Source: Mermis nigrescens (Eukaryota; Nematoda; Enoplea; Mermithida; Mermithidae). Taken from it: 64,000 bases of DNA. How positions within the stretch are numbered: position 1 is the stretch's first letter; each line of letters opens with the position of its first letter. The notes beneath the pieces are model-generated. The model did not search any database. It was not told the DNA's origin and saw only the letters and a program-made list of their open reading frames with translations. The stretch lies in the NCBI GenBank assembly GCA_036768485.1, contig JAVLUZ010000154.1:124001-188000 (forward strand), read 5' to 3'. Of this stretch, positions 1 to 64,000 are shown piece by piece. The position numbers and the translations under genes were made by a program.

Positions 1-29
1 AGTGCCGGAAAAATTTGAGAAGGTATGAT

Positions 30-307
30 CATAGGTGGGCGGCACCAAAATTCTGGAGGTTGGGGGGGGGTGCAAAATTTTTCAAAAAGGTCAAAAATGG
101 GCTTAAAAAGTGGTGGTATGGCGAAAAAACACCATTTTTCTACATTTCTTATCGAGCCATATCCATTGGCATCATGAAAAATTGCTGAAAAAATTTAGAG
201 ACAGTTTCAAAAAATTGAATTCTGGGGGTATTCGGTCGGTTTCTGGGGAGGGGGTATTTTGGTTTCTGGGGAGGTGCATACCCCCAAACCCCTCACGCCC
301 AAGTATG
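30..307 (+). mobile_element. MITE family 1 (hAT-like), copy 1
   Basis: This is a non-autonomous DNA transposon of the commonest repeat family here. It starts CATAGGTGGGC and ends GCCCAAGTATG, giving short imperfect inverted ends. Inside is a hairpin of the AAAATGGTG...CACCATTTT type, followed by a conserved stretch reading ATCCATTGGCATCA and then G-rich blocks. Flanks are GGTATGAT at 22-29 and GTTATGAT at 308-315, an 8-bp target duplication with one mismatch, as expected for hAT-superfamily transposition. Short open frames in it are shadows. I define the + orientation of this family by this copy. Confidence 0.85.
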
Positions 308-863
308 GTTATGATCACTACCGTCCAATAACCATTGCAAATTACCTATTCATTTTTTTATATCGCCAACTATTGTGGGCCAATAAGGGGTGGGCGGTGG
401 CCTCTCTCCCCCGCCCCTCCCCTGTCCCCATCATTAAATTCGCCCCTGCCGTGATTGGCATTCATTAGTGACATTTACTGGCTTGCTTGGAGCTGTTAAT
501 ACCTTATTTTTATGTCAAAAGAGTAGTTTATATACGGAGCAATGTTTTTTTTCACTAGTTCTCTTAATGATTCCCTTAATACTCGTATTTTCGGCGCTTT
601 GTGTTGATTTCTGTACTGATTTTACGACGCTTTTGTGCCGAGTAAACATTCGTAAATTTTTCACTCCTTTCTTGGATCAAAAAGATTCCGTCTATCAAAA
701 AACCTATTTTAGGCATAATGTGGAGATTTTCTGGACAATTTTCAACACTATTAGGCAGACACGCGCAGCGTGAGTTTTATTGGTTGGTTCAAAAGTTAAA
801 AGTGCCTTTTTTGGATTAAAAATGTTGGCTATCGTCAAAAACATCGTTTCTGGCCCTTCTGAC
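308..863. other. Unassigned AT-rich DNA between MITEs
   Basis: A 101-residue open frame (468-773) lies here but has no recognisable motif and no copy elsewhere in the window. I see no RNA gene or complete transposon. Confidence 0.4.
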
Positions 864-1044
864 CAGTGGCGGATCTAGGATTTTCCTAAGGGGGCGGTAC
901 CCCTAAGGGGGGCGGAACCCTGACTTTGGCGGAAAAATTAGCCGTTTTAACCCGAAAATCGCTAAAAATCGCTCAAAAATGTTTAATTTTGCGCACTATT
1001 TTTGGCCAATGGGGTGGCCCCCGCCTCCCTAAATCCGCCCCCTG
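864..1044 (+). mobile_element. MITE family 2 (CAGTGGCGGATC ends), hAT-like
   Basis: A 181-bp element begins CAGTGGCGGATCTAGG and ends AAATCCGCCCCCTG, so its termini are inverted repeats of the form CAG-GGCGGAT. It is flanked by CTTCTGAC (856-863) and CTCCTGAC (1045-1052), an 8-bp target duplication with one mismatch. The interior contains a GGGGCGG block near both ends and repeated AAAATCGCT motifs. A second copy lies at 4205-4395 and a decayed start at about 1126. Confidence 0.8.
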
Positions 1045-1125
1045 CTCCTGACGATGATCTTCCTAGAGCATAAAAACATAAAACAGTTTCGAAAAATTCA
1101 AAAAAGTCGAATATGAAAGTCAAAA

Positions 1126-1370
1126 CAGTGGCGGATCTAAGATTTTCTCAAGTGGGTACTCTAAACTTTTCCAAAAACTTGGCCTTCGTGTGCGAAATTG
1201 CATTTTTTCGACGTTTTGCGCTGCGTACTTTCACTTTTGACGCACCATTTTTTTCGAAAAATTTTGGAATTTTAAACAGCTCGAAAATCCGTTAAATTTC
1301 TTGGACTTAAACGAAAATCCGGCGTGGAGCGCCAGAAAATTCGAGAAAATTTGAGATTAGGTGGTTGGAC
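1126..1370 (+). repeat. Decayed MITE family 2 start plus unassigned sequence
   Basis: CAGTGGCGGATCTAAGATTT at 1126 matches the left end of the family 2 element 260 bp upstream, but the rest has drifted and no right end is visible. Confidence 0.5.
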
Positions 1371-1375
1371 CATTA

Positions 1376-1604
1376 GATGCACCCCCCCATAGAAACCAAA
1401 ATGCCCCCCAGAAATCAAAATACCCCCCAGAATTCAATTTTTGAAAATTTTTTTCGTTTTTTTCGCAATTTATGATGCCAATGGATAGTGCTTGATGACA
1501 AAAAGGCCAAAAATGGTGTTTTTTCGCCATTCCACCATTTTTTAAGGCAATTTTTTACCTTCAAAAAATCTTGCACCCCCCATAATTTCCTTCCTGCCCA
1601 CTTA
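1376..1604 (-). mobile_element. MITE family 1, copy 2 (truncated)
   Basis: Reverse-oriented copy, recognisable by the C-rich blocks, CCAGAATTCAATTTTTGAAAA, and the terminal CTGCCCAC. Its outer left terminus is missing, and no target duplication is clear. Confidence 0.75.
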
Positions 1605-1615
1605 GGATTGAGCAC

Positions 1616-1885
1616 CATAGTTGGGCGCCACCAAAGTTCTTGGGTTGCAAGAATTTTTCAAAGGTCAAAAAATGGCTTTAACGGTGGTGGTATTGCGAAA
1701 AAAGCACCATTTTTAAACGTTCCTCATCGAACGCTATCCATTCAGACATGGTGTGCACCCCCAGAAGGTCGAATAACCTCCCGAGAAAAACCAAAATACC
1801 TCCCTTATTTAGATTTCAATTTTTGAAAATTTTTTTTTATCGCAATTTTTTGACGCCAATTGATAGTGCTCGTTGAGAACCGTTG
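1616..1885. mobile_element. MITE family 1 fold-back composite
   Basis: The first half (1616-1755) reads in plus orientation from CATAGTTGGGCGCC to the CCATT core. From about 1755 the sequence switches to the reverse orientation (C-rich blocks, GATTTCAATTTTTGAAAA, GCCAATTGATAGTGCTCG). The two half-elements are joined tail to tail, making a fold-back structure. Confidence 0.6.
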
Positions 1886-2007
1886 AAGAATGGTTGAAAC
1901 ACGGAAACGACGGGTTCATTTTACACGGAACTTTTTGCTTTTGTTTATAATGCAGACAAATTGTAATTTGCTTTTGGAGCAGTAAGTAAAGCCTTCTGCC
2001 ATATATA

Positions 2008-2236
2008 GTGGGCTGGGCAGCACCGAAATTCTGGGTGGCGGGGGGAGGGGGGTGAAAAAATTTTCAAAGGTCAAAAAATGATCTTAAAAGTGGTCGTATG
2101 GCGAAAAAACACCATTTTTCGACGTTTCTCATCGAGCACTATCCAATGGCATCAAAAAATCGCTAAAAAAGCAAAACAAAATTTAATATTTGAATTCTGG
2201 GGGGGTGGTATTTTAACGTCTGGGGGTGCATACTCC
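2008..2236 (+). mobile_element. MITE family 1, copy 3
   Basis: Plus-oriented copy from GTGGGCTGGGCAGCACCGAAA to GGGGGTGCATACTCC. It has the full internal core but decayed ends and no clear target duplication. Confidence 0.75.
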
Positions 2237-2597
2237 TGCTTCTGACTGTCATACGAGCCAGGAAATGATGCAGGAAAGCTAAACAAATTAAGCAAAATGA
2301 AATGATTTATTGTAAAGTGATCACTGACCTTTATCTATTTTTTGTGAATGGGAAGCTAAACGACCCATTTGCAAAAAAAGCTTGATCTAACAAAAGTTGC
2401 GGCGGAGCCCTCCCTTTTCTAGTACACTTAAATCCTTTGTTAAGCCCAATATTTTTTCGACGACAATGGGGGGGGGGCTGCCGCAGCTCTCCTTTTTTAT
2501 ATAAGTCCGCCCTTGCTGAGAAGCGTCTAATTTGCCAGTACAATTTAGGTCTTTGTATATACTTACTAGGACGGGTACACGATTTCGAGGTGGCCAC

Positions 2598-2838
2598 CAT
2601 AGGTGGGCAACACCAAAGTTCTGAGGGATGGGTGCAAGATTTTTCAAAGGTAAAAAATGGCCTTAAAAATGCTGGTATGGCGAAAAAACATCATTTTTCA
2701 ATGTTTCTCATCGAACATTATCCATTGGCGTCAAAAGATTGCCAAAAAAAATTCAAACATTGAATTCTGGGTGGGGTTATTTGGTTTTTTTTTGGTGTTT
2801 TGGTTACTGGGGGTGCATACTCCTCACGCCCAGGTATG
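2598..2838 (+). mobile_element. MITE family 1, copy 4
   Basis: Complete copy from CATAGGTGGGC to GCCCAGGTATG. It is flanked by GTGGCCAC (2590-2597) and GTGGCGAC (2839-2846), an 8-bp duplication with one mismatch. Confidence 0.85.
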
Positions 2839-2846
2839 GTGGCGAC

Positions 2847-3381
2847 GTTTTCCTCCTCCGTCACAAAAATGTATCATTCCCTGACTTCTCGATTTGTTTT
2901 AGAAACGAATCGTTTAACATGTCCTGATTTAATTACTCGCCATTTCGCGCCTAACAGCCATTTTGACCATCTTTTGTTGAATATTATTGGGTTTTCCTTG
3001 AAATTTTCAGGTTTCAACGTTTTTGGGAGAAAGAGCATTGTCAGAAACCCCAAAAATGACAATTTTTGTCACTCATCCATCGATTTTCAGCCCATAAATG
3101 CACTTCAGAAAAATCTCGGTTCTACCATCTCGCTTTTGCTAAGCTTAGTTCTTATATTGTGCATGTTCGATTCCTGGGCTTGTAATTACCTACTAAGTTC
3201 GACTAAGTACCTAGCTGAAATATTAGATATCTATCAAGGTGCTAATTAGTGCTGGAATGAAAATATGCTATTTGACTAATGTTCTACATGTAATAATGGC
3301 AAGAGTGCATATGCCCTTGTGGGCCTTTTTAGGCCGCTTAAATCAGGATTGTAAACCGATATTAACTTTGGGTAAACTTAT
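2847..3381. other. Unassigned sequence with a 149-residue open frame
   Basis: The open frame 2800-3249 (plus) starts within the MITE end and runs through unique-looking sequence. It shows no motif or homology I recognise, so I do not call a gene. Confidence 0.3.
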
Positions 3382-3389
3382 GTTTGTTG

Positions 3390-4185
3390 TAGAGCTGTGC
3401 CGGGGCCGCCTTTTTAGCCGGGGCCGGGGCCTAGGCCCCGGTGCCGGGGCCGGGGCCAATAATAGCGTGCTTTACCATGCTCATAGTACGACCCTGCCCT
3501 ACCCCTTATATGTACCTATGCATATATTCTTGCTTGTAGATATGCACGTCAAGCGTTAATATTTGTTGGGATTACAAGATATAACAGAACATGGGCATCG
3601 GGGGATCTAAACCCTCCAGAATTCACATTCTCCCCCCCCCTAAAAAAATCCGCTAGACCCCCCCAGAAATTGATTTTCAGAATTTTTTCTGTTTTTCTGC
3701 AGTTTTTTGATGCTAATGGATAGCTCTCATTGAGAAACGCGAGAAAACGGTGTTTTTTCGCTCTAACATATATTATCAGGCACTTTTTGACTTTGAAAAA
3801 TTTTGGACCCCCTAGAATTTTTGAGCTGCCCATGTATGGATTTAACTCCTCTGACTTGGATGCGTTTCTCAATATGCTTTACTTTGCACTTTTTTAGGCT
3901 TATTATTCTATTTGTTCTGATAGACGTAGCTGTCTGCTACCAAGCAAGCTGGAAATGCTCGTCTATATGAATTGCAATTTAAAATATGTCAATTTTGATT
4001 ATTAACTAGAAATTTTCAGCAATCTGACATAGTGAAATAAAGATTTGAATTAGCAAGATCTGTGGTTTGCTTGAAATTTAGTTTGAAGGTAAATCTGCCC
4101 AAAACATTATCAATTTTCTACATTATAATCAACTCTAACATTGGCCCCAGCGCCGGGGCCGGGGCCTGGCCCCGGCACAGCTCTA
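3390..4185 (+). mobile_element. Non-autonomous hAT element with CCGGGG-rich ends
   Basis: The termini are perfect inverted repeats TAGAGCTGTGCCGGGGCC, each followed inward by runs of GGCCGGGGCC. The flanks are identical 8-bp duplications GTTTGTTG at 3382-3389 and 4186-4193. The interior has no transposase and carries a nested MITE family 1 copy (3586-3838). The perfect TSD and TIRs suggest a relatively recent insertion. Confidence 0.9.
3586..3838 (-). mobile_element. MITE family 1, copy 5, nested in the 3390-4185 element
   Basis: Reverse copy ending GCTGCCCATGTATG. It is flanked by GATATAAC (3578-3585) and GATTTAAC (3839-3846), an 8-bp duplication with one mismatch. It inserted into the interior of the surrounding GC-ended hAT element. 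Confidence 0.8.
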
Positions 4186-4204
4186 GTTTGTTGTTAACTG
4201 CATA

Positions 4205-4395
4205 CAGTTGCGGATCTAGGATTTTCCTAAGGGTTGGCGGTACCCCTAATGGGAGGGCGGAACCCTGACTTACGCAGAAAAACTATCCGTTTCAACCCAA
4301 AAATCGCTGAAAATCGCTCAAAAATGCTTTATTTTGCGCACTATTTTGAGCCATTGGGGGGCGGCCACCCCCGCCCCCCCCTAATGCCGCCCCTG
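4205..4395 (+). mobile_element. MITE family 2, second copy
   Basis: It starts CAGTTGCGGATCTAGG and ends GCCGCCCCTG, and matches the copy at 864-1044 along its whole length (TTTTCCTAAGGG, GGCGGAACCCTGACTT, GCGCACTATTTT). Only five of eight flanking bases agree, so its target duplication has decayed. It lies 19 bp beyond the hAT element at 3390-4185. Confidence 0.75.
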
Positions 4396-4718
4396 ATGTC
4401 ATATTGTTACGTAAAGTATATTTCAATTTTTTTCACGTCCGACGCAGACTTTCGGCCATTTCACTATTTGAGAATTGTAAAAAACCTTTAAATTTTTAAC
4501 TGTCTTCATGTGTTCTAGCAGACATTACTTTATTAAACGACGACTTACGTAGCTCAAGCAAGTACGAGTAGCTGTAAGTGTAGAAGGAGACTTTTTCTAG
4601 TTCTTGTTGTACTTATTTTTTATTACAGTCTTCCAATGTGAAAAATGGAAGATTCCTGAAACGAATCTTAAAAAAAACCACCAAAATAGATTTTAGCGCG
4701 CTTTGGAGCTAACATGTA

Positions 4719-4894
4719 CAGTGCTCGCCACCAAAGTTTACGTTTTAATATGCTCCATAGGATGATAGAGCTTGTTAGGGGATATATATTTTAGACGTCG
4801 ATCATGCGTGGGCGGAAATAGGATCGACGTGTTAAAGATAAACCTAACAAGCTTTAGAAGCTTATTAAAGCGTAAACATTCGTGGCGAGTAGTG
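4719..4894. mobile_element. Palindromic TA-flanked MITE (Tc1/mariner-pogo type)
   Basis: A 176-bp fold-back element starts CAGTGCTCGCCACCAAAGTT and ends AACATTCGTGGCGAGTAGTG, bounded by TA on both sides (4717-4718 and 4895-4896). Complementarity continues inward through AGCTTGTTAGG and CGTCGATC, so almost the whole element folds as one hairpin. TA targets and this size fit a non-autonomous Tc1/mariner or pogo derivative; the parent is not in the window. Confidence 0.75.
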
Positions 4895-5235
4895 TAATAC
4901 AAAAATCTTTGAGCGCTCAGCATCTGCTTCTTCATTCTATCCGTATTATTTTTGTCCTACAAAAGCCCTAGTTTGAATTAGACACGGTGAGTATGTCTAA
5001 ATTTTCGAAACCTCCACCCTAAATTATTTATTCTCTGTAGTTTTTATTCTTTGAAATAGAGTGTAGAAAAAGCTTAAAAAATTTTCAGCAAGATTGAGCT
5101 TCAATAAAATATTGAAAAATCATTTATAATCATTCTATGCGAGCTGAGTTTTTAAAATATGTATCTTATTTCTTCTGAAATGTGTTGAGACTGAGCTCGC
5201 TGAGGTACCTACGCTCAAAATTATATTAATCATAC

Positions 5236-5455
5236 AAGTAACAGGGGATGGGGGTATCCCTTACCCAAAGTTGGTTGTCCTCCATTCCCCCCTAAGCCAG
5301 AAAATTTTTGATCCCTACCCGACTTTCGGGAAAAAATTTAATTTTTTGGCCACTTTTGGGGTTTTTGGCGTTTTAGCCAAAAAGTGGAGGTGATTTACCC
5401 CTCCCTTAAAAATGACCGGGGACTCCCTCCTATAATGTATCGCCCTATATTCAGT
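5236..5455 (-). repeat. Repeat family D (AAGTAATGGCTC/GGGGATCCCC)
   Basis: Dispersed repeat of about 200 bp, beginning here ACAAGTAACAGGGGATGGGG. Related copies lie near 6560-6740, 34990-35170 and 40570-40795, sharing a blunt GGGGTAAATGACC block, a run of AAATGGCC-like words and a GGGGATxxCCTTGTTAC end. No target duplication was resolved. Confidence 0.55.
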
Positions 5456-6270
5456 TAGTCACATATTTGCTTGCTTGAGGCTAGGCTTATTATCAACTTC
5501 AATGTCCGCAAAATACATGCAATTGGGTGTATATTAAAATGCTACAAATGAAACTCCTTAATGAAATAAACGGCTGTAGGTAATTGAGAGTGTAAACTGC
5601 TCGATTGCTCAATTTAATTTAAATGCCTTTTCTTCACCTTTTAAAGGCATATCGCTTTCGGAGGATCAGTTCAAGAAGTTGCTGGATTATATTCCGAATA
5701 TAAAAGCCAAATTGGCCGAATAACTGTTTGCTCATTACTGCGCAGCATTTGTGTTTTCTTTTTTCGTCATTTCTGTACGTTTTCAATTCCTTTCGTTAAA
5801 ATCATTGAATTCGCTGTTACAAATGCGCCTAAATTTTGTTTAGGACTTTAAGTATCGTTGTACGTTTCGTTTACTCAATTGCAGAGTAGCGGATCCGCAA
5901 TTTTTCACTCGTGCTTATTTAGAAATATGGCGTGATAATTTACACCACTCATTCAATACAATTATCCATTATTGTAAACTACAGTTAAATGAGCAAAGCC
6001 TATAAACTTTTACAAACTTTTCTTAGATAGTCGAAGTTTTATGCTTCCAATGGGTGTATAATCCTAATTCTGATATCTCTTCTCTTATAAATCTAATGCA
6101 TTGCTTTACACTGCATTTTTTCACTGAGCTAAACTGCTTACTTATCTCGATTTGAAGTAACCAATTGATGTATGTGTACAGAATTTCTGCTGAATAAAAT
6201 GTCACACTGGTTTGGTTTAGATAGATAGATGCTTAGGTAGATCAATGGAAGCTGGCGTACGTATTGTAGG
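5456..6270. other. Unassigned AT-rich DNA
   Basis: No coding region longer than 60 residues with a recognisable motif, and no repeat shared with the rest of the window, was seen. Confidence 0.4.
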
Positions 6271-6491
6271 CATACCTGGGCATGGGGGAGTCGGGGTATG
6301 TACCCTTCAAAAAGCAATATACCCTCCCAGAATTATATTTTTGAATTTTTTTGTTTTTTTTGCAATTTTTTTATGCCAATGGATATTGCTCAATGATAAA
6401 CGTTGACAAATGGTGTTTTTTACGCCATACCAAAATTTTTTGACAATGAAAAAATCTTGCACCATGAGAACTTTGGTGCTGCCCACCTATG
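6271..6491 (-). mobile_element. MITE family 1, copy 6
   Basis: Reverse copy from CATACCTGGGC to GCCCACCTATG with the usual hairpin core. The flanking octamers do not match well, so the age or exact boundary is uncertain. Confidence 0.75.
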
Positions 6492-6559
6492 ATCATTGGT
6501 AGCGCTTACGTGTTATATAGGTATGTAGGTACTTGGGTACCCCCAAAACATGTCTACCC

Positions 6560-6740
6560 CTACCATACAAGTAATGGCTCAAAATTTTGAATAGGTATTC
6601 TCCCTCAATTCTTAGGGGGAGTGGGTCAATTCTTGGCCAGAAACGGCCAAGCGGCATTTAAAAACGGTCAAAAATCGGGAAGGTGTGTATGAAATTTTCT
6701 GACTGATAGATATGGGGATCCCCTGTTACATATCTGGCTG
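6560..6740 (+). repeat. Repeat family D, second copy
   Basis: It contains AAGTAATGGCTCAAAATTTT, TTCTTAGGGGGAGTGGG and GGGGATCCCCTGTTACAT, in opposite orientation to the copy at 5236. Confidence 0.55.
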
Positions 6741-8520
6741 GTCCCAACAGCTATGACAGGACACATGTGTGAGTTGCCGTTTTTTTCAGAGGAAAGAGAA
6801 TTCGCTGCGGGTATTTTTTGTTCTCTACACTCAATATGTAACTTGTAATGAGTGTAAAGTTTTGATGTACAAATAAACATACTATCCTTTGTTGGTTTTC
6901 TCACTCAGCTTATACACAACGCAGGATGAATGCCTCATATGTACAATTTAAGGTAAATAATTGTATCCATGTGTAGCAGGAGTGATACTACAGTACCAGT
7001 CACAACTAACCCTGCATTTTTCGCGTGCTGTTCGCGATTTGCTCGCGCGCTTGCTGGCATTGCTCGCAGGCCCACCCATGCGAAGTGCAATTATTTGAGC
7101 GACGCGACTATTGTGCATATCATACTGTATTCAGTAAGTAATTCAGTTTTCTGAGACGGCCGATCATGAAGACAAAGGTCGCTGTGCGGCTGCAGGCATT
7201 ATCCTAAAGTGCCTTATTTTTGATTTATATGCAATTAATCAATCAATTGGATAACAAAATAGTGTCGTATTTTTGTTTGGTATGTAATAAATACGATGAG
7301 TAGCGTGACCTGTGGCGTTCCTATTAGATGGTTCCTGCAGCAGGGTAATCAATAAAATGCAACAATCATGCGTTTGTCCTATTGAGTGAGCAACTTTTTC
7401 TGATCTGCTCAATATTCCGGAGAACTTTGTTCATTTCAGACATAAGCGAAAGATTTAAGAAAAATAATTTAGAATTCTGAAATGTAATTAACTTGCGTTA
7501 TATGGTTTTTTGTTTTATATAAATCTAAACTTGAAAGCGTATCATATTCATGTCTTAATTCAGGTGAACATTCAAGAAACAAATATAAGTAGTAATGGCT
7601 GTCAGCCTGGGGCGCAACGCTGTAGGATAGGCTATGTTATAACATAGGCGATGACGTAAAAATCTGCTCCCTGAGGTAGGCTGAGGGAGCAACGTTAAAG
7701 TATGGATAAAATTCAGGATGGCTAGGGGTGTGTAAGGGGAGGGGCTCCCACCGCGCCGCCTGTTATATCATGGCCTGTGTTGCAGTGTTGTTCCTCAGGT
7801 TGCATGGTCGATCAGTTGGTGTGCCAAAATATGGTATAAATGGCATAGAACAGGCACATGGCTGGGGGGACCAGCACGGATTTGGGAGGATTATGCCCAA
7901 AAATAGCTCAAAATAACGTTTTTTCTGAATTTTGGGGGTTACCCCATTCCCCCAGATCTACATGCCTGCATAAAAATTATGTATCTGGTCAAGCATTTTT
8001 CCGTACTTTTCGCCTTTTTTTATTTAGAAATTTTCCCTGCTGAGATGCCCCCTCGTGCATGTCTTGTATGTATTATTTACTGTTCGAAGAAAGCACATAC
8101 ACAACAAGTCACGAATAAATAAGTGTTTGCTTGTCGGTAATTCAGTAGAACATTAATCGCGAAAAGTTACTAATATTACAGTAAAAATGAAATAGGCAGC
8201 CATATAGATCAGCAAATATATCGAATATGCTGCAAATGTGATCTGTTTCGTTTGATACAGAGAAATGCGATATGACAAATCGTCGCGAAAATAACAAAAA
8301 AAATTCGCAGTAATTTCAAGTGATTTCTAGGCATATTATCCGTAGATGCGAAGCAGGGCGCTTCTGGGGGGCAGCCTCAAAAATAGACATAAATTGATGG
8401 TTATTGCTGCAAAAAAATATAATTTTCATCATTTCCCAGGAACAGGTCCCCTCCCGTGTATGTCTCGTCTCCCACTCATTTGCATGGGGTCTGCATACTA
8501 CCGAAAACTTTGCCATTTAA
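6741..8520. other. Unassigned sequence with short palindromes
   Basis: No gene recognised. The notable items are a CG-rich patch at 7020-7085 (repeats of GCTCGC/GCGCGC) and a perfect 16-bp palindrome CTATGTTATAACATAG near 7632. A stem follows it, formed by GCTCCCT and AGGGAGC at 7668-7690. Confidence 0.4.
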
Positions 8521-8539
8521 AAACAATTATTCATATATT

Positions 8540-8885
8540 TTTGTCACGTTGCAAAATATTTTTGTCAAGTTGTGAAATATTTTTGTCACGTTGTGAAATA
8601 TTTTTGTCACGTTGTGAAAATTTTTTGTCACGTTGTGGAAATTTTTTGTCAAGTTGTGAAATATTTTTGTCAAGTTGTGAAATATTTTTACGTGCTTAAG
8701 CATAGTACTTTTGTCAAGTTGTGAAACATTTTTGTCACGTTGTGGAAATTTTTTGTCAAGTTGTGAAAATTTTTTGTCAAGTTGTGAAATATTTTTGTCA
8801 CGTTGTGAAATATTTTTGTCAAGTTGTGAAAATTTTTTGTCAAGTTGTGAAATTTTTTTGTCAAGTTGTGGTAATATTTTTTGTA
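8540..8885 (+). repeat. 21-bp minisatellite
   Basis: About 16 tandem units of TTTTTGTCAAGTTGTGAAATA occur in two blocks (about 8540-8690 and 8712-8885), separated by a short non-repeat. The main variants are AAG versus ACG and GAAATA versus GGAAAT. Because 21 is a multiple of three, the array stays open in several frames and would encode a heptad such as FLSSCEI. This is a repeat artefact, not evidence of a protein. Confidence 0.9.
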
Positions 8886-9261
8886 AAATTTTTATATTTT
8901 GCTGAAAGTATGCAGTTTCACGAGTTTTTTGCTAAAATAATAAAAATCCATCAATAAGACAAAAAATAAAGAAAATATAGATGAAAAATATGAGTTTTAA
9001 GCACTCAATTCTGGTGTCTCAGCTTGATCAAAAGCTGTTTACACCATAAAAAATTAAAATTGCTTCAATTCTGCATCATGAATGCAGGTTTACTGCATCC
9101 ATGACCCCAGCTGGCACGACGTGGACACATGAATGTTGTGGAATTATTGACCGCACATTTCAAATAAAGTTCACGTAGCTCATCAAAAAATTCCTATAAC
9201 TGCAAACAATTTCTCAGAAAGTATTAATTTGTATGTTTTTCTATGCTTTCTTTTAGGGGCT
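8886..9261. other. Unassigned AT-rich DNA
   Basis: Nothing recognisable. Confidence 0.4.
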
Positions 9262-9425
9262 AGGCACCATAAGGTCAAAAATTGCCTTAAAAATGATGGT
9301 ATGGCGAAAAAACACTATTTTTCAACGTTTCTCATTGAGCTTTATTCATTGGCATCAAAAAATTGAATTCTGGGGTATTTTAGTTTCTCGGAGGGGGTTG
9401 CATACCCCCCAACGCCTAGGTGTGC
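9262..9425 (+). mobile_element. MITE family 1, copy 7 (internally deleted)
   Basis: The segment GGTCAAAAATTGCCTTAAAAATGATGGTATGGCG and the CATTGGCATCAAAAAATTGAATTCTGG core are present. The left G-rich block and the usual spacer before GAATTC are missing. Confidence 0.7.
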
Positions 9426-9539
9426 TAGGCAGCCAAAACATGATTAAGTATCAGTATGAGTCATCGTCAAAGCACTACAAGAAATTTCGGTATGTTACGT
9501 CATATTTTGCAATTTGCGCGCAATGATGACTCATCACAA

Positions 9540-9600
9540 ACTCCTTCCGGAACGGGTTTGCATTGTTCCGGAACGGGTTTGCATTGTTCCGGAACGGCTT
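9540..9600 (+). repeat. Short tandem repeat, 21-bp unit
   Basis: CCGGAACGGGTTTGCATTGTT is repeated about 2.5 times just before the mariner remnant. Confidence 0.8.
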
Positions 9601-9679
9601 GCAGAGCACTCTGACTGTAAATAGGCCAAGCAGAGCTAGCGAGCTCATTCCTTTCAAGAACTATGGCGGCGCATTTCGA

Positions 9680-11339
<1,660 letters not shown>

Positions 11340-11342
11340 CAT

Positions 11343-11630
11343 CACACATGGGCGTGGGGGGTTTGGACCACACTAAGGCGTGGGGGGTTTGAGGGTATGC
11401 ACCCCCGAGAAACCAAAATAGTACACCTTCCCAGGATTCAAAATACCCCCAGAATTTAATTCTTGAAAATTTTTCTTCCGCAATTTCTTTGATGCCAATG
11501 GATAGTGCTCGATGAGAAACGTCAAAAAAAATTTTTTCATCATACCATCGTTTTTAAGGCCATTTTTTGACCTTTGAAAAATTTTGAACCCCCCCCCCCT
11601 AGAATTTTCTTGCTACCCACATATGTATGG
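11343..11630 (-). mobile_element. MITE family 1, copy 8
   Basis: Reverse copy starting CACACATGGGCGTGGGG directly after the microsatellite and ending CTACCCACATATGTATG. Its start is locally duplicated (GGCGTGGGGGGTTTG twice). It continues directly into a family B repeat. Confidence 0.75.
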
Positions 11631-11756
11631 TCTGGACCCCTCAAGAATCTGGCGGACCCTCATAAATAGATAGAGCCCCTTGATGGAATTTTGGGCTATT
11701 TTTGGAAATTTCGCCCCATCAGACCCCCAGAACTTGGTGGTTGCTGCCCATATGTA
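11631..11756 (-). repeat. Repeat family B (GGACCCCC-rich MITE)
   Basis: Contains GTCTGGACCCCTCAAGAATC, TGGCGGACCCTC and CAGACCCCCAGAA, and ends GCTGCCCATATG. The related copies at 33885, 36690, 38542, 39970 and 45590 share these words. The ends resemble family 1 ends (CACATGGGC...GCTGCCCA), so B is probably a sister MITE family. Confidence 0.6.
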
Positions 11757-12800
11757 AAATGCCTTGCCCACTAGTCATTGATGCATTTGAATAGGTACAT
11801 ACCCATGTATTTATCTGATATTTGTATCTAAACTGCACGAAAAGTCTTAGTGTTTAATTTTTAATGCTATTTGGCTAATTTATCATGTTTTACCAAAAAA
11901 CTACGCCTTTCCTTAATTGTTCAATTATTAAATGTGCCAGCTTGGCCGTACTTTACTTCAGCTTAATCCTTAAGTTTTTAAAAAAAATTGCTGCATTTAA
12001 CATAAGTTTTCGTGATTCTGTCTTGTTTTGCAATTTTTCAGCTGGTCATGCTTGTGCATGTATGCGTATCTTCAATCAGTGCTTGGAATATGCTCTTGTG
12101 ATCTTTCTAGTGGACTTAAAAATTTTTCAATTTATTCTCTAAAACAGATTTATAAGAAGTACTTGTTTTTTTTAGTTATGCTTCTATTCAGGGCAAATAT
12201 AAGGGGGCTGGGATGGCCCCTCCACCTGCCCGGCAAAGTTGGTGAGATACAGAATAGATATATAATATACAATGATTTTTGGCTGTCAGTGAAGAGAAGT
12301 AGAGAATTTCTCAAATTTCTTCATTCCAGATACTACCGATTAGTGACATCTATTTACTTTTGTGGCGGCCTGGAAGCCATACAGAGAATACATTTTAAAA
12401 CGATTTCAAGAGGGGAAACAGCATTTCAGAATAGTTTTCTTCTATTTTCAAGCACAACTTTCAATAATCTTCGATGCTACGCGTCAGTTGCAAAAAATAC
12501 TGGAAATTGAGCAGTAATTCCAGCCTCTTAACGTCCTTTAACCAAAATTTCACAAGTTTTTCGGTTCTTTGAGCTGGATTTTTGCTAACATCGAAGAAAT
12601 TTGATGATTTTTGCTCACAATTGTCAAAAAATGTTGCGTCACAAACGGTTTAAAATAAAAATAGACAACGTAAAACATAAAAAAACGTCATTTTGCAAAT
12701 GAAGGGCTGATTTTTAGACGTATTTCTGACTGTCTAGAAAAAGTTAGGTACCGTTCCCTCTCACAAAAATGCTAGATCCGTCACTGCTCATTTTTATGTA
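11757..12800. other. Unassigned AT-rich DNA
   Basis: A 160-residue plus-strand frame (12028-12510) and an overlapping 85-residue frame show no motif, signal or repeat. I do not call them genes. Confidence 0.35.
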
Positions 12801-12801
12801 T

Positions 12802-13537
12802 CATCCAGGTGGGCAGCATCGAAATTCTGGGGAAGGCGTGAAAAAATTTTCAAAGGTCAAAAAATGGCCTTAAAAATATGGTATGACGAAAAAACACAAT
12901 TTTTTGACGTTTTCATTGAGCACTATCCAATGGCATCAAAAAATCGTTAGAACAAAGCAAAAAATTTCAATAATTGAATTCTGGTAGGGGGTATCTTGAT
13001 TTCTGGGGGGTATTCCAACTTCTGGGGGTACATTCATACGTGGGCAGCAAGAAAATTCTGGGGGGGGGTGCAACATTTTTTTGAAGGTCGAAAAATGGCC
13101 TTAAAAATGGTGGTATGGCGATAAAAACACCATTTTTCGACGTTTCTCATCAAGCACTATCCATTGGCATCAAAAAATTGCGAAAAAAACGAAAAAAATT
13201 TTCAAAAATTGAATTCTGGTGGGGGGTATCTTGATTTCTGGGGGTATTCCAACTTCTAGAGGGTACATTCATACGTGGGCAGCAAGAAAATTCTGGGGGG
13301 GGGTGCAACATTTTTTTGAAGGTCGAAAAATGGCCTTAAAAATGGTGGTATGGCGATAAAAACACCATTTTTCGACGTTTCTCATCAAGCACTATCCATT
13401 GGCATCAAAAAATTGCGAAAAAAACGAAAAAAATTTTCAAAAATTGAATTCTGGGGGGGGGGTATTTTGATTTCTGGGGGGGGTATTTTGGTTTCTGGGG
13501 GGTGCATACCCCCTAAACCCCCCCACGCCCAGGTGTG
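12802..13537 (+). mobile_element. Tandem array of three MITE family 1 copies
   Basis: Copies start at 12802, 13035 and 13270, and the last two are nearly identical over 180 bp with a 235-bp period. The octamer GGTACATT occurs at 13027-13034, 13262-13269 and 13538-13545. Only the third copy has the canonical right terminus (GCCCAGGTGTG, ending 13537) and is bracketed by two perfect GGTACATT copies. Copies one and two stop at ATTCCAACTTCT and run straight into GGTACATT. This suggests one insertion with TSD GGTACATT that was later tandemly amplified. Confidence 0.85.
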
Positions 13538-13545
13538 GGTACATT

Positions 13546-13935
13546 GAGAAAGTGAGCAGTTTTGATTTTTAAAAAGATTTCAAATCTAATTAGTGCGGTC
13601 AAACCTAATTTCTGCGTGTTAATCAATTTTTGCTAATTTGTTTTCAGAAATGCACAAATTTGTAATTACTTCCACCATAAAATAAATTACTTACGTCCTG
13701 AGCGCTACCTGTGTCTTTGAAAAAGTAATTAGTTCTAATTTTAAAGAGATTTAATATCTAATTAGTGCAGTCAAACCTAATTTCTGCGTGTTAATCAATT
13801 TTTGCTAATTTGTTTTCAAAAATGCACAAATTTGTAATTACTTCCGCCAAAAAATAAATTACTTCCATCTAAAACGCTACTCATGTCTTTGAGAAAGTAA
13901 ATAGTTTTGATTTTAAAAAAGATATCAAATCTAGC
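13546..13935 (+). repeat. 170-bp tandem repeat, left block
   Basis: Just over two units of an AT-rich sequence containing CAAACCTAATTTCTGCGTG, TTAATCAATTTTTGCTAATT and ACAAATTTGTAATTACTTCC, with a boundary word GCGCTACCTGTGTCTTTG. Inverted copies lie at 20250-20330 and 21387-21565, so the repeat brackets the Harbinger element in opposite orientation. Confidence 0.75.
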
Positions 13936-14156
13936 TGTAAAACACTGCTTTTTTTAGAAATTTTAAAAAGTCTTGTATATAATATGATTTGAACTCTGAG
14001 ACATAATTGTTTAAGCTAAATAATCTTTTTGCAATCTAGGTAATTGTCGCAAACGTTTAATTTTTATTCTGTTTCTGACTACAAATTTTACTGATGTGGG
14101 TTCTAATCCACTGTTCACGACAAAAGAATTGTTTAAGGATAACTTTTATTATCATA

Positions 14157-14335
14157 GGCCCGTATGCACAAAGACCAATAAATTTAATCGGCGATTAAGT
14201 CTAATCGTAGATTAATCAATTGGAGATTAACAACCGATAAAAATCCGTATGCACAAACGCCGATTAAAGGCCGATTGACTAATCGCCGATTAAATTTTTA
14301 ATTGTCGATTAAACGCCAATTAACAACAATTCTGA
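14157..14335. promoter_or_regulatory. Harbinger subterminal repeats, left
   Basis: Repeated GGCGATTAA, GCCGATTAA, TGGAGATTAA and TAATCG words occur on both strands next to the terminal inverted repeat. Their mirror set occupies 19545-19681. By analogy with Harbinger elements they are likely binding sites for the Myb-like protein or transposase; this is inference. Confidence 0.55.
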
Positions 14336-14525
14336 TTGGAATTTTGGGTATTGGACAAGTCCAGTAGGTAGAAAAACGAGTACCTATTTTTCTGTTTGAA
14401 TCGTTCATATTTTGGCATGCCTGGACAGGATTGACAAAAGCACAAAAGTAAAAACAGGTTGGGTGGGAAGCTGTGGTTTTGAAATATTTTGTCATATCTG
14501 GTCGCATTTATTAAAACTGGAAAAA

Positions 14526-14765
14526 ATGGACATCAGTAATAAACTTCACAAAAGAATGCAAAATTTTGACAACAAAGAAGTCAAATTTCTCTTTGAATGT
14601 GTTTCCAAAAAAGCTGAAATTATCAAAAATAAAAAAACGGATTCAAAAATGGCGACTGCTAAAAGCAAGGCGTGGGGTGCTATTGAAGAAGCTTCCAAAG
14701 CAAATCCTAACGTGAAAAATCGCAGCAAAGATCAATTGGTCAATAAATGGAAAAATACAAAAGCA
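14526..14765 (+). pseudogene. Harbinger Myb/SANT-like protein, exon 1
   Basis: First exon of the DNA-binding partner that Harbinger elements need for nuclear import and end recognition. It starts at the ATG at 14526 (MDISNKLHKRMQNFDNKEV). A Myb/SANT-like trihelical domain follows, with a conserved Trp at AWGAIEEASK and a terminal KDQLVNKWKNTKA helix. A consensus donor (GCA|GTAATT) ends the exon in phase 0 at 14765; the frame otherwise stops at 14795. An upstream in-frame ATG (14412) is less likely. The last exon is probably 18903-19177. The middle exon was not identified, so gene integrity is unknown. Confidence 0.7.
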
Positions 14766-14949
14766 GTAATTAATCAGCATGTTGCATATTTTTAAACATA
14801 TTGTTTAACTTTGGTGGTAAATGAAAAGAGAGGTCAAAGTTTTTTGAATAAATTTGCAAATTTGAATTTTTCTCAAGAGACAAAGTGTGCAAATGAGGTC
14901 TACTTGATGAATCAATGGCACCCCACCCTTGATTGTTTTATACTGAGAG

Positions 14950-15766
14950 TTAATTAAAATGATCGTGAATATTAGTTTGTCTTTTTGCTGAGCCTTGTAT
15001 ATTGTCATTTCCATGGAACTGATCCTGCCCTTCATCATCTTGGTCAATTTCCACGTCGTCATCAATTTCATCATTCCTCATTTTCGCGAAGTTGTATAAG
15101 ACAACACAAGCAACTATTACGGCTGCGCATTTTTCTGGTTTGAAATTAATGCATTTTGATAGACAAGGGAAACGACGTTTCAGGATTCCAAAAGTTCTTT
15201 CAATAGCCATGTGAGTTGACAATTGCGCAAAATTGTAACGACGCTCAGCTGGCAATTTTGGGTTAGCCAGAGGGGTCATCAAGTAGCGCTGGCAAGCATA
15301 GCCTCGGTCACCAAGGACATGTAAAGCACGAGGGAGGTTTTCGAGTTTGGTCTTCAAAGTTGATTCATTGGAAATTCTGGAATTGTGTGCACTACCCTTA
15401 TGACTAGCTACGACGTCCCAAATTACCAGCTTGTCGTCACATAGCATTTGCACATTGATGGAGAACCAGCCTTTACAATTTCTGTACAATTCTGAGTCTT
15501 CACCACCAGGATTCAGAATTCGAATATGGGTGCCATCAAGAGAACTGATCACCCCGGGAAATCCCTGTTTTTGATGGAATCCATTTACAATGGTTGCATT
15601 TTCATTAGGGCTTGGAAAAACAACAAACCGATTTCTGTATTTGGCTATGAGTCTCGTGACCCTGTTAATGCACCAGGACATAGTGGATTGATCCAGGCCA
15701 TGGATATCAGCATCTTCCCTCCCTTTGAAAACATCCGGTTCCAAAATATCACAGTGTTAGCAAAAC
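14950..15766 (-). pseudogene. HARBI1-like Harbinger transposase, exon 2 (catalytic)
   Basis: DDE endonuclease exon of the PIF/Harbinger transposase. The triad is intact: Asp in SSLDGTHI, Asp in HVLGDRGYA, and Glu in MAIERTFGILKRR, with 35 residues between the last two. An acceptor TTTAAG at 15767 opens the exon in phase 0, matching the donor at 19233. Joined to exon 1 this gives about 351 residues, the usual HARBI1 length. Lesions are a TGA at 15749-15751 in the sixth codon, where the family has a basic residue (a CGA to TGA change is likely), and a one-base insertion near 15730 in the GGGAGGGAAGATGC stretch. The acidic tail (DDDVEIDQDDEGQDQ) precedes the stop. It is a pseudogene with a preserved active site. 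Confidence 0.88.
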
Positions 15767-16788
15767 CTTAAATGAGACTCTAACTAGTACCCTCATTTGC
15801 ATACTACAAAAATCCATACAAATGAACCATAAACATAAGCTAGAACTGCACTTGTAAATTTGCATCATATGTTAATTTGCCTAATTTATGCAATAAAGTA
15901 CAAAGACTTTACCAGTTTCACTTGCTGCCAAAAGTGAGTGAATAATGATCAGTGATTTTTAGCGCAACTGACCCCCAGTCCCCCACCCCCTCCTTAGACT
16001 ACAAACTAATGATCAATTTAGTCCATTAGCCCAAAAAATTTTTATTACTCACTGTGTAATGCCAAAAATTTTTTGACTGTTACATTTTTAATGTTCAATA
16101 TATTTTGAGACTATCCTACTTTTAATTACATTTGAGACACACATGTAATAGGGAGGAATGGATCTGTTTCAAAAATACCTGGAGGCATAGCTCAAGCTGC
16201 AATTTTACATTAAAATCAGAGATATGTAAAAAATCGCAGTTTTTTGTAGCACTTGTGAAGACACCCTGTTTGCCTACTGTACCAAGCTCTAGATGTGTCA
16301 ACTAATCAATTTGAAGCTTGATTTTGTGGTCAAAAATCGATATTACTATATTTATCAATGCTAATTGAGTTTTTCAAAAATGGAAACATTTTTTTATGAT
16401 GCGTATTTGAAAAATCAAAATGTTGAAGCGAGAAAAAACTAATTGTTTTTTGTTGCCAAAAATTAAAAAGGTGCGTAATCTGTCTGAAAATTGAATACTG
16501 GATGGTTTTGACTGATGATCTTTCAGAATTTTTTGTTTTGATGTCAACTAATCAAAAAAGGTTAGTCACAGGAATTATGGAACATCCTCGGCCAAACTAG
16601 TTGCTGACTAAAGATGAATATTGCATAACGCGACAGGAAAAGCAGGTATCTTTGTAATATTGTACCGTTTTTTAAAGCAAACATGATAATAAAAAAGTAT
16701 TAAACTGCCTTAGATCAGTGCAAAACGCCAAAGCTTTTTTTCGTCTGATTTCTGGCTCAAAAATAACCAACGAACTTATATAAATTTA
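15767..16788. other. Transposase intron, part 1
   Basis: AT-rich and without a recognisable repeat, except where the mariner MITE begins at 16789. Nothing here looks coding on the minus strand. Confidence 0.4.
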
Positions 16789-17711
16789 TATAGGGTGGTC
16801 CAGAAAAATGGTACTCCATTTAGTGACGTAACTCCTTTTCTAATAATAGTAGACACACAAAATTTAGGCTAAAAGATGTAGAAAATACCTGGAAGTAAGA
16901 ATATGTAACGTTTATTGCCACTGCTTCAGTAGCTTCGCAGTTGTGATGATTTCTAAAACTCATTTTTTTGTATTTTTTCAGACGTTTAATATTTTTAAAA
17001 AGTGCATTAAATTATGCTTTGGTGGGTTTAAATCTTGAGCTTCAATTTCTTCCGGTTAATGAAACTTCAGCACAATAACTGAAATAGAATGCGCAAAATT
17101 ATGCCAAATTTCAAAATCAATTGGGGAAGTATGAATTGGCTTATAGGATTAAATGTGATTTTCAAGGCTAATTTTTAAATGACATAATAATCTAAGAGAA
17201 ACTAAAAAACTCTACATAAAAATCGCTAAATCTTACACATTCATGCTTGCAGATGTTTTTTCAACGTTTTTACTCAAATTGCATATTTCGAACTGCATTT
17301 GGAACGAAATCAAAAATTCAGCTATCGTTTTGTAAGACATCCTGTAAAAGCAGTCAGTTAAAAATAATTAAAATAAATTAAATGCTACCAGAAGGTTCTG
17401 GATTCTTATGCAAATATTGTGCTGAAATCGAATTTTAGGTAAAAATTTTCAAACCAAACTTTTGATGTTTTATTTTGAGAAGCACATTTTTCAATAGATA
17501 CAAAAATATAAGTTTTTTACAAACTCATAAGTATACAGGGTTGAGTAGAAACGTCATAACTTAAAAACTATCTAATTAATTTAATAGATCTTATAGATTC
17601 TTACTGCCAGATGTTTTCTGCATCCTTTGGTTTAAATAACGTGCTTCTGCTTTCAGCAGGAAAAATTACAGCTCAAAATGTGAGCACCGTATTTTTGGAC
17701 CACCCTGTATT
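16789..17711. mobile_element. mariner-type MITE nested in Harbinger
   Basis: The left end TAGGGTGGTCCAGAAAAATG and the right end TTTTTGGACCACCCTGTA are inverted repeats of the GGGTGGTCC type, also found at the mariner right end near 11105. The 0.92-kb interior holds no transposase. A third related word, TACAGGGTTGAGTAGAAACG, occurs at 17536. Confidence 0.7.
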
Positions 17712-18902
17712 TCAGGAAAAAAAAAACGCTAAACGTTTACTCAATTTGCCACATTTTGCCGTGAAACCTGCATTCTGTAAAATTCTCACCAGCACTTCGG
17801 GCTGATGACCCAAAATTTTTGATAGTCCCAATCAACTGTTTTTACCTCAGCGCTAATACATACTGCTCACGGTTGTTAATAATTTCATTTAGGCTGCCAG
17901 AAAAGCTATTGCTACCTACAAGTGAGCTCTTACAGCCACTGATGGCGGCCCTCCACCAGACAAATCCCCTCCTTTTTATTGGAAAGTTTACAAATTGTTT
18001 CCAACGCAATTTGAAGGGATTCCTTGCTCATTCGACAGTGATGCTGTTTCCAATTCTTCTATTTTCTAAGAGGAACAAGTCGAGCAAGATGAACAAATGC
18101 CAATGAATTCAAGTATATAAGCAGAAGTTTAAAAAAAGTTTTAGTGAAATCACTGTTGGTTTTTTGAACTAAGTCTGTTTTGCGTATACACAAAGATAGA
18201 CTCAAAAAGTCTGTACATTTTGCATAATGCAAAAATGCATTTTTTGCCTGTAATAGGGTACATATGGATTTTTACTGCATTTATCGAATTCTCTTTGTAC
18301 TGCATAACATTGAGAGCTTATCTGTGTCAAAAATCAGAATATAAAGTTTCTGAATGGAAGCTCAATTAGTAGGAAATCAACAGATATTGAACAATACCTA
18401 CTTACCATCTTTGCGACATGATAGTAAAACTTTTGGAACAGTTTTCTACAAAATAATCTTATGGAAAAAAAGTTCTTTATCGAAGTAAAATTATTTTTGA
18501 GAGTGAATTGTACGAAAAATTTCATTGATTACAGCACTTATTGAAAAAGTAAGCTTAAACTTCTACGTATCCCTAACCGGAACAATCTAGAAGCATACAA
18601 AAAACAAAGAGTTGCAGAAAGTAGCAGACTTATGTGCACAATAAAAAAATTGGTGAAGTAGAAGTTTAATTCATTTTGATGCAAAGCACTGAAAAATTTT
18701 GCGAAGTTTTGATTTGTGGTATGAACTTTGCACTAACAAAACATATTGCTGTTTCTACAGAAAAATGTCAGGAAAATTTTTTCGATGTAAAATATCTTTG
18801 TACATGTACAGAAGCAGTCTTGAAAAGTCTATCTACCCCTAGCCAAAAGTGTTTGCCGAGTACAAAAACTATGAGTAAAACAAAACAAAAAATTTTTATC
18901 AG
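17712..18902. other. Harbinger interior, unassigned
   Basis: Open frames at 17819-18106 and 18676-18918 lack recognisable motifs. A middle exon of the Myb-like gene might lie in the second. Confidence 0.35.
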
Positions 18903-19177
18903 GGGACGACGCCTTTGATTCTATGATAGTCAGTTTGCCACCTTCCGATTCTGATCTAAAGCCTCCAGAGATACAATGTATTACTCCGGCGGCATCAAAT
19001 TGTGAAGAGGAGAAAAAGGCATGCATGGATTTAATACAAGCACAAATGGAATTAATTGAGCTTGAAAAAGAAGCCGCAAGAGCAAAAATTGAATATTACA
19101 GGTTGAAATTGGCTTTATTACGTTCTAAAAACCAAGCGCCGCAGTTTTCTGGCTACCATTCTTACACCAATTTGTGA
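18903..19177 (+). pseudogene. Harbinger Myb/SANT-like protein, last exon (probable)
   Basis: It begins after the acceptor TTTTTATCAG at 18902 and ends at TGA 19175-19177. It encodes an acidic stretch (DDAFDSMIVSLPPSDSDLK) and then a charged coiled coil (LIQAQMELIELEKEAARAKI), the typical C-terminal layout of Harbinger Myb-like proteins. The exon lies wholly inside the intron of the opposite-strand transposase. Assignment to the gene starting at 14526 is inference from orientation and layout. Confidence 0.6.
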
Positions 19178-19232
19178 CAAGCTTATTCATGGTTCATTTG
19201 TATGTTTTACATGATTAAGCTAAATTTTGTAC

Positions 19233-19472
19233 CTGTAAAGCTGGCGGCACAGCATGACTTCGATTTGTTTGTTTTAAGTTGTTTTCAAGTAAATTGATTA
19301 ATTCCCTAGCGCTGTTCTTGTTCAATTTGTATCGCGACCAAAATTTATCGTCAGCGTAACTATCAAGCGGATTCGATTGTTCCAAAAATACCCTCCTTGG
19401 AATCACGTTTTCCAAATTTTCATCATCATTTTTGTCCAATTCGTCAAGAAAGTTAAGAATGCCCATAATCAA
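19233..19472 (-). pseudogene. HARBI1-like Harbinger transposase, exon 1
   Basis: N-terminal exon of the same transposase. The conserved block FWSRYKLNKNSARELINLLE and NRSHAVPPALQ corresponds to the family's helix-turn-helix entry region. The exon ends at a strong donor (CAG|GTACAA) in phase 0 after Gln, and the catalytic exon begins 3.47 kb away at 15766. No stop or frameshift was seen in this exon. The start is the ATG at 19472; a second Met lies two codons later. Its intron contains the last exon of the oppositely oriented Myb-like gene and a mariner MITE. Confidence 0.82.
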
Positions 19473-19681
19473 AGAAAATAGAAACCAACTGGCTCACAAA
19501 ACAAATGAAACGCACACTAATTGGCGATTAAACCTGGGGAGGGGTAGGATAAAAATCTCCGATTAACCAAATCGCCAATTACCACTTATCGGCCTTTGTG
19601 CATACCAATAAATTTAATTGGAGATTAAAGTTGTAGTTTAATCGCCGATTAGCGCTAATTGGCCTTTGTGCATATGGGCCC

Positions 19682-20240
19682 TAAATCTCAACTTAGACTT
19701 AGATTTACTTAGTATCACTAAGGGTCAACTCATTTTTGTTCAAACGGATATACCTGGATGACCGGATATAAAATTTTAATTCGAATAATTATCGGATTGG
19801 TGAATGACAGATTAGGATAAATGCACGAGTATATAAATGTAAAAATTATGCAAATGAACAGATAATGTGTCTAAATGGACGTTAAGTGTACCTAATTATT
19901 ATTCAACAAAAATCTTCTAAATATCACAAAATCACACAGTGATGAAGTACTAAAAGGTCCAAAGTTTGATATTTAAGTGATTATGTTGCTCTTTGAAAGT
20001 GGTCCGTGGGAGTTGTTTTCCATTTTGATCCATTTTGATCCATTAGCGGCAAACAACATGATAATTTAACTTTAAGTGTTCCTATTATGTACCTCTTTAC
20101 TTATGTGGTCCAATTAATGACGTGTTTTTGCTTACTTGGATTACTATGTACGATCCAATAAAATCATCATTTAACTTTTGCACTTTAAGAGGTAATGAGT
20201 GAAGAAATATTTTTATCTTTATACACAAATCTTTCAAAAT
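19682..20240. other. Unassigned AT-rich DNA
   Basis: Nothing recognised except a local duplication of CCATTTTGATC near 20020. Confidence 0.4.
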
Positions 20241-20249
20241 GCTATATTT

Positions 20250-20330
20250 TGCAACCATTCGCAACAGTAATTACAAATTTGTGCATTTTTGAAAGCAAAT
20301 TAGCAAAAATTGAATAACACACAGAAATTA
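20250..20330 (-). repeat. 170-bp repeat, inverted partial copy
   Basis: GTAATTACAAATTTGTGCATTTTTGAAAGCAAATTAGCAAAAATTGA is the reverse complement of the unit at 13546-13935. Confidence 0.65.
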
Positions 20331-21386
20331 ACAGCCCTAACAAATTCACACAGTCATTATCCAGATATTTACAGTAACATTTTTTGTAATATACTTTTTT
20401 GCAACACTTTTTTAAGTAGTGATGTTCTAAGGAAGCAAAGTGATGATGTTCTACAGAAGCAAGCAGCAATTGATTGCCAATGAAATTGTCACAAAAGAAC
20501 AACATACTCACAAGCAAGGTAAACATTTAGAGGGAACACATTATTTTGGACTCATTAAACATCAATGTAAAAAACAAAACAGTCAAGGCAGGCACTTGCC
20601 AGCATTGGCCACATTCCCCCAATGACGGGAATGCTGGGGAATGTGTGTGCCTGCATGCCTTGGAGCACTCATTAAACATTGAATAACTCACAACTGTGAA
20701 CCCCAATGACCGACCCGAGGCTATTGAGGTCAAAAATGCTACAAAACTAAAGCAAAACAACTGTGCTTGTGAGTAAACAAAAAAATACGCGTCAATCAAG
20801 TGCAAAAACGTCAAGAAAAATTGCCAAACAGCTACTGCCCATTGCCAGGCGGCACTAATGCTGACTCGTTTTGCAGCTTTTTAGCAATATTTACAATGCG
20901 CATTAAAAAACATACACAATAAACTAATTTAAAATTTTTTATTTGCAGCTGCCCGCAATATGTCAGCCTCTCCGCTGTAAAGCGGCTGTTGCGTAGCATT
21001 TTGAACACATTTTTTGTGCAAATAGCGCAAAAGCGGTGCAACAACCAATCATCAATGCAGAACTTCTTGCCCAAAATGGCACGGACGATCCTCTTCCGGA
21101 ATGCACGCTTGGCCTTGAGGATGGCGTACAAGGTGGGCTGACTATTGGGGTGATGACAAACGGGTCGTCACCCGCAATATCATCAATGGGATCCTCACCC
21201 GCAATGTTGACGACGTCAACCTGCTGATAATCAAATAAATAAAGTGATAATCACTAAAAGCGATCACAATAAAAGTTAAAACAGCTGAAGATTCTAATGA
21301 ATGGTTAAAGTTAATAAGTGAGTGCTAAATGCATCTAGAGGTAGTCACGGCAACTGGGGAAAAGGACTGCCATACAGGGTGCCAAA
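20331..21386. other. Unassigned sequence with interrupted palindrome
   Basis: An imperfect inverted repeat spans about 20583-20663: CAAGGCAGGCAC pairs with GTGTGCCTGCATGCCTTG around CACATTCCCC/GGGGAATGTG. The minus frame 20832-21131 (99 residues, Lys/Arg/Cys-rich) continues an open stretch from further upstream, but I do not recognise it. Confidence 0.4.
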
Positions 21387-21565
21387 GGACACAAGTAGCG
21401 CTCAGGATGGAAGTAATTTATTTTAAAGCGGAAGTAATTACAAATTTGTGCATTTTTAAAAGCAAATCAGCAAAAATTAATTAACACGCATAAATTAGGA
21501 TTGACCGCGCTAATTAGATTTAAAATATTTTTAAAAATCAAAACTATTTACTTTCTCTGGGACAC
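21387..21565 (-). repeat. 170-bp repeat, inverted copy
   Basis: One unit bracketed by GGACACAAGTAGCGC on both sides, inverted relative to 13546-13935. Confidence 0.7.
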
Positions 21566-23500
21566 AAGTAGCGCCAAATGACAACCACCTGCTGCAACAA
21601 CAAAACTGACGAAGCCAGAAGGTTCTACAAGCAAACATGCATTATTGGCAGTCATCATACGCCTTTACCATCTATCAATATTGGGGGCATGAGGCCCAAA
21701 CAGCGGGGCTGAAGATATTAGCCTATGGTATCCTGGTTTTTCCACTGAGTAAGCTCATGTTCTATGCTTTGTTCTGGGCCTCTCAGCTCTGTCGGTGTGG
21801 CTCTTCTCAACACTGCCATCCTAAACAATTAGAATTATAGTGAATTAGAAGGCAAAGTACTTAACCGTCCATTTGTTGTAATTGCATTTACATCATTGGC
21901 ATAGGATAAAATTTTATTATTTATGCATGTATTGTCTTGTCGTACATATCTTTACAGTGTGTTCCTTCCCCCACTTTATACCAACCAACCTTAAGTTGCA
22001 AACAGGTTGAGGAATGTCAATTGTAAGTCTATACTAAATATCTATCTACATACATACTATTGGGCAATTCAAGACCCTAATCATATATACAAATATTCCT
22101 ACTTTTGAACTTGACTATTCTATCCTACTTGAAAAATTTTTGAGTATAACGTAGGTACATATGTATATAAGTCGTAATAAAAAGCTTTTTATGAATCCGA
22201 TCCTCGTAGATTAAAAGTCAAATTATTCCTCTTTCTAAATATGTACTTACCTGTGAATTGATTTTTCAAAAAGCTCCCCTTAAGTTGCAACCAGGTTGAG
22301 TAATAGATTTTATGTAAATCTTAGCCTTGACTTGTGTTGTGCATCTTTGTAGAATTTTCTCAAACTGAAATTGTATCTGCTTGAACTGTCAAATTTCTTT
22401 TTTGTGACTTGTAAGACTGTGTTTTTTCTGAAATTCCTATTCTTGGGATGATGTATCAAAAAATAAGACTTTTTTCTCAAACCCATCCTTATCCCTCAGA
22501 AAATGCAATTAGGTAACAAATTGACTTAAACCCGTGAGTTTGATGTTTTATTCAGTTGTAAATTTTGTAAATATTTTTACAAATTTACTTCTGTAGGGGC
22601 TGCTTGAGCGCTGGCGCTCGCTATGTTCCATCCAGAATCTTTCTGGTATAGATAGATCTCAAGTTTGAATCACCTTATGTAATTGCCACTTTTTGTGGTT
22701 GTTGCTTACATGTGGATCTTTTCCCTCTCAAATCCAATCCCTCTTATGCATAAATGTAGAGGACATTACATATATCTGCCTGCTACTTTTTTTCTCTGGC
22801 CTTTGTTCTTCATTGATACCTGCGGTGCACATAACATTTGTACGTGAATACAGTAATTTACCCTGTAATATGAATTAAACATGAGTGAAAAAGAAAAAAC
22901 CCAATATAGCAAAGGAAAATTGTTTGTAATACATACATACATACATCGACTTACATTTTGACGATAAAATAATATGCTGAAAGGTAGTACCACCAAAGTG
23001 AAAAAGAGAAAATAACTTGATAGTTAACTATATTGGTACATAGGTACATTAATGTACATAGTTCATGCCTAATTGCCTACCCCCTAGTCGTTAGCAAATT
23101 TCTTATAGGTATGGAGGTTGGAGCAGAGAAGGAAACGTGGGTTACACTAATAAGTAAATTGTTTTACTGAGCAAATTCCATGTAATCTGTTAAAAAAGCT
23201 ATAAATGTATTCAATGGATATATGTATTTATAATAACAGAAAGAATAATAGTCAAATTATGTATTGCCAGTTGATGACACTCATACCGAATATATATGAT
23301 AAAGGCAGGGATACGCGGTTTTTACAAAAAATTGAAAGATTATTGTAAATACAATGATATGAGAGGAGCGTTGCAATGCTAGACTAGATCTTTATCATAT
23401 AAGTAGACTCTAAAAAAACGAAAGTGAGATTACGCCCAGATTATAAAATTGAAAAATACCCGATATTATGATAGTTGAGCAAATTAACCAATGCGAGGTG
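21566..23500. other. Unassigned AT-rich DNA
   Basis: The only structure noted is the direct repeat CTTAAGTTGCAAACAGGTTGAG near 21990 and, with one change, near 22278. No gene or complete transposon was recognised. Confidence 0.4.
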
Positions 23501-25515
23501 ATCACAAAAATAACACACTAATTAAAAAGAGGTAAAGTATGTAGGAGATGAACAGTTTTGTTAAAATAACCTGTTTAAGCATAAAACAGAAGTGCAAACA
23601 ATAAAAAAATGGAAAATTGGTCTGGATGTTTTCCAGAAGCGCACATACTGATGCTTTGACATGGGCTGCAGGCAAATCTTTGATGCTAGTCAAGTATTTG
23701 ACTATTTCCTGCTTTTGGTGTAGATGCAGACATAAGTGGAAAAGGCGCAATTTTTTATTTACAATGTTTTTGGTGCAAAATTTGTTATAGCTGCTTCATT
23801 TTTGCAATAAATTCTATTCAATTATTTATTATTTTAACAACCCTAATTTATAAGTTACCTGTACAAAGGGCAATCATAAAAAATTTCAGTGTTTGAATTC
23901 CTCAGATCATGCTTTTAATAAATAGACAGACAACAGGGTATTTTTTAGTGCCATCCCCATTTGCACAGTCGCTAATAACAGGATAGAATGTTTGCATGCG
24001 GACCCTTTCACTAGCGCACCAAAAAGCATAGAAATGCCAGGTGACAACCAAGAATAAGGGCCTTTTGACCCTTTTTCAATGAGCTCCATACAGTACTGAC
24101 AATAAATTTTGGAAAATTTTAAAAAGTTTTCACGAATTCTAAGTTGTACAAAAAATCTATTGTCAAAGTTATCAACATAATAATTGATTTCTGGTTGTCT
24201 GGATCTGCAATGATAGAAGGACAGAAACAATACATTCCTAATAAATTCTAAGCAAACCTCCAACTTTCTTTAAAAATGCAATAAAAATGTTTAGGTTTCT
24301 GATTTTTCATCCAAAAAACCTCTGCGCATGACGTTATTGCTTGAAATGTCTTGTTAGCATAGGGCGGGTTTCCTTGGAGGTGCACTAAAAAATTCCCTGA
24401 TGGACAATATTTTTTTTATCCTAATTCCTCCTTCATTAATCATTAAAAATTAGTTTCTTCTGTAATAGAAGGTATTATATTTCCTTTCTTCACTTTTTGT
24501 ACCAATGAAAATCATTAAAAAAAATCCATATAATGTATTTATAGAAATAATTTGTGACAACAATATTTCATCTATATAATTAATTATGACATCAAAAAAT
24601 TCAAAGTTGAATTTCCAAAAAGTATTCAGTTTTACTACATAAAACAAAAATTTTGATAATATTTTACATGTTGTGAACAGGGGGATTAATATAACACAAA
24701 TTTATTACCTATAGAAAATTTAAAGATGTGAAGGGTATTATAATGTAATCAAGGGTATCTATTAATACTATGCCTTGGAAATATCCTTGAATAATTATTC
24801 TATTTTTTGCAATAATTTGGGACAATGACGAGGTATTCTATTTTAACATACTCTCAATAGACCCATTGAAAAATATTTATTTTTTCATGAATTTTGCTTT
24901 TTTCCTTAAAATTTTTTAATAATATTTCAGATGCCTACATAATTGTTGATGTTGTTGTAATATAATTTTTGTATAATATATACTGTTGCCACTTCCGGCA
25001 TAAGCTTTGGAGGACAAAGTACTTCTAGCTTTTCAGTTGTAGCATAGGAGTGTTTGCTGTAATTCGGCATTGGCAATTCAATAAATTCGGAAATTGCAGC
25101 AATTGTCATTATTTCCATGACCAACTCCTGATATAAATTCATACGTAATTTTGATACATAATATATGCTTTACTACATCTGTGTGTTATGTATTTTTACT
25201 TCTTCATTTGTTTGTCTGCAAAGACTTAGAATTTTTTTGCAGAAAAATGTTTTTACTTCTCTCATAGAAACCTCACAATTCAATCATGTTTATTGGATTA
25301 TTCAAAATTTTTTGAAAATTATTCAGAGTATTATAATTGCAAATTTGTAAAAAATATAATGAGTTTTGTACGATGCCAGTTTCTAAAATTTCCATGGTCT
25401 CGAGGCTGGATTCAAAACTCAATGAATCTTTGCTAATAATCTTGTTCAAAAAGTCAATATTAAAACCAATTTTCTAGTCACCCATTACTATTTCTTTCAA
25501 AGTATTGTCAAGAGT
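23501..25515 (-). other. Unassigned region with minus-strand open frames
   Basis: Minus-strand frames at 23502-23750, 23907-24263 (118 residues) and 24927-25142 share orientation and modest complexity, so they could be exons of one unrecognised gene. I see no domain, and their joining is not supported. Confidence 0.3.
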
Positions 25516-25690
25516 ATCCATTTGAGATTTGTAGTCAATGAAATTATCATTAGATTCAGAATTCATTTTTGTCAAAAAGTTGTATAACAGAGGACAAAAC
25601 ATATCCATTTGAGATTTGCAGTCAATGAAATTATCATTAGATTTAGAATTCATTCTTGTAAAAAAGTCATATAACAGAGGACAAAACAAA
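25516..25690 (-). repeat. 87-bp tandem duplication inside a minus-strand open frame
   Basis: Two units of exactly 87 bp (from 25516 and 25603) differ at about eight positions. In the minus frame 25474-25707 they encode two 29-residue repeats with the core MNSxSNDNFIDxKSQMD. The reading frame is kept because 87 is divisible by three. The protein is unknown. Confidence 0.75.
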
Positions 25691-25764
25691 AAAATACAAC
25701 ATGTCATTTGAATATTTTGTTTGAACTATACTACAACCTTTTGTATCCTCTTTAGTTATAAAAA

Positions 25765-26480
25765 ATATTAGTAAACTAATTTTTTTTGTTGTTTAAACTG
25801 TATGATATTTTGGTATACTATTTTCTGACTGTTAAAATTAGTACATTAAAACATTGAGCGTTAAAATTAGTATACTAATTTTATTAGTCATTAAAATTAG
25901 TATGCTAATTTATACATTGATTGTTTCAATGTTAATTTAAGGATTCACACGGCTAAATATAATCAATAATCATAATTAAATTGTCTTTTTTACCTAATTT
26001 CTTTTTTTTAATTTGTTTGACTTGAAATATTCTTTACACTCCACACGGTTGTTTTGTTTATGTTTTATACACACGTAATCACGTATGTATGCTAATTTTT
26101 TAATAGTTTTTAAGTGTTATGTGCTGATAAACGAATGCTTATGTATGCTACTTTTATAATAGTTTTTTATGTGTTATGCATTGATAAACATATGTTTACA
26201 TTGATTTTTAACTATTTTTATGTGTTATGAAATGAGTTTTTGACTAGTTTCTGACTCTTTTTCTCAATTTAATACTCTAATTTTTAGTACGCTAATTTTT
26301 GACATGTATGAACGAAATTTAATACACTAATTTTTTAGTATGCTAATTTTTTGGGGGTACTCCGAACACGTCTGGACATGAATAATTAGTAAACTAATTT
26401 GAGAGTTTCTGAATTTTTGGCACAATGCCAGCTCAATTCTGATTAGTTGAAAATATTAGTGTACTAATTTTTGGTATGCA
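25765..26480. repeat. Cluster of TTAGTANNCTAA palindromes
   Basis: At least seven copies of ATTAGTAxxCTAATTT lie in 0.7 kb: near 25769, 25866, 25894, 26285, 26335, 26386 and 26455, with half-sites between. Each is an 18-bp near-palindrome. The pattern looks like repeated insertion footprints or clustered protein sites. It lies upstream of the Polinton polymerase remnant. Confidence 0.6.
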
Positions 26481-26499
26481 AGGAACCGCATGAAGAGCA

Positions 26500-27180
26500 A
26501 AACTAGTCTCTGCTAATTTTATAGAAATTTCCTCTGCTGATCAGTTGCTTGTTGAATTCACTCTCTGCTAATTCTTTCAAATCTACTGCTGCATTCATCA
26601 AATTTACTGCTTATTTTGTCAATTTTGCTCAAGGAAAATGAATCGCTATTTTTGTCAAAATCACTTTGGATTCCCAAGCATCAATCACCTTTGCTAATAG
26701 CTGAAGGACCTTATTGCCTCCCGGATTTGGATCAACAGCCTGGCTTTAGATGAACGCTATTTGGAGAAGATGGAACAACCTTGGCTGGGACATTTTGCTT
26801 ATTTTGGCCGACTTTTGGAGCTTTATGCTGTAAGAAAACGACCCAAACATGACTGGGCCCGCCCTGACTTTGGAATCACTGCAATTTATGGTGGATTTGC
26901 AGCTATGTTCAGGCAAGCCTAGCATATTGACATATATTTTGTAGAATTTTGTTAAAAAGGGGCTAAAAAGAGTTGAGTCTGGAAGTGTTGCATTCTGGAA
27001 TGCCATCTTGGGAATGCAGGAGGAAGGCAGTGGGCAGATTGGCGGTGGCCTATCTTTGAAGAAATTTTACGAGTTGGGAGAGATGTGTTGCTTAAGGGTG
27101 TGGCAGTTTGGCTCTGGCGCTTGGGGGTACAGCCTACAGCTGAAGCGCATAAATGAGGTCCAAAATTTTAGACTTCTCAT
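26500..27180 (+). other. Possible upstream part of the Polinton remnant
   Basis: GC content rises here relative to the flanks and short plus frames are present, but no domain is readable. Confidence 0.35.
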
Positions 27181-27189
27181 TTGATCAGT

Positions 27190-29002
27190 TTCAGATCATA
27201 CACTTGAGTGGATTTTAGATGGCTGTGCTCTCATGGACAAAGTCGGAGTCAAACTGATGCATGCATCTCTTGACCGCAGAGTACTAATTCTGTTCTGCCA
27301 CTGACAACTGCTCAATGCTGACCGCATTCTCAGCGTGGTTGAACGCGTGAGCTAACCCAAACACGACTTTCTTTTCAATGATCTGCTTCTTTTAATGTAG
27401 TTATTGTTGACGCCCTTATGGGGGCCATAATTCATCATAACAAGCTTAAAAAAACTTGCATTGTTAACTGGGATACCTGGTTTGCCCGCCATTGCGGGAA
27501 CGGGGGTTGCTTTATTCAAATTGAAAATAAAATGGATAAATTGTGCCTCACCCGGGCCATAGCGGTTGCTTGTGCTTGCCTAGATGGGGACTAAAAGTGG
27601 GAAAGTATCAGGAAGGGGGATAAGTGGGGTGGGGCCCTGCAGAAGAAATTAGCCGCTGAGCTAATGGAAGCTGTGAGGCTAGGCGAGCTCAGGGGACTCT
27701 GTGGCTTGGAAGAGGCAGAAAAAATTTAAAATTTTCTGACTCTTAATTTTTGAATTGAAATTTATTCTAAGGATTGCATAGATGCTCTAATTTATGCAGG
27801 TCCTGAATCTAATAAAATCATTCACTTGTAGTTGCATCATAACCACTTTGATGTTATTACACGCATGCAAGCATTCTTTAATGCATCTTACTACTGCAAA
27901 AAATGCGATAAAGGCTATAATCATTCTGAAAATCATATTTGTAATAGAGGCGCTTGCAATCGTTGTGATGCTGCCCCCTAATGGCTTTTGATTATATGGA
28001 AATATTGTTCTGATTGTAATAGATGATTTATGAGCAAAAGTTGGTTTGATAATCATAAAATTGGTAAAAAATTTGAAAAGGGCAAAAAAGCAAGTCTGTC
28101 GGTTTGCTCAACCATCAGCCACTGTAAGAAATGTAATTAATTGCTTAAAAATAGTAAAAATGGTAAAAACCAAATATGCGGGCAAATTTATTGTACTACT
28201 TGTTGTATGAACATTGGCAAAATTAATCATAGATGCTATATGATTCCAATCCCACCCAATCCCGGACCCAAAAAAACTGACTTTTATTTTTTTGATTTTG
28301 AAACTTGTCAGGATAAAGAGTTTGGCAAAAATAAACAAATGGATACAAATTTCAAGCATACCCCCAATTGCTGTGTTGTGTACAAAGCTTGCAAAAGCTG
28401 TATAAATGAAGAATTGGGAATTTGCGCAAGATACTATTTTAATAAATATTATTTTTCTGGTCAAAATTGCTTAAACTAATTTTGTCATTGGTTGTTTAGT
28501 AAAGAAAATGAAGGCACTACTGTATTAGCTCATAATGCGAGCGCTTTTGATTGACAGTTTTTGCTGAAATATTTTCAAGATGATGCTACAATTACTCCTT
28601 CATGGGCTGCAAATCTTGATGTTGGGAGTTGGAAAAGTGCGGATCATTGACTCCCTGAATTTTCTCCCCTCGGCCTTATTGTCTCCACCAAAAACCTTTG
28701 GGATTTTGGAACTAAACAAAGGGTATTTCCCCCATTTTTTTAATACACTCAAAAATTGGAACTTTTCTGGCACTTTACCTGATATTGACTTTTATGCCCC
28801 TAATAATATGAAAGAAGCAGGGGCGGCAGTCTTCTTGAAGTTGATGATAAAAGCGTTACCTACCAACTTTCTTACATTGCCTATAGTCATCATAGTTTTC
28901 AAAATGGAACTCAAATATATCACCCTCGTTTTATGGTTTGATTTCCACAGAAGATTTTGTATTCTAAAAATCACCTTTGTGTCGCATTTTTTGACACTTT
29001 AG
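27190..29002 (+). pseudogene. Polinton/Maverick protein-primed DNA polymerase B, fragment
   Basis: N-terminal half of a family B polymerase of the type carried by Polinton/Maverick elements, read across several frames. Landmarks in order are a block ending NADRILSVVERV (about 27320), then LCLTRAIAVACACLDGD (about 27545), and a paired CxxC zinc-binding stretch YCKKCDKGYNHSENHIC (about 27890). Next come the 3'-5' exonuclease motif I FFDFETCQD (about 28290), motif II LAHNASAFD (about 28527), and the diagnostic KGYFPHFF (about 28725). The polymerase palm is absent because homology stops near 29000. In-frame stops occur at least at about 27588, 28136, 28478, 28554 and 28648, with several frame changes. 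No integrase, protease, ATPase or capsid gene was found. It is an old truncated relic. Confidence 0.85.
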
Positions 29003-29419
29003 GTAGGTAGGTTGTAGGTGGGTAAATACTTGCAGTTTGGCAGGCCTACAGAAAATTTTTCAAATTTTTTTGAGATTCAGTATAATAAGGTCAATTCTTA
29101 TTTGGTGATCATGGATGTGGCATCTGCTTCCATTACACTCATGTAGGTTTTTAGTTATTTCAAATTTTAAAGTTCTCAGGAATGGAATTGCTTTTTAAAA
29201 ATGTTTAAAGAATTGTTTAGTAAAAAGCTTAAAAACCTTGCTTCTAAATTCCTTAAATTAATTGAGTAATCATAAAGCCTTTTCCAAATGATAGGTATAA
29301 TTATTATATCCACAAACAATTATAGCCTACATACTTAACCAACCATAAGTGCCAATTTAATCTCCTCACCTTCGTTTGCCATTCCTATTTCATTCTTTTG
29401 GGCAACTTACCTTTGTGCA
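29003..29419. other. Unassigned AT-rich DNA
   Basis: It lies between the Polinton relic and the start of the ZMYM1-like gene; no promoter element is convincing. Confidence 0.35.
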
Positions 29420-30057
29420 ATGAAGCGCAAATCTGGCCTTGAATCATTTGGCTTTATTAGAAATAGGACATTAGCTGAGGAGGGTGCGCCTATGGTAGCA
29501 GCTGATATTAATCTTGAAGCAGGTGATTCATTAAATGATGCAACAGACTTAAGCAGTTCTGCATCAACAGTGATCAACCTCTGCTATGACATAGGCGAGC
29601 TAGTTGGCAAAAACGTTTCGGATAGCGTAAAACTGAATGTTGTTGAAACAAAATGGAGCGCACTAAATAATTTTTGATGGCCGTTCACAGTTAGAATTTT
29701 GAAAGGGAAGGAAGAAAAGTGCTTTTTGCGAGCCCAGCATTTCAAAGAATATCCTTTTCTCGTTTTTTCTACTTCAAAGCAAGGACTTTTTTTGCAAGTT
29801 CTGTGTTCTTTTCCATACTGGTGGGAGCGCGGGACGTGGTTCTCAGAAATTGGGCTGCCTTGTGAATACAGCACTCACAAAGACAAAGTACGACCAAATG
29901 TTTGGTACTGATGGATATGTTACCGCACATGCTGCTGCTGAATACCATGAGGCTTCCGTGTTAAGAGCAGTTGAGAAACGTTGAAAAAGCCTGGTTCTGA
30001 TATTTTATCTCAGATTGATTCAAATAGAACAAAGCTAATTGAAGAAAACTGCAGAAG
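29420..30057 (+). pseudogene. ZMYM1-like / DUF4371 hAT-type gene, exon 1
   Basis: First recognisable exon of a gene of the zinc-finger MYM-type 1-like class (TTF-type zinc finger, DUF4371, hAT dimerisation domain). It starts at ATG 29420. It reads an acidic leader, DIGELVGKNVSDSVKL, then HFKEYPFLVFSTSKQGLF, then a cysteine pair in the shifted frame and YDQMFGTDGYVTAHAAAEYH. Lesions are a TGA at 29675-29677, a frameshift in the T-run at about 29790, a TGA at 29982-29984 and a frameshift soon after. It ends in NCRR at a donor AGAAG|GTTAAT (phase 2). The phase and sequence continue exactly at 40991, 10.9 kb away. Confidence 0.85.
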
Positions 30058-30440
30058 GTTAATTATTCTCTGCTGAATTTAGGACCTGCCCTGGAGCCCT
30101 GCGTGGGGCGGGTTGCCCCGCCCTGCCCCGCAGGCCTGCGCAGGCATTTTGCGGGGCCAGTCACACGGCTGGTGGAGCGGGGCGGGGCGGGCTTTATTTG
30201 CTAAAAATTTTGGCGGGGCAGGGCGGGCCTTTCTTTTGTTTTAAATTTTTGTTGTGCAAAAGGATACATGCACAAAATTGATTTCCATGCACAAGGTTTT
30301 GCGAAATTGACTATAGTTCTAAGTAATGCTCTGCTGCTCATCCTCTGAATAAATACTTAATGAGATAGAACACATGGGGGCTGTTACAATAATACAAATT
30401 AAAATAATCCAGCTTTACCATGCATAAGCTAACATATATA

Positions 30441-31239
30441 CAGTGTTAAAGAAAAACAAAACCCATATTTGACCTTGTAACTTCCCAATGGCTCGCTCAA
30501 TTCCAATGCAAATTGTTTCAAGCGATTGACAAAAACCTTCGTAAGAAACTTGCCAAGTTTTGTATTAGTAGCTTGCTCTGTTCTTGTGCAACGCGCAATT
30601 GTGTAAAAGTCGTTTTTTTCATTAAATACAATGCGTGTTCAGAAATAAATCATGTGTTTGCAATGTTGTAGCTTCTAATCAAGTGAACAGTTTAGAATAC
30701 AGTCTGCTCTATTCAAAAGCCTTTTTGTCTAGCTGTTAGCCTGTAAATTTTTGTACTATTCCGCTACTTGGTTCAAGAGTTATTGAGCTTTTGCCAAATG
30801 TCATTCCTTAGGTCATTCACAAGCGCAAGCAACTCGCTGCTTATTTTGTCATTGCTGGCTCAATTGCCGAGGGAGTGACCTTAGGCAAAAGCTTAATAGC
30901 TCTTGAACCTACAAACAAAATAAAAGTAAATTTTAGAGGCAACTAGCTAGATAAATGAGCTTTTGATTGAAGCTAACTGTATTCTAAAATGTTTACTCGA
31001 TCTAAAGCTACAATGTCGCAAACACATATTCATTTCTTACGACACATTGTATTTAATAAAAAATTGACTTTTACCCAAATGCGCATTGTGCAAGAGCAAA
31101 TAAAGCTGCAAAAATGAAACTTTGCAAGATCATTATGAAGGTTTTTATCTATTGATTAAAGCAAGTTGCATTCAAATTGAGCGATTTGTTTTGAAGTTAC
31201 AAGGTCTGATATGGGTTTCGTTTTTTCTGAAACACTCTG
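30441..31239. mobile_element. Tc1/mariner-type non-autonomous element with about 50-bp TIRs
   Basis: The left end CAGTGTTAAAGAAAAACAAA and right end TTTTTTCTGAAACACTCTG are inverted repeats that continue inward through ACCCATATTTGACCTTGTAACTT. Both flanks carry TA within ATATATA. The interior shows a second inverted set (CTCAATTCCAATGCAAATTG near 30495 and TTGCATTCAAATTGAGCG near 31167). There is no transposase. Confidence 0.8.
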
Positions 31240-31543
31240 TATATATAGGTAGACAGGTACCTACACACACACGTGTGCGTGGGGGGTTTGGGTGGGCATG
31301 CACCCACCAGAAGTTGAAATAACCCCCTTCCAGAAATCAAAATACCCCCCCCCCCCCCCAGAAAAAATTTTTTTTTGCTTTTTCAGCAATTTTTTTGATG
31401 CCATTGGATAGTGCTTGATGAGAAACGTCAAAAAATGGTGTTTTTTGCCATACAACCAATTTTAAGACCATTTTTTGACCTTTAAAAATTTTTTCAACCC
31501 CCAGAAATTTTTTCACCCCCCCCAGAATTTTGGTGCTGCCCAC

Positions 31544-31640
31544 TAGTGATCGACCGGGGCCCCGGCCCCGGCCCCGGCAATCCCCGGCCATTTTTAAGCA
31601 TCCCCGGCCCCGGCCGCGGCAATGTCAAAAAATGGCCGGG
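31544..31640 (+). repeat. hAT left TIR and CCCCGG subterminal array
   Basis: GACCGGGGCCCCGGCCCCGG and related words, with the mirrored set at 39808-39892. This is likely the transposase-binding region by analogy with hAT subterminal repeats. Confidence 0.7.
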
Positions 31641-32019
31641 GCTGAGGAAAAATTTAGTGTAATTCGTATTTGTACAAGGATGTGATACTGCCACTTATTT
31701 ATCAATGGGCAAGTGTTAATTTTTCGAGAACTGCACTGATTCGACCATATGTATGCATAGTCCTTGTTATATCTTTGCTACTGTGCATGAATGAGCTTTT
31801 ACTGAATAAATGTTCAGGAAAATCTGCATCTTTTGATTCCTTCACTTAACTCATTAAACCAAATGCTACTTTTATCTCATTTATTTGTAGCTAGTGGTTA
31901 AAAGATTTAGAGTTGACAAATACGTTCCATTTCTAGTTAGAAATTGTACGTTTTCAAAAAGACAATTTTTACAAAAAAAACACTTACATTTAATTGAACG
32001 GGAACCGCCTGCTTTAAAA

Positions 32020-32320
32020 CGCGTTTCTTGTGTAATAGTTGGAAGTTAATTGTAATCAAATGTAAACTGCGCTGCAGAATCGCGTCCGATCCGATAAACT
32101 ATATATGTTTACATCCAATACCTATTACACCCAATTGTGCTACATCTCTGTGATTCCACTATACCGCGTTTCTTGCGTAATATTTATTGCAGCAAAAGTG
32201 AATAATAGGCGGAAGTAAACTACACTGCAGTATTGCGACCGATACGATAAGCTAAATATTTCTAATTTATTACGTCCAATACCTATTCCGTCCAATTGCT
32301 ACATCTTTGTGATCCACTAC
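32020..32320 (+). repeat. Direct duplication of about 146 bp in the hAT 5' region
   Basis: Two units share GCGTTTCTTG, GGAAGT, AACTxCxCTGCAG, CGATAxGATAA, CCAATACCTATT and GCTACATCT. They lie upstream of the transposase start, so they could be promoter or subterminal sequence. Confidence 0.65.
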
Positions 32321-32956
32321 TTCTGTTTCTGGTTCTGTTAGTGATGATTATTACTTCTATTTTTCATCAGAGCTTTCTCTTTTATATTCAGTGTCTTTGT
32401 TTCTTATTTTAACTTGCTTGGAAAATTTATGCTCTGTTAGGTAATTGTTTGTGTGCTATCATTTCTACTCGCTTCCAGATAAGCACAGTGAAAAATTTCT
32501 GGGGAGGGGGAGGTGGATGCAATCCAAATAAATTTTTTAAAGTGCCTTTCTTACCGTAAAAACGCTTTAAATGCGTAACACAAAAAATTTTAATAAATTG
32601 CATTGAATTGACCAAAATATAGTCAGAAAGAGACTAATTATTGACAATTTGGCGCAAAGCGCCAAAAATTGACAATTTTGAGCCATTTAAACGCTAAAAA
32701 CTCTTAAATCTAGACATTCCCTATGATTTTTCTAAAAAAGTGTGAATTCTGGGAGGGGTGACAAATTTTTTGCGTTAGGTGAAAATTTTTTTTCGTGTGA
32801 GGGGGTTGAAAACTCCCCGAGCCCCCATGATCATGTATGCTCGCTTCTATAAGTTAGCTCTCACTGAAATTTTCCATTTAGATTACATCAAATCGCAATT
32901 ATATTCAGTTACTGTTTTTAGGATTTATAACAAATTTATTTTTGTTTGCTATATGA

Positions 32957-33873
32957 ATGACTAGCAGCCAGGAGTCCGTAGTTTGGCAATTTTTTGAAAT
33001 TGACCCTACAGATCAGACGACAGCAAAGTGCATCAAATGTGAAAAAATATACAGTCGAGGAAAAACGCCTAAAACATATTCAACAAAAAGCTTGCACGAT
33101 CATCTGAAGAAGAAACATAAACACAAATATGAAGCAGCTCAGGAAAAGAAGGATGAAGAGCGAACAAATGATTGTGCATCGCGTGCCGAATCCGTCAAAC
33201 GCATGAAAAGCTTGAAAGATGTCGAAGGAGAAAGAACAAATCCTAAGCAGCTCAAAGTTGATGAGCTGTTTCAATCGCGCCAAAAATACAACGCAACTCA
33301 CCAGGATCAGATTAAGCTAAAATTCAAGCTGATGGAGTGGTTGGCAGATGCAGGACTGCCTTATACAGTGGTTAAGAACAATCAATTTAGATTATTCATT
33401 GATATGTTGAATGGCCGATTCAATATTCCTACTGAAAAATACCTTAGATCAGCATTGATGCCTGAAATGTACATACGTGTAAAGCAAGAAGTGCGGCGCT
33501 TAGTTCAATAAAAGGCAGAATTTTGTTCAATTACGACGGATATTTGGAGTTCTGCCGCTATGGACGCATACTTAGCAATCACGGTCCACTTTATTGAAAA
33601 TGAGACTTGGGAGCGTAAGGCAGTTGTGGTCGAATGCTTGCCTTTTTGGATACACATTCAGGAGAACACATAGCCACAGCTTTAAAGAAGGTTCTTAAAG
33701 AATTTGGCATTCTGGATAAATTACATATTGTGGTCAGGGATAACGGAGCCAATGTCATAAAAGCTATGGAAGTAGGAAATTTCAAAAGTATTGGATGCTT
33801 TTTGCATAGCCTCCATTTAGTTGTGCAAAATAGCCTATCAAGCCAGCAAGCCGTTGTTAATTTACTATCAAAA
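32957..33873 (+). pseudogene. BED-hAT transposase (ZBED-like), exon 1
   Basis: The start is ATG 32957. Residues about 8-55 form a BED zinc finger: VWQFFEID, CIKC, then HDHLKKKHKHKY with the ligand His residues. A linker follows, then FRLFIDMLNGRFNIPTEKYL, TTDIWSSAAMDAYLAITVHF with the first catalytic Asp, HSGEHIATALKKVLKEF, and VVRDNGANVIKAM with the second. Two lesions: a TAA stop at 33509-33511 between LVQ and KAEFC, and loss of one T in the T-run at about 33642. It ends at TCAAAA|GTAAGC in phase 0. With the T restored in the count, all seven exon phases match. Confidence 0.92.
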
Positions 33874-33883
33874 GTAAGCTAAC

Positions 33884-34075
33884 CACACTTGGGTGTAAGG
33901 GTCTTAGGGGAATTATGCACCCCCCCCCAAGATCTGCTGGACCACCCGGAATTTGGCGGACCCCCTAAATCGATATTTGTTGCTATAACCCCAGAATTGC
34001 TAGTTTTGCACTTTTTTGCCACTTGACCCTATTCGGACCCCCATAATTTTTTTGCTGCCCAGGTATGCACCCAGT
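33884..34075 (-). repeat. Repeat family B in hAT intron 1
   Basis: It starts CACACTTGGGTG, 10 bp after the exon 1 donor, and contains GGCGGACCCCCTAAATCGAT and GACCCCCATAA. It ends GCTGCCCAGGTATG. Confidence 0.65.
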
Positions 34076-34685
34076 AAGTCTGAAAAAATAGTAAACTAAT
34101 GTACTATGCAATAAAATATGTACTAAATTGTCCGGCATTGTTCAGAGGGGAAAGCAAAAAGTGTAATTTATCATTTCATAGTCTGCTGCTGGATATAAAT
34201 CAGTTAATGGTACCTAATCATTTAATTTAACATACTCCAAAATCGTTACAAATAAAATAACTAATTTAAAAAAGGAAAATAATGGATTTTCAGATTTTTT
34301 CTTTTATATTTTACATTTCATTAAACATTGTTCTTACAAAGGAAAACAGAAACCTTGGTGTGATCACTTATCATACTCACGTCACGATGCTCCTTAGTTT
34401 TTCATTACATATATGGGATAACCAAAGAACTTTTACTTCACATTAGGTTACATAAAATAAGCCCTCTAGGTTTTACTCATTTTGGGCTTTATTCTCTAAT
34501 TTGATCGTATTCTATTTTTAATATTTATATTGAGTATACGAGTGAATAAGTTCTTATATTAAATTAAAATAGATTTTTATTTTTATTTAAATCTTCTCAT
34601 ATTTAAATAAAGTCAAATTTTAATTATTTTGATTATTGATTTATTTTTTTATATTTTTGACTAGCAAAGCAATCTTAAATTCCAG

Positions 34686-34931
34686 GTACGATACATAGCA
34701 AGAACTGTGCGGCACAGCACAAAAGCAAAGAATATGCTGCTATTGGCTCAAAAGGAAGAAAATCTGCCACAGCACACGATCCTCATCGACCAACCAACCA
34801 GATGGAGTAGCACTTACACAATGATCAAACGCTTTCATGAACAAAAGCAAGCAATAAAACGCGTTTGTTGCGAGATTGATAAATTGAATGATTGCATGTT
34901 AACCAACAATGAATGGGAAATTTTGCCAACG
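34686..34931 (+). pseudogene. BED-hAT transposase, exon 2
   Basis: Bounded by TTCCAG and CCAACG|GTGAGT, 246 bp, phase 0 on both sides, no lesions. It encodes VRYIARTVRHSTKAKNMLL and LIDQPTRWSSTYTMIKRFHE, the hAT-specific TRWxSTYxMLxR block of the insertion domain, then NNEWEILPT. Confidence 0.93.
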
Positions 34932-34989
34932 GTGAGTGTGAGAATGTGATGACAATATGCTTTGTTAACATACGTGCAACCAACAAATC

Positions 34990-35170
34990 ATAGTTGCGGG
35001 CCATATTGAGGGGGTAAATGACCTCCAATTTTCGATAATAGATGGCAAAAAGGTACATAAAATGGCCTAAAAACGTTCTTTTTCACAAAAGCAGGAGGTT
35101 GACAAACAATTTTCTCACTTTAGGAAGATGATGGTCGACTTTGAGGAAGAGCGAGTCCGCCACCCCAAAA
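34990..35170 (+). repeat. Repeat family D in hAT intron 2
   Basis: GAGGGGGTAAATGACCTCCA, AAATGGCCTAAAAACG and GACTTTGAGGAAGAG match the 40570-40795 copy. Confidence 0.55.
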
Positions 35171-35479
35171 ATAAATTTTTTTTACATTTTAAAATTAATT
35201 TTTAAAATAAATTCATCTTATTTTATTTCGAATGTAAAAACATCCTATTATGCGGGTATATTTACAAAAATTTTATTTTTATAACTGCACTGATATCTGT
35301 TTTTTTCCCCACAAGTATAAAACTCCAATAAGATGTGCATGCAGAAGCTGTCTTATGCAGAAAACGCATCGCTTGCGAACAGCTATGGAATCCAATTTAT
35401 GCAAAATAGTGTATCTTATTTTCATGTCAGTTTGATAATGATACAAAACAGTACTTTAATCAATGTCAGATAATAAATA

Positions 35480-35830
35480 TACACACCCCGTATCCAGGAT
35501 TCCGCCAAGGGGAACGGACCCAAAATAAATTGGTCTATATCTCGGAAAATTAGCAAGGATAGCTTGCGAAAACCGCATTTTTTGACATTTATTAACGTGC
35601 TCTATCCATTAAGACAATAAAATTTGGAATTTTTGAGAAAAAAATTCTTTTCTGTTTTTTGGTTGCGCCTGAGGCAAAATGATAGAAAATGATTGAGATA
35701 CGGTGCAAAGCGCCAAAATTTTGATGATTTCATGACTTTGCCATGCAATTTTTCCATCTCACGTCATTCCACGCTCCAAAATTTTTATTCTGATTAAGTG
35801 GGGGGGGGGGCCGCCGTCCCCTAAATGGTA
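35480..35830 (+). repeat. Unclassified G/C-ended repeat in hAT intron 2
   Basis: Bounded by CCGCCAAGGGGAACGG and GGGGGGGGCCGCCGTCCCC; the interior contains ATCTCGGAAAATTAG and CGGTGCAAAGCGCCAAAA. The phrase GCAAAGCGCCAAAA recurs at 32654 and 60470, but no full copy is present. Confidence 0.45.
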
Positions 35831-36022
35831 ATCTGTATATACATACATATATACCTTTATAATGCTAGAAAATCAGAACACCTTAATTGTGATTATTTTT
35901 TCAATTTTTGTGACTGTTGATGGTTTCATTATGAAAACAAAAAATGATAATGCAGCAACTCTTGAGAAACACGTTCTATGCAAATCTAATAAATCTTAGC
36001 ATATAGTTTCTTAATCTTTCAG

Positions 36023-36111
36023 CTTACGGCGCTATTGAAAATTCTTGCACACACGGTTAAACTGCATGAAAAGGAAGGATCGTGCATCTCCGAAGAATTG
36101 ATTGAAGCAAA
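36023..36111 (+). pseudogene. BED-hAT transposase, exon 3
   Basis: An 89-bp exon from CTTTCAG to CAAA|GTATAT, encoding LTALLKILAHTVKLHEKEGS and CISEELIEA. It enters in phase 0 and leaves in phase 2, matching exon 4. No lesions. Confidence 0.85.
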
Positions 36112-36469
36112 GTATATATAATTCTTTATCTCAATAATTAATGATCAATTAATAATTTTATCAGTCAATGTGATCTACGCACGTCATGGAAGAGTTTAAT
36201 AATTAAAGAAAAAAGACAAGAAATGCCATTAAGTTCAGAATATCATCTATAGTTATTTATTATGTATGTGTATGATTAGTTAATTTTTGTGAGGAGGAGA
36301 CATATTAACTGAGTTGGAAGAATTTAAAAGACTTTGAAAGTTATTCAGATTTTCATGTGTTAAAGCAAAAAGAAAAATGTATGTAAACAAAGTTAAAAAA
36401 TCCAGAAATCACATTAATTTCTACAATTTGTTAAGCAGTTGCGCTTACACATGTTTGTGGGGCATACAC

Positions 36470-36685
36470 ACGCATAGGGAGGGGTGAGAGGGGATGTATA
36501 ACCCCCTCTGAAGGAGTCAAAATTTAAGGACTATCAAGCAATTTAGGCCCAAAATGGTATATTTTCAGGAAATTTTAACAGCATATCTCAAAACTGCAGG
36601 TTGCTACATCAAAAATTTCAGATTTCACCCCTGATAACAGATTCTGGATTTTAACCCTCTCAGGCTACCCTGACCATGCACATCT
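36470..36685 (+). repeat. Repeat family F, copy 1 (hAT intron 3)
   Basis: From CACACGCATAGGGAGGGGTG to CTATGATG. It shares TATAACCCCCT, CAAAATTTAAGGACT, CAAGCAATTTAGGCCCAAAA and CACCCCTG with copies at 38005 and 39085. Confidence 0.7.
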
Positions 36686-36689
36686 ATGA

Positions 36690-36835
36690 TGTGTGGGTCT
36701 GACTGGACCCCCTCAGGATCCAGGTGACTTACCAAAATCGATATTTTTGCCAGACCCCCAGAACAGCTATTTTTGACATTTTTCGTCATTGGACAACACC
36801 TAAACCCCAGAATTTCTTTGCTGCCCATCTATGGT
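36690..36835 (-). repeat. Repeat family B (hAT intron 3)
   Basis: It contains TGTGGGTCTGACTGGACCCC, AAAATCGATATTTTTGCCAG and TTTGCTGCCCATCTATG, directly next to family F copy 1. A partial related block follows at 36855-36925. Confidence 0.6.
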
Positions 36836-36994
36836 TGCGCTGAGTTAATACCACACATGCGTGGAAGTCTTGGGGTCAGGCTGGACCCGCAAGAAACTGG
36901 TGGACCACCAAAAAGTGAAAATGTTTCCAATTACATGCATATGTGTAGATTAAACCGCAGGCTCGATTATCTCATCTACTTAAATTTCTTTCAG

Positions 36995-37175
36995 ATGTCT
37001 GCTATTTAACCTCGTAAAAGGGAATTTTCCCCAACTTGGCACGCTCTTGGAGCAGATTTTGACAAAAATCGATCAATACTTCTACGGTGGCGATAATAGG
37101 AATCACTTCGGATCCATTGAAGAAAACAAACTGTTCACTATTGCAACACTTCTTGATCCACGATTTAAAAAAAAG
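36995..37175 (+). pseudogene. BED-hAT transposase, exon 4
   Basis: A 181-bp exon after TTTCAG. It encodes LLFNLVKGNFPQLGTLLEQ and the hallmark TIATLLDPRFKKK (ATLLDPRFK in ZBED/hAT proteins). It leaves in phase 0 at AAAAAG|GTATGC. No lesions. Confidence 0.93.
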
Positions 37176-37478
37176 GTATGCGTAAAAAAAGAAAAGATTA
37201 ATTAGAAACGGGCTTTTATAATGTGGTTCAGAAAGTCCCCATTCACTAGACTTCAGACTGCTCATTGACTGATCAGTTTCTGCAAGGGTGATGCTGGGCT
37301 AATACTTTATACTAATTCAGCATAACATTACGAAATGCGGGTTTGTTTCATCATCATTATTAGGTATTTGTATATTGTAGTTTCTGTTGTAAGGTGATGG
37401 TTGTATTTGTTATTTTTTAAATTAGTGAGCTAATTAGTATAGTACGATTTGCTGAAATGATAAATGTATGTTTTCCAG

Positions 37479-37627
37479 ACCTTTCGAAAATCCAGCTCTT
37501 CTGATCAGGCAGAAAATACGCTGGTTCAACTCGTTAAGGAGCAAATCTTGTTGCGGAGGAAAGAAACAGAATCCGCTGCCAGTCGGAGCAGTAGTAACCC
37601 ATCAAGAGGAAAATCTGTTATTGCAGA
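37479..37627 (+). pseudogene. BED-hAT transposase, exon 5
   Basis: A 149-bp exon after TTTTCCAG encoding a polar low-complexity linker (ESAASRSSSNPSRGKS). It leaves in phase 2 at GCAGA|GTAATT. The phase matches exon 6 and restores a Glu codon. Confidence 0.85.
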
Positions 37628-38004
37628 GTAATTGTAATTCAAATTATTAAGTAGTAGTGAGTGAGTAGTATGTGAGTTAGCATAGCTTAAATTAAGATAT
37701 ATATTTTGTGGATGGATATTAGCCTAAATGAAATTGATAAATAATAGTTTTTATTTTTGAGAATTGGATTGTTTCATACACATATACTTCACTGAACAGT
37801 ATAACACCAAACTTTATTGAAAGAAAAGCCATCTACTAGCTTTATTTATCAAAAAAGAATAAAATAATATTAATATTGAAAAATTATACCAAAAAATATA
37901 ATACTATAAAATAACAAATTTTTTATTATTTTATACATACATAATGTACATATTATAATCGCGTGTCTGTTTTCTTTATCTTGCATTATACATAGGTACC
38001 ATAT

Positions 38005-38232
38005 ATGCACACACTTAGGGAGGGGTGAGATGGGGTATTACCTCCGCTAAAGGTGTCAATATTTAGGTACTGTCAAGCAATTTAGACCCGAAATAGTATA
38101 TTTTCAAGCAATTTTATTATAATATACTTCAAAACTGCAGACAACTACAGCAAAATTTTAGGATTTTACCCCTCCCTGATGACATATTCTGGGTTTTAAC
38201 CGTCCCAGGCGTGCGCATCCATGATAGTTAGG
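38005..38232 (+). repeat. Repeat family F, copy 2 (hAT intron 5)
   Basis: CACACACTTAGGGAGGGGTG to GCGCATCCATGATAG, colinear with the other two copies. Confidence 0.7.
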
Positions 38233-38327
38233 TGCAAATGAATTGCAGGTCATTAAATAATTAAAGCATGCATTTTAGATTTGTTTAATTATAGATATAT
38301 TATAAAATATATTACATTATATTATAG

Positions 38328-38535
38328 AGCCATTCAACCATTTTTTAGACACTATGCTGCTATGCTAGAAAGTTCATCAGGCCAAGATGAGTTTGACAAG
38401 ATAGACCCCTTATCTGCGCAACAGAGAGCAAAAGCAATAACGGCTGACTATATGGCAGACCAGCGCATCAATGTTGAAGAATCGCCTTTGACTTACTGGA
38501 AAATCAACAGTCATAAATATCCAGAACTAGCAGTA
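38328..38535 (+). pseudogene. BED-hAT transposase, exon 6
   Basis: A 208-bp exon after ATTATAG encoding AIQPFFRHYAAML and ESPLTYWKINSHKYPELAV, the conserved P-L-x-YW-K-x-N-x-x-x-YPxLA block containing the family Glu region. The donor GTA|GTAAGC lies 7 bp from a later MITE insertion (38542). Confidence 0.92.
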
Positions 38536-38541
38536 GTAAGC

Positions 38542-38698
38542 ATACATGGGCACTGGGCAGCAAAAGATATTCTGGGGGTACGGATGGAGTCAAAGAGCAA
38601 AAAAGTGGCAAAAATAGCGATTCTGTGAGGTCTAGCAACAAATATCCATTTTTGGGAGTGTCCGCCGCATTCTGGGGGTCCAGCCTACGTCCATGTGT
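38542..38698 (+). mobile_element. Repeat family B MITE at the hAT exon 6 donor
   Basis: A 157-bp element from CATACATGGGC to CCATGTGTG. It is flanked by GTAGTAAG (38534-38541) and GTAGTAAT (38699-38706), an 8-bp duplication with one mismatch. The target overlaps the exon 6 splice donor, so the donor sequence is now present twice. This copy shows that family B transposes like hAT. Confidence 0.8.
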
Positions 38699-39084
38699 GG
38701 TAGTAATTAACCTGCTTCCTGAGGTCATTAGAAGCATTCAAAATACGTCAAATTGAATGCATGACTTTATCTAAATAACATTATATAATAAAAATAAATA
38801 ATAATTATCTAAATAACATTATATAGGTACATTGTACATTATAATGTTTCTATAATTGCACTGGTTCAATAAATCCCAATATGATTACTAAGAAAAATAA
38901 TTTATGCAAATTGTATTGTTATGCTGAAGGATTAATATAAAGAACGAAACTTAAGAAAAATTGAAGTAATAAAATAATGGAAATGTTTTACTAATTATAA
39001 GAAAAATTGAAGTAGCAAAAAATATATAACAAATTGAATTTTAGAACTTTCTGATCATGTGTTCCTGTTTTGCTGTTCACCTTA

Positions 39085-39290
39085 CACGCACATAGGGAGG
39101 GACGAGGGAGAGGTATAACCCCCTAAAGGGACCAAAATTTAAGTATTGCCGTGCAATTTATGCCCAAAATAGTGAATTTTGAAACAATTTTGACGTAAAA
39201 TCCCAGATAAAAGCTACTTACTGTGGCGAAAAAACCTAGATTTCTTCACCCCTCCCTGACTACCCTGGCCATATGCATCTCACGTTTGCT
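39085..39290 (+). repeat. Repeat family F, copy 3 (hAT intron 6)
   Basis: CACGCACATAGGGAGGGACG to GCATCTCACG with the same internal words (GTATAACCCCCTAAAGG, TATGCCCAAAATAGTG). Confidence 0.7.
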
Positions 39291-39331
39291 ATTCATGTGA
39301 TGCTTTCTACGCAAGTTCATCTTTATTTTAG

Positions 39332-39640
39332 CTCGCCAAAAAATACCTCAGCCCGCCTATTAGTTCCGTGTCCAGCGAACGTGAATTCAAGTCAGCTCGT
39401 GATTTAGCTAATGGTTCAAGAATTCGATTGAAGCCAGAAAATCTTCAAAAGCTCTTATTTCTAAAGCATAATTTGCGAGCAATTGGATTCGATACATGGA
39501 AGCTCCCAAGCACTTTGGCTGATGAGCATGTAGAATGTGGCGCAAGCAGCAGCAGTAGTGAAGATTCAAACGATATCGAGTGTGCTAATAGCAGTGACAT
39601 AGAATTTGTCGATGATTCAGACCATGAAACACTGGACTAA
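39332..39640 (+). pseudogene. BED-hAT transposase, exon 7 (dimerisation domain)
   Basis: Last exon after TATTTTAG. It encodes LAKKYLSPPISSVSSEREF, KSARDLANGSRIRLKPENLQ and KLLFLKHNL, the hAT C-terminal dimerisation domain, then an acidic Ser-rich tail and TAA. An AATAAA polyadenylation signal follows at 39666. Joined exons give about 699 residues, a normal ZBED-type hAT length. Confidence 0.93.
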
Positions 39641-39969
39641 ATCTGTTTCTTGTGACATAAATAGTAATAAAACTTGATTTGAAAAGGCGCCCCTAACTTT
39701 GCATTTGCCATTTACTACTGAATGGAGCAGTCGCTCATTATTATTCTTATGCCCACCCCAAGTATGTGTCTGTTATGCAATAATATTTTCCTAGTCTGAC
39801 TCTCCTGCCCCGGCCCCAGCCGGGGCCGGGATATTTTTCAGCCCCGGTACCGCCCCGGCCCCGGCCAAAAAAGTCGCCCCGGTCGATCACTACTGCCCAC
39901 CTATGCCTACATATATGTAGGTACACACTACGTCCTTACATAAGGTAGATATCACCTATATGATTTGAG

Positions 39970-40110
39970 TAATGGCGAGCTTTGGGATCTGGGTTGTCCC
40001 CTGGGATCCAGCAGACCCCCAAAATTGGTTTTGTTGTGCTAGTTTTGGTGATTTTGCCCCATTAGACCCCCTCAGAATATGAGCAATCAGCAGTGCAAGA
40101 TTATGCCTTT
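39970..40110 (-). repeat. Repeat family B, decayed
   Basis: GGGATCCAGCAGACCCCCAA and ATTAGACCCCCTCAGAA resemble the B family; ends not resolved. Confidence 0.45.
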
Positions 40111-40569
40111 TGAAGCTTACCTACATACCTAACTACACCTATCACAGTAACATCATTGTTGTTCCAATAAAGTTTATTGCTGTAAGACATTGGCTCTTAT
40201 TCAATTTACAAAATTGCATTGCACTCATTTACATTAAAGATTTTGTATCACTCATTGTCTGGTTCTTTATCTTCTTGCATTCTGGCTCCTTTTCGACCAG
40301 AAATGGATACATAGAGTACATGAAAAAAATTTTGCGGGGCGGGGCGGGCCTAATTTTTGTAACATTACTAGCGGGGCGGGCCTAAGGAGCTGCGTGGCGG
40401 GGCAGGCTCTATTTCTTTCTTGGCGGGGCAGGGCAGGTCAAAAAATTTTGGCCCGCGCAGGGCTCTGACCTGCCCTAAAATTATAGCAAAAGCATCAGAT
40501 GATCCAATTTTTCAGAATATTCAAAAAAGACACAAAAGTGAATTTCCCCCAGGTCTTCATTGATCCTCA

Positions 40570-40795
40570 AAATGCAGTAATGGCTCAAAATTTCAGGTGG
40601 GGGTCCCCGGCCACTTCTTAGGAGGGATGGGGGTAAATGACCTCAAACTTTAGCCAAAATGGCCAAGAAACGCCCAAAAATGACCAAAAAAAAATTTTGT
40701 TGTTCCAAAATGGGGAGGGTCAAAATTTTTGTGTCATTTGAGGAAGAGGGGACAACTGACTTCTGGGTGGGGGATATCCCCTTGTTACATGTATG
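40570..40795 (+). repeat. Repeat family D in the ZMYM1-like intron
   Basis: From CAGTAATGGCTCAAAATTTC to GATATCCCCTTGTTACATG. This is the most complete copy in the window. Confidence 0.6.
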
Positions 40796-40990
40796 TTAAG
40801 AACAGCTAATCGAGTTTTTGGGGGAGAAATTTTTGTATTTTCTCCGTATACTTACTGCACATTTAAATAGAAAGCCTGACTTGATAAACCCGCCAACCCT
40901 TTTTTACCATTTTTTAGATATCCCATATTTGGCAATTAAGCCTATTTTGTAAATTCTTGTAAGCCTTCAAATTACTTATTCTGATTCTAG

Positions 40991-41200
40991 GCTTGTTCCT
41001 ATCATCAAAACATTGTTGAACTGCGACCAATTAGGAATCGCACTCAGAGGACATTGAGATGATGGCTCTCTTGATTTTTCTGCTTAGGATTTAGATTATC
41101 TGCAGCTCAATCGGTCTGATGGAAATCTCAAATGTATGCTTAAAATTTGTTTAGATGCTGGCATTAAAGTTTTAGAGAAACACTTATTGACTGAACATGG
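40991..41200 (+). pseudogene. ZMYM1-like gene, exon 2
   Basis: It follows the acceptor TTCTAG at 40990 and completes the split Arg codon from 30057. It encodes LVPIIKTLLNCDQ, then the family signature LGIALRGHxDDGSLDF (x is TGA, 41055-41057), then SDGNLKCMLKICLDAG and EKHL. A second stop, TAG, lies at 41085-41087. The GHRDDG-type motif is characteristic of DUF4371 proteins. The exon runs into a 19-bp hairpin at 41187. Confidence 0.85.
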
Positions 41201-41228
41201 TTGTCTTTAGACGACCATGTTCAGTCAA
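41187..41228. repeat. Perfect-type hairpin, 19-bp stem
   Basis: TTGACTGAACATGGTTGTC, loop TTTA, GACGACCATGTTCAGTCAA; only one pair is G-T instead of Watson-Crick. It sits at the 3' edge of ZMYM1-like exon 2. Confidence 0.85.
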
Positions 41229-41716
41229 AAGTAGTCAAAAAAGTGAAAGCAGTGAGTTTTATGATTTTAGCGTAGTGTGCACTTGCTTAAGTCGCTAGCA
41301 TTTTTTTTGTACAAGGTTTGTTTGTACATGTACAAAGATGGTCCCTAAAAGTCTTTGTACGTTTTTTACACATAAATTTTTGGGCACTACTATAATATGG
41401 TACTGTAGCTATTTTAGTGTGGCAAAATAACATTCTTAGACCTAGTGTATTTTAGATAACTTCTGGGCTTCTAAGGGCAAAAATCACTAATAATTGACTC
41501 AAAATGGTGCAAAACGCCAATAAATTCGTCATTTTTCCTTTCAAAATGCAATTATAAAACAATTATAAAATTTCAAAATACAATTACGAAATACAAATCA
41601 ATTACTCATTTTTGACGCAAAGCACCGAGAAATTTTTGCGAATTTTAGATCTTTTTGCAATTTTTGTCTTCTCAAAAATCTTGGTACATGTACAAAGATG
41701 GTCTCCAAAAGTCAGG

Positions 41717-41969
41717 CACGTATCATTGGGGGAATGGAAGGGGGTATGCAACCCCTGAGAAAGCAAAATACCACCAAGAAAGCAAAATACCCTCCAGAAT
41801 TCAATTTTTGAATTTTTTAGTTTTTTTTGCAATTTTTGATGCTAATGGATAGTGCTCCATAAGAAAAGTTTAAAAGTAGTGTTTTTTTGCCATATCACCA
41901 TTTATAGGACCATTTTTTACCTCTGAAAAATCTTGCACCCTCCCAGAATTTTAGTGCTGCCCACGTATG
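41717..41969 (-). mobile_element. MITE family 1, copy 10
   Basis: Reverse copy with C-rich blocks, CCAGAATTCAATTTTTGAA and the GCTGCCCACGTATG terminus. The left end is decayed and no clear TSD is visible. Confidence 0.75.
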
Positions 41970-42099
41970 CTTCAGACCCCTCCTTTTGAATGTTATTTTG
42001 TGCTGTTTTTGGCTTTATTGGGCTTAGTCTCCCCAGAAATTGGTGTTGGTCTCCCCAAAATAGGACAGCCAGCTATGTGACTGCCAAAAGTCTTTATAT

Positions 42100-42299
42100 A
42101 TTGGGAAAAATCTTTGCCAAATACAAAAAACACTGTAAGTTGCTGATAATTCATGTTTTATGCGCAATTTTTTCTGTGCTCGCTGATGAAACCACTTATA
42201 TTGTGACTAATGAGCAGCTGAGCTTAGGCGTGTGATATGTTTATGATGGCGCAATTCGCGAGGACTTCTTAGGATTCACAGAAGTTACTGACTTAACAG
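42100..42299 (+). pseudogene. ZMYM1-like gene, exon 3
   Basis: Encodes FSVLADETTYIVTNEQLSLG, the family's first catalytic-region motif (ADETTD in active members, where the last Asp is Tyr here). A TGA and then YVYDGAIREDFLGFTEVTDL follow. It ends at the donor ACAG|GTAGCA in phase 1. The 5' boundary is uncertain. The missing Asp and the stop at about 42233 mark it as non-functional. Confidence 0.8.
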
Positions 42300-42361
42300 G
42301 TAGCATGATGTTTCCTGGCTAATTCATTTAGTCTGTCACTATGCAAGTGCATGCATTTTAG

Positions 42362-42436
42362 GAGCAGGCTTGGGAAAAACGATTCTCTCTGAGCTCGTTG
42401 CACTTGGAATTGATACAGATTTCCTAGTTGGCCAAG
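42362..42436 (+). pseudogene. ZMYM1-like gene, exon 4
   Basis: A short 75-bp exon between TTTTAG and CCAAG|GTAGTC, phase 1 on both sides. It encodes GLGKTILSELVALGIDTDF and LVGQG, matching the region before the usual GQGYDGA motif. The following exon(s) with the central hAT core were not found between here and 46640. Confidence 0.75.
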
Positions 42437-42967
42437 GTAGTCTTTTCAAAATTTTCAATTGCTATGCTAATATTTCTTTACTGGATATATGCAGTGTTGG
42501 CAGAGTTAACTCTAACTCAACCCATAATAGGGTTAACCTATCACTTTTTCAATAGAGTTAACCCTATTTTGGGTGAGTTAGTGACCATTGTGGTTAACCC
42601 TAACTCTTTGAATTTCCAACCAAGAAAGGGTTAAAAAAGGTGAGTAACTTATTCATTAATGCAGCTATAACTTACAATTTTTATTACTGTTTTTTTCAAG
42701 TAAATAATTCCCATCGTTGTCATCTCCAGTGTTGCCGAGTTAGGAGTTTTCCCCAATTTAGGAGTATTTTTGTGGGCATTATGGGCACCTTGAAGCAATT
42801 GGGGTTTTTTTGCGCCTATGCTTCACCATTGTGTAGGGGGTTTTAAAGCCATTTTTAGCCATTTTGAGGTTTTTTGTGACCAAAAATGGGGTTTTTGACA
42901 AGAGCATGTGGCAACCCTGGTTGTCTCATTGATCGAGCCAATGTGCAACCTGGCTGGTTGTCTTAAC

Positions 42968-43210
42968 CACACCTGGGCGTGGGGGTTTGGGGGGGTATGC
43001 AGCCCCCCAGAAACCAAGATACTCCCCCCCAGAATTCAATTTTTGAAAATTTTTTTCGTTTTTTTCGCAATTTTTTGATGCCAATGGATAGTGCTTGATG
43101 AGAAACGTCGAAAAATGGTGTTTTTATTGCCATACCACCATTTTTAAGGCCATTTTTCGACCTTCAAAAAAATCTTGCACCCCCCAGAATTTTCTTGCTG
43201 CCCACGTATG
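42968..43210 (-). mobile_element. MITE family 1, copy 11
   Basis: Complete reverse copy, CACACCTGGGCG to GCCCACGTATG. Perfect 8-bp duplication GTCTTAAC at 42960-42967 and 43211-43218. This is the clearest proof of the family's TSD length. Confidence 0.92.
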
Positions 43211-43316
43211 GTCTTAACGCCTCTTCTTGCGTGGTGCTGTTTACTTTCCTTTCCTTAATCACTCGTTTTTCCATCCAAGCTTTTTCAATATGCATGCTTT
43301 TGCCAATAGATTCCCA

Positions 43317-43638
<322 letters not shown>

Positions 43639-44390
43639 ACAAAGCTTGGCAGCTCTTGTTACTGCCTAAAAGCAGCCAGGCAAGTATTGTTTGATCTTTG
43701 TTGTTGCAATTGTTGCAAGTTTAGGGTTTGCTGATTTGGAAAGGGGCTTTGTCTTTAGAGCAACTTCAATAAAGATGCATAATTTAAAAGTCCAGTCTAT
43801 TTTGAATCAAATTTTTTGAGTGCGAAAAAGCGTGCTTTGTTCATCATATAAATAACCCTTTTAAAACGGGTTAATGCTTTTTAAGGAATAGGGTTAGAGT
43901 CAACTCTAACCCTATTAACTTTTTATGGAATGGGGTGAACCCTAACCCTAACTCTATCGTATTTTACTAACTTTGCCAACGCTAGATATATGACATGCAT
44001 GCATTCATTGTTTTTATTGACTCTCTTCACCCTTGATTCTGAAAAGTATTTTTGGCTGGTAATTGAATGAAAGTCTAAATAAAAGGAAAGGTTATGCTCC
44101 AAAATTTTCACTTAAATTCACAATTTGATCTTAATATGCTTTTAGTCTAGCCAAACTATATAAAAATATGAGTTTAGATTATAAAACAAGCTTCGACCAA
44201 AATATTTTTTTCAATTTGCTTATGTAATGTAACTGTCTTATAGAATAGATATAGGATTGTTTTCATCCACATTACCTGTTCACTAAAAATTAAGTGAAGA
44301 GAAGATGAAGCTTTATAGGAAATCTCAGATCTTATAGATTGAATCCTTTATTTTGTTTTTGCTTTCTCACATTCAAACGTTTAATGTCAT

Positions 44391-45391
44391 CATAGATTCT
44401 TGAAGCATGCATTGTTTAATGGTTTTCCGGGCAAGAAGGAAGAAACTGTGCTGGCGATCGAAAAGATGAAAAGTAAATTTTTATATACTTAAAAAATTGA
44501 TCATTTTTTATAAATTTTATTATTGACTTAGATGATGATGATGGTCAACCATCAGAGAAAAAAGCGAATTTCAGCCAAAGGATAAAGAAATGCATAGTAA
44601 CCACATATGGGCATGGGGGGGTTTGGGGTATGCACCCCTCAGGAGTTGAAATACCCCCTCCCGCAGAAATCAAAAAATACACCTCCCCCGAGAAAATTTT
44701 TTTTTGCTTTTTTAGCAATTTTTTTGATGCCATTGGATAGAGCTTGATGAGAAACATCAAAAAATGGTGTTTTTTTGCCATACGACCACTTTTAAGACCA
44801 TTTTTTAACCTTTAAAAATTTTTTCACCCCCCACCCAGAAATTTTTTCACCCCCACAATAGAATTTCGGTGCTGCCCACCTATGATGGTAATGCAAATTT
44901 TAATATTGTTAAAGTAATCGTTTCATTTTTACAAATTTTTTCCCTTAATGTAGATGATGGTGATGTTCAGCCGTTGGGAAAATAGAATTAAATCATAGAA
45001 TAAAGAAATGCTTGGTAATGCAAATGTTTATATTGCCTAAAAACCATTTTATCTTTTTTATAAATTTTTTTCATTAAGGTAGATGAAGTTGCTGGTAAGC
45101 TGTTGGAGAAAAAAATCGATTTTCAGCCAGAGGATGAAGAAATGCTTGGTAATGCAAATTTGTGTCTCTCTTTCTAATATGCAATTCTTATGACACATGA
45201 ATTTAGATAGTTATTCAACTATTGATTCGGGATTTGCAACTCAGCAGGAAGGAGACATATTGAATGATGAGCAGGAACTGCATCTATATCCCTCACAACC
45301 TCTTATGAATGACAGGAGCTTTGATATATATCTGCCCGATTTATTATTCCATGTATATCATTCACAAAACGATCATAATTATACTCATTAG
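44391..45391 (+). CDS. Unknown gene fragment with a triplicated 66-bp exon
   Basis: Possible exons in order: 44391-44468 (FLKHALFNGFPGKKEETV), three related short exons (about 44533-44597, 44955-45014, 45081-45146), and a terminal exon from 45207 to the stop at 45391 (SYSTIDSGFATQQEGD...). Each short exon follows a TAG acceptor and ends before GTAA. The third is 66 bp in phase 1 (DEVAGKLLEKKIDFQPEDEE) and joins the terminal exon in phase. The first is one base shorter, and the second contains TAG/TAA after a deletion, so only the third unit is clean. Function unknown. The gene lies in a ZMYM1-like intron on the same strand. Confidence 0.5.
44602..44884 (-). mobile_element. MITE family 1, copy 12
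   Basis: Reverse copy from CACATATGGGC to GCCCACCTATG, with flanks ATAGTAAC and ATGGTAAT (six of eight match). The target was the splice-donor region of the first repeated short exon; equivalent GTAATGCAAAT follows the other two copies. Confidence 0.8.
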
Positions 45392-46074
45392 TTCATGTGC
45401 ATGTGTGATCAGTAGTCAAACCATGGTATAGTATTGTTTTATCGGATGATGTTTTATTAGAAAATAAATATAACAATGAATCACATATTAATCGATAACA
45501 AATATGTACAAAGTATGAAATTTTGTTCCTATAAAAATTCCTCTTATATTTCTTATTATATCTATGTATTATCTATGCATGAGTGAACAGCGGCCAAATT
45601 CTAAGGGGTGGGGAAAAATATCCAAAAATAGCAACAACAAAAATATAATTCTGGGAGTCTACCACTTTTCTGGGGGTTTAGATTTTCACGCTCATGATTT
45701 TAAATTGTTATATGTGCTGTGATGATCTTATTATCATCCAGATTGGGGGTCACACAGATAAATGATTAGTTGTAAGCATTACACAATAAGTACATAATTT
45801 TAGCGTAATGCAACCTAAAATTGATTCATCCAATAATCCTGATCCAAGGGCAGATTTATGGATGCCCTGCAGGATTATGCTGATTTGTGGGTGGGCAGGG
45901 GCAGAAAGCCGGTAAATGTAGGTACCCTAGTAACAAGCTCGCCTCCGGGGGTATAATGACATCAGCTTGCTTGCTTGGTAGGATCATAATACGGCTTAAT
46001 CTTGTATTTAGTGCATGTGCACTTAGCAGGCATTCTTCATCATATACTCCCAGGGTACTCCTGTGTTACTACTG
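45392..46074. other. Unassigned, with a decayed family B repeat
   Basis: About 45590-45700 contains CAAATTCTAAGGGGTGGGG and CTACCACTTTTCTGGGGGTT, resembling family B. The remainder is unassigned. Confidence 0.4.
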
Positions 46075-46580
46075 AGGGGACTAGGGAAAATTTCACTATA
46101 TGCGCAGAAGCCATAGGACTGTGCTAAATAGTTAAACTTCCCTAGAAAATGCAAAAATTGAAGTATATTCTGTGGCCTGTGAAATATGAGGGTGTAGTCA
46201 CAAAGCATATTTAAGTGTTTCACAAAATAGCATTGAAGACACTTTCATGACTATTAAATAATCAATGTATTATTTATTTAATGAAATCTTGACCTTTCAC
46301 AGTGCTCAGGAGTAAAGAGATAATAGTGTAAATTATACACCTACATGGCCAACTCAATAGTTTTCTTGGAAAATCACAAAAAATTTCTTTAAATTTACCA
46401 AAATAAAGTAATCAAAATACTCACCTCGCCACCAGTCAAAATTACTATGGAAAATCTGCAGAAACACGCATAGGCCGCAGAATATACATACATCAATTTT
46501 TGTGTTGTTTAGGGGAAGTCCAACTGTTTAGCACATTCCTATGGCTTCTGCGCATATAGGGAAATTTTCCCTAGTCCCCT
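46075..46580. mobile_element. MITE with about 68-bp terminal inverted repeats
   Basis: The left arm AGGGGACTAGGGAAAATTTC...GAAGCCATAGGA is mirrored by the right arm ending CCCTAGTCCCCT. Complementarity runs about 68 bp with a few mismatches. The 370-bp centre is AT-rich with no coding capacity. A target duplication was not resolved, so the superfamily is open. Confidence 0.8.
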
Positions 46581-46639
46581 CCTTTTACATCCTTAGCAAT
46601 AAAGAAATTCAAGTATATTTACCTTTTTTGTTCCATCAG

Positions 46640-46862
46640 AGCATTTTTCTTTGCTTGGAGAAATAGCTGACGTTGAACTCAGTCCACCACATACAGTAAG
46701 TTGGCAGACTTACAGAGACAATGCTCTGTTTTTGTCAGCAAAAGAATATTTCAAACAAAACATATATCTGCGGTTTATGGATTGTTTAAATTCATAGTTT
46801 TCTTATGGATTCAGAAATCATCAAGAAACAGCCTCTGCATTGTCTCTGCTTATTCTAAAAGT
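46640..46862 (+). pseudogene. ZMYM1-like gene, later exon (hAT core)
   Basis: After the acceptor TTCCATCAG at 46639 it reads IADVELSPPHTVSWQTYRDN and AKEYFKQNIYLRFMDCLNS, a TAG at 46795-46797, then HQETASALSLLILK. This corresponds to the conserved Arg-Gln-x-x-Arg-x-Asn and EEYF region of DUF4371/hAT proteins. Confidence 0.75.
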
Positions 46863-46919
46863 TGACTGTATACTCATTTAAATTTATTTTTTGATTTCAC
46901 GTAAATAATTTGGTTTTTT

Positions 46920-47117
46920 AGCTGCCTTCCCCAGGGATGAATGATGCCCAGTGTTTGATTTCTACTAAAGCTTTTTGACTCAAACAGCAACAGTTTTTGG
47001 TGGAGCTCTAACTTTGATTCAAATTTTGGAAAAATGAGACAAACCTGCCTAAAAACGGCATTGACGCCTTGATTAATTGTTCGTCAGAAATTTTCCCAAA
47101 TGTTCACACGCTCTTAC
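46920..47117 (+). pseudogene. ZMYM1-like gene, penultimate exon
   Basis: The readable part is WKNETNLPKNGIDALINCSS and EIFPNVHTLLQ, the linker just before the hAT dimerisation domain. The expected donor is CAG|ATGATT instead of CAG|GTGATT, so the splice site itself appears mutated. The next exon continues in phase at 47578. Confidence 0.75.
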
Positions 47118-47577
47118 AGATGATTATTCATTTTAGTTACTAACTGCTATTTAGGTCAAATTGTTGTTCAAATAATATTTCTCCCTCAATAATCAGTCGT
47201 GCATTAAATTGATACAAAGACTGATATTTTTAAGAAAAATGGAAATGCAACCTATTTTTCATGTTCATGTATTTGCTGTCTTAATTTTACAAGCTAAAAA
47301 TTGGCACAGAATAGTTTAAACTTATTTTTAGTCTTGTCCTGTGACCGCACATAGGTGTGGGATGTTGGGGTGCTAAAGTCCTAAAATCAGAAACCCCCAC
47401 AGATTGCTTTAGAACTACAGAATTGTATTTTGAATCCATTTTCTTGCGATTTCGGTCCATCCATACCCTCAAAAATTGGTTGCTGCCTTGCGCATTTATG
47501 GTCATGCGTGACTTAAACATTTCATATGACTTTCTTACTGTAGCCTTCACTTACCTAACAATCTCTTCCTTTTCCAG

Positions 47578-47785
47578 ATATTAATTACACTGCCAATAAT
47601 GACTAGCTCAAACAAATGCAGCTTTTCAACTCTAAAGTTCTTGAAGAAGTATTTGTGGTCTACAATGTGTGATAATTGTTTGACAGGTCTTGCACTTTTG
47701 TACATACATAAAAAATTGATGTTGCTTTGATAGTGTGATCAATGATTTTGCATTAAGTAACCACTGGTTAGAAATTGTGTTATGA
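47578..47785 (+). pseudogene. ZMYM1-like gene, last exon (hAT dimerisation domain)
   Basis: After TTTTCCAG it encodes ILITLPIMTSSNKCSFSTLK, KYLWSTMCDNCLTGLALLYI and, after one frameshift near 47727, VINDFALSNHWLEIVL and a stop. This is the C-terminal hAT dimerisation domain (SFSTLKxLKxYLRxTM and GLALLxIH in the family). It closes a gene spanning more than 18 kb. Confidence 0.85.
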
Positions 47786-48509
47786 TAGATTTCAGTTTCA
47801 TTTGCCATCGTCAATTGCAAATAAAGTGTGCAATGCATGTCAGAATCTTGTTTTCTGTCTGTTTCTTCACAGAAGATGAATGCTTCATATGTACCTTCCT
47901 ATGAAGTTCGCATTGAGCTGGCTGGTACTTACTCTGACTTTCGCCTGAGTGAAAATTTTTAAAGAGGTGAAGCTTAGGTCTCACAGTTCTTCATTTATAG
48001 TTTGCTATTGAAAAAGTAACAAAACCTAAAATAAAGCAAACATCTCTATTACTTCCATACCTACAATTGAGACAAAAATGGAGGTTTTAAAGCTTAACTA
48101 ATATTCTAAAAATTCAGACCGCCCCCAGTAGTACATCCTGACCCTTCAGCGCCTCCGTGCTTAAGCATAGCACATGCTTAAGCATAGAGACTCCATTTGG
48201 ACCATGCACACTCTTAGTACACTTTCACTGAGCCACTTGAATTGCCAAATTTTTGGCCATACTACTACGCCTATGCGTGAAGCGCCCAACAATGCACAGT
48301 TGGTTATCCAGGACGGGCAAAACCAATTGATTTCAATTTGCATAACTAGCTAGCAACGCCCCCATGCTATTGCTCTAATTTTATTTCAGTTTTAGTTTAG
48401 CTATCTTAGTTGACTTGCAGACAATGAGTCATCACAGATTCTATTTTTAAAACAAAATTTCAAAAAAACAAAAATTTTTGGTTTCACTGATACCAAAAAT
48501 AGTCTCATC
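47786..48509. other. Unassigned sequence downstream of the ZMYM1-like gene
   Basis: A tiny open frame begins at about 47876 (MNASYVPSYEVRIELAGTY) but nothing is recognised. GCTTAAGCATAG is repeated at 48158 and 48176. Confidence 0.35.
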
Positions 48510-48750
48510 CACACCTGGGCGTGAGGGGTTTGGGGGGTATGCACCCCCCAGAAACCAAAATACCCCCCCCAGAATTCAATTTTTGAAATTTTTTTTTGTT
48601 TTTTTCGCAATTTTTTGATGCCAATGGATAGTGCTTGATGAGAAACGTCGAAAAATTGTGTTTTTATTGCCATACCACCATTTTTAAGGCCATTTTTCGA
48701 CCTTCAAAAAAATCTTGCACCCCCCAGAATTTTCTTGCTGCCCACGTATG
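48510..48750 (-). mobile_element. MITE family 1, copy 13
   Basis: Complete reverse copy, CACACCTGGGCG to GCCCACGTATG, with perfect 8-bp duplication GTCTCATC (48502-48509, 48751-48758). Nearly identical to copy 11, so the two probably transposed recently. Confidence 0.92.
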
Positions 48751-48766
48751 GTCTCATCTCAGAAGG

Positions 48767-48775
48767 TATAAAAGG
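48767..48775 (+). promoter_or_regulatory. TATA-box-like motif
   Basis: GTATAAAAGG lies about 90 bp upstream of the ATG at 48859. Its position suits a core promoter, but this is based on the motif alone. Confidence 0.4.
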
Positions 48776-48858
48776 AGAAAGCAGGCAAGAAAAATCATTC
48801 TCCAAAATTATTGCTCTTTTGAACTGCTCAATTTCTGCTCTTGTTTTTACTTATTGAA

Positions 48859-48996
48859 ATGGCTTCTGACATTGAAATAGAAGACATGTGGTACAAATTG
48901 GATGAAGAAATGTGAGAGGAAGACCTTGAAATTGTGGACAAGAGGTTTCCCCCAGAAGATTTTTACGAGCTGGGAGCCAACAATGGAAAAGATTAA
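48859..48996 (+). pseudogene. Short acidic ORF remnant behind a TATA box
   Basis: The ATG at 48859 opens MASDIEIEDMWYKLDEEM, a TGA at 48913-48915, then in the same frame EEDLEIVDKRFPPEDFYELG and a TAA. The acidic, aromatic composition looks coding and a TATA motif precedes it. Just downstream, the truncated first unit of the 7-kb array begins, so the 3' part may have been removed by that rearrangement. I do not recognise the protein. Confidence 0.4.
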
Positions 48997-49039
48997 ATGC
49001 TTCAACACCAAAGGCGAGCATACACATTGAACTTTAAAC

Positions 49040-51250
49040 CCCCTCTAGAAATTTTTTCAACCCCTCAGAATTTTGGTGCTGCCAAACTATGGTCGGCACT
49101 TGTTATAGTGGACATCAGGGAACCTTTAGCAATTGTCCACTATAGACGATCATCCATTATAACAGGGTTTTTGAACAACTACTTTTTTAACTCATTATGA
49201 ACACATGTGATACAATGACATTTACTTGTGAGAATGTACAGTGTAATTAGGGCAAAAAGAAAACATAATTGTTCAATAAACTATTTCTTAATGAAATCAT
49301 TAATTTTAGCCTGCGTCAATAAACCAATGAATTTCTGATTTAGACAATTTTGACCTGCTGACAACATGTCTGACTGAATTATGCAGCCGTCCACTGCAAT
49401 GGCAGAGGCCATCCTCTAAAAGAGCAATTTTTGCACACAGAACGTATGACATTTATGCATGAGTTGTCCTATATACACAATAATGAGCATCCACTATAAC
49501 GGGTTTTTATTCATATATGTACTATACTAAATTTGGCCGGGACCAGGGCACACTGTCCACTATAAGCATAAAGTTCACTATAACAGGGTGCACTATAACA
49601 AGTGCTGACTGTACTAGTTCTTTTACCTTTGTTAAATTTACTAATTTTTTCAAATTTCATTGAAATTTCTCTAAGCTCTCATGTTCTAGTAGCTCAGCAT
49701 TGTCATGCTCTGCATGACTGCTAATCATCATTTCAAAAACAGACTCAAGATTTTCGGAATACAAAGCAGAAACAGCCATCATGCCATCCTTTTACATGTA
49801 TACAGCAATGCCCTTCATGAGGTAATAGGTGATATAAAGCATAAAAACATTTAACACATACGGAAAATAAATCAGTAAAGTATGTGCATCATGCAACACT
49901 ATGCATGGGGCTGTTGCCCTTTAGAATACAAATGTCCTTCCACATCTCAAATTTTGTCAATTTTTTTTGCCATTTTTAAGACAATGATCAAAACTGGAAG
50001 AAAGATGTTAAAAAGTGTTCCCTCTCAGCAATGAGACCTTAGATTTCTTTTTAGCACTGGAAATAATCTTGTACAGCATCAGTTGTATACAAAAAGCATG
50101 TTGTAAAAGTGTATAAAAGCATCAGAAATCTTCAAATATTGTATTTTTCATAAAAATATTCAACTATTCTTCTCCAACCATACATACACATGATCAAATG
50201 CCGTGAGAGGGTGTTAATCAAGTAACCTTGAGGTGCAGTGTGGAGAGAAAATAAGAGTACAATTTTGTTTTCTATTTAATGTCTAATTATTTAATGTCAA
50301 ATTTTAATCCTGAATTCGTCATATTTCATTCTTTGTGAATATTTATAGTTAAATTTCCATGTAATATAATGAGAACAACTGTGTAATGACCTGTAGCATC
50401 AAACATATAAGTAATAATGGTAGATAATGAATGTACTGCTAAGTTTAATAAACGAAAAATAAATTTATGTCCTTGAAATAATATTGTTTTAGGCATTATT
50501 TTATGTTTCTTCATGGTTTGACCACTGGGTTTTGATCAAGAATGACCTAAGGGGATATACATTTCAAAAGCCCTGGTAGGGGAATACTTACATTCCACAG
50601 TGTGCATGTATGTCTTAAACTGACAGTTTATATGAACTGAGACTATCAGCCAACTGAAATATCCTAGCCTTATTACACTATTGCTTTTCCGGCTCTTGAG
50701 AGTGCAAGAAATTAGGGTTCTGTTATGAAAAATGCTGAGTGTTTTTGGGCAGTACAGTAAATATTTTTCACTTAATAACAGGCATAATTCAACGTGAAAT
50801 GCAGAACTAATAATACAATGAGCATCAATTACGATGCAATTAACACTAAATAGCACCAGTTACAGCGCAGTCCTATAGGCTACTCTGATAAAGAATGCTT
50901 TAACATACTTTTTGTAGGTAGAATGAAATGATGCTGTGCATGCATGCGTACAGTACCTAATTTTCCAATGCATGCTTACAGTACCTAATTTTCCATAGCC
51001 TTAGCTTGGGAGTTATTGCCCCTTCACCTCATATGTCCATGTGTGGGTGTGAGCAAACTCTGTATTTGACAGTGTTTATCCACCAAGGTGTGAGCAGACT
51101 TCGTATTTGAGGAAGTCTATCCACCAAGTGTGCTTTTCACCGTACACAAATCCATTTCACCTCTTAGAATTTGTGATTTTCAGTTAAACAAAATCATATA
51201 TATTTTTGCTAATCTTTTTCAGCGCTTATTATCATAAATCCATTTTCACT
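49040..51250. repeat. Tandem array unit A (truncated, near-identical segment)
   Basis: Closely matches 55475-57685 and 62535-64000 by eye, at roughly 95% identity. The left junction falls inside a MITE family 1 copy, of which only about 50 bp remain (49042-49091). It contains the pogo-like MITE right portion and two minus-strand frames (50326-50514, 50536-50856) that are also open in unit B (56761-56949, 56971-57291). I regard that as a result of recent duplication, since no motif is visible. Confidence 0.8.
49092..49611. mobile_element. Pogo-like MITE, copy A (left end truncated)
   Basis: The left part begins GTCGGCACTTGTTATAGTGG and the right end is CACTATAACAAGTGCTGACTG followed by TA. 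Internal TATAGTGGAC/GTCCACTATA words are repeated. The outermost left TIR bases are missing because unit A starts inside the nested MITE. Full copies lie at 55233-56047 and 62298-63105. Confidence 0.75.
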
Positions 51251-54113
51251 ATATTTTTCATATCATCAACTTTTGTTATTTTGAGGTTATTTTTACAGCT
51301 TTGTCCAAATGCCAACAAGGGATTTCACACAGAACTTTATTAACCATCTTGCACAAAGCTGAGAAACAGCTAAACTGTCCCTCCTGACCAAAATTCAATA
51401 AAATAAAGCACTGAGCAGTGTCATTCATGCATGAATTACTAAGGGCTGATTACACCAAAGGAGACAGCATGCCCAGCCAGGTCATGGTCCATAATGTTGC
51501 AGAATATTGCACACCAAAGAAGAGACCCATCTGGAGCACAGAATAGATGAGTCAGTGGCTCACTGCTGTTTCACTGCTTCATCTTGTTTGAATGGTCAAC
51601 CTGCCTGTCTAATCAGCACAGGCTAGGAAAACACTTCTCTGAAAGAACGGGTCACCAGAGCCTGGCGGCCGCAGGCAGCACCTGGCAGCAAGGTCACCTG
51701 ACCACGGAATCACCCCTAGGAAGGTGGGTGCCTGGCCTGCAGCAGCCCACAGTAGCCAACATGCGCATGGGCAGCGTGCTCAGATCAGCCCCTCCACAGC
51801 CTGGACATTCATACACAGAATTCCAAGAATGTTTGAAAGGCTTCTGTCAAGGGTCTGAGAATGATTAGTCAATTCAGCAGTGTTTGAAAGGTTTGATAGC
51901 TGAAAATGTGCTTGAAATACATTAGAGCACTTTGACACGCCCTGGAAACAAATATCTTCATAGAAATCTTGAATCAAGAATGTTAAACTTCAAAAGTCAG
52001 ATGATGATGATGTTCATTGCAGTTCGAAATGATCGACATTTGCAGATCCATCCAAAGATAAATGATCACTGCTGAATATACTTGAAAGAGGATGAATAGA
52101 TCACCATCAGATTCACAATGCTTCTGTCGAAAGGCCTGAAGATATAACAATTTCCAACGAAATCCTCAAATTTGATCACACACCTGAATGATTCCACAGA
52201 CAGAATGATGATTCTATTCGAAAATTCCATTATAAAGTCACACACACACAGAATGCATATCCCAAATCATCATCGGTGTGATTCTTTGATTATATGAGGA
52301 ATGAGAAAACCCGTTTGCAAAACCCAAACCTAGCTATCATCTAACCATATCCAACACAATCAGAAACAGAGAAAAAGCACAAATGCGAGATTGTCACACA
52401 CAGAAAGGAATGTTGACTCTGTGAGAATGGACATCAGAATGAGTTTCTGAGAATGCTTCCGTCTAGCCATTGGGAAAATCCCGTTTCCACCATTGATTGG
52501 AATTCAAACACACAGAATGAGCACGAATGAGTCTCAAAATGGATTCAACTCTGTCTCACTGTTCAAACGCACACATCCGAAAATAAGTCACAGTAGTTTC
52601 TGCTGTGTTTAGTTATTTGCACACATCCCGTGATTATCCTCATCGTCAAAGCTCAAAGAAGTCTGCTTGCAGATTACAAACAGAGTGTTTCACATCTGCT
52701 GAAAGAGGATCCACACACTCTGTGAGATGCTCCTTGAATGGACATCACAAGGATTGCAATGCTTCTGTTTTTACATGGGAAAGGTTCGTTTGCAAACATA
52801 CGAAATGGGATGAGCTGACATGCTACAACAGCATACTACAGTCTATGAATGAAGGATAGATACACAGCTGCGCACACACATCTTAAATTGCTCTGTTAAT
52901 TGAATGCACACAAACATCACAAAGAGCAATTTTGAGGGTAGCTGGCTATTTTTATAGGAATAACTGCCTTTTATCACCATAGGCGATTGAAAAGGAAGAG
53001 AATACAACAAACTCAAACTTCAACACTGACTTGACCAAAGTTATTATTTGCATACAAATAGGTTGAAGCTCATCATCTTCAAATGATTAGGATACCCCAC
53101 TGAGTTACACATCTGGATTCACAGCAGAAAGTTCTACAATATCACCAATGTCAGGTTTCAAATAGTTCATTTTACACACAGTGCTCAGATCTAAGGAAAC
53201 CAAAGATATTTCCTGAGATGAATGATTTACCTTGAGGAAGCCTTTACCAACACAGCAAATGATCAGAAAGCAAAAATGACCATACACTATTGAATGAGGG
53301 CATCAGGAAATGCGTATTTGAACAGCCAGGGCAGAAGGATCCTGTTAGTTCACGGCCATGAAGAGGAAGTTTGTTTTATTCAAACGGTAGAAAATACCAA
53401 AGTTGTCAAATGTTTTAGTTTTAGTATGCAGTTCAGGCAAGAAGGTAAGAGAGCTCTTAAAAGGATGCTTGAAAGCCTTGCAAAAGAAGTAGTTGAGTGC
53501 AGCGCCAGCCTCTGAAATTTTACGAGTAATTACAATTGCCGGTCAGAGCGCCACACACTTTGCCCAAAAAAGTTCTTTAAAAATGTTAGCAAAGCAAAGA
53601 AAGAATTTAAAATACAAATGGAAATGCTCAGATAAAACAAAATAGTGAGTAGTTTTCTTTCCTGTGTTTAAAAACACCAGCTGAGCAGCAGGAGCCCACC
53701 CATCAGGTCGGGAGGCTGAGGAAGCATGATAGCATTTGACCTGACTGCCTGCCTAGCCTGACAAGGCGTCGTGCCACGTCATGCAGCTGCTCCTGAAAAC
53801 TGACGGCAAGACGCTGGCTCCATCTTCCGGGTCGCCCAGGTTCAAAGGTTCGTGTGCCCGCACGCCCGCATATGTTTTTTATAATGGATAGCTACTGCAT
53901 TCTTTTAGTACAATGTTGTACAAAGTTTCTATTAAAGGACAAGTTTAAAGAGATATTGCATTTATTTCAGAAATGCTGAGTATAAGCACAAACAAAATTA
54001 AATAAATCAGTATATATATATACTTACACAACTTTTCTACATCCACAAATATTATAAACTAAGATTGAGTGACATTTAGTAATATGAAATACATCAGTCA
54101 AAGAATGTATAGA
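51251..54113. repeat. Tandem array, diverged segment 1
   Basis: Colinear with 57686-61177 but strongly diverged. Shared anchors include ATTTCACAC with TATTAACA, TCATCTTxTTTGAA with GxTCAA, TTGAGTGC with GCGCCA, CACTTTGCCC and TTTCTTTCC. It is unusually rich in CA/TGA words and has GC-rich patches at 51655-51770 and 53690-53870. Open frames (for example 51584-51868 and 52605-52859) are not conserved in the other segment, so I call no gene. Confidence 0.6.
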
Positions 54114-54205
54114 CCTGCAAATATCACAAGTGAGATCTTGAGAAGTAAGGAAGTGCAACACTTGATGACAAGCAACGAACTAATATTTGCTGAAAACTAA
54201 TTATA

Positions 54206-54605
54206 TTACCAGTATTCAACATGATTAATATAAACACAAGATAAAACATGCATTATCAAAAAGTGAAGAATCCCTATGTTGTTAGTAATCAATGAGTAAT
54301 GTATAGTGAAAATGTCAGCATGCGTCCTGACTTCCAGTGGCTCATTTGCCAACCATGAATAGAGCTTTTCTTCATTGCCACTTCCCAAATTATCTGCTTC
54401 CAAAAGTCGCAATGAGCCTTTCTTGTCAATTGACTTTGCATGGTCTTTCTGCTACGTAGCGGACATTCATTGACATGATGATCTAGGTTACTGCATCTGT
54501 AACATGCAGTGACCTGGCGCATTGGGCATAGGCCCACATGCTCAGTTTGACACTCATTGCATGGTGCTGAAGGCTGACATTTCATACTTCCAGTACAGGA
54601 AAAAA
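54206..54605 (-). pseudogene. CCHC zinc-knuckle exon, unit B (frameshifted)
   Basis: The minus-strand reading starts near an ACTGGAAG acceptor-like site at about 54585. It encodes MKCQPSAPCNECQTEHVGLC, then TACYRCSNLDHHVNECP, a CX2CX4HX4C zinc knuckle, then KAHCDFWKQIIWEVAMK. Compared with unit C, one T is missing in the CTTTC run near 54369, shifting the frame so that EKLYSWLANEPLEVRTHA continues in another frame. Zinc knuckles of this type bind single-stranded nucleic acid in retroelement Gag and CNBP-like proteins; the parent gene is unknown. Confidence 0.6.
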
Positions 54606-55232
54606 ATTTAAAAATTATTTTTTGACTGAGGTCAAACATACTGTTCTACTTATTGCAGATTGCTTACTCTTTTTTTGTTTGTTTCATCTGGGGCTCAATT
54701 TGGGTTGTTCATAATAAATTGTAGATTATAGACAAAAATGAGATACTATAATGAGAAAATTGAATATGTCATCAGCATAAATACAAAAACATTATCTGAA
54801 ATATACATTATCAATGCACAAAAAATTATAAGCTATGCATGCGCATATAAGTACATTTTTGTGTGTTTTGTCAGCAATTTTTTCATTAAGCGTCAGCATT
54901 CATTTTCTCAAAACTTTGTATATTACTAAAGCCTTATTTTATTTTTGATGAATTGCTTATGCAATTGTTTTTCAAATACAAACAGAAATTTTGAAGACCA
55001 CCACTGACTGCTTTTTATCCGCTGAGAAATGCCAAAAATATTACTAAAAGTAGGATTGGGGTCTACCCTAATCTATGAGGGTTTTCAACTTTAAAGTGTG
55101 TACATGACCCCTGAAGAGATTCCCCTCAGATTTAGACATTCTCCAAAATATTTGTAAAAAATTTATTATCGTTCTTAGCGTTCTTTTGACTTTGAAGTGT
55201 AAAAATTTTGGCACATTGCACGATTTCATATA

Positions 55233-56047
55233 CAGTTGGTGCCACACATGTGCGTGGGGGAGGAAGGGTTTGGGGCTGGGTATGCACCCCCTCAGAAGTT
55301 GAAATACCCCTCTGAAATCAAAATAACCCCCCCCCCCGCAGAAAAATTTTTTTTGCTTTTTAGCAATTTTTTGATGCCATTGGATAGTGCTCAATAAGAA
55401 ACGTCAAAAAATGGTGTTTTTTGCCATACGACCACTTTTACGACCATTTTTAACCTTTAAAAATTTTCCACTTCCTCTAGAAATTTTTTCAACCCCCCCC
55501 AGAATTTTGGTGCTGCCAAACTATGGTCGGCACTTGTTATAGTGGACATCAGGGAACCTTTAGCAATTGTCCACTATAGACGATCATCCATTATAACAGG
55601 GTTTTTGAACAACTACTTTTTTTAACTCATTATGAACACATGTGATACAATGACATTTACTTGTGAGAATGTACTGTGTAATTAGGGCAAAAAGAAAACA
55701 TAATTGTTCAACAAACTATTTCTTAATGAAATCATTAATTTTAGCCTGCGTCAATAAACCAATGAATTTCTCATTTAGACAATTTTGACCTGCTGACAAC
55801 ATGTCTGACTGAATTATGTAGCCGTCCACTGCAACGGCAGAGGCCATCCTCTAAAAGAGCAATTTTTGCACACAGAACGTATGACATTTATGCATGAGTC
55901 GTCCTATATACACAATAATGAGCGTCCACTATAACGGGCTTTTTTTTCATATATGTACTATACTAAATTTGGCCGGGACCAGGGCACACTGTCCACTATA
56001 AGCATAAAGTTCACTATAACGGGGTGCACTATAACAAGTGCTGACTG
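55233..56047. mobile_element. Pogo-like MITE, copy B, with nested MITE
   Basis: TIRs CAGTTGGTGC (left, interrupted) and GCACTTGTTATAGTG/CACTATAACAAGTGCTGACTG, flanked by TA at 55231-55232 and 56048-56049. The left TIR is split by a family 1 MITE. There is no transposase. TA targets and these TIRs suit the pogo/Tigger group. Confidence 0.8.
55243..55525 (-). mobile_element. MITE family 1, copy 14, inside the pogo-like TIR
   Basis: Reverse copy bounded by GTTGGTGC (55235-55242) and GTCGGCAC (55526-55533), diverged halves of one 8-bp TSD within the pogo-like TIR word GTCAGCAC. Confidence 0.8.
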
Positions 56048-57685
56048 TACTAGTTCTTTTACCTTTGTTAAATTTACTAATTTTTTCAAATTTCATTGAA
56101 ATTTCTCTAAGCTCTCATGTTCTAGTAGCTCAGCATTGTCATGCTCTGCATGACTGCTAATCATCATTTCAGAAACAGACTCAAGATTTTCGGAATACAA
56201 AGCAGAAACAGCCATCATGCCATCCTTTTACATGTATACAGCAATGCCCTTAATAAGGTAATAGGTGATATAAAGCATAAAAACATTTAACACATACGGA
56301 AAATAAATCAGTAAAGTATGTGCATCATGCAACACAATGCATGGGGCTATTGACCTTTAGAATACAAATGTCCTTCCACATCTCAAATTTTGTCAATTTT
56401 TTTGGATATTTTTAAGACAATGATCAAAACTATAAGAAAGATGTTAAAAAAGTGTTTCCACTCAGCAATGGACCTTAGAATTCTTATAGCACAGGAAATA
56501 ATCTTGTACAGCATCAGTCGTATACAAAAATCATGTTGTAAAAGTGTACAAAAGCATCAGAAATCTTCAAATATTGTTTTTTTCATAAAAATATTCAACT
56601 ATTCTTCTCCAAGCATACATACACATGATCAAATGCCGTGAGAGGGTGTAAATCAAGTAACCTTGAGGTGGAGTGTGGAGAGAAAATAAGAGTACAATTT
56701 TGTTTTCTATTTATTGTCTAATTATTTAATGTCAAATTTTAATCCTGAATTTGTCATATTTTATCCTTTGTGAATATTTATAGTTAAATTTATATGTAAT
56801 ATAATGAGAACAACTGTGTAATGACCTGTAGCATCAAACATATAAGTAATAATGGTAGATAATGAATGTACTGCTAAGTTTAATGAACGAAAAATAAATT
56901 TATGTCCTTGAAATAATATTGTTTTAGGCATTATTTTATGTTTCTTCATGGTTTGACCACTAGGTTTTGATCAAAAATGACCTAAGGGGATATACATTTC
57001 AAAAGCCCTGGTAGGGGAATACTTCCATTCCACAGTGTGCATGTATGTCTTAAACTGACAGTTTATATGAACTGAGACTATCAGCCAACTGAAATATCCT
57101 AGCCTTATTACACTATTGCTTTCCCGGCTCTTGAGAGTGCAAGAAATTAGGGTTCTGTTATGAAAAATGCTGAGTGTTTTTGGGTAGTACAGTAAATATT
57201 TTTCACTTAATAACAGGCATAATTCAACGTGAAATGCAGAACTAATAATACAATGAGCATCAATTATGATGCAATTAACACTAAATAGCACCAGTTACAG
57301 CGCAGTCCTATAGGCTACTCTGATAAAGAATGCTTTAACATACTTTTTGTAGGTAGAATGAAATGATGCTGTGCATGCATGCTTACAGTACCTAATTTTC
57401 CAATGCATGCTTACAGTACCTAATTTTCCATAGCCTTAGCTTGAGGGTTATACCCCCTCTCACCTCGTATGTCCATGTGTGGGTGTGAGCAAACTCTGTA
57501 TTTGACAGTGTTTATCCACCAAGGTGTGAGCAAACTCCTTATTTGAGGAAGTTTATCCACCAAGTGTGCTTTTCACCATACACAAATCCATTTCACCTCT
57601 TAGAATTTGCAATTTTCATTAAACAAAATCATATATATTTTTGCTAATCTTTTTCAGCGCTTATTATCATAAATCCATTTTCACT

Positions 57686-60600
57686 ATATTTTTAAATTTC
57701 AATTAAATTTTCTTGAAATAATTTTTATATTATTTTTCATGTTTTTATCAAAACGCCAAATTATGATTTCACACGTATCCTATTAACAATCCCAAAAATG
57801 TGCTTTAGAAACATTTTTTTGCATCTGTCCCCTTCCCATCTCAGAATTCCAATGGTATGTACAAAAAGCACCAGTTACAGCGCAGTCATCTATGTAATGT
57901 AGTCTATTTACAAATGATTTAACATACCTTTTTGCAGGCATAATATGTATGTGTCTGTGTTTGCTTACCATATCACAATAAGCGACAATTATTGCACAAT
58001 CTGAAAAGAAGGAGAACCAACTAGACAACATTATAATTAGATGAAACAAAAGTAACTTATCGTTTATCAACATGGCTTCATCTTATTTGAACAAGTCAAT
58101 CCGTCATCTGAATCAGTACACTAGCTAGGGGAAAAACAATTTCTTCTAAGTTGGTTTCTATCAAAAATTTAGAAATCTAAGCAAACGTAGTGCGCACTCC
58201 TAAGGTTAGCAAATTGCCTTAACTGTTCTAAACTGTCCTCAGAAGCAGGGAAGTCAATTACATAAGCCTAACATAGGAGACAATCATACATGATATGTGG
58301 GGTTGCGGTTCTACACTCCTCCACTCCCTTCTCCAAGAATGCGGCAGACATCACAAAATAATAGAATCCAAGAATTGTTTTTTAGTGCTATTTTTTGGCA
58401 ATGGTTTGAGAACATTTGAATAAATTGAATCACATATGGCGGCTGAAAATTTGATATGTTTGTGCAAATAAAGCTTAAAACATATTTAGTACAAACTTTT
58501 TAATAATCGCAAATTCTCTGGGAAACAAAATAATTTTGAAAGAGGAAAGAAACACCCTAGTCTCCCAAGATCATATTCCCCCAAAGTGCCCAGGATGATG
58601 CATGATACCAGCCAGAAATTCTGAAATGACCAAATATAGCTTATGTGATCCACCACAAGATAAAAATGAACAATTATTGAATAGCATTTAAAAGATAGCT
58701 TAAATAGATTTTAACACTTGATTCAGCAATGTCAATGAAGATTTGCAGTCTAAGAGAGTAATAATTTACCTAATTTGAAAACTTTTCTGCAAATTTTTGA
58801 CTAAATACTAAATTTTAATTTAATTCTTATTATTGTCAGAAATTATTTGTTCTGTACCCAAAATTCACTTTATAGTAAAAAGCCAATATTATTACCAAGT
58901 TAGTAGAATGTAGAAAATTGCAGTCCTTAGAATTGAATATTCAAAAATTTTCCTTTTTTTGACACCCAAGAGTAATTTGATAAAATCATCAAAAGTTGTA
59001 CATCTTTTGCCTCTATGCTATCATTTTTGGTTCTACATCTGATATTTTTAATTTTTGAAGTCTCTTTAATAAAAGTACAATGCTGCAAATGCGAGATTTT
59101 GGTCATTGCAAATACAACATAGTAAGGAAGGTTATGGATTCCCATCCAGAATGGACATCTCCCAAAATTTTGTTTTTTACACCACTCTCAATACGCATTT
59201 AGGCAAAAACTAATGTGTCTACATCATTTGACGGGAATTTTCTCACAAATTTATCACAATTATTAATTTAATGATACACCCTCTAAAAATGGATCACTAT
59301 CTCACTTACCCAACAAACTTACATATGGATCCTAGGTATTATGATTACAAGAAATGTATAGGCATAGTTGTTCTAGGCACACAATCTGCAGGGTAATTGT
59401 AATCCAACGCCGAAAGTCGGTTGTGCCCTGTTTAGACATTTATATAAATAAGCATACATGATTCGGTTGAAAGAGATTTTAAATACACTCTCAGAGAATT
59501 TTTCTCCCCCAGAACACGCGATTTTCTAAGCATTTCCAAAAAATATGTACAAAAGCTGCTGTTTTTTGGCGTTTTTTGCTACCTGCTCAAAAGTGTAAAA
59601 TTATTTTTGTCAAATGTTTTTGAATTTTGTTTGTTTTTATGCTGTATAACGATAGCGCATCATCGCGAACGCTGAAACACAATATTTGTGATGCATACAC
59701 AGCCAAAGTTTTTGTGCTCAAAAAAGACTTTGAAATTTCAGCCTCCTGCTAGAATTGTCATGCTGTGCATGTCTACTCGTACGTGTAGCAGCTTTAAATT
59801 TTGGGAGGGGCAGTCAGCCATTTTAAGGAGGAATAACCTGTAATTTTTGACCAAACATGTAAAATTGCATTTGAAAATAGCAGAAATTGTTGTCAAACCC
59901 TAAAAACTAATAATCGACCAACTGCAAGTTTTTTGCCATTTTAGGACAATAAAATGAAGTTGTTTTCCCATCAACCTTCTAAAATGACTAGTGACACTTC
60001 TCAAGATTTTGAGCTGCTACATATCTGGATCTGGCTAAAGTGAAAGTTCTAAATAAATTGGTCAAATTTTCAGCCAGCTTGTATCAAATATTCTCATTTT
60101 ATATACATATATGCCTGTGATCTTAAGGCTGTCCAAAAAGTGACACTTCCTCTGAGATGCAATTGATTTTAAATTTTTATAAGTTTTTAATTAAATCTAC
60201 ATACAAAAATTGACTCAGAAAGCTAAAATAACTTGTTTTACACTATTGGAAATGATAAAGCAATTGCAAATGCAGATTGAATATTGTAATAGACATGGAC
60301 TTGCTTATTAATTCAATGCAACATGAAGATAAAAGTCAATTTTAACTTCAAACGGCAGAAAACAATTCAAAGTTATCAAATAGTTCTTATTTTGGGCATA
60401 AAATCTATACAAGACAGTGGTGATAGATGCAAAGGATGTTTGAGTCTTACAAAGATGGTTGAGTGCGAAGCGCCAAAATTTTTTTGAAATTTTACTGGAA
60501 AGTACTCAATAAATTGTCAAACATACCACCACTTTGCCCCAAAAAGTCTTTGTGCATTGTATATACAAAGATGACCCTAAAAATCATTGTCTGAGCGTCT

Positions 60601-61177
60601 GATTAAAAAAAAACAGTGATAGGTTTTCTTTCCCAAATTAAAAAAAAACACCCAAGCTTAGACAAAGTATGTATTCAATCAATTTGGCAAAGTCTTTAAG
60701 TTTTAAGTAAAATATGTTGTTCTAGACCCGACCCTATCAAACATCTCTTGGATATGTATGTCAGTTGTTTGCCTATATTTTTGTTTTCCGTCCTTGAGAA
60801 ATCCGACTCATAGTAATTACTACTTCCCAGCTTCTGGGTCCAGTGTTCCAATACCCTGTGTGCATGTCTGCTATGTACGCTCCAAAACATTATAGCTTTT
60901 TGATGGTAACATGAGATTATACCACTCCCTGCATTCCTTTCTTAAAGGTCAATGTCAAAAATAAAGTTTTTCCCTATTAAATAGACTAAGCTTGAAGAGA
61001 TACTAGCATTTTATTTGAAAATGTTTGAGTATACAAGCACACAAAATTTTGCCCTAAATCATATGCATAGCATAGGTACTTCACACCAATCTTTCTTTTA
61101 ATCCACAGCCATTGATAAAACCAAGATTTTGTTTTTGATATTTAGTACTACAACACAAATCTAGCTCAAGATTCACA
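57686..61177. repeat. Tandem array, diverged segment 2
   Basis: Counterpart of 51251-54113. It is more AT-rich than its partner and has no open frame conserved with it. Single minus frames (57783-58073, 58927-59145) show no motif. Confidence 0.6.
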
Positions 61178-61270
61178 GACCTGCAAATATCACAAGTGAG
61201 ATCTTGAGAAGTAAGGAAGTGCAACACTTGATGACAAGCAACGAACTAATATTTGCTGAAACTAATTATA

Positions 61271-61651
61271 TTACCAGTATTCAACATGATTAATATAAAC
61301 ATAAGATAAAACATGCATTATCAAAAAAGTGAAGAATCCCTTGTTGTTACTAATCAATGAGTAATGTATAGTGAAAATGTTAGCATGCGTCCTGACTTCC
61401 AGTGGCTCATTTGCCAACCATGAATAGAGCTTTTCTTTCATTGCCACTTCCCAAATTATCTGCTTCCAAAAGTCGCAATGAGCCTTTCTTGTCAATCGAC
61501 TTTGCATGGTCTTTCTGCAACGTAGCGGACATTCATTGACATGATGATCTAGGTTACTGCATCTGTAACATGCAGTGAGCTGGCGCATTGGGCATAGGCC
61601 CACATGCTCAGTTTGACACTCATTGCATGGTGCTGAAGGCTGACATTTCAT
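61271..61651 (-). CDS. CCHC zinc-knuckle protein exon, unit C (open)
   Basis: A 126-residue open frame, uninterrupted unlike its copy at 54206. It contains CQPSAPCNECQTEHVGLC (CX5CX2CX4HX4C) and CYRCSNLDHHVNEC (CX2CX4HX4C), a basic linker KTMQSRLTRKAHCDFW, and WEVAMKEKLYSWLANEPLEV. The ATG at 61651 is preceded by a plausible acceptor, so this may be an internal exon, not a full gene. Either copy C is ancestral or copy B lost a base. Confidence 0.5.
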   Translation of the reverse strand: MKCQPSAPCNECQTEHVGLCPMRQLTACYRCSNLDHHVNECPLRCRKTMQSRLTRKAHCDFWKQIIWEVAMKEKLYSWLANEPLEVRTHANIFTIHYSLISNNKGFFTFLIMHVLSYVYINHVEYW

Positions 61652-62297
61652 ACTTCCAGTACAGGGAAAAAAATTTAAAAATTATTTTTTGACTGAGGTC
61701 AAACATACTGTTCTACTTATTGCAAATTGCTTACTCTTTTTTTGTTTGTTTCATATGGGGCTCAATTTGGGTTGTTCATAATAAATTGTAGATTATAGAC
61801 AAAAATGAGATACTATAATGAGAAAATTGAATATGTCATCAGCATAAATACAAAAACATTATATGAAATATACATTATCAATGCACAAAAATTATAAGCT
61901 ATGCATGCGCATATAAGTACATTTTTGTGTGTTTTGTCAGCAATTTTGTCATTAAGCGTCAGTATTCATTTTCTCAAAACTTTGTATATTACTAAAGCCT
62001 TATTTTATTTTTGATGAATTGCTTATGCAATTGTTTTTCAAATACAAACAGAAATTTTGAAGACCACCACTGACTGCTTTTTATCCGCTGAGAAATGCCA
62101 AAAATATTACTAAAAGTAGGATTGGGGTCTACCCTAATCTATGAGGGTTTTCAACTTTAAAGTGTGTACATGACCCCTAAGAGATTCCCCTCAGATTTAG
62201 AGATTCTCCAAAATATTTGTAAAAAATTTATTATCGTTCTTAGCGTTCTTTTGACTTTGAAGTGTAAAAATTTTGGCACATTGCACGATTTCATATA

Positions 62298-63105
62298 CAG
62301 TTGGTGCCACACATGTGTGTGGGGGAGGAAGGGTTTGGGGCTGGGTATGCACCCCTCAGAAGTTGAAATACCCCTCTGAAATCAAAATAACCCCCTGCAG
62401 AAAAATTTTTTTTGCTTTTTAGCAATTTTTTGATGCCATTGGATAGTGCTCAATAAGAAACGTCAAAAAATTGTGTTTTTTCGCCATACGACCACTTTTA
62501 GGACCATTTTTAACCTTTAAAAATTTTTCACTTCCTCTAGAAAATTTTTCAACCCCCCCCCAGAATTTTAGTGCTGCCAAACTATGGTCGGCACTTGTTA
62601 TAGTGGACATCAGGGAACCTTTAGCAATTGTCCACTATAGACAATCATCCATTATAACAGGGTTTTTGAACAACTACTTTTTTAACTCATTATGAACACA
62701 TGGATACAATGACATTTACTTGTGAGAATGTACTGTGTAATTAGAGCAAAAAGAAAACATAATTGTTCAACAAACTATTTCTTAATTAAATCATTAATTT
62801 TAGCCTGCATCAATAAACCAATGAATTTCTCATTTAGACAATTTTGACCTGCTGACAGCATGTCTGACTGAATTATGCAGCTGTTCACTGCAACGGCAGA
62901 GGCCATCCTCTAAAAGATCAATTTTTGCACACAAAACGTATGACATTTATGCATGAGTCATCCTATATACACAATAATGAGCATCCACTATAATGGGTTT
63001 TTTTTCATATATGTACTATACTAAATTTGGCCGGGACCAGGGCACACTGTCCACTATAAGCATAAAGTTAACTATAATGGGGTGCACTATAACAAGTGCT
63101 GACTG
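62298..63105. mobile_element. Pogo-like MITE, copy C
   Basis: Same structure as copy B: TA flanks at 62296-62297 and 63106-63107, left TIR split by a family 1 MITE. Confidence 0.8.
62308..62586 (-). mobile_element. MITE family 1, copy 15
   Basis: Same insertion as copy 14, carried along by segmental duplication; flanks GTTGGTGC and GTCGGCAC. Confidence 0.8.
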
Positions 63106-64000
63106 TACTGGTTCTTTTACCTTTGTTAAATTTACTAATTTTACCAAATTTCATTGAAATTTCTCTTAGCTCTCATGTTCTAGTAGCTCAGCATTGTCAT
63201 GCTCTGCATGACTGCTAATCATCATTTCAAAAACAGATTCAAGATTTTCGGAATTCAAAGCAGAAACAGCCATCATGCCATCCTTTTACATGTATACAGC
63301 AATGCCCTTAATAAGGTAATAGGTGATATAAAGCATAAAAACATTTAACACATACGGAAAATAAATCAGTAAAGTATGTGCATCATGCAATACTATGCAT
63401 GGGGCTGTTGCCCTCTGTAATACAAATGTCCTTCCACATCTCAAATTTTGCCAATTTTTTTGCCATTTTTAAGACAATGATCAAAACTGGAAGAAAGATG
63501 TTAAAAAAGTATTTCCCCTCAGCAATGGACCTTAGATTTCTTTTTAGCACTGGAAATAATCTTGTACAGCATCAGTTGTATACAAAAAGCTTGTTGTAAA
63601 AGTGTATAAAAGCATCAGAAATCTTCAAATATTGTATTTTTCATAAAAATATTTGACTATTCTTCTCCAACCATACATACACATGATCAAATGCCGTGAG
63701 AGGGTGTTAATCAAGTAACCTTGAGGTGCAGTGTGGAGAGAAAATAAGAGTACGATTTCGTTTTCTATTTAATGTCTAATTATTTAATGTCAAATTTTAA
63801 TCCTGAATTTGTCATATTTTATTCTTTGTGAATATTTATAGTTAAATCTCTATGTAATATAATGAGAACGACTGTGTAATGACCTGTAGCATGGAACATA
63901 TAAGTAATAATGGTAGATAATGAATGTACTGCTAAGTTTAATGCACAAAAAATAAATTTATGTCCTTGAAATAATATTGTTTTAGGCATTATTTTATGTT

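Follow-up and report, generated by a model that had tools for sequence, protein, structure and literature searches.

A nest of four transposable elements, each bracketed by its own TSD, is real in the window, the whole 64,000-nucleotide stretch of Mermis nigrescens DNA that was analyzed: an outer hAT-like element contains a family-1 MITE, which contains a BED-hAT, which contains a family-B MITE. Serial insertion of hAT-type DNA elements into a degenerating DUF4371-type sequence very probably explains this arrangement. All four TSD pairs given in a preliminary description of this DNA are present at their positions, matching at 8/8, 7/8, 8/8 and 7/8 bases from the outside in; its count of five layers falls to four, the fifth being the gene that served as substrate. 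The locus is an ordinary nested-transposon locus, which illustrates a commonplace process well but is not a clean clock.

The substrate, previously taken for an ordinary ZMYM1-like host gene, is a decayed pseudogene of the DUF4371 / hAT-dimerisation transposase type on the plus strand (29420..47724), recognized from homologues and by tblastn. A protein homologue search finds DUF4371 relatives with E values down to 4.5e-56, PF14291 is listed for 85 of the 85 protein matches and PF05699 for many of them, and tblastn of homologues places the exon pieces in conserved order at 29420-30057, 40991-41201, 42170-42304, 42355-42438, 46657-46854, 47021-47125 and 47530-47724 (ends approximate except 30057 and 40991); when three of the pieces were scanned singly and directly against Pfam, and a partial composite likewise, no family was returned. 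PF14291, PF05699 and exon order are thus shared with the DUF4371, ZMYM1-like and "52 kDa repressor"-like sequences that carry a hAT dimerisation region, whereas the copy in the window is decayed, leaves about 210 residues unmatched and has no detected terminal repeats. Its lesions are five in-frame stops and two frame changes, the latter both in the first piece, and residues 401-611 of homologue P0055 are without a match in it at E<=1 by tblastn; with these stops, frame changes and unmatched central part, the sequence does not qualify as a functional gene. No convincing terminal repeats were found around the pseudogene, the best pair (TSD AAAGCTTA at 8/8, with 10/14 end bases) being unremarkable among approximately 3.4 million pairs, as judged by arithmetic with no control. 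The claim that the nest lies in an intron holds: the exon stops at 30057 and restarts at 40991, the intron between them (30058..40990, plus strand) begins with GT and ends with AG in matching phase as read from the sequence, and homologues support the flanking exons. Removal of the nest reduces this intron from 10,933 bp to 549 bp.

The outermost level is a hAT-like non-autonomous element (30092..40467) with ends TGGAGCCCTGCG and CAGAGCCCTGCG, flanked on the plus strand by perfect 8-bp copies of ACCTGCCC at 30084..30091 and 40468..40475. It thus combines the 8-bp TSD (8/8) with the inverted ends (10/12 end bases) of hAT elements, and measures 10,376 bp as filled, or 1,730 bp without the second level and one copy of that level's TSD. 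No second copy was found within the window. Inside it, and absent from the preliminary description, is a palindromic (foldback) segment of approximately 0.8 kb (30434..31246) with arms 74% identical, for which a TSD is not resolvable in the TA-rich flanks.

The second level is a family-1 CA..TG MITE on the plus strand (31268..39905), 281 bp when emptied, with a 7/8 TSD (CCTACACA at 31260-31267, in a CA-rich run, and CCTACATA at 39906-39913). Family 1 is short, non-coding and multi-copy with constant ends and TSDs, as expected of a MITE; there are 17 other candidate places in the window, of which nine copies were aligned and seven had their TSDs scored by eye. Three of those seven have 8/8 TSDs (42968-43210, 48510-48750, 13270-13537), one has 7/8 (30-307) and one has 6/8 (44602-44884), while two with 5/8 (55243-55525, 62308-62586) represent one insertion duplicated as a MITE carried within a larger unit. 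The copy at 44602..44884 (plus strand) occupies one unit of a tandem triplet whose remaining two units lack it at the corresponding point and so constitute empty paralogous units.

When boundaries are set beforehand, agreement of 8/8 in a TSD arises by chance with a probability of approximately 3e-5, and agreement of at least 7/8 with approximately 6e-4. A blind scan of 29000-48500 for TIRs of at least 10/12 with TSDs of at least 7/8, with low-complexity ends removed and five shifted controls, gave three matches in the 8/8 class, including the BED-hAT (12/12 and 8/8) and the outer element (10/12 and 8/8), against 0-1 in each control. The class of at least 7/8 was at noise (24 matches versus 16-25 in controls), so the family-1 and family-B levels rest on family boundaries, and blind scans of TIRs and TSDs were rejected as proof for every level. 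The possibility that both 7/8 brackets are fortuitous and that these MITEs never were separate insertions agrees with that lack of enrichment and with a scan for CA..TG elements in the gene region (8 observed versus 3-8 in controls), but when extended to the entire window the CA..TG scan exceeds its controls (42 versus 20-31; 8/8 matches, 8 versus 0-4), family 1 is multi-copy and has 8/8 TSDs of its own at identical ends, and family B shares the CAYACATGG-type ends and has two related segments in the window; this possibility is considered very improbable.

The third level, the BED-hAT (31544..39892, plus strand), is 8,349 bp long with identical 17-bp TIRs and a perfect TSD of CTGCCCAC (31536-31543 and 39893-39900). 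Excision of this element in silico produces an unbroken family-1 MITE across the join, continuous as in nine of nine other aligned copies in the window, two of which (55243 and 62308) are duplicates of one insertion. The empty site demonstrates that the BED-hAT landed inside the family-1 MITE. Its transposase is encoded on the plus strand in seven exons (32957-33873, 34686-34931, 36023-36111, 36995-37175, 37479-37627, 38330 or 38328 to 38535, 39332-39640) with GT..AG splice sites; exon 1 contains one in-frame stop and one frameshift, the two coding lesions in about 2.07 kb, and the copy in the window, with its broken reading frame, is not autonomous. Read through these lesions, the protein matches zf-BED (PF02892, E 1.9e-11) and Dimer_Tnp_hAT (PF05699, E 2.5e-17), as do unbroken single pieces (PF02892, E 3.8e-12; PF05699, E 2.9e-9); the hAT-like RNase-H model PF14372 stayed under the cut-off in these scans. 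A profile comparison aligns most of its length with the Hermes transposase (E 1.2e-49), in which TTDIW, VRDNGAN and SSERE correspond to TIDLW, VTDRGAN and ASERT of Hermes, and the aligned D, D and E positions are presumably the catalytic residues. With its 8-bp TSD, short TIRs, BED zinc finger, dimerisation region and aligned D/D/E, the element belongs with Hermes, BuT2/Tip and ZBED1-like members of the hAT superfamily. A PDB search with its N-terminal piece alone gave no match, and a search of viral contigs for N-terminal relatives gave four pattern matches and no confirmed one, in a collection that may omit the genome of the window. Stops are denser in the pseudogene, with 5 in 1,566 bp against 1 in 2,067 bp of BED-hAT coding sequence; this is the direction that nesting predicts, but the P value is 0.057.

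According to one account of the superfamily (PMC3942097), BuT2 likewise has a multi-exon transposase, with five exons to the seven of the BED-hAT, and hAT elements are 2.5-5 kb in size, which the non-autonomous 8.3-kb copy exceeds because of its MITE-bearing introns and 5' region. One MITE in this 5' region (32476..32839), not reported previously, is bracketed by a TSD of CTCGCTTC at 8/8.

The fourth level, a 159-bp family-B MITE (38541..38699), is the weakest of the four: its TSD (GTAGTAAG at 38533-38540, GTAGTAAT at 38700-38707) matches at 7/8, and no second bracketed copy was found in the window, where two other segments are related to it by similarity. Because the TSD (GTA/GTAAG, the slash marking the junction) straddles the 5' splice site of the final BED-hAT intron, family B was considered as the introner-like creator of that intron, an idea rejected on account of the 624 bp that separate the right TSD from the exon at 39332.

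Nesting indicates that family B entered the BED-hAT lineage, and says nothing of whether it did so at the present locus. The insertion order that had been described as directly readable therefore stands from the outer element through family 1 to the BED-hAT, but not for family B, which may be cargo. A strict order from outside in, with all four levels acquired at the present locus and family B arriving after the BED-hAT landed, is allowed by the geometry and by family B having a TSD pair of its own, and is a credible reading that falls a little short of an even chance. The BED-hAT looks young, however (one stop, one frameshift, TSD 8/8, TIR 17/17), and the divergence on the family-B copy's own branch is 0.127 (95% interval 0.056-0.210) compared to 0.042 (0.013-0.072) for that of the family-1 copy that hosts the BED-hAT and is necessarily older than its landing. 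With just three copies of family B to compare, each some 160 bp long, the two intervals overlap, and terminal branches are upper bounds on age, so that the larger family-B value is compatible with a recent arrival. The reverse of the innermost step, in which the BED-hAT lineage already carried family B and further intronic MITEs when it last jumped, has about an even chance. Besides the contrast in divergence, it accommodates the large branches (0.103, 0.161, 0.417) of another three MITE-like segments within the BED-hAT introns, the absence from coding exons of all seven MITE-like segments marked, which would be expected of insertion under selection on the transposase (P 0.077 if random, from a segment list that is not exhaustive and in which five of seven boundaries were set by eye and similarity), and the precedent in the window of a MITE inside a larger duplicated unit (55243 / 62308). 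Each of these lines is weak, given the overlapping intervals, the P value, the upper-bound ages and the incomplete list; the data in the window lean weakly towards family B having been carried in as a passenger of the BED-hAT. The divergences that were to supply a clean clock have wide, overlapping intervals and give the innermost step no confirmation.

The preliminary description regarded such nests as rare, yet this single window also holds further bracketed MITEs, the MITE duplicated within a larger repeat, and a second nest that had been missed, in which a hAT-like element (42492..43984; ends CAGTGTTGGC and TAGCGTTGGC; TSD GATATATG, 8/8) contains one MITE at 42727-42919 with a 6/8 TSD and the family-1 copy at 42968-43210 with its TSD of GTCTTAAC at 8/8. 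Rfam and tRNA scans reported nothing, and two exact family-1 DNA patterns, one sought in viral and one in genome contigs, gave no matches in collections that may omit the genome of the window. A Polinton-type polymerase at 28.1-28.5 kb was a guess by eye only, one 110-residue piece of it being without a Pfam match.

In the proposed mechanism, a degenerating DUF4371-type transposase-like sequence would have picked up a series of cut-and-paste hAT-type insertions, in each of which a hAT transposase would have made a staggered cut and the gaps would then have been filled, as the 8-bp TSDs suggest. The hAT-like non-autonomous element would have entered one intron, the family-1 MITE would have inserted into it, and the BED-hAT would then have inserted into the 3' terminal repeat of that MITE; family B and the other MITEs inside the BED-hAT would be later arrivals or already intronic when it jumped. 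Levels 1, 2 and 4 are presumably separate insertions at their present place, and hAT transposases are the probable agents that mobilised the MITEs. TSDs of 8 bp are usual for hAT elements, Mar included. The families described here resemble hAT-type MITEs such as Mar (PMC3517528) in being short and non-coding with terminal inverted repeats; the transposase source of the MITE families in the window, in contrast, was not identified. Nested elements are an established source of chronologies (TinT, PMC3014933), and TinT and interruption analysis (PMC2517846) similarly use element-in-element insertions to order or test activity; these methods rely on genome-wide counts, whereas a single locus yields one ordered chain and no rate. 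A literature text search found no paper combining nested MITE, hAT and 8 bp TSD.

The locus is a compact, verifiable case of elements inserted in series, one empty site being demonstrated. It also exposes a pitfall in orders based on nested positions: the inner of two elements can be cargo of the one around it, a question that only further copies of the surrounding element can decide. Somewhat speculatively, the BED-hAT may represent a long-lived active lineage with an intronic load of MITEs, each jump of which seeds a ready-made multi-MITE nest; if so, the depth of nesting would be a systematically misleading guide to the order of insertion. Should family B and the rest of the intronic MITEs be confirmed as passengers, there would be a case for correcting chronologies of nested insertions in genomes rich in MITEs.

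Direct inspection of region 29000-48500 at the sequence level located every TSD pair named in the preliminary description, two matching at 8/8 positions and two at 7/8. The outer hAT-like element (level 1, 30092-40467) is bracketed by ACCTGCCC (8/8), the family-1 CA..TG MITE that it contains (level 2, 31268-39905) by CCTACACA/CCTACATA (7/8), the BED-hAT within that MITE (level 3, 31544-39892) by CTGCCCAC (8/8), and the family-B MITE within the BED-hAT (level 4, 38541-38699) by GTAGTAAG/GTAGTAAT (7/8). The bracketed levels number four rather than the five layers first described, the fifth being the gene that holds them. The host intron (30058-40990) is 10,933 bp long, shrinks to 549 bp when the nest is removed, and has homologue-supported exons on both sides. 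With boundaries fixed, the chance of an 8/8 match is p ~3e-5 and of a match of at least 7/8 is p ~6e-4. A blind scan of 29000-48500 (TIR at least 10/12, TSD at least 7/8) found 24 matches in total versus 25, 17, 16, 19 and 16 in five controls with shifted flanks, and three matches in the 8/8 class versus 1, 1, 1, 1 and 0; two of these three are the BED-hAT and the outer element, and the third (38344-45041), whose left end falls within a BED-hAT exon and whose right end falls in the pseudogene region, is presumably a chance match. A second scan, for CA..TG ends with TIR of at least 6/12 and with seven controls, found 8 matches in 29400-47800 versus 3-8 in controls (8/8 class, 3 versus 0-1) and 42 in the whole window versus 20-31 (8/8 class, 8 versus 0-4). 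Thus, the 8/8 levels are self-sufficient and the 7/8 levels depend on family evidence.

A search with the emptied nest copy found full or partial family-1 copies throughout the window, and 17 other candidate places (a-q) were listed. TSDs were scored by eye for seven of these: d (42968-43210), e (48510-48750) and f (13270-13537) score 8/8, e and f having been rechecked; h (30-307) scores 7/8, a (44602-44884; ATAGTAAC/ATGGTAAT) 6/8, and b (55243-55525) and c (62308-62586) 5/8. Because b and c have common flanks and differ by K2P 0.026, they represent one insertion duplicated along with its surroundings; the larger repeated unit around them carries the MITE along, and its third partial piece ends at 49091. 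In the pseudogene region, 44475-45159 consists of three tandem exon-like units, one of which contains copy a, the two others being continuous at that point and thus giving a further empty site. The BED-hAT insertion point is uninterrupted in 9/9 copies aligned with the emptied nest copy (a-i), so that the proposed search for empty sites succeeded for the BED-hAT/family-1 junction specifically. At 12800-13545 on the minus strand, a full family-1 MITE (TSD AATGTACC, 8/8) is followed by two partial units head to tail. The MITE end plus AATGTACC closes the full unit and also the first of the partial ones, an arrangement that looks like tandem duplication. A composite segment at 41713-42083 has a family-1-like left part and an outer-end TSD of CCAAAAGT (8/8).

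The BED-hAT has termini of 17 identical bp and seven traceable exons with GT..AG introns, exon 1 containing one stop and one frameshift. Matches to zf-BED (E 3.8e-12) and Dimer_Tnp_hAT (E 2.9e-9) were obtained with unbroken single pieces, and both domains were also matched by a read-through composite. At least 53 homologues were found among 7,995 candidates scored, the closest three among the matches listed having 45%, 42% and 35% identity. A profile of 15 sequences matched Hermes transposase chains with E values down to 1.2e-49, and in this alignment the D, D and E motifs, which contain the catalytic residues, are retained by this copy. The last BED-hAT intron has its 5' splice site (GTA|GTAAG) within the family-B TSD (38533-38540), and donor sequence therefore remains on the exon side. 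Missing from the preliminary description are a MITE in the BED-hAT 5' region (32476-32839; TSD CTCGCTTC, 8/8) and MITE-like segments in several BED-hAT introns.

The outer gene (29420-47724), initially taken for a ZMYM1-like gene, has 85 homologues; PF14291 (DUF4371) is listed for all of them and a hAT dimerisation region for many. A direct Pfam scan of single pieces and a partial composite gave no match, so the evidence for the DUF4371 assignment comes from the homologues and from a tblastn search, in which the exon pieces fell in order between 29420 and 47724. The recognised pieces contain five in-frame stops, the first piece has two frame changes, and nothing in the gene matches residues 401-611 of the homologue P0055 at E<=1 (tblastn); thus, it is a transposase-like pseudogene. 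A search for terminal repeats around it found none that was convincing.

Other elements lie in and near the nest. A palindrome of ~0.8 kb (30434-31246; arm identity 74%), on the stretch of the outer element that separates its left end from the family-1 MITE, had been overlooked, as had a second nest downstream, in which a hAT-like element (42492-43984; TSD GATATATG, 8/8) contains a MITE (42727-42919; TSD 6/8) and a family-1 copy (TSD 8/8). An AT dinucleotide run of >300 bp (43312-43639) also lies within the second nest. Elsewhere in the window, an open frame of 264 residues (14950-15744, minus strand) matches DDE_Tnp_4 (E 3.2e-31) and is presumably Harbinger-type; a Tc1/mariner-like frame (9910-10335, plus strand) has a sub-threshold HTH_Tnp_Tc3_2 match (E 7.9e-5); and a frame at 28141-28470 (plus strand) resembles, by eye, a Polinton-type DNA polymerase, with no match in a Pfam scan of the piece.

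The insertion order had been described as directly readable. Geometry bears this out for the outer element, then family 1, then the BED-hAT, provided that the inner levels did not travel in with an outer one; for family B, nesting proves solely its entry into a BED-hAT. Three-point branch estimates (bootstrap intervals in parentheses) set upper bounds on insertion age. For the family-1 nest copy the estimate is 0.042 (0.013-0.072) when a and b are the reference pair and 0.035-0.061 with four other pairs; for family B, based on three copies, it is 0.127 (0.056-0.210); and another intronic family, represented by three related segments, gives 0.103, 0.161 and 0.417. One stop in 2,067 bp of BED-hAT coding sequence gives K ~0.011 (95% 0.0003-0.060) and five stops in 1,566 bp of the pseudogene give K 0.071 (0.023-0.166); equal stop density has P 0.057, which leaves even this contrast uncertain. 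At an assumed 0.1-0.2 indels per substitution, the single BED-hAT frameshift fits K ~0.02 or less better than 0.04. None of seven MITE-like segments marked in the BED-hAT lies in its coding exons (P 0.077; the list is non-exhaustive and the boundaries of five of the seven were set by eye). The branch, lesion and exon-position data lean weakly toward family B being a passenger of the BED-hAT.

PMC3942097 gives hAT elements an 8-bp TSD, TIR of 10-25 bp and a length of 2.5-5 kb, and the hAT element BuT2 five exons. No usable published rate of MITE nesting was found; in PMC6171319, "nested" MITEs are those with overlapping TIRs (0.13% and 28% of rice MITEs with two programs), which are mostly overlapping calls of a single element. 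Nested elements have long been used for ordering transposon activity, as in TinT (PMC3014933) and interruption analysis (PMC2517846). This locus is a well-preserved case of a known process.
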